Shown here: positions 1 to 33,890 of the stretch, in pieces
How the letters are laid out: the number at the start of each line of letters is the position of its first letter
Numbering within the stretch: position 1 is the stretch's first letter
Source of the DNA: Candidatus Woesearchaeota archaeon
Lineage (GTDB): Archaea > Nanobdellota > Nanobdellia > Woesearchaeales > GW2011-AR9
DNA length: 33,890 nucleotides
Direction of reading: 5' to 3'
NCBI GenBank assembly: GCA_018303445.1
Contig: JAGVYE010000048.1
Location: 1-33,890, forward strand
Made by a program: the position numbers and the translations under genes
Notes under the pieces: generated by a model
What the model saw: the letters and a program-made list of their open reading frames with translations, nothing else
Databases searched by the model: none
Told to the model about the DNA's origin: nothing

Positions 1-33
1 TTCACTTTTACAAGTATCACAAATAATAACCAT
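1..33 (-). CDS. 5' end of a gene starting with a zinc-ribbon-like CxxC
   Basis: Eleven codons run from an ATG at 33 to the window edge and read MVIICDTCKSE. The CDTC pair looks like the first half of a zinc ribbon. A GAGGTG-like ribosome-binding site precedes the ATG, and a TTTAAATA box on the minus strand (about 67-75) lies further upstream. The gene is divergent from the ABC exporter. Too little is visible to name it; the start and strand are supported, the function is not. Confidence 0.5.
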   Translation of the reverse strand, partial: MVIICDTCKSE

Positions 34-96
34 ATCCAACACCTCAAAAGAAGTAGAGCTTTCGATTATTTAAAGATGTCGTTAATTAGACAGTAT

Positions 97-105
97 CCCC
101 CCCCC
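97..105. repeat. C9 homopolymer next to the TATA box
   Basis: Nine consecutive C lie six bases before the TTTATAAA box of the ABC exporter. Such a run stands out in this AT-rich DNA and occupies roughly the position of the archaeal BRE. Confidence 0.8.
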
Positions 106-111
106 ACAACC

Positions 112-119
112 TTTATAAA
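112..119 (+). promoter_or_regulatory. TATA box of the ABC exporter operon
   Basis: TTTATAAA is centred about 27 bp before the GTG at 143. That is the usual archaeal distance from TATA box to transcription start, so the mRNA is probably leaderless. Confidence 0.7.
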
Positions 120-142
120 CCATAAACCATTCTTTTTCTTCT

Positions 143-1087
143 GTGAAGTTAATCGAATTAAAAGAGGTAGATAAAGTATTTCACCATAATTCTGTTTTAC
201 AAGATGTAAATCTCGTTATTGAAGAAAGCGACATTCTTGGCGTGATTGGCCAGTCCGGAAGCGGAAAAACTACGCTTCTGAATATTATTGCCGGCTTTAT
301 TGAACCATCGGAAGGAGAAATTCTCTTCTATACTCCTGTTCATCAGGAAGGAATCGATTTAAATAAACAGTTGCCCTATCTGAAAGGCCGTTTTGGCTTC
401 ACGCCCCAGCATAATTCTCTTTATCTTAAACTTACCGTAGAAGAAAACCTCTGGCATTTTGGAAGCTTACATGGTATAGACAAAAAAACACTCCAAACCA
501 ACATTCAAAACTTGCTTAACTTTACTCATCTTATTGACCATCGGCAGAAATTGACAGAAGATCTTTCTGGAGGAATGCAAAAACGCCTCGACATTTCTTG
601 CAGCCTTATCCACAAGCCGCAAGTGTTAGTATTAGATGAACCTACCGCTGATTTAGACCCCATTTTACAAGGAGAAATCCTTCATATGCTCCGTGAAATT
701 AACCAACAAGGGGTTACGATCATTATCGCTTCACACCACCTTGACAGCATTGAACATCTCTGTAATAAAGTTGCTATTATCCACAACGGAAAAGTCCATA
801 GTCACGGCCTTCTTGATGAAGTGCGGAGACCATATCTCCGAGATCACTTTACCATAACTTTAAGACCGGGCCAGCGGAAGGAAGAGCTTATTTCCAAGAT
901 TCGTTTATTCTCCATTAAGAAAATAGTGGACAAAGGAAATGCCTTAGTAATTTATCCAGAAAACATTCATGAAACGACGAAGCAGATGCTAAATTTAATC
1001 AAGGAAGAAAGCCTCTACTTACATGATATGGATCTGCGGCAACCTTCCTTGCATGAAGTGTTTGAGAATATTGTCCTAGGAAAATAA
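143..1087 (+). CDS. ABC-2 type transporter ATP-binding protein
   Basis: This is the cytoplasmic ATPase subunit of an exporter. All nucleotide-binding motifs are present: Walker A GQSGSGKT (36-43), Q-loop near Q89, signature LSGGM (141-145), Walker B VLVLDEP (161-167) and the switch His in ASHH (196-199). A tail of about 90 residues follows the ATPase core, as in many drug or lipid exporters of the CcmA/DrrA type. The start is GTG, supported by the TATA box 27 bp upstream. The permease follows after 15 bp, so the two genes should form one operon. The substrate cannot be read from the sequence. Confidence 0.92.
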   Translation: MKLIELKEVDKVFHHNSVLQDVNLVIEESDILGVIGQSGSGKTTLLNIIAGFIEPSEGEILFYTPVHQEGIDLNKQLPYLKGRFGFTPQHNSLYLKLTVEENLWHFGSLHGIDKKTLQTNIQNLLNFTHLIDHRQKLTEDLSGGMQKRLDISCSLIHKPQVLVLDEPTADLDPILQGEILHMLREINQQGVTIIIASHHLDSIEHLCNKVAIIHNGKVHSHGLLDEVRRPYLRDHFTITLRPGQRKEELISKIRLFSIKKIVDKGNALVIYPENIHETTKQMLNLIKEESLYLHDMDLRQPSLHEVFENIVLGK

Positions 1088-1102
1088 AAAAGAGGTGTAG
1101 AG

Positions 1103-2803
1103 ATGCAAGCCCTGTGGCTACTTACCGTGAAGAATCTAAAGCTCTTGCTCCGCTCTAAAGCTTCGGCGTTAATTATTATTTTCGCTCCCTTGCTCATTAT
1201 CTTATTATTAGGATTATCTTATAATACCTCCAGCCGCTATGGATTAAATATCGGGATTCATGCTTCTTCTTTTAGTGATGATGTTAATTCATTTATTGAC
1301 CTTCTTAAAGAAGATGAATTTACGATTACAAAATATGAAGAGTCCATTGATCATTGCCTTGGAGACATGAAACGAAGTGCCATCCATGCCTGCCTCATTT
1401 TGCCAGAAAATTTACAAGTCGAAGGAAATGGACAGAGAGAAGTTGTCTTCTATGTTGATCCAAGTCGCATCCAGCTGGTTTCTGTTATCCAAAATGCCGT
1501 AGATGCCAAATTCAATCTTAAATCGCGGGAAATTTCCCAAAACCTGGCGCAGGACCTTATTAGTAGATTAACAGATTCAAAACAAAAAATTCAAGAACGG
1601 AAAACAGAATTGGAAGACGTCAAAGGAAAGAGTTCTGCTGCTTCCAGTAATTCTGCAACAGTGCAAGGCCGTTTAAGCGGGATTGATATCACTGATCCGG
1701 CAACGAAATATGACTCCTCCGTTATCCAGATGTACACCCAGAACGTAAATAACGCCAAAAGCAGTGTGGAAAGTGCTCTTTCTTCATTACAACAAATAAA
1801 CGCCACCGCTGGAGAAAAAGCTACCGTAGAAAATTTCCTTACTGCTGCACAGGGGAGTTTAGCGAACGGAACAACGAATGAGCCTGCACTTAATTCTTTA
1901 TTTTTAACCATTCAAACTGATTTAAGTGCCGCCATTACTGCTATCAGCGGTTCTAAGACTGATGTTGCTGCTGTAACTTCCTCGTTGCAGGAAGTTAACG
2001 CTAAACTTGATTCTGTCGTTTCCGGATTAGAAGAAATACGTGCTAACCTAGAAGCACAAAAAGTTACGGAAGCTGGCACCATTATTTCCCCTCTTATAAC
2101 CAGGGTGGAAAGAGTGAGTCCGGAAGGAACATACCTAAGCTATCTTTTTCCAGCCCTGTTAGTTCTAGTGGTCATGTTTAGTTCCATGCTCTTAGGAACA
2201 ACCTTAGTAATAATCGAAAAAAACAGCCCCGCCTTTTTGCGCAATTTCTTTCTTCCCATTAGAACTACTACTTTCATGCTTTCCATCTATGTAACAAATT
2301 TAATTCTCATCATCATCGAACTTGTTATTATTTTAGGAATTTCACTCTTTTTCTTAGGAGAAAGTGCCTCAGCCTTGCCCTCAGTGGCTTTGATTTTATT
2401 TCTCACGGCATCTATTTTTACCTTCCTAGGAATGGGGATTGGATACCTATTTACATCTGAAGAAACTGGCGTTCTCGCATCAATTTCTTTAAGCAGTATT
2501 TTACTCCTGTTATCAGGAACAATTCTGCCCCTAGAAGGAATTTCATCGTCAGTTCGAGGATTTCTTTTCTTTAACCCATTTGTTATTGCTGAAGAACTCA
2601 TAAGAGAAGTGTTTATTTTTTCTACGCCATTAGAGGTTCTTACAGGAGAACTTCTCTTTCTCTTTTCCTATGCCCTTATTCTCTGTATCATTATTAGCAT
2701 AGCCGAATCAGTACTGCATCGGCATTTCTTAAGCAGATACTTGCGAAAACAGCATCTAGCCCATCACCAAAAGCAACGAGGAGGAGAAAAAGTCCAAGTG
2801 TAA
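1103..2803 (+). CDS. ABC-2 type transporter permease with large external coiled-coil domain
   Basis: Membrane subunit partnering the ATPase upstream. One hydrophobic segment lies at about residues 20-40. A largely soluble region of about 300 residues follows, rich in Gln, Ser, Ala and Glu, with coiled-coil-like stretches around 150-330. About five to six membrane segments occupy 345-545. The C-terminus is basic. This topology is that of the ABC2_membrane family (YhgE/DrrB-like exporters), with the loop between the first two helices outside the cell. An AGAGGTG ribosome-binding site ends 6 bp before the ATG, as expected for an internal operon gene. The substrate is unknown; lipids, drugs or surface polymers are common for the family. 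Confidence 0.88.
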   Translation: MQALWLLTVKNLKLLLRSKASALIIIFAPLLIILLLGLSYNTSSRYGLNIGIHASSFSDDVNSFIDLLKEDEFTITKYEESIDHCLGDMKRSAIHACLILPENLQVEGNGQREVVFYVDPSRIQLVSVIQNAVDAKFNLKSREISQNLAQDLISRLTDSKQKIQERKTELEDVKGKSSAASSNSATVQGRLSGIDITDPATKYDSSVIQMYTQNVNNAKSSVESALSSLQQINATAGEKATVENFLTAAQGSLANGTTNEPALNSLFLTIQTDLSAAITAISGSKTDVAAVTSSLQEVNAKLDSVVSGLEEIRANLEAQKVTEAGTIISPLITRVERVSPEGTYLSYLFPALLVLVVMFSSMLLGTTLVIIEKNSPAFLRNFFLPIRTTTFMLSIYVTNLILIIIELVIILGISLFFLGESASALPSVALILFLTASIFTFLGMGIGYLFTSEETGVLASISLSSILLLLSGTILPLEGISSSVRGFLFFNPFVIAEELIREVFIFSTPLEVLTGELLFLFSYALILCIIISIAESVLHRHFLSRYLRKQHLAHHQKQRGGEKVQV

Positions 2804-2804
2804 G

Positions 2805-2812
2805 GTTTATAT
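2805..2812 (+). promoter_or_regulatory. TATA box of the AK6-like kinase gene
   Basis: GTTTATAT lies about 28 bp before the ATG at 2837 and just after the permease stop, implying a separate leaderless transcript. Confidence 0.6.
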
Positions 2813-2836
2813 CTATTTCTTAAATTATAAAGAATA

Positions 2837-3325
2837 ATGAAAAGAAAGCTTCTTGTGATTACCGGCACGCCAGGTGTAGGTAAATCCACGCTAGCTAAAA
2901 AAATAGCAAAATATCTCCATTTCAACCGCCTTGACCTGCACCGCTATTACAAAAAACTAGCCATAGGATACAATTATAAGAAGCGCTGTTATGATCTTGA
3001 CTTTAAGAAATTAATAACTTTTATAGAAAACAAGAAACGAAAATCGCCGCAAGGGCTTATTCTGGATTCGCATCTTGCCCATCTCCTTCCTAGAAAGACG
3101 ATTGATCTTTGTCTGGTTCTTGTTTGTTCTAATTTAAAAGAACTACGAACACGTCTCCAAAAAAGAAAGTACTCCCAACAGAAAATCAGAGAAAATCTTG
3201 ACGCTGAAATTTTTCAGGTATGTTTGATAGAAGCGAAAGAGAGGAGACATAAAGTGATGATTATTGATACTAGTGTAGCTCTTCCCTGGAAACAACTTTA
3301 TAGGAAAATCAGCAAATCTTTATAA
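2837..3325 (+). CDS. AK6/Fap7-type adenylate kinase
   Basis: A 162-aa P-loop NMP kinase. The Walker A is GTPGVGKST (10-18). DSHLAHLLP (77-85) and the helix DAEIFQVCLIEA (122-133) are the signatures that separate AK6/Fap7 (adenylate kinase 6 / hCINAP) from bacterial Adk. Archaeal members are about 160-190 aa. The eukaryotic homologue acts in late 18S rRNA processing together with uS11, and archaeal AK6 proteins are thought to serve in ribosome maturation as well as AMP phosphorylation. It lies directly upstream of the release factor gene, which fits a translation-related role. The gene has its own promoter. Confidence 0.88.
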   Translation: MKRKLLVITGTPGVGKSTLAKKIAKYLHFNRLDLHRYYKKLAIGYNYKKRCYDLDFKKLITFIENKKRKSPQGLILDSHLAHLLPRKTIDLCLVLVCSNLKELRTRLQKRKYSQQKIRENLDAEIFQVCLIEAKERRHKVMIIDTSVALPWKQLYRKISKSL

Positions 3326-3326
3326 A
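3319..3326 (+). promoter_or_regulatory. TATA box of the release factor gene
   Basis: CTTTATAA is centred about 27 bp before the ATG at 3349 and overlaps the last codons of the kinase gene. A leaderless transcript is expected. Confidence 0.65.
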
Positions 3327-3348
3327 ACAAACTTTAATCTTCTAGAGG

Positions 3349-4449
3349 ATGGCCCTAAGCACGCAACAAAAAATTCAGATCAAAAAACTAGTAAAAGAAC
3401 TAAAGAACTATAAAGCACCTCATACCGAGTTTGTTTCCGTCTATATTCCTGTCGGTTACGAGCTGGTAAAAATAACTCAGCACTTGGCAGAAGAGCAAGG
3501 AACAGCTTCTAACATCAAATCATCTTCTACAAGAAAAAATGTCCAAGGCGCGCTCGAAAAAATGATTCAACACCTTCGCCTTTACCAGCGAACTCCTCCA
3601 AATGGCTTAGCTATCTTTGCCGGCAATATCGCTGCCGGAGAAGGAAAACAAGACTTCCGCTCTTGGAGTATTGAACCGCCTATTCCCCTCAACACACGCA
3701 TCTATCGCTGTGACAAGTTCTTTGTTACTGATATCCTCGAAGATATGATGACCGAGCATAATGTCTATGGTTTAGTTGTCTTGGATAAACGTGATGCCAC
3801 TATCGCCTTACTCAGAGGAAAAACAATTATCCCCCTGCAGAAAACTCATTCTGAAGTGCCGGGGAAATTTAAAGCAGGAGGACAATCAGCAGCTCGTTTC
3901 TCCCGTATCAGAGAAGGAGCGCTAAAAGAACATTTCAAGAAAGTTGCCGACTACATGAAAGATCAACTTCTCCCCCTCGGCACTAAATTAAAAGGGATCA
4001 TTATTGGCGGCCCAGGAATCACCGTAAACGATTTCATGAATTATGACTATTTAACAGGAGATCTTAAGAAGAAAATCATTGGAACGAAAGATTTATCGTA
4101 TACGGAAGAATTTGGCTTGCAAGAATTGCTCGACAGATCTGAAGATTTACTTGCAGAAGAAGAGGTAACGCAAGAAAAAAGAGCCATGAACCAGTTTTTT
4201 ATGCAATTTCGGGAACATCCTCGAAAAATAACCTACGGTGAAAAAGAAACCTTAAAAGCCCTGGAGATGAATGCGGTTGACATTTTATTTCTTTCTGAGG
4301 CTCTTCCTGAAGAGAAAATTATGGACTTAAGTGAAAAAGCTGAGAAAGGGGGCAGTACTGTTAAAGTTATTTCTACTGAAACCCGCGAAGGACAGCAATT
4401 GAAAGAGCTGGGGGGAATTGGCGCCATTTTAAGGTTTGAGATTGAATAA
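3349..4449 (+). CDS. prf1: Peptide chain release factor aRF1 (eRF1 family)
   Basis: Recognises all three stop codons in the ribosomal A site and triggers peptide release. The three diagnostic motifs are all present: NIKS (55-58) and YRCDKFF (119-125, the YxCxxxF motif) in the codon-reading domain, and GGQ (177-179) in the hydrolysis domain. The C-terminal domain is short: at 366 aa the protein is clearly smaller than the roughly 410-420 aa usual for aRF1, and no cysteine-rich minidomain is seen. This suggests streamlining, since the two catalytic regions are complete. Confidence 0.95.
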   Translation: MALSTQQKIQIKKLVKELKNYKAPHTEFVSVYIPVGYELVKITQHLAEEQGTASNIKSSSTRKNVQGALEKMIQHLRLYQRTPPNGLAIFAGNIAAGEGKQDFRSWSIEPPIPLNTRIYRCDKFFVTDILEDMMTEHNVYGLVVLDKRDATIALLRGKTIIPLQKTHSEVPGKFKAGGQSAARFSRIREGALKEHFKKVADYMKDQLLPLGTKLKGIIIGGPGITVNDFMNYDYLTGDLKKKIIGTKDLSYTEEFGLQELLDRSEDLLAEEEVTQEKRAMNQFFMQFREHPRKITYGEKETLKALEMNAVDILFLSEALPEEKIMDLSEKAEKGGSTVKVISTETREGQQLKELGGIGAILRFEIE

Positions 4450-4457
4450 GAGAAATA

Positions 4458-4465
4458 TTTATATA
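4458..4465 (+). promoter_or_regulatory. TATA box of MNT-HEPN module 1
   Basis: TTTATATA is centred about 28 bp before the ATG at 4489. The 38-bp region from 4451 to the start resembles the promoter of the second MNT-HEPN module in both sequence and length. Confidence 0.7.
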
Positions 4466-4488
4466 CTACTGTCATTTTTTATTAACAC

Positions 4489-5001
4489 ATGTTAAAAATA
4501 ATTTACATACTAAAACCTTTTTTTGAAGATAATTATCGAAGGATTAATGTAAGAGAATATGCAAGATTACAAAAGATTAGCCCACCGACCGCTTCTAAAA
4601 TATTAGAACAAATGCATAAAGAAAAGCTTCTAAAAAAAGAAACAGAAAGGCTATACATTTATTATTGCGCAAATAAAGATTCTGATTTGCTCATAGATCT
4701 TTCTAGGATATACTGGAAAGGGCAACTTGAAAAAGTAGGGTTACTTGAACTTATTGAACAAGAGTTATTAAATCCTGTAGTTATCCTTTTCGGTTCTCTT
4801 TCAAAAGCAGAAGCTAAAAAAGACTCAGACACAGACTTAGCCATTTTTTCCCCAACAAAGAAAATTCTAAGCATTGAAAAATACGAAAAGTTACTTAAAA
4901 GGAAAATACAACTTTTTAGGTTTACAAAAAGAGAAGAAGTGGAGAATATTAATTTACTAAACAACATTTTAAATGGGTATGTAATTAAAGGGAGTTTTTA
5001 A
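4489..5001 (+). CDS. MNT-type nucleotidyltransferase with N-terminal winged helix, module 1
   Basis: Residues 1-65 look like a winged-helix DNA-binding domain (recognition helix around SPPTASKILEQM). Residues 95-170 form a minimal nucleotidyltransferase with FGSLSK and the metal ligands DTD. The spacing is exactly GSX10DXD (G102, S103, D114, D116), the motif of MntA antitoxins that AMPylate their HEPN partner. The HEPN gene follows after 1 bp. An added HTH suggests that the protein also represses its own promoter; that is inference. Its neighbour downstream is the phosphohistidine-domain array, and a second diverged copy of this pair lies at 8400-9355. Confidence 0.85.
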   Translation: MLKIIYILKPFFEDNYRRINVREYARLQKISPPTASKILEQMHKEKLLKKETERLYIYYCANKDSDLLIDLSRIYWKGQLEKVGLLELIEQELLNPVVILFGSLSKAEAKKDSDTDLAIFSPTKKILSIEKYEKLLKRKIQLFRFTKREEVENINLLNNILNGYVIKGSF

Positions 5002-5002
5002 C

Positions 5003-5410
5003 ATGGACTGGAAAGCAGGTGTCAAAACAAGAACGGCAAAAGAAGCAAAACAAGATTTGAACTTAATTCAGTCCACGAAAGAGATAGCAGATATCAAAAT
5101 TACCTCAGCAAATTTTCTTCCTAAGGAGTTATTCATTGGAAAGATAACATTACTGTATGATGCTTTAAGAGAATATCTGGAATCAATAGCTTTAACCCAT
5201 GGCTATAAAATTTATAATCATGAGTGTTATACGCCTTTTCTTAAAGAAGTTTTACATCTACCAAGAGAGGCAGACTTATTTGATAAATTACGAAAAGTGA
5301 GAAATGCAATTAATTATTATGGAAGAAAAGTCAGTAAAGAGGAAGCAGAAAATATCTTAAAAGATTTAGTTTATCTTATCGGGATATTTAAAAAAAAACT
5401 AAAAAAATAA
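5003..5410 (+). CDS. HEPN-domain protein, partner of MNT module 1
   Basis: A 135-aa all-helical protein. The C-terminal part has the HEPN signature region RKVRNAINYYG. In HepT toxins the active site is R-x4-H-x-Y. Here R100 is followed by four residues and then Y105-Y106, so the usual His is replaced by Tyr. It may be a HEPN variant without RNase activity, or one that works differently. It starts 1 bp after the MNT stop and should be cotranscribed with it, as in MntA-HepT toxin-antitoxin pairs. Confidence 0.8.
   Translation: MDWKAGVKTRTAKEAKQDLNLIQSTKEIADIKITSANFLPKELFIGKITLLYDALREYLESIALTHGYKIYNHECYTPFLKEVLHLPREADLFDKLRKVRNAINYYGRKVSKEEAENILKDLVYLIGIFKKKLKK
5384..5392 (+). promoter_or_regulatory. 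Possible TATA box for mobile-domain genes 1-2
   Basis: ATATTTAAA in the end of the HEPN gene would place transcription start about 15 bp before the ATG at 5431. A second AT-rich box at 5421-5430 is too close to the ATG to serve it. Confidence 0.35.
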
Positions 5411-5430
5411 CATCTACCTCTAATATAAAT

Positions 5431-6909
5431 ATGAATGCCAAAAACATTATCAAAAAATATCATCTTAAAAAACGTACCTGGACACATAAAGGATTTCATG
5501 GCGTGCTCCACTTTTTCTTTCCTCTGGGGAGGTTACCAATTCAGCCTATGAAAGAATATTTTGGCGATTGCTATCAGCTATCACTTTTCTTTTTTCATGA
5601 TGATTACGGTGAATGGTACTGGAATAATGACGATCTGATTAAATTTCGTCGCTGGATTATTGAAACTGTCAACCAGGATCCTTCTTATCTTAAGAAATTA
5701 CTTCAAGACTGGCATAAAAGGTTAAAAAACCTTAATGAACTCCAAAAAAATATTGACGAAACCGATCTAGCAATACTCTCTAAGGAGGAATTAGTAACAT
5801 TATACAAAAAATGGCGCGATATCTATCTTAAAGAGTATGCTCTTGCCGTGTGCCTGCAAGACGCTTTTTCTATGGATCCAGAGAATTATCTTCATAATTA
5901 TTTTAAAAATCTTCTCCGAGAGAAAGGCTACAAAGAAAAAATAGAAGAATACTATCTCTGCCTTGTAAATCCGATCGAAGAATCATTTATAACACAGGAA
6001 TATCGTGATCTACTGCTCTTACATAAAGAAAAAAAGCAAGGAAAGAATATCCATGAAGGCTTGCAAAAGCATATCCAGAAATGGCACTGGCTGCAGAATA
6101 ATTATGCTCTGGATCTTTGTCTCGATGAAACTTTCTTTGCCAAAAAATTAGGAGAAATAAAAAATCTTGACCCAGAGAAGGAAATACAGAGATTAGACTT
6201 TGAATTAAAAGAAAAAAAGCGTAAGAAAGAAGCTCTGATTAAAAAGTTAAATCTGAGTCCAGAAGCAAAAAATCTGATTCGCATTACCGAAGTTTTTGCC
6301 TATATGCAAGATGAACGAAAAAAGTATGTTCTTTTGGCATCCCATTATCAAAGCCAGTTTATTGATGAATTCGGAAAACGCCTCAAATTGAACAGGAAAG
6401 AGATGGAATATACGTATATTGAAGAATTGCCAGAATTATTAGAACAGAAGAAAATTGATACCGCTATCTTTGAGGAAAGAAAGCGCTTTACTGTCGTCAT
6501 TCACACTTTAAACGGTTTTGAAATTTTCTCTGGAGACCTTGCTGAAGAAGTCTTTAAGACTCTCTTTGAGCAAAAACAAACCGCATTTACCAAACTACAA
6601 GGAATTATCGCCTCAAAAGGGAAAGCTTCCGGACCAGTAAAAGTGGTGAATAAAGTTCAGGATTTAAATAAAGTGCATCGAGGAGATATTTTAGTTGCCA
6701 CCATGACTCGTCCCGAAATGATTATCGCCATGAAAAAAGCCGCCGCCATCGTTACTGACGAAGGTGGAGTAACTTGCCATGCAGCTGTTGTTTCCAGAGA
6801 ATTGAGAATTCCCTGTATTATTGGCACAAAAAATGCCACCAAAGTATTGAAAGATGGAGATCTGGTTGAAGTTGACGCGAATAATGGCATTATAAAAAAA
6901 CGAACATGA
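5431..6909 (+). CDS. PEP-utilising-enzyme mobile-domain protein, paralogue 1
   Basis: Residues 385-492 form a swivelling phosphohistidine domain as in PEP synthase and PPDK: GDILVATMTRP (418-428), then TDEGGVTCHAA with the catalytic His at 450, then IPCIIGT. The N-terminal 380 residues are predominantly helical. They carry motifs shared by the array: YGEWYW (59-64), a TP/NP-xxxSF segment (180-186), KWHW (217-220) and DERKK (294-298). These resemble the helical linker before the His domain in PEP-synthase-like enzymes and rifampin phosphotransferase. ATP-grasp and PEP-binding domains are absent, so this is not a complete PEP synthase. The protein may carry phosphoryl groups between partners encoded elsewhere; that is inference. 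Confidence 0.85.
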   Translation: MNAKNIIKKYHLKKRTWTHKGFHGVLHFFFPLGRLPIQPMKEYFGDCYQLSLFFFHDDYGEWYWNNDDLIKFRRWIIETVNQDPSYLKKLLQDWHKRLKNLNELQKNIDETDLAILSKEELVTLYKKWRDIYLKEYALAVCLQDAFSMDPENYLHNYFKNLLREKGYKEKIEEYYLCLVNPIEESFITQEYRDLLLLHKEKKQGKNIHEGLQKHIQKWHWLQNNYALDLCLDETFFAKKLGEIKNLDPEKEIQRLDFELKEKKRKKEALIKKLNLSPEAKNLIRITEVFAYMQDERKKYVLLASHYQSQFIDEFGKRLKLNRKEMEYTYIEELPELLEQKKIDTAIFEERKRFTVVIHTLNGFEIFSGDLAEEVFKTLFEQKQTAFTKLQGIIASKGKASGPVKVVNKVQDLNKVHRGDILVATMTRPEMIIAMKKAAAIVTDEGGVTCHAAVVSRELRIPCIIGTKNATKVLKDGDLVEVDANNGIIKKRT

Positions 6910-8363
6910 TTGATCCAAACCACGAACTTTTCCGCTGGGGACCTATACCGGGAAAACCTATTTATGTTTCTTACTTTATGATTTCTATCACTGAATCATT
7001 TCCTCGTAAATATAAATGTGCGTGCCCGGAAATTTTCTTTTATTTTATTCAAGACAAAATGACATTTATTTGTGATTACCAAGAACTGCGTGATTCTGGT
7101 AAGAAACATTTTTTCTTTTGGATAATGGACGATTCCGAATTAAAAAAAGTGAAGAAGAGCTATAATCTGACTGTGAAGCGTCTTCATAAGATCTACCAAA
7201 AATTAGAGAACTTGGAAAGATTTTCTGATAAAGATTTCTTTCATCTCTTCAAAAAATGGCAGGAAGCATACCTTCTTTTCTGGGATCATGGATTAGTGCC
7301 TGAAGTAGCCAACTGGGGAGGAGAGCAAGTGCTAAAAGATAAGCTAACTGAAATCGGTCTTTCCCAGGAACAATTTATTTTAGCGCTAGAAAAATTAACC
7401 GCGCCTGAAAAGTTGTCCTTCTACCAGGAAGAAGAGTTAGCATTCTTAAAAGTGAAGGAAAAAGAGAATTCAACTGATGAGAAAAAGTATACAACAGCGC
7501 TACGGTGTCATGCACAAAAATATTTCTGGCTGGGAAATAGTTATTATGAAACAATAGTGTTAGATGAAAAACAGTTTGAAGAAAAATTGAAAGAATTGAA
7601 TTGCAAAGATGTAAAAGGAGAAATTGAAAAGATAAAACAAATTCCAAAAAGAGCGAAGGAAGAGAAAAAGAAAATACTACGTGAATTTAACATAGGCAAT
7701 GATATTAAGAAAATTGCGCAGCGTTTAAGTTACTGTATTTGGTGGCAGGATGCGCGGAAAAAACAAATTTTTATCGCCAATCATTACCTTACCCTGTTTC
7801 TTAAAGAAATTAGCAGGCGAAGGAATATTTCTCTTCCTGAACTTCAGCTCTATTGGGGGAAAGAACTGGAGAATCTGTTGCAAGGAAATTTCCTTCCTCA
7901 AAAAGAGATCGAACGACGAAAACAAAAATTCTTGGGACATTATAACACTAGTTTGAAAATTATCTCAAAGGCGAAAGTTTTTGCTGAGTTAGTGAATCCT
8001 TTTATCTATCAGAAAGTTGATGAGAATGTTAAAGAAATTAAAGGAACGGTGGCAAGTCTTGGTTTAGGAAAAGTAAAAGGAAAGGTGAAGATTCTTTTAA
8101 ACCCTAAGGAAAGTGATAAACTCAAGACAGGAGAGATTCTGATTGCTCCTTTTACTTCACCAGAATACATTGTAGCTATGCGAAAAGCAGCGGCGATTGT
8201 GACTGACGAAGGGGGAATGACCTCGCATGCCGCCATTGTCAGTAGAGAGTTGGGTATTCCCTGTATTGTAGGAACAAGGATTGCGACAAAAGTCTTAAAA
8301 GACGGGGATAAAGTAGAAATCAATGCAGAAAAAGGGATAATTAGGAAAATAAAGAATTCTTAG
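6906..8363 (+). CDS. PEP-utilising-enzyme mobile-domain protein, paralogue 2
   Basis: A 485-aa member of the array with the same two-part layout. The helical N-terminal part has TAPEKLSF, KYFW and DARKK motifs in the family order. The C-terminal swivel domain has TDEGGMTSHAA with the catalytic His at 441. The start codon overlaps the stop of paralogue 1 as ATGA (6906-6909), so translation is probably coupled. Its N-terminal 60 residues differ strongly from paralogue 1: the YG-x-x-YW motif is weak and the segment contains a CAC pair. This suggests that the N-terminus is the variable, partner- or ligand-specific part. Confidence 0.85.
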   Translation: MIDPNHELFRWGPIPGKPIYVSYFMISITESFPRKYKCACPEIFFYFIQDKMTFICDYQELRDSGKKHFFFWIMDDSELKKVKKSYNLTVKRLHKIYQKLENLERFSDKDFFHLFKKWQEAYLLFWDHGLVPEVANWGGEQVLKDKLTEIGLSQEQFILALEKLTAPEKLSFYQEEELAFLKVKEKENSTDEKKYTTALRCHAQKYFWLGNSYYETIVLDEKQFEEKLKELNCKDVKGEIEKIKQIPKRAKEEKKKILREFNIGNDIKKIAQRLSYCIWWQDARKKQIFIANHYLTLFLKEISRRRNISLPELQLYWGKELENLLQGNFLPQKEIERRKQKFLGHYNTSLKIISKAKVFAELVNPFIYQKVDENVKEIKGTVASLGLGKVKGKVKILLNPKESDKLKTGEILIAPFTSPEYIVAMRKAAAIVTDEGGMTSHAAIVSRELGIPCIVGTRIATKVLKDGDKVEINAEKGIIRKIKNS

Positions 8364-8368
8364 AAACA

Positions 8369-8376
8369 TTTATATA
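8369..8376 (+). promoter_or_regulatory. TATA box of MNT-HEPN module 2
   Basis: TTTATATA is centred about 28 bp before the ATG at 8400. The stretch AGAAAYATTTATATAC is shared with module 1 at the same distance from the start codon. Confidence 0.7.
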
Positions 8377-8399
8377 CCAGCGTATGGATTTTTATCCAC

Positions 8400-8936
8400 A
8401 TGTATAAAGAATTATCCATATTAAAACTATTTTTTGAAGATCCACTTGCAGAATTCCATCTTCGAGAGGTTGCTCGACTTACTAATTCTAATCATATGAC
8501 CGTGCGTAGTCATCTCAACAAACTAACAAAAGAAAACATCTTAATTAAAAAACCGGGAAGGCTTTTTACTACTTATTCGACTAATGCTAACAGTCAGAAA
8601 TATCTGAACCTGAAGTTATACTATAATTTGGAGAAACTAAGAGAATCAAATCTTATTAAGGATTTAGAATATTTTTATGATTATCCCGTTATTATTCTTT
8701 TTGGAAGCTATAGTAAAGCCACGAACGTCAAAGAAAGTGATATAGATATAGCTGTTATTACCAACATTAGAAAAGAATTTAAAACAGATAAATATAAAAA
8801 AATATTGCAAAGAGAAGTGAATCTGCGCCTATTCCAGAAAAAAGAGCTACGGATCATGAGACTAAAGAACCCAGAACTTATTAATAGCCTTTGCAATGGA
8901 ATTGTCTTATCAGGTCAATTAGTGATAGTACTATGA
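8400..8936 (+). CDS. MNT-type nucleotidyltransferase with N-terminal winged helix, module 2
   Basis: A 178-aa paralogue of the module-1 enzyme with the same layout: winged helix at 1-65, then a nucleotidyltransferase with FGSYSK and DID. The GSX10DXD motif falls at identical residue numbers (G102, S103, D114, D116). Overall the two proteins have diverged considerably, which points to an old duplication or separate acquisition. The stop codon overlaps the start of the HEPN gene as ATGA. Confidence 0.84.
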   Translation: MYKELSILKLFFEDPLAEFHLREVARLTNSNHMTVRSHLNKLTKENILIKKPGRLFTTYSTNANSQKYLNLKLYYNLEKLRESNLIKDLEYFYDYPVIILFGSYSKATNVKESDIDIAVITNIRKEFKTDKYKKILQREVNLRLFQKKELRIMRLKNPELINSLCNGIVLSGQLVIVL

Positions 8937-9355
8937 GATTCAAACAAGGTATACGTGAAGGAAGTGTAAGAATTATTACTCCGGATTATATTAGGGCCCA
9001 AAGTCTTTTCAAATCTTCCTTGCAAGCCATCTCTTCAGCAAAAAAGATCGCTTTAGAGACCGATACATTAAAATCCATTCTTAGAGAACTATATGAAGGA
9101 CTGCGACAATATTGTGAAGCTATTGGTTATCAAAGAGGTTATAAATTTTCATCACATGAAGTAATTACCTTGTTTCTGGAGGAAATACTGTCAGATTCCA
9201 AAATAGCTCTCCGATTTGACCGCTATAGAAAGATCAGAAATGGGATTAATTACTATGGTGATGACGTTTCTATAGAAACAGTGAAGGAAGCTCTCGTAGA
9301 GATGCCTTCCCTAATTAAAAATCTTGAGAAATACGTGAAGAAAATAAAGAATTAG
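8933..9355 (+). CDS. HEPN-domain protein, partner of MNT module 2
   Basis: The 140-aa reading begins at the ATG overlapping the MNT stop (8933). The frame is open further upstream, but the coupled start gives a length matching module 1. The signature is RKIRNGINYYG, with R102, N103 and Y107-Y108. As in module 1 the expected HEPN His is Tyr. The last 4 bp overlap the end of the convergent histidine phosphatase gene. Confidence 0.78.
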   Translation: MRFKQGIREGSVRIITPDYIRAQSLFKSSLQAISSAKKIALETDTLKSILRELYEGLRQYCEAIGYQRGYKFSSHEVITLFLEEILSDSKIALRFDRYRKIRNGINYYGDDVSIETVKEALVEMPSLIKNLEKYVKKIKN

Positions 9356-10122
9356 AAACGTCCTTCTATATTTCTCTGTGCTTGATCCCGAAGATGTTTT
9401 AGGTCACCTAAATATATAAGCTTAACCCTTCCTTTTCCTGCAAATTCAAATCTAGGATTTGGGCCTGCAATGACACTTTTAAAGGTGATGAGTTCTCCCG
9501 TAGCATAATTTCCCGGAAAATTTTTGACTATTCTAGGTTGTAAAGTATAAAGAGCTACTGTTTTAAATAAAGCGGCATCTAATGCATCGATAGGCGGGCT
9601 ATGTGTAATTTCAATAACGGCGGCTTTCATCCCTTCTTTCACATAGGGCTGAACGCGTTCAATTCCTTGCACTAACCCATCCAGTAATCCAAAAGCAAAA
9701 GAAGCAAGCACTGGCTGTCGTTCTTCTTTTTGTGGACCCAACCAGAATCCTTCCAATAATTCACAAACATAGTCAGCTTCACTCGAAGCATGAGCATACG
9801 AAGGAACTCCAGAAGCGAGCCAGTTGCAGACAGCTAAACCAATATCTTCTCGCTCTGTATGAGCGGCAGAATGAGGATTATATCCTGCTCCGCTTAAGAT
9901 TTCATGAGCGCTTTCTCTTGCTCGAGCGAAAGGAGAAGTAGTAGTATCAATAACCGCATAACCTGACTTTAGGTTTTCTCTTCCCACCGCTTGCATTTGC
10001 TGTCTTCCACCATCACTGAGACAAATAGCTTTATCTTCTAAAGATCCAGCTAATTCCTCCGCGACTTGACGCTCTTTTTTTCCATGTCGGGAAACTAGCC
10101 CTTCAATAATTCCAGTGGTCAT
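9352..10122 (-). CDS. Histidine phosphatase superfamily (phosphoglycerate-mutase-like) protein
   Basis: With the start at 10122 the protein is 256 aa. It begins close to the catalytic motif SRHGKKE (R12, H13). It continues with TSPFARARESA (R67/R69) and ITHSP with the second catalytic His (H174). These are the marks of branch-1 histidine phosphatases, which form a phosphohistidine intermediate; SixA in the same superfamily removes phosphate from protein phosphohistidine. An upstream extension to 10275 is open, but a minus-strand TTTATAAA box 26 bp before 10122 supports the shorter start. It sits inside the array of phosphohistidine-domain genes, divergent from paralogue 3. Its true substrate is unknown. 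Confidence 0.8.
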   Translation of the reverse strand: MTTGIIEGLVSRHGKKERQVAEELAGSLEDKAICLSDGGRQQMQAVGRENLKSGYAVIDTTTSPFARARESAHEILSGAGYNPHSAAHTEREDIGLAVCNWLASGVPSYAHASSEADYVCELLEGFWLGPQKEERQPVLASFAFGLLDGLVQGIERVQPYVKEGMKAAVIEITHSPPIDALDAALFKTVALYTLQPRIVKNFPGNYATGELITFKSVIAGPNPRFEFAGKGRVKLIYLGDLKHLRDQAQRNIEGRF

Positions 10123-10144
10123 ATGAGTTTGGGAGGGGCATTCA

Positions 10145-10152
10145 TTTATAAA
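10145..10152 (-). promoter_or_regulatory. TATA box of the histidine phosphatase gene
   Basis: On the minus strand TTTATAAA is centred about 26 bp before the ATG at 10122. It fixes the start codon and implies a leaderless transcript. Confidence 0.65.
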
Positions 10153-10223
10153 CTTTTCTCTTTTACTACTATTTAATAATAACTCCCTCGTAGGAATAAA
10201 CACATGATTCCTACCGCACAGCG

Positions 10224-10236
10224 TAAATATTAAAAG
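10224..10236 (+). promoter_or_regulatory. TATA box of the array genes 3-7
   Basis: TAAATATTAAAA is centred about 28 bp before the ATG at 10259. It is the only promoter-like element seen before the run of genes 3-7, which are otherwise joined by overlaps or 1-bp gaps. Confidence 0.5.
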
Positions 10237-10258
10237 CGCCTGCGAGTTATTCAGAAAA

Positions 10259-11017
10259 ATGCTTCCAAAACTCATAACCTACACTCGTGGATTTATTCCC
10301 TTATCACACATCTATTTTATTATAAAAGCTATGAATGAGATGGCATCTGAACTTAATGAAACGAAAGCAAAAATCATTGCCTATGCTCACCACGGAAAAA
10401 AAACATGGTGGAGTTGGAGCGAGCAGGAAATGAACACTCTTGGTAAACTGATTTGGAAAAAAACCGCGACAAAGAAAACCGCCGAAGAACACTTTCAAAA
10501 GATAAGAAGTTTCGCGGAAAAATCCATCGAAACGGCAGAAAAGCTAAGAAAAAAAAATCTGGCCATATTATCCAACGAACAACTGCCAAAAGCGTATCAA
10601 GAGTTTTATGAGAGCTGCAAAGAAGCTCATGCCCTGCTAAACTTTGATATCGACGCCATTGATATTTTACCCGTTGAATTTCTCAAACAAGCAGTACGCA
10701 AAGAGTTATCACCTCTTAAAGAAAATGAGTTTCTCGACATCTATACAAAGCTAACAACGCCCATCCATACTAGTTATGTAAGCACTGAAGAAAAGGCTTT
10801 TTTAGAGTTATTAGAAAGAATGAAAAGTAAGAATGTCCCTCTGAGTACATTAAGAACATCGCCTTTTTACAAAGATTTCCAAAAAATTATCAGCGCCTTC
10901 TGGTGGACTTGTTTGGGCTGGGAAAACAGATTTCTCAAGAAAGAAGAAGATTATATCTCTGATTTAAAAGGTTACGAGCAGAAAGTAAAAGATCAAAGAA
11001 TTTCTTCAGAAGAGTAA
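10259..11017 (+). CDS. Mobile-domain protein paralogue 3, N-terminal fragment (broken gene)
   Basis: This is the helical N-terminal half of a family member: KKTWWSW in place of the YG-x-x-YW motif, then LTTPIHTSY and the following helices. The reading ends early at a TAA in the left arm of a perfect 61-bp inverted repeat. The last seven residues come from the inverted copy. About 50-60 residues found in the other paralogues at this point, including the DxRKK motif, are missing. The fragment has no phosphohistidine domain. The start at 10259 is supported by the TATA box and by the position of family motifs. Confidence 0.75.
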   Translation: MLPKLITYTRGFIPLSHIYFIIKAMNEMASELNETKAKIIAYAHHGKKTWWSWSEQEMNTLGKLIWKKTATKKTAEEHFQKIRSFAEKSIETAEKLRKKNLAILSNEQLPKAYQEFYESCKEAHALLNFDIDAIDILPVEFLKQAVRKELSPLKENEFLDIYTKLTTPIHTSYVSTEEKAFLELLERMKSKNVPLSTLRTSPFYKDFQKIISAFWWTCLGWENRFLKKEEDYISDLKGYEQKVKDQRISSEE

Positions 11018-11129
11018 TATTGTAATTTGTCCATGGGGATATTTGTTCTATTGCTTTTTACTGAAATTAGCAATAGAACAAATATCCCCATGGACAAATT
11101 ACAATATTACTCTTCTGAAGAAATTCTTT
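10995..11129. repeat. Perfect inverted repeat, 61-bp arms and 13-bp loop
   Basis: The arm 10995-11055 is the exact reverse complement of 11069-11129. The right arm is the native coding sequence: it reads EISNRTNIPMDKLQYY, which fits the family. The left arm is therefore the copy. It destroys the reading frame of paralogue 3 and replaces about 150 bp of expected coding sequence. Confidence 0.97.
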
Positions 11130-11617
11130 CCTTCTTAACAGAAAAACGAACCTGGAACGAACCAGACTTTAAGAAACGACAACAAGCGCAATTTATCTTG
11201 TCTGATGAAAAAGGTATTCATCAGTTGAGCGGAGAACAAGCTGAAAAAAAAATCAAAGAATATTATGAACCCGACCATAGCGAAGTAAAAGAAATTAAAG
11301 GCGTTTGCAGTTCCTCCAGGATTGCCAAGGGAAAAGTTAAGATTTGCAATGGTGCAGAGGACGCTCTCCGCAAAATAAAAGAAGGCGATATTCTAGTGAC
11401 GGGAATGACTCTTCCTGATTACGTGCCTTCCATGAGAAAGGCAGGAGCTATTGTCACGGATGAAGGAGGCATAACTTGCCATGCGGCTATCGTAAGTCGA
11501 GAATTGAAAAAGCCATGTATTACGGGAACGAAAAAGGCCACGGAAATTCTTAAAGATGGTGATGTAGTGGAAGTGGACGCGAAGAAAGGCATCATAACTA
11601 TTCTTCAAAGGGATTAA
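11033..11617 (+). CDS. Mobile-domain protein paralogue 3, C-terminal fragment (broken gene)
   Basis: This carries the end of the helical region and a complete swivelling domain: GDILVTGMTLP, TDEGGITCHAA (catalytic His codon at 11480) and PCITGT. The first residues after the ATG at 11033 are encoded by the inverted repeat and loop, so they are not ancestral; family similarity begins at TEISNR. A TTG at 11027 is an alternative start. If translated, it would be an almost stand-alone phosphohistidine domain of about 194 aa. It ends 1 bp before paralogue 4. Confidence 0.75.
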   Translation: MGIFVLLLFTEISNRTNIPMDKLQYYSSEEILSFLTEKRTWNEPDFKKRQQAQFILSDEKGIHQLSGEQAEKKIKEYYEPDHSEVKEIKGVCSSSRIAKGKVKICNGAEDALRKIKEGDILVTGMTLPDYVPSMRKAGAIVTDEGGITCHAAIVSRELKKPCITGTKKATEILKDGDVVEVDAKKGIITILQRD

Positions 11618-11618
11618 A

Positions 11619-13022
11619 ATGTGGTATAAACAAGAAGGCGAACTTGTTCCTTTTACCGCTTGGCCATGGATGAGAACAATAACACGATTATCTCCACAAT
11701 TTAAACTTGATTTTAAGCAGCTGTACGGTTATTTCAATAAAGATTATGGTTGGTTCTATTGGGATTTACAAGCTATGAATGAACTAGCAAAATGGACATA
11801 TGAAACGTATGGAAATTCGATTGAGAAAATATATTTTCTTTTTACGCAAGCTGCGCGTTCTCTCGAAGAGTTGTATCTTTCAACGTACGATGAAAAATGG
11901 CAGAATTTAACGATAAAAGATCTTTTAGAAAAGTATAGTGTAATAGGGGTTACTCATACAAAAATGTGGAGCACAAGCTTGTTCATAGATAGTTTTGATC
12001 CAGGATTTGATCAAGAACAGATAGAAAAAAAAACAAAAGAATTTTCTTTAACGAAAGAGGAAGCTACGGTGTTGGCAACACCTGACGGCATAACATACGC
12101 AAGTGAGCGTCGTCTTGATTTTCTGCAAATAATATTAAAGTTTGATGCCAAACTTTCTGTTCAGCATCCTGAGATTAAGGAACATATTAAACGATATGAT
12201 TACTATCAGTACAGTTATGCTCATCCGCAGCGCATTACCGTAAACCAAATTGAAGAAGAAATAAAAACTGCTCAAAAGAACATACCAAACATCAAAGATG
12301 AGTTTACAAGATTAAATTCTTTTCAAAAAGAACAACAGAATAAAATAAATGAAATTTTAAAGAAGCATAGCTTATCCCAAAACCCCTTTTATTTTTTTCA
12401 GACCTTAACTTACTGGCGTGAACATCGTAAGAAAGTGAATATGATGGGGTGTTATATGCTCCATCGCTTTCTCGAAGTTTTAGAGCTTAAAAGCCGTATT
12501 CCTAAAAGATTTTTAGAATATCTCAACTATGATGAAGTAAAAGGACTATTTTCAGGAAAGATTAACAAAGAGATTTTAAAAAAGCGATATCAAGAAACGA
12601 CACTTCTTAGAATTCAGAGAAGAAACTATACTCTTTACAGCGGATTAGAAGCCAAAGAAAAGAGAAAGGAACTTGAGTCTCAAATGTTAAAAAATGGCGA
12701 TAATCAAATTCGTGGAACAACCGCATGTTGGGGAAAAGTTCAAGGAAGAGTAAAAGTAATCAGGGACAGAAACGACTTTGTAAAATTTCAGCAAGGTGAT
12801 ATTCTTGTAGCCGGAATGACCCGCCCAGAACATGTACCTCTCCTGAAGAAAGCTGCTGCCATTGTAACTAACGAAGGAGGCATAACTTGCCATGCCGCCA
12901 TTGTCAGCAGGGAACTTAATATCCCTTGTATTATTGGCACAAAGGTGGCAACGGAAGTTTTAAAAGATGGCGATCTTGTCGAGGTTAATGCCAATCACGG
13001 CATTGTGAGAAAGTTATCATGA
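11619..13022 (+). CDS. PEP-utilising-enzyme mobile-domain protein, paralogue 4
   Basis: A 467-aa family member. The N-terminal part has YGWFYWD, LATPDGITY, a RYDYYQYSY segment and EHRKK. The swivel domain has GDILVAGMTRP and TNEGGITCHAA with the catalytic His at 425. The Asp of the usual TDEGG is Asn here. The gene starts 1 bp after the stop of paralogue 3 and overlaps paralogue 5 by ATGA. Neither an ATP-grasp nor a PEP-binding domain is present. Confidence 0.85.
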   Translation: MWYKQEGELVPFTAWPWMRTITRLSPQFKLDFKQLYGYFNKDYGWFYWDLQAMNELAKWTYETYGNSIEKIYFLFTQAARSLEELYLSTYDEKWQNLTIKDLLEKYSVIGVTHTKMWSTSLFIDSFDPGFDQEQIEKKTKEFSLTKEEATVLATPDGITYASERRLDFLQIILKFDAKLSVQHPEIKEHIKRYDYYQYSYAHPQRITVNQIEEEIKTAQKNIPNIKDEFTRLNSFQKEQQNKINEILKKHSLSQNPFYFFQTLTYWREHRKKVNMMGCYMLHRFLEVLELKSRIPKRFLEYLNYDEVKGLFSGKINKEILKKRYQETTLLRIQRRNYTLYSGLEAKEKRKELESQMLKNGDNQIRGTTACWGKVQGRVKVIRDRNDFVKFQQGDILVAGMTRPEHVPLLKKAAAIVTNEGGITCHAAIVSRELNIPCIIGTKVATEVLKDGDLVEVNANHGIVRKLS

Positions 13023-14449
13023 ACCAAAAAGAAATCGCCTTTGAACAATTACAGAAAAAATGGTATCCACAGGGCTTTAACTGCACGCCTTTTCTCCTTA
13101 TTCCCCCAGGAAGCAGCGGTTTTGATCTCAAGCCATGCTTAGGAGATACTTTTACTCATTTCCTCTACGAATTTAAGAACGATTTCGGAAAGATGTATTA
13201 CGACCTTGATGAATTAAACCACCTTGGCACGATTGTTCGCTCAAAAATTAAGAAAGATAAACAATTCCTCATAAAAACACGAAAACAATCCGACCTTAAT
13301 TATAGCAAAGCTTTACAGCAGATAAAAAATATCCCCGAGTTACAATGGCCCTCCTTATCAAAAGAAGAATTCCTTTCTCTCATACAGAAAGCTATGTACC
13401 TTCTACGATCTTGTGGTCTTTATGGTCATATTATCGAACCATTTTCTCTTACCACGGATGTGATGATTAAAAACATGCTTTCACAATATGTAAAAGAGCC
13501 CTCTGAACTAAATAAAGTCCTTACCATTATTTCCACACCCACAAAAAGATCTTTTCTTCATGAAATGGAAGAAGATCTCTTTACGATTTCGCAAATAAAC
13601 AACGAAAAAGAAAGGAAACAAAGGATCAAAGAACATCTGGCGCGTTTTTATTGGGTACGTAATACTTATGCCGGCAGAACAAAGCTTACGCTTAAAGATA
13701 TTGAAAATGAACTGAAAACAATTTCATCTAACTTTCATGATTCTGCCAAAATCGAGAAGAAAAGTGAGCTTATACAACAACTAAGATTAAACCCAGAACT
13801 TATTTTGCTGCTCGAAGCTTCCGACTTTATAACTGATTGGCAGGATAAACGTAAGAAAGACATTTTCATCGCCATTGACATCGCTGAAAGAGTGCTAGAA
13901 GAATTATCACAAAGAATTAACATCGAGGTTGCCAATTTACGATATCTTTCGTATCCTGATATTACCCTTTCCTTATTCACTGACAAAACACTGCCACAAA
14001 CTCTCACCGAACGACGTAATGGTGTCGTTTTTTATACCCTACCAGAAAAAGAAATCATCCTTACAGGAAAAGAGTACCTGGAATTCAGAGAAAGAGTAGA
14101 ACGGAAGGAAAAACCAACTCAACAAATCAAAAAATTTAGTGGCCTGACTGCTTCTTTAGGAACGGCAATTGGCCAGGTAAAGGTCTGTAAATTATTATCC
14201 GATATCAGAAAAGTAAAAGAAGGAGATATTCTCGTCACCTCCATGACCAGGCCAGAATTCCTTCCGGCCATGGAAAAGGCTGCTGCGTTTATTACTGACG
14301 AAGGGGGTATAACCTCACATGCCGCAATTTTAGCCAGAGAGATGAAGAAACCTTGTATTATAGGGACAAAAATTGCCACACAAGTTTTAAAAGACGGTAT
14401 GACTGTACAAGTAAAGGCCAATCACGGGCTGATACAGATTATAGAATGA
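13019..14449 (+). CDS. PEP-utilising-enzyme mobile-domain protein, paralogue 5
   Basis: A 476-aa family member with FGKMYYD near the N-terminus, then ISTPTKRSF, RFYWVRNTY and DKRKK. The C-terminal domain has GDILVTSMTRP, TDEGGITSHAA with the catalytic His at 434, and PCIIGT. The ATGA overlap with paralogue 4 (13019-13022) and another with paralogue 6 (14446-14449) show tight translational coupling. The end of the swivel domain is less typical (DGMTVQVKA instead of DGDxVEVxA). Confidence 0.85.
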   Translation: MNQKEIAFEQLQKKWYPQGFNCTPFLLIPPGSSGFDLKPCLGDTFTHFLYEFKNDFGKMYYDLDELNHLGTIVRSKIKKDKQFLIKTRKQSDLNYSKALQQIKNIPELQWPSLSKEEFLSLIQKAMYLLRSCGLYGHIIEPFSLTTDVMIKNMLSQYVKEPSELNKVLTIISTPTKRSFLHEMEEDLFTISQINNEKERKQRIKEHLARFYWVRNTYAGRTKLTLKDIENELKTISSNFHDSAKIEKKSELIQQLRLNPELILLLEASDFITDWQDKRKKDIFIAIDIAERVLEELSQRINIEVANLRYLSYPDITLSLFTDKTLPQTLTERRNGVVFYTLPEKEIILTGKEYLEFRERVERKEKPTQQIKKFSGLTASLGTAIGQVKVCKLLSDIRKVKEGDILVTSMTRPEFLPAMEKAAAFITDEGGITSHAAILAREMKKPCIIGTKIATQVLKDGMTVQVKANHGLIQIIE

Positions 14450-15927
14450 AACCACTCCAAAAAACAATTTCCCTAGCAGAGTTTACCAAGGCGAAAAAGA
14501 TCATTAAAGAAACAGTATGGTATCGACAAGCTACCACAAGTTGTCCGTTGTATATTGGTACGCCATGTATTGGTGTTCTTGATGAATTCACCTATCCAGG
14601 GATTTATGGACAATCCAATGAATTTGAAGGATATTATTCACTTCATGAATTTAATTATCTTGCCAAAGAGGTCATAGAGAAAACAAAAAGGAATACTTCT
14701 TATATCGATGGATATTACAAGAAATTAACAACGATCTTTAACAATGCGAAAAAAATTCTTACAAAAGCAGAAAGCATTGATGTGACAAATAGTAGTCTTC
14801 CCGAACTGGAAAAGTTTGTCCAAGAAGTTGATGATGCCAGTTACCTGATGTGGAATAACTGTTTCCTTGTCGATAAGTTTGATCCTTCGGGTGCAGATCT
14901 CCTAAAAAACGAGTGTATAAAAGCGAATTTAAATCAAGAAGAAATCGATATTCTCGTTCGCCCTCAAAAAATTAATTTTATTGAACAATCAAACGTAGAG
15001 TTACATTCACTGGCTTTACAACTTCAGAAGAAAAACAAACCAGATCCACTCGTTTTATTGAAACCATTTACTGAGAAATGGTTCTTTATTCAAAATAGCT
15101 GGGGAAATGTTATCTTTTTAGAAGCAAAAGATTTTCTGCAATCCATACAAGATCTCATGAAGGAGTCCTCAGAAAGATTGCAAAACGTCATCAAACAGTA
15201 TGAAGATCTTTCTTCCATAACTAAAAAGAAAGTAGACAATCTGTATCTTACACATACAATTTCTCCAGAACTTAAAAATATATTTCATCTCTTTCGTACT
15301 TTAGGTGTGATCCGTGATGAGCGAAAAGAAATTGTTTTACACATTAATCATTTCAATGAGCGAGTAGCTCGTCATCTTGGAAAAGAATTTAAGATTGGGG
15401 TATCGTTATTACGACGAGCTTTACCAAGCGAGTTAGCTCTCCTTACCTCAAAAGGAGAACTTAAGAAACTTCTCCCTCTTCTGCAACAACGAGAAGATGC
15501 CGTCTATCTTCATGGCGTTAGTGTACAAACCATGTTTATTGGAGGAAAAGAAGCAAAAGTTATCATTGAAATGCTTCATGAAAAATTATTACAACATGGC
15601 GAAGAATTGAAAGGAATTATTGCCTGTAAAGGAAAAATGACGAAAATTCGTGGGCGTGTAAAGATCATCCTAGGAGAAACACACTTTAGTAAGTTTGAAG
15701 ATGGCGATATTCTTGTTGCTCCTATGACCAGGCCGGAATATGTGCCATTAATGAAACGTGCTAAGGCTGTTATTACAGATGAAGGTGGTATCACCTGCCA
15801 TGCTGCCATTATCAGTAGGGAATTAAATATTCCCTGCATTATTGGTACAAGCGTTGCCACAAAAAAACTCTTTGACAACCGGGAAATCGAAGTAGATACG
15901 GAGAAGGGAAAGATTACCTTAATTTAA
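14446..15927 (+). CDS. PEP-utilising-enzyme mobile-domain protein, paralogue 6
   Basis: The frame is open upstream to 14353, but the ATG at 14446 overlaps the stop of paralogue 5 as ATGA. It gives 493 aa, in line with the family, so it was chosen. Motifs: EFEGYYSL near the N-terminus, LVRPQKINF, KWFFIQNSW and RDERKE. The swivel domain has GDILVAPMTRP and TDEGGITCHAA with the catalytic His at 452. The KDGD of the other members is replaced by FDNRE near the end, a local divergence away from the active site. Confidence 0.84.
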   Translation: MKPLQKTISLAEFTKAKKIIKETVWYRQATTSCPLYIGTPCIGVLDEFTYPGIYGQSNEFEGYYSLHEFNYLAKEVIEKTKRNTSYIDGYYKKLTTIFNNAKKILTKAESIDVTNSSLPELEKFVQEVDDASYLMWNNCFLVDKFDPSGADLLKNECIKANLNQEEIDILVRPQKINFIEQSNVELHSLALQLQKKNKPDPLVLLKPFTEKWFFIQNSWGNVIFLEAKDFLQSIQDLMKESSERLQNVIKQYEDLSSITKKKVDNLYLTHTISPELKNIFHLFRTLGVIRDERKEIVLHINHFNERVARHLGKEFKIGVSLLRRALPSELALLTSKGELKKLLPLLQQREDAVYLHGVSVQTMFIGGKEAKVIIEMLHEKLLQHGEELKGIIACKGKMTKIRGRVKIILGETHFSKFEDGDILVAPMTRPEYVPLMKRAKAVITDEGGITCHAAIISRELNIPCIIGTSVATKKLFDNREIEVDTEKGKITLI

Positions 15928-15928
15928 A

Positions 15929-17485
15929 ATGAGAGATTGGGCACTTTTACAACGAAAAACGCACTGTTATGTGACACCCTTTATTGAACAGATAGGGAAA
16001 GTTTTTGCGAAATCTGTAGAACGGGTATGGTTCGAAAAATCATTTCATGAATGCCTCGTGTACTACCAAAAAGGTGTTATGCACTGGTACGGAAGGAAAA
16101 AAATTGTAGGAGACACCTTCCATTATATTTCAAAGAAGATTATAAAAAACCCATCTTATAGAAAGGAAATCCATACTCTTTTTGAAAAGAAAATCAAGAA
16201 GTTATTATTACTTTCAGAAAAAATTAGAAATGAAAAATTAGCGTCTTTTTCTGGTCAACAGCTCTGGCAACTTTACAAAAAATATATTGATTTATATGAA
16301 GAAACATATATTTACAGTGAACCTCTTCCCTTAGCCACGAGTGAGGCAGTTATAGAACATCTTAGGAACGAGCTTGCAAAGAAAATCCCGGATAAGAATC
16401 AAATCAATGAATTGATGACGACACTTACAACACCAAAAGAAAGATCATTCATCAGAAAAGAAGAAGAGGATTTTTTAAAATTAGCAAGAGAAATCCAGAA
16501 TGATAAAAAAGTACTAACTATTTTTCGAAAGTATAATTCCATTATTCTTAGAAAAAAAATCGAAAAGAGAGGAATTTTTCATCAGATCGAAAAGCATTAC
16601 GAGAATTATTGCTGGATTCCTTATGATTATGGTGTGATAATCTGGGATTTACCCTATTTTCTCACTTCTTTGCAAAAGACCGTTTTAAAGAGTAATACCA
16701 AAAATGAATTAAAGAAGAAAAAAGTTGAACACCAAGAATTAGAAAAACGACAGAATGAACTAAGTGAAAAATATAACCTCTCTGCGAAGATAAAAAACTT
16801 ATTCATATACGTACAATGGGCTACTTACATGATGGATTACAAAAAAGAACTCTTTACAAAATCCCATTATTTGGTTATTCCTTTAATTGAAGAGTTGGCC
16901 AGAAGAGCTTTCACGACTAATATTCTGGTACGTTTTATGCGTCATGAAGAAATCAAAGAAATGCTTCTTCAAGACAAGGCCCTATCACAAAAAGAGTTAG
17001 AGCAACGTTATCAGAATAGTATTCTTGTTTGGGATAAGGAAGGAGCAACACGATTTATGGGCGATAAAGAAAAAAAGAAATTTATTCGAGAAAACGTAGA
17101 AGAGAAAGAAGAAACAACAAAAGTAACGAAGATTTATGGTGTCTGTGCTAGTGTAGGAAAATGTAAAGGAAAGGTGAAAGTAGTGCGAAGTGCCATGCAC
17201 GTCCTTAAAGTAGAAGAAGGAGATATCTTGGTAGCACCTATGACTTCCCCCGATTACGTCATTGGGATGAAAAAAGCTGCGGCCATCATTACTGACGAAG
17301 GAGGCTTAACCAGTCATGCCGCAATTGTCGCGAGAGAATTGAAAATACCTTGTGTTGTAGGAACGAAAAATGCGACTAAATTATTGAAAGATGGAGATAT
17401 CGTAGAAATTAACGCCAATCACGGGTCCATAACAATTGTGAATTCTGCCCGAAAAACATTTTTAAACCATAGTCAATACCCCTAG
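15929..17485 (+). CDS. PEP-utilising-enzyme mobile-domain protein, paralogue 7
   Basis: The longest member, 518 aa, starting 1 bp after paralogue 6. Motifs: VMHWYG near the N-terminus, LTTPKERSF, YCWIPYDYG (very close to the motif in archaeal PEP-synthase-like proteins) and MDYKKE in place of DxRKK. The swivel domain has GDILVAPMTSP and TDEGGLTSHAA with the catalytic His at 463. About 13 extra residues follow the domain. They overlap the promoter of the acyltransferase gene, so the tail may be non-functional. Confidence 0.85.
   Translation: MRDWALLQRKTHCYVTPFIEQIGKVFAKSVERVWFEKSFHECLVYYQKGVMHWYGRKKIVGDTFHYISKKIIKNPSYRKEIHTLFEKKIKKLLLLSEKIRNEKLASFSGQQLWQLYKKYIDLYEETYIYSEPLPLATSEAVIEHLRNELAKKIPDKNQINELMTTLTTPKERSFIRKEEEDFLKLAREIQNDKKVLTIFRKYNSIILRKKIEKRGIFHQIEKHYENYCWIPYDYGVIIWDLPYFLTSLQKTVLKSNTKNELKKKKVEHQELEKRQNELSEKYNLSAKIKNLFIYVQWATYMMDYKKELFTKSHYLVIPLIEELARRAFTTNILVRFMRHEEIKEMLLQDKALSQKELEQRYQNSILVWDKEGATRFMGDKEKKKFIRENVEEKEETTKVTKIYGVCASVGKCKGKVKVVRSAMHVLKVEEGDILVAPMTSPDYVIGMKKAAAIITDEGGLTSHAAIVARELKIPCVVGTKNATKLLKDGDIVEINANHGSITIVNSARKTFLNHSQYP
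17459..17466 (+). promoter_or_regulatory. TATA box of the acyltransferase-led gene group
   Basis: TTTTTAAA inside the last codons of paralogue 7 is centred about 26 bp before the ATG at 17489. The downstream group can therefore be expressed apart from the array. Confidence 0.6.
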
Positions 17486-17488
17486 AAT

Positions 17489-18583
17489 ATGAAAAGCTAC
17501 ATTAAAGAAGCTGTACAACAATTACAGCAATCTTCTAAATTAAAGAAAGAGATAGAACTCAAAAATCCCAACGATTACAAAAAGAACTTTCTTCGTATCT
17601 CCTATAACAAACTCCTTTTCTTCCTCCAAACCAGAATAGTTCCTTCCCACTTTAAAAACTGGCTTCTCAGAACCTCGGGAATGAACATCGGCGATGATGC
17701 CTGCATCCCTCATTATATTAAGTTCGATCCCTATTTCCCTGAATTAATTTATCTCGAAAAAGGTTCTTTGGTAGGCGGACTATGTACATTAGTCACCCAT
17801 AAAATAGAAGGAAACAAGCTTCTTTTAGGAAAAGTCATTTTAGAAGAAAGAACCATGATTGGTGGAGATTGTATTATGTTCCCCGGGTCAAAAGTAAGTA
17901 AAAAATCTCTGCTCATGTTCTTTTCAGATTTAAATAAAGTTATCCCCGAAGGCGAATTATGGGGAGGAAAACCAGCTCAAGGAGTGAAAAAGTTCTCGTC
18001 AGAAGAAATCGAGAAGTTCTTCGCTCTATCAAAAAATGATTCTGAGTATTACAAATCCTTTAAAAAAAAAGTGCGAGAATTTCTTCATGATCCTACAAAA
18101 ACATATTTAAAAATTCAGTATAACGGAAAAAGATTAACAGCTGGAAATGATTGGTGGCGTGCCCGGAATATGATCCGTATCTTCTGGAATGGAGGCATCA
18201 CCGAAATTACTCGTCCCTTGCCTCATTGCAGGTTAAAAACAACACTTCTGCGTCTCGCTGGCATAAAGATCGGAAAGAACTGCCATATTGGCAAAGGTGT
18301 TATCTTTGACCATTTATTTGGAGATAATGTTACGCTAGAAGACAATGTAACTTTAGGAGAAAATGCCTATCTTGACGGTCATGAATATACTACTACTCAA
18401 ACTATTTTCGGCAAAACCGTTATAAAAAAAGGAGCCCATATTAAACACCATGCTTTTATTAGAACTGGCACTATTATCGGAGAAAACACGATTATCGAAC
18501 CATTTAGTGTTGCCCAGCGTGAAATTCCCTCCAACGAAATATGGGGTGGAAATCCGGCTGTGTTCCTAAAAAAGAAGGCCTAA
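17489..18583 (+). CDS. Fused double hexapeptide-repeat (left-handed beta-helix) acyltransferase
   Basis: A 364-aa protein with two LbH acyltransferase-like units in tandem. Unit 1 (about 58-168) has GMNIGDDACI, the FDPYFPELI segment typical of sugar and serine O-acetyltransferases, a candidate catalytic His (H104 in LVTH), and ends in GELWGGKPAQ. Unit 2 (about 246-360) repeats the pattern with GIKIGKNCHI, DGHEYT (H298), GTIIGENTII and NEIWGGNPA. A helical linker joins them. Such enzymes move acetyl or other acyl groups from CoA to hydroxyl or amino groups. Acceptors are unknown. Downstream lie a hydrolase and a phosphotransacetylase, so acyl chemistry is a shared theme. Confidence 0.82.
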   Translation: MKSYIKEAVQQLQQSSKLKKEIELKNPNDYKKNFLRISYNKLLFFLQTRIVPSHFKNWLLRTSGMNIGDDACIPHYIKFDPYFPELIYLEKGSLVGGLCTLVTHKIEGNKLLLGKVILEERTMIGGDCIMFPGSKVSKKSLLMFFSDLNKVIPEGELWGGKPAQGVKKFSSEEIEKFFALSKNDSEYYKSFKKKVREFLHDPTKTYLKIQYNGKRLTAGNDWWRARNMIRIFWNGGITEITRPLPHCRLKTTLLRLAGIKIGKNCHIGKGVIFDHLFGDNVTLEDNVTLGENAYLDGHEYTTTQTIFGKTVIKKGAHIKHHAFIRTGTIIGENTIIEPFSVAQREIPSNEIWGGNPAVFLKKKA

Positions 18584-18595
18584 AAAGGGGATGAA

Positions 18596-19684
18596 ATGAA
18601 AGTACTATTATTTCTACTTCATGTAGAAAGTCATGGAAAAAAAAGAAATGAGAAAAGTTCTAACGCCTCTTCAGGTAAGCCAACTGTTTCTTACTTCGAT
18701 TACAAAACAGGAAATAAAGTCGATACTGATTTTGCAAAGTTGCAGCATGAACTGGCGCCGAAACGACACCAAGCCCCTTCTCGCCCTGGTCTTGGCAAAC
18801 TGGTTAGCGCCGCTATAAACAATGTAAAAAACGTCGCCGTGAATGCTTTTGACAACACCGTTGGTTATGGTATTGCCCAATATCAAAATTATCAAACCAG
18901 AAGAGAGCTCAAAAAGAGTCCTAAGACTGATAAGTATATGACTGTCCACATTCCAGGACTATTTCAAAATATCGGCTCGCAATGGCGTTTTGCCAAATTG
19001 GAGCGGCAAAAAGGAAGATTGCCATATCACGTCCATCCTCATAATGAGCTTCATAAGGCGGAAAGAGAAGCTGCCGCACGAGCACAACTTGATGACCTCA
19101 AAAAACTAACTGGTGCTAATCCCTACAAAATTGTGAGCGGCCATAGCGATGGAGCCGCTCTCGCCATAGGATTAGCTCAGGATAAAAAAACAGTTGAAGA
19201 GCATAAGATAGCATACGTCCAAGCCAGAGCCCCTTCCGCTCATGGCACGATAAAACTAGACTCCCTAGGAAAAAGACTCCTTATTCCTTTAGCTCCCAAT
19301 GATAACGTTCATAAAAATATTTATGCTCGGAAAGGAGCAGTAGAAAACGCCTCTAAGAAACCATACGTTCCTGTTGATGTCGTAGCAGGAGAATATGATG
19401 CCTTAGCTACGCCGAGAGATGCTGTATACAAAAATGCTCGGGCTCATTATCTAGTACGAGGGAAAGATTCCACTCATTTTGGCACTAGCGGAGTAAATAG
19501 TAAAGTTAATCAAAGTTTTTCCGAACACATTGACGATTTGGTTAAAGAACATCAGAGTTCTAAAACGAGAGAATCAGGAAAGCCTGGAACCATGTACGTA
19601 GCTAAGTCTTATGGTGTTAAACCATACCAAGCCGCAAATGATGAATCGACGACCCATAAATATAAAAAAGCCGCTCACCATTAG
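18596..19684 (+). CDS. Alpha/beta-hydrolase-fold protein
   Basis: A 362-aa protein with a plausible catalytic triad in order: nucleophile elbow GHSDG (182-186, S184), acid D268 in AGEYDALATP, and H294 in STHFGTSG. HIPGLFQN (118-125) could supply the oxyanion hole. The first 60-70 residues are low in structure and very basic or polar. A GGGG ribosome-binding site ends 5 bp before the ATG at 18596; the nearer ATG at 18591 is out of frame and closes at once. The gene lies 12 bp after the acyltransferase, with which it is probably cotranscribed. Substrate unknown; lipase, esterase and thioesterase are all possible. Confidence 0.7.
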   Translation: MKVLLFLLHVESHGKKRNEKSSNASSGKPTVSYFDYKTGNKVDTDFAKLQHELAPKRHQAPSRPGLGKLVSAAINNVKNVAVNAFDNTVGYGIAQYQNYQTRRELKKSPKTDKYMTVHIPGLFQNIGSQWRFAKLERQKGRLPYHVHPHNELHKAEREAAARAQLDDLKKLTGANPYKIVSGHSDGAALAIGLAQDKKTVEEHKIAYVQARAPSAHGTIKLDSLGKRLLIPLAPNDNVHKNIYARKGAVENASKKPYVPVDVVAGEYDALATPRDAVYKNARAHYLVRGKDSTHFGTSGVNSKVNQSFSEHIDDLVKEHQSSKTRESGKPGTMYVAKSYGVKPYQAANDESTTHKYKKAAHH

Positions 19685-19691
19685 CTAAAAC

Positions 19692-20684
19692 ATGCCCAAT
19701 TCTCTTCTTTCTATAATGAAAAAAATAGCTAGAAAAAAGCCTGTGAAGATTCTTGTGTGCGAAGGCTGGGATGAACGGTGTTTGCGAGCTTCTGCTGAAA
19801 TTTTAAAGAAAAAAATAGTTAAGATTGTTTTGTTAGGAAACAAACCGGAAATAACCAAACAGGCAAAGAAACTAAAAGTCGATATCTCAAATGCTGAAAT
19901 GGTTGATTATAAAAAATTTAAAGGAAAAGAGAAACTAGTGAACAAATTAGTAGAACTTCGTAAACATAAAGGTATTACCACGGAAGAAGCGCGGAAACTT
20001 CTCGAGGATGAAAATTATTTTGGTTGCATGTATGTCCTTGCTGGATACGCCGATGGATTAGTGGGATCAGCAATTTGCCCTACCGCCGCCTTAATGCGTC
20101 CTGCTTTACAACTTCTCCGCCAGCCGGGAAAAATTGTCAACGAAGTTTCAATTGTCAAAGTTCCCCAGAAAAAAAATCAAATTTACTTTGTGAGTGATTG
20201 CAGCCTTAACATTAATCCTTCCGCAGAAGAACTCGCGCAAATTGCCGTGAATACAGCTTCAGTAGCGCGTACATTTAAATACAACTCCAAAGTAGCTTTT
20301 CTTTCCTATTCAACAAAAGGAAGTGGAGGAGATGGAGAAGATCTTCAATTAATTCGTAAAGCCGTCGAAATAGCTCAAAAACAAGATCCTCAAAGCGTGT
20401 ATGAGGGAGAGATGCAAGTTGATGCTGCCGTTGACGTCAATGCCGCAAAGAGAAAATGTCCCCATGCCAAGATTAAGGGAGATGCCAACGTCCTTATCTT
20501 TCCCAATTTAATGGCCAGCAACATTCTTACCCATGCCCTAATGCGTTTTTCTGATGTAACGTTCTATTTTACCATTCTTAAAGGCATGCAAAAATCTGTT
20601 GGCATCTTAGGTAGAAGTACTCCCATGGAAGTCGTGAGAAACATCATCATCAGCGTCGCCATGGAGGCTAATAGTCATGATTAA
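19692..20684 (+). CDS. pta: Phosphate acetyl/butyryltransferase (Pta family)
   Basis: Interconverts acyl-CoA plus phosphate and acyl phosphate plus CoA. Family marks are EGWDERCLRA near the N-terminus, ICPTAALMRPAL, VAFLSYSTKGS, EGEMQVDAA and NVLIFPNLMASNI, all in the usual order of the PTA_PTB domain; the length of 330 aa is usual. No acetate kinase is seen in the window, so whether acetyl phosphate feeds ATP synthesis here is open. The gene begins 7 bp after the hydrolase and overlaps the HAD gene by 8 bp. An internal Met at residue 9 is an alternative start. Confidence 0.87.
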   Translation: MPNSLLSIMKKIARKKPVKILVCEGWDERCLRASAEILKKKIVKIVLLGNKPEITKQAKKLKVDISNAEMVDYKKFKGKEKLVNKLVELRKHKGITTEEARKLLEDENYFGCMYVLAGYADGLVGSAICPTAALMRPALQLLRQPGKIVNEVSIVKVPQKKNQIYFVSDCSLNINPSAEELAQIAVNTASVARTFKYNSKVAFLSYSTKGSGGDGEDLQLIRKAVEIAQKQDPQSVYEGEMQVDAAVDVNAAKRKCPHAKIKGDANVLIFPNLMASNILTHALMRFSDVTFYFTILKGMQKSVGILGRSTPMEVVRNIIISVAMEANSHD

Positions 20685-21273
20685 GTTGATTATCTTCGAC
20701 TTTTCTGACGTTTGCTTTAGTTTAGAAGAACCTCCCTTTTTGCAAAAGTTCGCCCGAGAACACCATCTATCATATCCAGAATTTGAAGCAGCTTATATGG
20801 AATTACTCAAGAAAGCCGAAGTAGGAGAAGATACCGGAATAAACTTATGGGAGAAAATTCTAAGAAAATATAACCTAAAAGGAGACCCGCAACAGATTAT
20901 TAAAGAAATGATGGACATAAAATATGCCTATCAAGATATTCTTAATCTCACCCAGAAATTACATCAGAAGTATAAAACAGCCTATTTTACAAACTATAAT
21001 GAAGACTACTGGAAACATATTGAACAGAGATTCGATCTCAAACCATACTTTGACTTTGGTGTTGTTTCATTTCAAGTAAAATCAAGAAAACCAGAAATTC
21101 ACGGCTTTAAAGTCATTTTAGACCATTTTAATGTTAAGCCAGAAGAAACTGTATTTATTGATGATTCAGCAAAAAATTTAGTTGAACCTGGAAAAATAGG
21201 AATTCATATCATTCTCTTTCAGAATAAAGAACAATTGGTAGAAGAATTAAGGAAAAGAAAGATAACTATTTAA
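20677..21273 (+). CDS. HAD-superfamily hydrolase-like protein (subfamily IA)
   Basis: A 198-aa protein with HAD motifs in order: FDFSDV (nucleophile D8), FTN (T105), K138 in SRKPE and FIDDS (D162, D163). The second Asp of the usual DxD, which acts as acid/base in phosphatases, is Ser here. Members with changes at this site include haloacid dehalogenases and enzymes of altered activity, so simple phosphatase action is not assured. It overlaps the end of pta by 8 bp and should be coupled to it. Confidence 0.75.
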   Translation: MIKLIIFDFSDVCFSLEEPPFLQKFAREHHLSYPEFEAAYMELLKKAEVGEDTGINLWEKILRKYNLKGDPQQIIKEMMDIKYAYQDILNLTQKLHQKYKTAYFTNYNEDYWKHIEQRFDLKPYFDFGVVSFQVKSRKPEIHGFKVILDHFNVKPEETVFIDDSAKNLVEPGKIGIHIILFQNKEQLVEELRKRKITI

Positions 21274-21331
21274 TAGAATTACAAGCTTATAAGGAGTTCT
21301 CTTGTTGTACCCAGCACATTTAAAGATAAAA

Positions 21332-21339
21332 CTTATAAG
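21332..21339 (+). promoter_or_regulatory. TATA-like palindrome before the second HAD gene
   Basis: CTTATAAG is centred 33 bp before the ATG at 21369, giving an expected leader of about 7 bases. The same octamer occurs at 21286-21293. Confidence 0.4.
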
Positions 21340-21368
21340 TAGTGACAATTTTTAAGAAAAAGTTGAGA

Positions 21369-22004
21369 ATGAAAAAGCTTAAGCTCTATGATTGGAACGG
21401 CACGCTTGTTACTCTAGATGGGCTTCGTGCCTACTTCGAAGAGCATCATGCTCAACTATGGCATGAATACAAAATCTTAGGGGATAGAGACCCTGAACTT
21501 AAGAAAAAACATCTTCCGAGAATGATGGAGCTAGTCGAATACGCTACTCAAAACGACTTATACCCTGTTAATGTCATGCCCAGGGCCGTAGAAAGACTTC
21601 AAGCAGATCAAACAGAAGGATTTAGAAGGGTTGTTTTCACAAGTATATCACGTGAACTGTTAAGAAAACAGAGCCGTGAGTTGGGCATTGCCAATCTTGT
21701 TGATGAAGTAATAACCCTTGAAGATATGAAACAAGAATTTGGTTTAGAAGGAGTAACAAAAGAAAGTCCTGAAACATACCAAGCTTTAGTTCAATTTTTA
21801 CAACAACATAACTTAGGAATTTGTGAAACATATACAGATGATGGAAAGCCTCGTATAATTACTGCCGTAGAAGTAAATAGAATGTTCGCAGAAAGATCCT
21901 TACCGGGACTAGGAAGATTATACTTACTTGATCCAAAAGCAAAAGAATCTCTTATGGAACAACCAGGATATAAAGTTATTAACAACCTTCAATTAGTAAG
22001 GTAG
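21369..22004 (+). CDS. HAD-like hydrolase-fold protein
   Basis: Starting at the ATG at 21369 gives 211 aa with the motif-I strand right at the N-terminus (LYDWNGTLV, D8), as is usual for HAD proteins. A GTG at 21342 is possible but sits too close to the TATA-like box. Other motifs: FTS (T91), K131 and a late TDDGKPR (D157, D158). Motif I is DWNGT, with Asn in place of the second Asp. Eukaryotic-type and archaeal HAD proteins with DxNGT motifs exist, but the substrate cannot be read. It ends 4 bp before the eighth mobile-domain gene. Confidence 0.65.
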   Translation: MKKLKLYDWNGTLVTLDGLRAYFEEHHAQLWHEYKILGDRDPELKKKHLPRMMELVEYATQNDLYPVNVMPRAVERLQADQTEGFRRVVFTSISRELLRKQSRELGIANLVDEVITLEDMKQEFGLEGVTKESPETYQALVQFLQQHNLGICETYTDDGKPRIITAVEVNRMFAERSLPGLGRLYLLDPKAKESLMEQPGYKVINNLQLVR

Positions 22005-22008
22005 AAAC

Positions 22009-23331
22009 ATGCCATATACCAAATGGGCCACACGATTAAGCGCTGTAATAAGAGAAGTGCCTCTTGCCCTCTATTTAAATCAAAAAGGATTAAAACGCTT
22101 TCTCAGCGTGCCTGTTGATCAACTATACTCTGAATTTTATGTTGAAAAGGAATCATTTCAAGCTGTTCTACGGGGCCATATGAAAGAACTGTGGAAAAAT
22201 CCAGATTTATACACTAACGAGTATGAAAAAGCAGCACAATCGCTGATCGAAAAAGCAAAAAGAGTTTATCGCGCCATTAAGGGTGACCGAGCTATTCTAT
22301 GGGAAGCCTATGAACAGTACTATCAAGAGAAAATCAAATATGGTTTCTATTTCGTTTCAACCTTCTCTATAGAAGAATTCATCATTCCAAAACTAAGTGA
22401 ATTATTTCCAAACGAAATAATTATGATTACGTCGCCAGACAAACCATTCTCTTTTCAAATTATGAAGAAAGAACTTCTAAAAAGATCAGTGTCAGAAGTA
22501 CAAAAGGAATTTGGCTGGTTGAATGTCTATAATTACCATGATGGAGATTATCCTGTTTCCTATTTCGCTGAAATGAAGAGAGATTTAAAAGAATACGAAG
22601 TTAAAGATATCTTTGAAAATCTTGATAGAAATAAACAAGAGTTCACGACCTTCATCGCCACAATTCAGGATCAAAATCTAAAACGGGACTGCATCCTTGC
22701 CCATCAATGCGCTTTTATTAAAACTGATCGTGTTGATCGATGGAAACGTGCTATGCCGTATATACGAGAGATGTTAAAAACTATCACCAATGAAACTGAA
22801 GGCTGGACGATGTTAGAGATAATCAATCTTACTCAGGAAGAATTAAAAAACGTTGTTCTTCACCAAAAATACCCTTTGTTAAAAGAAGTGCAATTGCGTT
22901 CACAAAAAGAATGCCTTTTTAATATTCAAGATAGCAAACTATCATTTATTTACGATAAAAACGAAATCCAAAAAATGAAACAACAATTAACACCACAAGA
23001 CGCTCCAGAAATTTCAAATCTGCAAGGTGTCATCGCCTCTCCAGGCAAGGCAAAAGGAAAAGTTATCATCGTGAGAGGAAAACATGACCTTGCCAAAGTG
23101 AAAGAAGGAAATGTTCTTATTGCCACTTATACCATTCCAGATTACACTCCCGCCATGAAAAAAGCAGCCGCGATTATTACCGAAGAAGGCGGCTTAACCT
23201 CCCATGCCGCCGTTATTTCTCGGGAATTGAGAAAACCATGTGTGATGAACATTCACAACGCCACGAAAACATTTAAAGATGGCGAATGTGTGGAAGTCGA
23301 CGCAGAAAAAGGAATTGTAAGAAAAGTATAA
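22009..23331 (+). CDS. PEP-utilising-enzyme mobile-domain protein, paralogue 8 (divergent)
   Basis: A 440-aa relative of the array members, about 5 kb downstream of them. The helical N-terminal part is shorter and the DxRKK motif is replaced by DRWKR. The swivel domain keeps the catalytic His (H399 in TEEGGLTSHAA) and the GNVLIATYTIP lead. However, TDEGG is TEEGG, and the conserved GT after IPC is lost (PCVMNIHNAT). The protein may still be phosphorylated but has changed at two surface positions near the His. It lies 4 bp after the HAD gene and so belongs to the same operon. Confidence 0.82.
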   Translation: MPYTKWATRLSAVIREVPLALYLNQKGLKRFLSVPVDQLYSEFYVEKESFQAVLRGHMKELWKNPDLYTNEYEKAAQSLIEKAKRVYRAIKGDRAILWEAYEQYYQEKIKYGFYFVSTFSIEEFIIPKLSELFPNEIIMITSPDKPFSFQIMKKELLKRSVSEVQKEFGWLNVYNYHDGDYPVSYFAEMKRDLKEYEVKDIFENLDRNKQEFTTFIATIQDQNLKRDCILAHQCAFIKTDRVDRWKRAMPYIREMLKTITNETEGWTMLEIINLTQEELKNVVLHQKYPLLKEVQLRSQKECLFNIQDSKLSFIYDKNEIQKMKQQLTPQDAPEISNLQGVIASPGKAKGKVIIVRGKHDLAKVKEGNVLIATYTIPDYTPAMKKAAAIITEEGGLTSHAAVISRELRKPCVMNIHNATKTFKDGECVEVDAEKGIVRKV

Positions 23332-23335
23332 CGAC

Positions 23336-23848
23336 TTAGGGAATTTTTGGAATTTCCCTCTCTATTGTAATGATGGGCTGATAAGGCGTATACAACGAAA
23401 GGAGATTAACTATCTCACTAAGACTCTGCCCATCCTTTACAAGAACAACTGTTCCATCGCTGCTCGCAGGATGTAAAAGAGGATGCTGTCCTTTAAAGAT
23501 TCGAACACGACCTTCTCCATTTGCCGTTCGTAAATAATTTAAATGAGTCGCATCCGGAACGTCTGATCTCCTATACGTAAAAGTTAGAATATCAATTTGA
23601 TCATTAGGCTGGACGCGCTGCTGTATAATCTCGCTCTGACAAAGAGGAAATCTCTGAGAAGGTAGGTCTTTTGGCCTTCGTTGTGGATTAAAACCATAAA
23701 AATCTACCTGCCAGACATCATCAAGTGGTGAGCCAAGAATAGGAATTGCCTGAGCAGAACGTATCTCCACCACGTCAGATACTGCTGTTAACACCCTAAT
23801 AATTATTTGAGAATCTCCTTGTGGAACATAAATACGTGCTTGTTGCAT
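23336..23848 (-). CDS. Hypothetical protein, mostly beta
   Basis: A 170-aa soluble protein with no family recognised. Alternating hydrophobic residues suggest beta strands. The C-terminal part (FKGQHPLLHP...GTVVLVKDGQSLSEIVNLLS) has a ubiquitin-like or small beta-grasp feel, but that is weak. There are no membrane segments or cysteine clusters; only one Cys is present. The minus-strand ATG at 23848 has the palindromic TATA box about 30 bp upstream, shared with the divergent SprT-like gene. The 3' end is 4 bp from that of paralogue 8. Confidence 0.6.
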   Translation of the reverse strand: MQQARIYVPQGDSQIIIRVLTAVSDVVEIRSAQAIPILGSPLDDVWQVDFYGFNPQRRPKDLPSQRFPLCQSEIIQQRVQPNDQIDILTFTYRRSDVPDATHLNYLRTANGEGRVRIFKGQHPLLHPASSDGTVVLVKDGQSLSEIVNLLSLYTPYQPIITIEREIPKIP

Positions 23849-23872
23849 TTATTTGCTAAGATAAACGCTATA

Positions 23873-23883
23873 TTTTTATAAAA
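23873..23883. promoter_or_regulatory. Palindromic TATA box between two divergent genes
   Basis: TTTTTATAAAA contains the perfect palindrome TTTATAAA (23875-23882). It is centred 30 bp from the minus-strand start at 23848 and 27 bp from the plus-strand ATG at 23905, so it may serve both directions. It is only 8 bp from the first plus-strand ATG at 23887, which argues for the later start. Confidence 0.55.
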
Positions 23884-23904
23884 GTTATGGACAAAAAAGA
23901 AAAT

Positions 23905-24567
23905 ATGAACCTTATCGAAGAATCCTATACTCGTTTATTTCCAAATCAGGAACTTCCTTACACGACGTATCTAGAATATAACAAGCGCCTTGCTGATTTT
24001 AATGCCAATATTAAACTCGAAGTGAATCATCTCTCTCTCCATCTGAACCTGCAATGGAAGGATATTGACAAAGAAATTAAAATTGGTTTAGTCCAATCTT
24101 TAATTCTGAAAATACTCAAAAAGAGAACCACCACCCCCAACATTGACCTGTATAACAATTTTATTAAGCAAATTCCCCTTCTCACGCCTAAAACAGAAAC
24201 AGATCCCATTTTAGAAGCCTCATTCCACCGCCTTAACGAACAATTCTTTTTCAACCAAATGGAGAAGCCAAATCTTAAATGGGGAAAAGACTCGCATCGA
24301 AAACTGGCCCATTACAACTTTCATGACGATTCTGTTACTGTTTCCACCTTATTTAAAGAAACTCCACAAGAAATCCTCGATTATTTGATGTATCACGAAT
24401 TATTACACAAGAAACATCAATTTAATCATAAAAATGGACGAAGTTCATTCCACAGTCCTGCTTTTAAAGAAGACGAAGCACAATATCCCCAATATAAAGA
24501 CAGGGAACAGGATATTACAGGAATTATCAGAAAGAAAAAAAGAGTAAGATTCTGGAATTGGTTTTGA
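23905..24567 (+). CDS. SprT-like zinc metallopeptidase-fold protein
   Basis: A 220-aa protein from the ATG at 23905; six further residues are possible from the ATG at 23887, but the TATA spacing favours 23905. The C-terminal half has MYHELLHKKH with the HExxH zinc motif (164-168) and a downstream His in SFHSPAF (H183), preceded by a segment of beta strands typical of SprT/WLM/YgjP-type proteases. SprT relatives (Spartan, Wss1) cut proteins crosslinked to DNA, but this member has no recognised DNA-binding tail, so its target is unknown. Confidence 0.75.
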   Translation: MNLIEESYTRLFPNQELPYTTYLEYNKRLADFNANIKLEVNHLSLHLNLQWKDIDKEIKIGLVQSLILKILKKRTTTPNIDLYNNFIKQIPLLTPKTETDPILEASFHRLNEQFFFNQMEKPNLKWGKDSHRKLAHYNFHDDSVTVSTLFKETPQEILDYLMYHELLHKKHQFNHKNGRSSFHSPAFKEDEAQYPQYKDREQDITGIIRKKKRVRFWNWF

Positions 24568-24693
24568 AATGAGTTCTGAACATTGTAATAAGTTCGCGAA
24601 AAAAACAAGCCGACCTAAGTCGCAGAACAGATGATCACTCTAAAGTAGTCATTATGGGAAGATTTAAAAACAAAGACGAATTTAGGTCTGGTT
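24568..24693. other. Intergenic region, no gene seen
   Basis: The 126 bp between the SprT-like gene and the asparaginase hold only short open readings without similarity or a convincing start. The right part contains the asparaginase promoter. Confidence 0.5.
24662..24670 (+). promoter_or_regulatory. TATA box of the asparaginase gene
   Basis: ATTTAAAAA is centred about 28 bp before the ATG at 24694, consistent with a leaderless transcript. Confidence 0.6.
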
Positions 24694-25224
24694 ATGACCG
24701 AGAGAATTCATTTTATTATCACTGGTGGGACCATTGACTCTAAATTCTCCCATTCAACAGATACCGTAGTCCCGCGAGACAAGTCTATTATTCCAGATAT
24801 CCTAAAAATGATAGGACTCTCTGAAAAAAATGCCGTTTACTCACAGGTTTGTTTGAAAGATTCTCGGAATATAACCACAGAAGATCGGGACTATCTTTTT
24901 GAGCTTATCCAATCTTCGCCAGAACTACAGTTTATTGTGACGCATGGAACATACACTATGGTTGATACAGCCAGATACATTGAAAAGAGATTAAAAACAA
25001 AAACTCCAAAAAAAGAAGCTACTGTAATTTTTACTGGATCGATGATCCCTATTGAAGGATTTTGTCCTTCTGATGGAACATTTAATCTTGGGTACGCTAT
25101 CGCTGAAATAAGACATTTACCTTCAGGAGTATATGTATGCATGAACGCAAGAACATTTACTGCTGATAAAGCCCTAAAAGATTTGTCACAAGGACGATTC
25201 ATTTCCCTTCTTGGAGAAAAGTGA
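24694..25224 (+). CDS. Single-domain asparaginase-like protein
   Basis: A 176-aa protein matching only the N-terminal domain of type I/II L-asparaginases. ITGGTID holds the first catalytic Thr (T13), THGTYTM (83-89) matches the TDGTDTM motif, and VIFTGSM follows. Full asparaginases have about 320-340 aa with a second domain that completes the active site. Short one-domain relatives occur in bacteria and archaea, so this is probably complete rather than truncated: the stop is followed directly by an AT-rich gap and the histone promoter, and no remnant of domain 2 is seen. Whether it hydrolyses asparagine is unproven. Confidence 0.8.
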   Translation: MTERIHFIITGGTIDSKFSHSTDTVVPRDKSIIPDILKMIGLSEKNAVYSQVCLKDSRNITTEDRDYLFELIQSSPELQFIVTHGTYTMVDTARYIEKRLKTKTPKKEATVIFTGSMIPIEGFCPSDGTFNLGYAIAEIRHLPSGVYVCMNARTFTADKALKDLSQGRFISLLGEK

Positions 25225-25273
25225 TAGTAAGAAATTTATTTTTATAACTTCCCTCCAAAATCACCCACCAATA

Positions 25274-25284
25274 TCTTTATAAAT
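25274..25284 (+). promoter_or_regulatory. TATA box of the histone operon
   Basis: TTTATAAATAA is centred about 27 bp before the ATG at 25306. A leaderless transcript probably covers histone, aIF5A and L40e. Confidence 0.7.
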
Positions 25285-25305
25285 AACCTCATTTTTGGCT
25301 TTTTC

Positions 25306-25515
25306 ATGGCTCAGAAGCGAGTTTTATCTCTTAATGCCATGGATAAACTAATCCGTGAAATGAGTGGGCTCCGCGTTTCTGACAAAGCCAAAGAAGCTTT
25401 AGCTGAAGTCTTAGAAGAGCAAGCTAAAGTTATAAGCAAAAAAGCTGCCGTGTTTGCTGAACATGCCGGCAGAAGAACGATTACGGAAAAAGACATCCAG
25501 TTAGCACTGAAATAA
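25306..25515 (+). CDS. Archaeal histone
   Basis: A 69-aa single histone fold of the HMf/HMt type: three helices, with the conserved RVSDKAKEALAEVLEE central helix, the Lys-rich second loop, and GRRTITEKDIQLALK at the end, which matches the family consensus RKTIKAEDIKLAxK. It packages DNA as dimers or longer multimers. The protein has no tail beyond the fold. It is followed 11 bp later by the aIF5A gene. Confidence 0.95.
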   Translation: MAQKRVLSLNAMDKLIREMSGLRVSDKAKEALAEVLEEQAKVISKKAAVFAEHAGRRTITEKDIQLALK

Positions 25516-25526
25516 AGGTGGTTATC

Positions 25527-25919
25527 ATGAGCGAAACAAAACTCGTCAGTGTCGGAAGCTTAAAGAAAGGGGATACAATTATTATTGATGGCGCTCCTTG
25601 TAAAATTACAGATACGGCTACTTCCAGGCCGGGGAAGCATGGCCATGCTAAAGTTAATTTAATTGCGGTGGGGATACTTGACGCCAAGAAACGGCAGACA
25701 GTAATGCCAGGACACGACAAAGTCGAAGTTCCCATTATCGAAAAAAAATCAGCCCAAGTGCTTTCCATTAGTGGAAATACTGCGAATGTTATGGACATGG
25801 AAACATATGAAACTTTTGAAATGGACATCCCGGAAGACTTGCAAGGGCAAGTAAAGGATGGAGTAGAGATCCTTTATTGGCTTGTCCTTGGAGCACGAGT
25901 TATGAAACAGGTGAAATAA
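25527..25919 (+). CDS. Translation initiation factor aIF5A
   Basis: A 130-aa factor that helps the ribosome past difficult peptide bonds. The loop SRPGKHGHAK (33-42) is the site where the Lys (K37) becomes hypusine or deoxyhypusine. The SH3-like N-terminal and OB-fold C-terminal domains are of normal length. The ATG at 25527 was chosen over an in-frame GTG at 25518 because AGGTGG, a ribosome-binding site, ends 6 bp before it. The L40e ATG follows the stop with no gap. Confidence 0.95.
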   Translation: MSETKLVSVGSLKKGDTIIIDGAPCKITDTATSRPGKHGHAKVNLIAVGILDAKKRQTVMPGHDKVEVPIIEKKSAQVLSISGNTANVMDMETYETFEMDIPEDLQGQVKDGVEILYWLVLGARVMKQVK

Positions 25920-26081
25920 ATGGTTAAGTTTGAACAAGCTGCGGTTCGTTTAATGCGCAATGTTTTTGTCTGCCGCAATTGTAAAACCAAGATTCGCGCT
26001 CCTAGCCTTAAAGTAAGCCAAGGGAAAGTTAAATGCCGGAATTGCGATTCCATAAAACTCCGCCCCAAGCGGAAGAAATAG
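25920..26081 (+). CDS. rpl40e: Large-subunit ribosomal protein eL40 (L40e)
   Basis: A 53-aa basic protein. It has CRNC (18-21) and CRNC (39-42), a four-Cys zinc ribbon, between short basic tails ending in RPKRKK. This fits the small archaeal L40e, the counterpart of the ribosomal part of eukaryotic ubiquitin-L40 fusions. Its ATG follows the aIF5A stop codon directly, so translation should be coupled. Confidence 0.92.
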   Translation: MVKFEQAAVRLMRNVFVCRNCKTKIRAPSLKVSQGKVKCRNCDSIKLRPKRKK

Positions 26082-26096
26082 GATCTTACCATAACA

Positions 26097-26104
26097 CATA
26101 AATA
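26097..26104 (+). promoter_or_regulatory. TATA box of the site-2 protease gene
   Basis: CATAAATA is centred about 26 bp before the ATG at 26127, directly after the L40e stop. Confidence 0.5.
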
Positions 26105-26126
26105 GAAGAAGAAGTTCTTTTCCATC

Positions 26127-27308
26127 ATGCCTTTCTTACCTATAATCCTGCAGTACAAGTCTATTATTATTTTCTACCTTTTTATTATTGCTTTCCTGCT
26201 CATTAAAAGGCATAAGCTCGACATTCAAGCCAAAGTCATTATTCTCTATCGCACCAAGATCGGGCTAAAATGGATGGATAAATATTCGCAACATTTTCGC
26301 GAATGGGTGATTTTACTGGGGTACACTGGAGTTGGTGTTGGTTTTGTAGGATTAGTGTTCATTTCCTATCTTCTCATTAAGAACCTTTTTGATTATTTCA
26401 CTCAGGAAACTATTGTCGCGGGCGCTTCTATAGTTTACCCGGGAATGCGTGTTCCGGGATTAGGCGTGCTTACGTTTTGGGATTGGATTATTGCCCTTTT
26501 CCTTATTGCTATAGTTCATGAATTTTCACACGGTATTGTTGCCAGAGCCCATCATATTGAAGTTAAGAACACCGGATTAGTCTTTTTTGGGCCTATTTTA
26601 GGAGCCTTTGTTGAGCCAGACGAAGTGAAACTGCGCAAACAGCAGGACGTTGTCCAGTACTCTGTTCTTGCCGCCGGATCATTCTCAAACATTGTCCTCG
26701 CCATTGTTGCTCTTCTAACCATCGTCGTCATCATCACTCCTCTTCAAACCGCTTTAGTAACAGAAACAGGATTTACTTTTGACAAGTATGTTAATGAAGA
26801 CCTTCCCTTTGCTCGAGCTGGAATTAAACCAGGCACCATTATTACCGGAATAGATGGAATGAAAACAAAAACCTTCCAAGAATTTCAGCAGGAATTACTA
26901 ACGAAAAAGCCTAGCCAAAAAACAATCATCGAAACGATGCAGGGAAGTTACAACATCACTTTAGCTTCAAATCCAGATGCCCCGCAACGCCCCTTCCTGG
27001 GCATTAATGAAATCCGAAATGAAGTCGAAGTTAAACCAGAATATAGGACCAAATTAGGTGCAACAGCGTATGATCTCATCCAGAGTTTTTCTCGCTTCCT
27101 TCGCTGGCTCTTTTTGCTCAGCTTCGGTATTGGCGTCTTTAACTTACTGCCTTTGCCCATTGTTGATGGAGGAAGAATGGCTCAAGTATTCCTGTATAAG
27201 TTAAGAGGCGCAGAGAAAGGAGAACAAAGTTACCGGCGTGTCAGCCTCTTCTTTTTGCTTATTTTATTCCTAAATTTATTTCTTCCCTTGCTGCTTAAGA
27301 TATTGTAA
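26127..27308 (+). CDS. Site-2 protease family intramembrane metalloprotease (M50)
   Basis: A 393-aa multispanning membrane protein. The zinc motif HEFSH (131-135) lies in a membrane helix, and the third ligand region is NLLPLPIVDGG (339-349). A PDZ-like domain (about 225-280, with FARAGIKPGTIITGIDG) lies between them, as in RseP and archaeal S2P-like proteases. About six hydrophobic segments are seen. Such proteases release membrane-bound regulators or clear membrane fragments. The last 33 bp overlap the convergent folC gene. Confidence 0.92.
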   Translation: MPFLPIILQYKSIIIFYLFIIAFLLIKRHKLDIQAKVIILYRTKIGLKWMDKYSQHFREWVILLGYTGVGVGFVGLVFISYLLIKNLFDYFTQETIVAGASIVYPGMRVPGLGVLTFWDWIIALFLIAIVHEFSHGIVARAHHIEVKNTGLVFFGPILGAFVEPDEVKLRKQQDVVQYSVLAAGSFSNIVLAIVALLTIVVIITPLQTALVTETGFTFDKYVNEDLPFARAGIKPGTIITGIDGMKTKTFQEFQQELLTKKPSQKTIIETMQGSYNITLASNPDAPQRPFLGINEIRNEVEVKPEYRTKLGATAYDLIQSFSRFLRWLFLLSFGIGVFNLLPLPIVDGGRMAQVFLYKLRGAEKGEQSYRRVSLFFLLILFLNLFLPLLLKIL

Positions 27309-28487
27309 AGCCTCGCCAACCATGTAAATGGAACCAGTGACGAGAAAAAGTTCGTCTTTTTGCACTAATGATAAAGCTCGTTGTACAGCTTTTCTGCATT
27401 CAGGAATAATTTCTACATCAGGAACATATTCTTGAACTTCTTGCCCAAGTTTTTCTGCTGATTTAGCTCGATAGTTTCCTTCTGTCACAATGACCTTCTT
27501 GAACAGTGGAGCGATGATATGCACCATTTCTTCTGAATCTTTATCTTGAGCTGTTGCTAAGAGAAGAAGATGACGCTTTCTAATCTTTTTCACAACATCA
27601 GCGAGAACATGTATCCCCTCGGGATTGTGAGCACAATCTACAACAATAAATGGTTTTTTTGATACGACTTGAAATCTCCCTGGCCAAAAAGCTTCCTCAA
27701 TTCCTTGCTTAAGAGCTTTTTCTGGAATAGACCAACCTTGTTCCTGTAAGATTTTCACCGCCCTAACTGCTGCGGCCGCATTGAACTTTTGATGTTTCCC
27801 CCTTAAAGAAGGACGAAAATTACCTAAAACAGAAACATCGGCATGGTAGAAAAGAGAATTTTTTTCTTGACATTGTTTCTTGAAAACTTTTAAAACCGAT
27901 TCTTTTTGCTCTGTTGTCACTAAAGGAACATTCTCTTTAATAATCCCCGCTTTTTCAGAGGCAATTTTTTCCACTGTATCCCCTAGAATCTCCGTATGTT
28001 CCAGATCAATGTTTGTAATGATGCTAACGAGAGGAGTGATGACATTTGTAGCATCTAACTTTCCACCTAATCCCACTTCTATCACGGCTATATCCACCTT
28101 CTTACGTGCAAAATAAAGAAACGCCATCGCCGTTGTCAGTTCAAAGAAGGTAGTCGTAAGATTATGTTCTGATAATTTTTTTCTTATTTCCAGGATTAGC
28201 GCCTTAATTTCCTTATCGGAAATATTTTTTCTATTAACCTGAATTCGTTCATTATAATGGAGAAGATGCGGACTTGTATACAACCCCACGTTATAACCAG
28301 CTTGCTGTAAAATTTCCGCAAGATAAGCGCAAGTGCTCCCTTTGCCGTTTGTTCCCCCTACATGAATTGTTTTATAAGCAGCGTCAAGGTTTCCCAGGAT
28401 TTGCATCAATTTTTTCATTCCCTCCAGCTTAAACTGAGTGCGAGAATCCTTCAAACTGTAAAGATAAGAGAATTCATCTTTTAACAT
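27276..28487 (-). CDS. folC: Folylpolyglutamate/dihydrofolate synthase
   Basis: Adds glutamate to folate derivatives. The Mur-ligase-type ATP-binding loop is GGTNGKGST (44-52), followed by SPHL (72-75), IEVGLGGKLDATN and the CAHNPEG motif of the C-terminal domain. The ATG at 28487 (403 aa) was chosen over an upstream TTG at 28505 because a minus-strand TTTAAA box lies about 27 bp before it. It is divergent from thyA and close to the DHFR and SHMT genes, so folate use is the common theme. The C-terminal end overlaps the site-2 protease gene by 33 bp. Confidence 0.92.
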   Translation of the reverse strand: MLKDEFSYLYSLKDSRTQFKLEGMKKLMQILGNLDAAYKTIHVGGTNGKGSTCAYLAEILQQAGYNVGLYTSPHLLHYNERIQVNRKNISDKEIKALILEIRKKLSEHNLTTTFFELTTAMAFLYFARKKVDIAVIEVGLGGKLDATNVITPLVSIITNIDLEHTEILGDTVEKIASEKAGIIKENVPLVTTEQKESVLKVFKKQCQEKNSLFYHADVSVLGNFRPSLRGKHQKFNAAAAVRAVKILQEQGWSIPEKALKQGIEEAFWPGRFQVVSKKPFIVVDCAHNPEGIHVLADVVKKIRKRHLLLLATAQDKDSEEMVHIIAPLFKKVIVTEGNYRAKSAEKLGQEVQEYVPDVEIIPECRKAVQRALSLVQKDELFLVTGSIYMVGEALQYLKQQGKK

Positions 28488-28509
28488 ATCCTGCAAAAGG
28501 AGCAAGTTC

Positions 28510-28519
28510 TTTAAAAAAA
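28510..28519 (-). promoter_or_regulatory. TATA box of folC
   Basis: On the minus strand a T-run followed by AAA (TTTTTTTAAA) lies about 27 bp before the ATG at 28487. Confidence 0.5.
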
Positions 28520-28560
28520 CATTGCTGGAGAAGAACCAAATGTATTGTTATAGCATAATC

Positions 28561-28568
28561 TATTTAAA
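28561..28568 (+). promoter_or_regulatory. TATA box of the thyA-folA-glyA operon
   Basis: TATTTAAA is centred 28 bp before a GTG at 28593 and 37 bp before the ATG at 28602. Spacing alone would favour the GTG; homology favours the ATG. Confidence 0.55.
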
Positions 28569-28601
28569 CCTAAATCTTCCTTAGAATTAAGAGTGGTTTT
28601 C

Positions 28602-29531
28602 ATGCAGCAATATCTCCACCTTTTACAACATCTTTTGGACCAAGGAATACAAAAAGAAGATCGTACCGGTATTGGTACACGAAGTGTCTTTGGCTATCAA
28701 ATGCGTTTTGATCTAAGTGCCGGCTTCCCCCTGATAACCACCAAAAAAGTATTTATTAAAGGCATTATCTACGAATTACTTTGGTTCTTGCGCGGCGATA
28801 CAAATATCCAATACCTGGTGCAAAACGGAGTGAACATTTGGAATGAATGGTCTTTCCAAATATATTTAGAAAAAAACAGCCTTGTTGAAAAATATCCGCG
28901 CTATTCTGAAATTTGGAAAGAAAAGATGAAAGAATTCATAGAAAAAATAAAAACAGACCCTAAGTTTGCTAAAGAATATGGAGAATTAGGCCCTATTTAT
29001 GGAAAGCAGTGGGTGCGTTGGAGCTCTGCAAGCGGAAAGGAAGTTAATCAAGTGCAGAATGTCATTGATTTAATTAAAAATGACCCCACTTCTCGAAGAA
29101 TTATTATTAGCGGCTGGAATGTCGGAGAAATCGAAGAACTTATTCGAAATCACCACCATGCGCCACCGAGCTGCCACTCTTTATTTCAGTTTATGGTAGT
29201 CAATAAAAAATTGCACTGTCAACTCTATCAGCGAAGCGCGGATGTTTTCCTGGGTGTGCCGTTTAACATTGCCTCGTATGCTCTTTTAACCCTAATGATT
29301 GCTCAAGTGACAAATTTACAACCAGGAGAATTCATTCACACTTTTGGCGACGTTCACATTTATAACAATCATCTGGAACAAGTTAAAGAACAACTGCAGA
29401 GAGAACCTCGCCCTTTGCCAATTATGAAAATTAACCAGAATGTGAAAAACATTTTCAATTTTAAGTTTGACGACTTTGAACTCCTCAATTATGATCCCCA
29501 TCCATCTATTAAAGCGCCTATTGCAGTGTAA
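28602..29531 (+). CDS. thyA: Thymidylate synthase (ThyA type)
   Basis: Methylates dUMP to dTMP using methylene-tetrahydrofolate, giving dihydrofolate. Markers are [15 protein letters not shown] (17-31), TSRRII (163-168), the catalytic Cys (C191) in [10 protein letters not shown], and the dUMP-binding [17 protein letters not shown]. The ATG at 28602 aligns with the start of bacterial ThyA (MKQYLELM), whereas a leaderless GTG three codons upstream fits the TATA spacing better. The length of 309 aa is ordinary. ThyA with DHFR is the folate-dependent route; many archaea use ThyX or modified pterins instead. Confidence 0.96.
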
Positions 29532-29546
29532 TCTTAAGGTAAATTT

Positions 29547-30017
29547 ATGATCTCCATTATCGTTGGCATGACTAAAACCGGAGTGATTGGAAAAGACAAC
29601 AAACTGCCTTGGCATATTCCAGATGATCTGCAAAATTTTAAACTCCTAACTGAGGGAAAAGTTGTTATTATGGGACGGAAGACCTTTGAAAGTTTGCCAA
29701 AAAAATTCCGCCCTTTGCCAAATCGCCATAACCTGATCATCAGCCGCTCCCAAGATCAGATAGAAGGAGCTGAAGTGTGCACAAGTATTGAGCAAGCTCT
29801 CGAGAAAGGAAAATCATTTCAGAAAGACATCTTTGTCATTGGTGGCGCCGCTATCTTTACTCAAGCCTTACCTTTCGTAGATACCATGTTTATCTCTTAT
29901 ATTAAAAAAGAATACGAAGGAGACATTTATTTTCCAGCTTTTAACAAAAAGGAATGGAAAATCATAGACAAAAAAGACTTTCCAGAATTTGAATCGGTGG
30001 TGATGAAGAAAAAATGA
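29547..30017 (+). CDS. folA: Dihydrofolate reductase
   Basis: Reduces the dihydrofolate made by ThyA back to tetrahydrofolate with NADPH. Family marks: GVIGKDNKLPWHIPDDL with the proton-donating acid D27, the NADPH-binding MGRKTFESLP (42-51), and FVIGGAAIF. The 156-aa length is usual. It lies 15 bp after thyA with an AAGGT ribosome-binding site, and overlaps glyA by ATGA. Confidence 0.95.
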   Translation: MISIIVGMTKTGVIGKDNKLPWHIPDDLQNFKLLTEGKVVIMGRKTFESLPKKFRPLPNRHNLIISRSQDQIEGAEVCTSIEQALEKGKSFQKDIFVIGGAAIFTQALPFVDTMFISYIKKEYEGDIYFPAFNKKEWKIIDKKDFPEFESVVMKKK

Positions 30018-31258
30018 ATTTCTTACAAAAAGAAGATTCGGAGATATATAATTCCATGAAAAAAGAATTAGCGCGCCAGCAAACAACTTTGCAAATGATT
30101 CCTTCTGAGAACTATGCCAGTTCAGCAGTTCTTGAAGCCTGTGGAAGTATTCTCAATAACAAGTATAGTGAAGGCTATCCTAAAAAAAGGTATTATCAAG
30201 GAAACGAATTTATTGATGAAGTAGAAATAACTGCTCTGGAACGTGCTAAAAAGCTTTTTGGCGCTGAGCACGTGAATGTTCAGCCTCTCTCTGGAAGCCC
30301 TGCCAACCAAGCTGTATTTTTTTCTTTCCTCTCTCCAGGTGATAAATTTATGGGATTAGATCTTAGTTGTGGCGGCCACTTAACTCATGGCAATCCCTAC
30401 AATTTTTCCGGAAAGCTGTTTAAGGCTGTTTCTTACGGCGTAAATAAAGACACTGAACTCTTGGATTACAATGAAATACGAATCCTCGCCTTAAAAGAAA
30501 AGCCAAAGCTGATTATTTCTGGTTTTACGGCTTATCCTCGCCTCGTCGATTTTAAAAAATTCCAAGAAATTGCCGAAGAGGTTGGCGCCATTCACCTTGC
30601 TGACATTTCCCATATTGCCGGACTGGTGGTAGCAGGAGTGCATTATAGTCCTTTCCCTTTTACAGATATTGTGACGACAACCACGCATAAAACTTTACGC
30701 GGACCGAGAAGCGCCATCATTATGTGTAAAGAAAAGTACGCAAAAGAAATTGACCGCGCTGTCTTTCCTGGATTGCAAGGCGGGCCGCATGAGCATATTA
30801 TCGCTGCCAAAGCCGTTTGTTTCAAAGAAGCCCTTACGTCAGATTTCAAAGTCTATGCTCAACAAATCGTCAAGAACGCTAAAGCTCTGGCCGAAACATT
30901 AATGGAGAGCGATATTAAATTAGTTACCAATGGAACAGATAATCATCTGATATTAATTGACCTGCGGCCGCAAGGAATAGGTTTAGGCAAACCCGCGGCC
31001 ATGGCCCTGGAAGAAGCGGGAATATGCACCAATTGTAATACTGTTCCCTACGATCCATCCCCGCCATTTAAACCGAGCGGAGTGCGTATCGGAACTCCCG
31101 CTTTAACAACGAGAGGAATGAAGGAAACGGAAATGAAACAAATCGGGGAGTGGATAGCCAAAGTACTGAAGAATATGAATGATACTTCTGTAAAACAAAA
31201 GATTAGAGAAGAAATCAGACAATTATGTGCACAGTTTCCGATATATAAAGAGATATAA
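30014..31258 (+). CDS. glyA: Serine hydroxymethyltransferase
   Basis: A PLP enzyme that moves the serine hydroxymethyl carbon to tetrahydrofolate, producing glycine and the methylene-THF used by ThyA. The PLP lysine is K226 in TTTTHKTLRGPR; SENYAS near residue 31, GSPANQA and the YSEGYPKKRYYQGN segment are family marks. The 414-aa length is normal. The start overlaps the DHFR stop as ATGA. With ThyA and DHFR it completes the dTMP cycle in one operon. A T-rich tract ends the transcript. Confidence 0.96.
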   Translation: MNFLQKEDSEIYNSMKKELARQQTTLQMIPSENYASSAVLEACGSILNNKYSEGYPKKRYYQGNEFIDEVEITALERAKKLFGAEHVNVQPLSGSPANQAVFFSFLSPGDKFMGLDLSCGGHLTHGNPYNFSGKLFKAVSYGVNKDTELLDYNEIRILALKEKPKLIISGFTAYPRLVDFKKFQEIAEEVGAIHLADISHIAGLVVAGVHYSPFPFTDIVTTTTHKTLRGPRSAIIMCKEKYAKEIDRAVFPGLQGGPHEHIIAAKAVCFKEALTSDFKVYAQQIVKNAKALAETLMESDIKLVTNGTDNHLILIDLRPQGIGLGKPAAMALEEAGICTNCNTVPYDPSPPFKPSGVRIGTPALTTRGMKETEMKQIGEWIAKVLKNMNDTSVKQKIREEIRQLCAQFPIYKEI

Positions 31259-31259
31259 T

Positions 31260-31285
31260 ATTTTTTCTTCTTTTTTCTTTTTTTT
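31260..31285 (+). terminator. T-rich terminator after glyA
   Basis: Three T-runs interrupted by single C or TC lie directly after the glyA stop. Archaeal transcription ends at such T-tracts without needing a hairpin. Confidence 0.65.
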
Positions 31286-31287
31286 AG

Positions 31288-31381
31288 GCTCTGTAGAAAA
31301 TCTCGAAAAAGTCGCCTTGGCCGTAACCTTCGTGCCGCTTTAAGATCTTATTTTGAGTGGCGGCGACTTTTTCTACAGAGC
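31288..31381. repeat. Hairpin element with inverted ends and flanking direct repeats (MITE-like or small RNA)
   Basis: The outer stem pairs GCTCTGTAG (31288-31296) with CTACAGAGC (31373-31381). After a 9-nt bulge on the left, an inner stem pairs AAAAAGTCGCC (31306-31316) with GGCGACTTTTT (31362-31372). About 45 nt form the loop. TTTTTTTTAG occurs on both sides (31278-31287 and about 31383-31392), like a target-site duplication, though T-runs are common here. The strong stem followed by T9 would also fit a terminator or a small structured RNA. It encodes no protein. Confidence 0.6.
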
Positions 31382-31395
31382 TTTTTTTTTAGTTA

Positions 31396-31403
31396 AGTTT
31401 AAA
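31396..31403 (+). promoter_or_regulatory. TATA box of the DUF2905 gene
   Basis: AGTTTAAA lies about 27 bp before the ATG at 31428 and supports that start over the upstream TTG at 31410. Confidence 0.55.
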
Positions 31404-31427
31404 TGATAGTTGACATCTAAAAGACAC

Positions 31428-31655
31428 ATGAGCGAATTGTCCGTACCTCAGCTGTTAATTGTTTTCGGACTATTTTTAATAGGTATCGGCATCTTCTGGC
31501 ACTTTGGAGGAAAATACTTTCACTTTGGCAATTTGCCGGGAGATATCAAAATTGAAAAAGAGAACTTCAAACTCTATTTCCCATTAGGAACTTCCATAAC
31601 CATCAGCATTATCCTAACTCTGCTCTTTTGGTTCTTCACTTTTTGGAGAAGGTAA
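31428..31655 (+). CDS. DUF2905 small membrane protein
   Basis: A 75-aa protein with two membrane helices (about 8-26 and 52-73) separated by a short polar loop. The loop LPGDIKIEKENFKLYFPLGTS matches the DUF2905 pattern (GDI, then an aromatic residue, then FYFP-like). Function unknown for the family. The ATG at 31428 has a TATA box at the leaderless distance; the TTG at 31410 would add six residues. The last 20 bp overlap the end of the opposite-strand unknown gene. Confidence 0.8.
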   Translation: MSELSVPQLLIVFGLFLIGIGIFWHFGGKYFHFGNLPGDIKIEKENFKLYFPLGTSITISIILTLLFWFFTFWRR

Positions 31656-31932
31656 GACTTTTTTTCGAATCAATGGGGTTATGGTGGGCATCAGTATTTT
31701 TTTCTGGATGTAAAAATCTTACCAACTCTCCTATGTCTCCAAAATCTTTCTCAGGGACAGAAACTCTAATTTTACCCGAGGATGGAATAGCGAAAGATAT
31801 TTTAGTTTCACGACGAGAATAATCACAGTCACCTGTTCCTGGATTTTCAGATCCTAACGATGTTAATGCAAATTGAATAGCTGTATTTGGATCAGTGGAG
31901 TATGTCCTTCCGAGGAAAAAATATACTTCCAT
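31636..31932 (-). CDS. Hypothetical 98-aa protein
   Basis: No family recognised. It has a soluble, beta-rich look with an acidic and polar middle and a basic C-terminus. It lies 20 bp downstream of the broken thioredoxin reductase gene on the same strand, and no clear TATA box precedes it, so it may be cotranscribed with that gene. The 3' end overlaps the DUF2905 gene by 20 bp. The reading could be spurious, but no better plus-strand reading covers the stretch. Confidence 0.45.
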   Translation of the reverse strand: MEVYFFLGRTYSTDPNTAIQFALTSLGSENPGTGDCDYSRRETKISFAIPSSGKIRVSVPEKDFGDIGELVRFLHPEKNTDAHHNPIDSKKSLTFSKK

Positions 31933-31952
31933 TTTTTAATCATAAAAAGTGA

Positions 31953-32844
31953 TCATTTTTCATGTTCAGCTAAATATTTTTCTGCTTCCATGGCCGCCTG
32001 GCATCCTGTCCCTGCAGCCGTTATAGCCTGCCGGTATCGTATATCTTGAACATCCCCGGCGGCAAACACTCCCGGCAGATTGGTATGCATGAACCGGTCA
32101 GCTTGCAAATAACCTTTTTCATCCAAATTTAATTTTCCAACGAATACCTTAGTGTTAGGCACATGCCCGATCGCTAGAAAGACGCCATTGCAAGCTAAAG
32201 AACTCCTACTGCCAGCAGTGTTTTTTATCTTAATTCCAGTAACTTTTTTACTATCCCCAAGAATCTCTACAACTTCAGAATTCCAAACCACTTTTATTTT
32301 GGGATTAGTTAAAACTCTCTGCTGCATAATTTTAGAAGCCCGGAAAGAATCTTTTCGATGTATGATCGTTATTTTGGAAGCAAATTTAGTTAGAAACAAT
32401 GATTCCTCCTACTTCTTTGCCTTTATAAAACGCTCCATCACAGGTGGCGCAGGCGCTTACTCCCCGTCCTTGATATTTCTTTTCTGAAGGCAACCCTAAC
32501 CATCTTGCCGAAGCGCCAGTAGCAATGATTACAGATTTAGTTTGCAGGTTTTTCCCTGAAGCCAGTTTCAATTCATAACCATCATTAATTGGATTAAATT
32601 CTGAAACTAAATCAATCTCCAATTTAGCGCCAAATCTCTCGGCTTGTTTCTTGCACAATTGAACTAATTCCGTACCTTTAATTCCTTCCGGAAAGCCGGG
32701 AAAATTTTCTACTTCCGTCGTTAAAGTTAATTGCCCGCCGTCTTCCGGCCCGGAAATAACCAGCGGATTCAAGTTGGCTCTAGCGGCGTAAATAGCCGCC
32801 GTGCAGCCAGCGATGCCGGTTCCAAGGATGATAAGGTTATCCAT
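31953..32844 (-). pseudogene. trxB: Thioredoxin reductase, broken by an internal deletion and frameshift
   Basis: The N-terminal part reads from the ATG at 32844: FAD motif GTGIAG (8-13), ENFPGFPEG, IIATGA and the redox pair CATC (132-135). After KGKEV the frame runs into a stop near 32383. The second part resumes in another frame from about 32399 with LFLTKFASKITIIHRKDSFRA and ends with GVFAAGDVQD, the second FAD motif. Between them the NADPH-binding GGGxxA segment is largely missing: 10 nt remain where about 39 are expected. As given, no functional reductase can be made. Either a true pseudogene or a sequence error. The gene is 5 bp downstream of the small membrane protein gene. Confidence 0.85.
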
Positions 32845-32849
32845 GATCT

Positions 32850-33218
32850 TTATTTTCTTTGATAACCAATTCCGGCTCCTACGGAAATTATAGTTGGGAC
32901 AAATCCTGCCAGCGCCAGTAAAATACCCCACGCCTCATTGAAATTATGGGTTTCATATTCCCCTAATTTTCTTTTGACTTCTGGCACCTGCTCTAATTCA
33001 CCGACGCGTCTTGTCGCAAAATCATAAATAACCTTCATAGAAGGCGAGGGGCCATTTCTTCTGGCTCGATAAGCTATATTACGCAAATCTAAAACTTCTT
33101 CGACGCGTTCATCGGATCTTAACTCATCCTTTTGATCCAACTGATAACCCGTTACTCCAACTCCGCCAATTACCCCAGCTAAACCAGCTCCTAACAATGC
33201 TTTTCTTAAATTATTCAT
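32850..33218 (-). CDS. Small membrane protein with two hydrophobic ends (paralogue A)
   Basis: A 122-aa protein. A glycine-rich hydrophobic segment (about 7-26) starts it, a charged middle of about 65 residues with DERVEEVLDLRNIA follows, and a second hydrophobic segment (95-118, WGILLALAGFVPTI) ends in GYQRK. The probable topology is two membrane helices with the charged part on one side. A GGGGG ribosome-binding site lies 8 bp before the ATG. No known family recognised. A close paralogue, broken, lies upstream (33309-33673). trxB follows 5 bp later. Confidence 0.7.
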   Translation of the reverse strand: MNNLRKALLGAGLAGVIGGVGVTGYQLDQKDELRSDERVEEVLDLRNIAYRARRNGPSPSMKVIYDFATRRVGELEQVPEVKRKLGEYETHNFNEAWGILLALAGFVPTIISVGAGIGYQRK

Positions 33219-33263
33219 GTTAATAACCCCCTTTGGTCTTTTTTAACTCCGTATTTATTCTTT

Positions 33264-33273
33264 TTATTTATAG
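33264..33273 (-). promoter_or_regulatory. TATA box of small membrane protein A
   Basis: On the minus strand CTATAAATAA lies about 50 bp before the start, leaving a leader of roughly 24 nt with the ribosome-binding site. Unlike most genes here this transcript has a leader. Confidence 0.45.
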
Positions 33274-33308
33274 CTTGTTCTAAAGTATTTACTAATCCAA
33301 TGATAAGG

Positions 33309-33673
33309 TTATTCATTTTCTTTACTTTGATAACCTGTTCCGGCAGCGTATGAAATTCCAGCTGAGGCTAATCCAGCCACCATCAGCAAAATACCGCACC
33401 CACCTAGAGCTTTCAAAATACCGCACCCACCTAGAGCTTTGTTTGTTCTAATTCTTTGGCCTGTATTGTTGTAAAATCATACACCATATCCACAGAAAGC
33501 GAGGGATCCTTTTCTCCAGCATGATTGGCTATATCACGCAAATCTAAGACCTCTCTCACACGTTCATCAGATTTTAATACGTTCATCAAGTTCCCTTGAT
33601 AACCCATTACCCCCATTCCACCGATAATTCCAGCTAAACCTAAAGATAACATTACTTTTCTTATATTATTCAT
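33309..33673 (-). pseudogene. Small membrane protein paralogue B, broken
   Basis: From the ATG at 33673 (GGAGG ribosome-binding site 8 bp upstream) it reads MNNIRKVMLS, a glycine-rich membrane segment and DERVREVLDLRDIANHA, clearly related to paralogue A. The frame stops at TAG after ELEQTKL (33431). In another frame the expected second hydrophobic segment continues as ALGGCGILLMVAGLASAG to GYQSKENE and a stop at 33309. Compared with A, about 20 codons are missing at the break, and a 27-bp tandem duplication sits there. Probably a pseudogene, or a sequence error. Confidence 0.75.
33387..33440. repeat. 27-bp perfect tandem duplication
   Basis: Two identical 27-bp copies (33387-33413 and 33414-33440) adjoin each other at the break of small membrane protein B. 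In the alternative frame each copy encodes KALGGCGIL. Confidence 0.95.
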
Positions 33674-33717
33674 GTTAATAACCTCCAATAAGTATCTAAA
33701 AGTCCAAATCTGCAGGG

Positions 33718-33727
33718 ATTATAAAAA
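33718..33727 (-). promoter_or_regulatory. TATA box of small membrane protein B
   Basis: On the minus strand TTTTTATAAT lies about 50 bp before the ATG at 33673, the same leadered layout as paralogue A. Confidence 0.5.
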
Positions 33728-33750
33728 CCTTATCTCTTGTTTAAAGAAAT

Positions 33751-33759
33751 CTTTAAAAA
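33751..33759 (+). promoter_or_regulatory. TATA box of the aminopeptidase gene
   Basis: CTTTAAAAA is centred about 28 bp before the ATG at 33783, a leaderless arrangement. Confidence 0.6.
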
Positions 33760-33782
33760 CATTCCTGATAACCACCTGAAGC

Positions 33783-33890
33783 ATGAAGCCCTTAAATGAA
33801 CATATTCTGCCGATAAATTACCAGATTCATTTTAATTTAACTGCTGAAGATCAGTTCTCCGGAAAAGAAACTATCTCGCTGGAAGCTGCA
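33783..33890 (+). CDS. M1-family aminopeptidase, N-terminal 36 residues (runs off the window)
   Basis: The reading begins MKPLNEHILPINYQIHFNL and continues with FSGKETISL. The pattern LPxxYxxxxxxxL...FxGxexIxl is the start of the N-terminal beta domain of M1 aminopeptidases (aminopeptidase N, tricorn-interacting factors F2/F3). The catalytic domain with HExxH lies beyond the window. The start is supported by the TATA box. Confidence 0.75.
   Translation, partial: MKPLNEHILPINYQIHFNLTAEDQFSGKETISLEAA

Follow-up and report, generated by a model that had tools for sequence, protein, structure and literature searches.

Acyltransferase-, hydrolase- and phosphotransacetylase-like genes are linked to an array of phosphohistidine mobile-domain genes in Woesearchaeales

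In the 33,890-nucleotide stretch of DNA analysed here (the window; contig JAGVYE010000048.1 of assembly GCA_018303445.1, Candidatus Woesearchaeota archaeon), genes for a left-handed beta-helix (LbH) acyltransferase-like protein, an alpha/beta-hydrolase-like protein, a phosphotransacetylase (PTA)-like protein and HAD-family proteins belong with an array of mobile-domain (phosphohistidine) genes. The association exceeds chance, as revealed by the gene order in a second genus and by enrichment relative to PTA loci that adjoin acetate kinase (AckA). The genes probably form one functional cluster around two-component small-molecule dikinases, with the acyl, hydrolase and HAD enzymes acting on the same intermediates. 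An altered common metabolic enzyme amid phosphotransfer proteins and acyl enzymes points to an undescribed multi-step pathway, and no description of the array was found among open-licence PMC papers. The data define the proteins that belong together, identify an ATP partner encoded separately and delimit a PTA subfamily by a sharp signature in its sequence; the function is therefore directly testable with a small number of purified proteins.

The six genes of the group lie on one strand at the positions claimed by the sequence-only reading (Table 1), and its short gaps are borne out by the open reading frame calls, with spacings of 12, 7, −8 (an overlap), 68 or 95, and 4 bp. The long gap upstream of HAD-family protein 2 (HAD2) is 68 bp with the GTG start and 95 bp with the ATG at 21369. 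The last gene was correctly counted as the eighth of its kind, because PF00391 gives eight matches in the window (16 in the genome). One of these eight falls in the second part of the broken gene 3; when gene 3 is compared with its intact homologue in genome G007, about 60 residues, including the D-x-R-K stretch, are without counterpart. A single transcript is unlikely, because a TATA-like box precedes the LbH gene and because of the distribution of HAD2, which is not present in the G007 cluster and precedes two array-type (mobile-domain) genes in G036. The box has a score that is equalled or bettered at 0.21% of window positions when the gene is left out of training. The second HAD gene may be a separate addition.

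Table 1. Positions of the array and of the linked genes in the window.
Feature	Position	Strand	Support or remark
Mobile-domain protein 1	5431..6909	+	Pfam scan
Mobile-domain protein 2	6906..8363	+	Pfam scan; 50% identity relatives in G007 and G033 (another family)
Histidine-phosphatase-like gene within array	9352..10275	-	Homologue adjoins G007 cluster
Mobile-domain gene 3	10259..11617	+	Broken into 10259-11017 and 11027-11617
Mobile-domain protein 4	11619..13022	+	Pfam scan
Mobile-domain protein 5	13019..14449	+	Pfam scan
Mobile-domain protein 6	14446..15927	+	Likely start 14446, not 14353
Mobile-domain protein 7	15929..17485	+	Predicted fold matches rifampin phosphotransferase residues 356-867
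TATA-like box	17457..17468	+	About 30 bp 5' of LbH start
Double LbH (hexapeptide) acyltransferase-like protein	17489..18583	+	Hexapep PF00132, LbH profile
Alpha/beta-hydrolase-like protein	18596..19684	+	Motifs, profile search; family without clear Pfam model
PTA-like protein, array-linked clade	19692..20684	+	PTA_PTB 290 bits
HAD-family protein 1	20677..21273	+	Pfam HAD_2
HAD-family protein 2	21369..22004	+	Pfam HAD 28.4 bits (cut-off 27); GTG at 21342 possible
Mobile-domain protein 8	22009..23331	+	PF00391 92.5 bits; helical substrate-type and swivel domains; catalytic His present

The set is collinear in G007, which represents a second genus of the same family: there, too, the array is followed by the genes for the double LbH protein, the hydrolase, the PTA-like protein and HAD-family protein 1, in identical order. 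Across the order, 107 PTA loci were examined, among which 57 adjoin AckA, 26 adjoin array genes and none adjoins both. An LbH gene is near 13 of 23 newly fetched array-PTA loci and a window-type hydrolase near 11, compared with 0 of 54 AckA-linked PTAs for each (p 6e-9 and 2e-7, respectively). Fusions further tie the parts together: in G004 a homologue of the first HAD protein shares its chain with two mobile domains, and the ATP-grasp subunit of G033 and G171 contains an inserted hydrolase of a second family. Judged from the PTA loci, scatter in close relatives is not seen within the family, where PTA matches are limited to G007 and the window's genome and the genes stand together in both, whereas other families are looser: neither LbH nor window-type hydrolase occurs within ~6 kb of 9 of the 23 loci, and the LbH gene is on the opposite strand in loci L194 and L232. 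The set is therefore modular. No PTA match was found in 13 of 16 other genomes with mobile-domain proteins of the array kind, including all nine with candidate-phyla bacterial titles, and no acyl genes were recognised at a Nealsonbacteria locus (L098). An ABC exporter lies upstream in both the window and G007, but a search of the 23 fetched array-linked loci (flanks of ~6 kb or less) at 1e-10 gave no homologue, and it is not counted as a cluster member.

The mobile-domain proteins combine a helical substrate domain with a C-terminal swivel domain, as does rifampin phosphotransferase (RPH-Lm, 5FBT), an architecture supported by profile, Foldseek and VIA matches. Their profile aligns with RPH over positions 138–483 (E ~2e-29), and the predicted fold of protein 7 matches RPH with a best Z of 24.4 over 417 residues (14.5 to 24.2 for other RPH entries). 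All 147 proteins of an alignment, selected with a mobile-domain profile, have the catalytic His of the swivel domain. Conservation of the phosphate-site motif D-x-R-K is incomplete (D in 99, R in 115 and K in 105 of the 147), and the motif is absent or shifted in protein 8. The types of mobile-domain protein are conserved across families; the clade of protein 5 has 14 members on 13 contigs (two of them from G007), among them one at a Nealsonbacteria locus. A rule of one copy of each type per array was rejected, as the counts are within chance (permutation P 0.06 to 0.72). These archaeal genomes are very small, yet 4 of the 40 searched, the window's own included, hold 12 to 18 mobile-domain matches, of which a few are in complete PEP-synthase-like genes.

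RPH, whose substrate is rifampin, has the ATP domain in the one chain that makes up the enzyme. In the window's mobile-domain proteins, by contrast, PF00391 is the sole match at E 0.001, with no ATP-grasp domain in the same chain. A stand-alone ATP-grasp (PPDK_N) gene of 314 aa is located on another contig of the genome (G000:C23:12850-13773) and is followed by a mobile-domain gene. About 15 mobile-domain frames thus face one recognised stand-alone ATP-grasp gene. Among 26 genomes with an array PTA, 20 have PPDK_N in an open reading frame of at most 480 aa, and one, G235, gives no PPDK_N match at 1e-20. Some relatives have the ATP domain as a separate gene inside the array. In 5 of the 23 array-PTA loci PPDK_N lies within ~6 kb of the PTA.

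The same division is known from HpeHI, CreHI and PpsAB, in which a substrate-binding and swivel subunit with the catalytic His in GGxx(S/C)H is separate from the ATP-grasp subunit (available part of PMC12167813). The array shares all these features, its ATP-grasp subunit being outside the window. The known systems described there are pairs for aromatic catabolism, whereas the array has many mobile-domain frames per ATP-grasp gene and is linked to LbH, hydrolase, PTA-like and HAD genes. The PPDK_N and mobile-domain parts also give scores with models of the prodigiosin ligases PigC and RedH, but these ligases are single chains and the scores are far below the model cut-offs.

We infer phosphotransfer between separate subunits and a shared pathway. 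The ATP-grasp subunit would place the beta-phosphate of ATP on the swivel-domain histidine, and one such subunit would charge many mobile-domain proteins, each of which would deliver phosphate to a different substrate that occupies the helical domain of that protein. The LbH acyltransferase, the hydrolase, the PTA-like protein and the HAD phosphatases may then acylate, deacylate or dephosphorylate the products or intermediates. We would guess that the pathway yields a small metabolite or lipid that is acylated and activated by phosphate, and that acetate metabolism is not involved. A bolder form, in our estimate improbable, is a phosphohistidine assembly line, in which a single ATP-grasp kinase would charge successive swivel modules that each activate or join one building block, with the LbH, hydrolase, PTA-like and HAD proteins for loading, release and tailoring. 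Single frames in relatives, with an ATP-grasp domain and as many as eight swivel domains after it, would then represent the same machine in covalent form. If real, such a machine would join NRPS and PKS as a further modular route to small molecules.

The sequence-only reading had linked the set through acyl-CoA, acyl phosphate and phosphohistidine chemistry and had suggested that it may form one pathway with the array. The membership stands, as the gene order, the recurrence in several families of the order and the fusions indicate, but the acyl-CoA and acyl phosphate chemistry lacks support in that form, for it depends on a PTA with altered residues. The PTA-like protein shares the PTA_PTB family, Arg310 and overall sequence with Pta (numbering of MtPTA), whereas Ser309 is replaced by Gly, Lys283 by His, Asp316 by Val, Tyr282 by Thr and Cys312 by Thr, and it scores below the cut-offs of the curated models TIGR00651 (259.9 of 311.2) and PRK09653 (271.9 of 310). 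The array-linked PTAs form a single clade (support 1.0) comprising all those examined and two PTAs at most 0.7 kb from contig ends. Ser309 is lost in 26 of 26 readable members, Asp316 is retained in 2 of 26, Lys283 is His in 25 of 27, and Tyr282 (0 of 27) and Cys312 (0 of 26) never occur. The roles of Ser309 and Asp316 are described in the available part of PMC9706017, according to which phosphotransbutyrylase likewise has no Asp316, so the loss of Asp316 alone is no proof of inactivity. Ordinary acetyl-CoA/acetyl-phosphate chemistry is doubtful for these proteins, because they lack the catalytic Ser, with rare exceptions the Asp, and the majority of the named CoA-contacting residues.

Acetate-kinase-type metabolism was dropped as the default and kept as a rival, since not one of the 26 array PTAs has AckA as a neighbour and a search for AckA gave no match in 21 of the 26 genomes (present in five). 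The sequence-only reading in its literal form, in which the array replaces acetate kinase by making acyl phosphates that the PTA converts to acyl-CoA for the LbH protein, agrees with this scarcity of AckA, with the PTA–LbH linkage and with Arg310, which all 26 readable array PTAs retain, but the altered residues and the sub-threshold scores oppose it, and we consider it unlikely. We know of no carboxylate-phosphorylating dikinase of the array's family, which also counts against it.

The hydrolase has no Pfam match at 0.001; its sole match is Lipase_3 (0.012, under the cut-off), and Abhydrolase_1 matches 4 of 13 family members at E up to 0.1. Its GHSDG motif is a GxSxG nucleophile elbow, and among the 13 sequences GHSxG and the His of TH294 are invariant and D268 is near-invariant, so that the Ser-Asp-His set is largely conserved. 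Among PDB entries, the family profile finds alpha/beta hydrolases as well as esterases (E ~2e-4). Identity of the window hydrolase with the sequence inserted in the ATP-grasp subunit of G033 was rejected, as hhalign gave no significant similarity (E 0.28; E 0.077). The insert matches the second hydrolase family (prob 99.3), which stands alone in three PTA/array loci and whose tie to the family of the window hydrolase is weak (prob 69). The two-component layout and the nearby hydrolase and phosphatase-type HAD genes would suit scavenging catabolism like that of HpeHI or phenylphosphate synthase, in which phenolic or alcohol substrates are phosphorylated and trapped for breakdown. However, a Pfam scan of the 30 window proteins found no carboxylase, oxygenase or ring-cleavage family, and this explanation seems quite unlikely.

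The LbH protein passes the Hexapep PF00132 cut-off (47.9 bits; cut-off 27), and each half matches an LbH profile built partly from these halves. His104, His275 and His298 are invariant among ten homologues from linked loci (51–62% identity, one at 32%); repeats and conserved His together are those of a hexapeptide acyltransferase. Its best model, heptaprenylglyceryl phosphate O-acetyltransferase, scores 102.9, under the cut-off of 300. The weak Vat and CatB scores (46.9 vs 300 and 35 vs 350) could speak for an antibiotic acetyltransferase beside RPH-like kinases that detoxify different antibiotics or xenobiotics; over the full chain length the nearest solved structure is RPH, and candidate-phyla bacteria carry RPH genes, as reported in the available part of PMC8651080. 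These scores are nevertheless far under the cut-offs and below that of the best model, the ATP domain is unfused, and the cross-family conservation of types with a collinear PTA-hydrolase-HAD set suits a pathway better, which makes detoxification rather improbable. That the neighbours are unrelated genes lying by chance beside a duplicated family is highly improbable and, for the LbH, hydrolase and PTA genes, already contradicted by the array-adjoining PTA loci, the enrichment and the fusions, although HAD2 is outside the G007 cluster, the array is interrupted and nine loci have neither LbH nor hydrolase. The interruptions consist of a gene pair of the MNT/HEPN type and a gene on the opposite strand. 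PADLOC gave no defence-model match for the eight cluster-type proteins submitted, which by itself does not prove that a defence function is absent, and its sole match was the MNT-type gene at 8400.

The acyl-chemistry gene group is linked to the array of mobile-domain (PF00391) genes. Its six genes, as proposed by the sequence-only reading (double LbH acyltransferase-like, alpha/beta hydrolase, phosphotransacetylase (PTA)-like, HAD1, HAD2 and mobile-domain protein 8), were found in the window with the claimed strand and spacing; the 95 bp gap before HAD2 holds if the gene starts at ATG 21369 and becomes 68 bp if it starts at GTG 21342. In G007, a genome of a different genus in the same family, an ABC transporter gene, eRF1 and the array are followed by the double LbH (61% identity to the window), hydrolase (56%), PTA-like (55%) and HAD1 (51%) genes. 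These four genes keep the window order in this relative; HAD2 is not present in the G007 cluster. Beyond HAD1 are a split mobile-domain gene, an opposite-strand histidine-phosphatase homologue and a gene (66%) named SprT-like by eye.

A PTA search of 352 genomes of the order returned matches in 120 genomes at 124 places, of which 107 (7 + 100) were examined. Acetate kinase (AckA) lies within ~6 kb in 57 of the 107, array genes in 26, neither in 24 and both in 0, with the flanks of many loci shortened by contig ends. Three AckA loci (L185, L208 and G026) contain a PEP-synthase-like gene that includes an ATP domain; it was not scored as array. The 23 newly fetched array-linked loci contain LbH in 13, the hydrolase in 11, both in 10, neither in 9, HAD1 in 5 and a gene for the ATP-grasp domain (PPDK_N) in 5; the corresponding numbers for the 54 newly fetched AckA-linked loci are 0 for LbH, 0 for the hydrolase, 2 for HAD1 and 2 for PPDK_N (Fisher test: LbH, p = 6e-9; hydrolase, p = 2e-7). 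Five loci (L188, L202, L203, L217 and L230) repeat the window order of double LbH, hydrolase, optional HAD and PTA. L202 is a single run of two array genes, HAD1, double LbH, hydrolase, another HAD (assigned by eye from its DxDDT motif), PTA, an array gene and PPDK_N. An LbH gene is on the opposite strand in L194 and L232. Both the window and G007 have eRF1- and SprT-like genes at the flanks of the cluster; in G307, a genome of another family, the two adjoin it side by side. This suggests that the location is old.

Coordinates of the features in the window and in other contigs
Feature	Location	Strand
Nucleotidyltransferase-domain gene and small partner, first pair	window 4489-5410	
Nucleotidyltransferase-domain gene and small partner, second pair	window 8400-9355	
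Histidine-phosphatase-like gene	window 9352-10275	-
Mobile-domain gene 3	window 10259-11617	
Mobile-domain gene with modelled product	window 15929-17485	
Acyl group	window 17489-23331	+
Asparaginase-type ORF	window 24694-25224	
Thioredoxin-reductase-like sequence	window 31953-32931	-
Separate ATP-grasp gene	G000:C23:12850-13773	
eRF1- and SprT-like genes of G307	L236:3778-5626	
Array of Candidatus Nealsonbacteria	L098:1-21413	
Giant frame, record titled Woesearchaeota	L107:6236-17521	

The PTA-like protein of the array-linked loci is, judged by its residues, not a normal PTA. All 27 array-linked PTAs (26 plus that of locus L102) form a single clade (support 1.0) with zero AckA-linked members, which also holds two others, each within 0.7 kb of contig ends. 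For the M. thermophila PTA, PMC9706017 assigns CoA deprotonation to Asp316 and substrate stabilisation to Ser309, and counts Tyr282, Lys283 and Cys312 with the CoA-holding residues. With this numbering transferred by residue identity and spacing, the M. thermophila chain itself not being aligned residue by residue, the 56 AckA-linked PTAs have Ser309 in 56, Asp316 in 50 (Glu in 5, Asn in 1), Tyr282 in 55, Lys283 in 56 and Cys312 in 55, and the array-linked PTAs have Ser309 in 0/26 (Gly in 26), Asp316 in 2/26 (Glu in 2), Tyr282 in 0/27, Lys283 in 2/27 (His in 25) and Cys312 in 0/26; Arg310 is retained in 26/26. The window protein scores under the PTA model cut-offs. Since phosphotransbutyrylase is likewise described there as lacking Asp316 (PMC9706017), the loss of this residue is no proof of inactivity. 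Among the 26 array-PTA genomes, 21 have no acetate kinase match and three of the other five have a second PTA match; PPDK_N is present in 25, and in 20 of these the ORF that carries it is no longer than 480 aa.

The window's genome (1.22 Mb, 54 contigs, 95% complete) has 16 PF00391 matches, 8 of them within the window. Profile and predicted-fold matches make the mobile-domain proteins look like rifampin phosphotransferase (RPH) without its ATP-grasp domain. Solved RPH structures match the profile of ten array-type proteins over 138-483, and the predicted model of the 15929-17485 protein (pLDDT 77, pTM 0.76) matches RPH in Foldseek (best E 4.5e-14) and in VIA-align (Z 24.4 with 5fbt over 417 residues, rmsd 4.9; Z 14.5 to 24.2 with other RPH entries). 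The catalytic His is kept in 147/147 aligned array-type proteins, which were picked by a mobile-domain profile. The phosphate site is conserved only in part: the stretch aligned with Arg666, Glu667 and Lys670, described as part of the phosphate-surrounding network of RPH (PMC4844700), is D-x-R-K, with D in 99/147, R in 115/147 and K in 105/147. The ATP-grasp domain is encoded by a separate gene, followed by another mobile-domain gene. This resembles HpeHI, the characterised example of such a split dikinase, with an ATP-grasp subunit (HpeI) and a substrate-binding and swivel subunit (HpeH) (PMC12167813).

A break divides mobile-domain gene 3 in two, and ~60 residues are missing relative to its intact G007 homologue; in G007 the split mobile-domain gene is instead the last one. 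A histidine-phosphatase-like gene lies inside the window array, with a homologue in G007 and His_Phos_1 in the L098 array, so a phosphohistidine phosphatase could be part of the system. The second of two nucleotidyltransferase pairs interrupts the array, and its 8400 gene matches PADLOC PDC-M05A; the small partners, with no family match, are presumably HEPN-like.

Of 371 genomes sampled across the phylum, 15 gave members of the hydrolase family, and all 15 belong to the window's order. Array-type proteins also occur in candidate-phyla bacteria, and 13 of 16 genomes with such proteins, including all nine with candidate-phyla bacterial titles, have no PTA match; of the matches in the other three, that of L102 is of the array type, that of L137 is the AckA-linked one of G316 (L256), and L107 gave the third. 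From this distribution, the acyl group looks to have been added to the array system inside the window's archaeal order. Different phyla share mobile-domain types; the 13019 type, for example, has 14 members on 13 contigs (support 0.99). The Nealsonbacteria locus is an array system outside archaea: besides a PPDK_N gene and a histidine phosphatase it has eleven mobile-domain ORFs, some of which are short or cut. L102 (JAFCCF010000047.1), an array with an array-type PTA, is titled Aminicenantes, probably wrongly; the same contig position is found in a genome of the window's order.

Gene linkage and domain architecture are direct observations. In the most likely scheme, one ATP-grasp subunit would phosphorylate the swivel His of many array proteins, each would pass the phosphate to a substrate of its own, and the LbH, hydrolase, PTA-like and HAD proteins would then act on the products. 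Phosphotransfer between separate subunits is proposed by analogy with HpeHI. The top NCBIfam model of the LbH protein, heptaprenylglyceryl phosphate O-acetyltransferase, scores far below its cut-off (102.9 against 300) and is a weak pointer to a lipid. Among the papers listed in searches of the open-licence literature, none described arrays of this kind.

Several window genes are preceded by a TATA-like box at -30/-31, the arrangement of leaderless archaeal transcripts. A matrix built from seven of these genes, the LbH gene not among them, places a box at -30 of the LbH gene, with an equal or better score at only 0.21% of positions, and none before HAD1 or HAD2. This suggests that the acyl group begins its own transcript; the evidence is modest because ~22 other starts were also scored.

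Fusions were also observed. A HAD1 homologue in G004 is fused to two mobile domains (confirmed by Pfam), and a HAD2 homologue in G036 immediately precedes two array genes. A hydrolase of a second family is inserted in the ATP-grasp subunit of G033 and G171, and three further PTA/array loci encode this family separately (hhalign prob 99.3); direct comparison of the insert with the window hydrolase family was not significant. Giant frames comprise 3761 aa (L107; one PPDK_N and eight mobile domains), 2815 aa (G028; five mobile domains) and 2013 aa (G029; PPDK_N and four mobile domains).

The eRF1- and eIF5A-like genes and a histone-like ORF (by eye) indicate that the window is archaeal DNA. The asparaginase-type ORF (176 aa) has the N-terminal domain only and is possibly truncated. 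The thioredoxin-reductase-like sequence, so named by eye, is spread over two overlapping frames, which reflects a frameshift or an assembly error.
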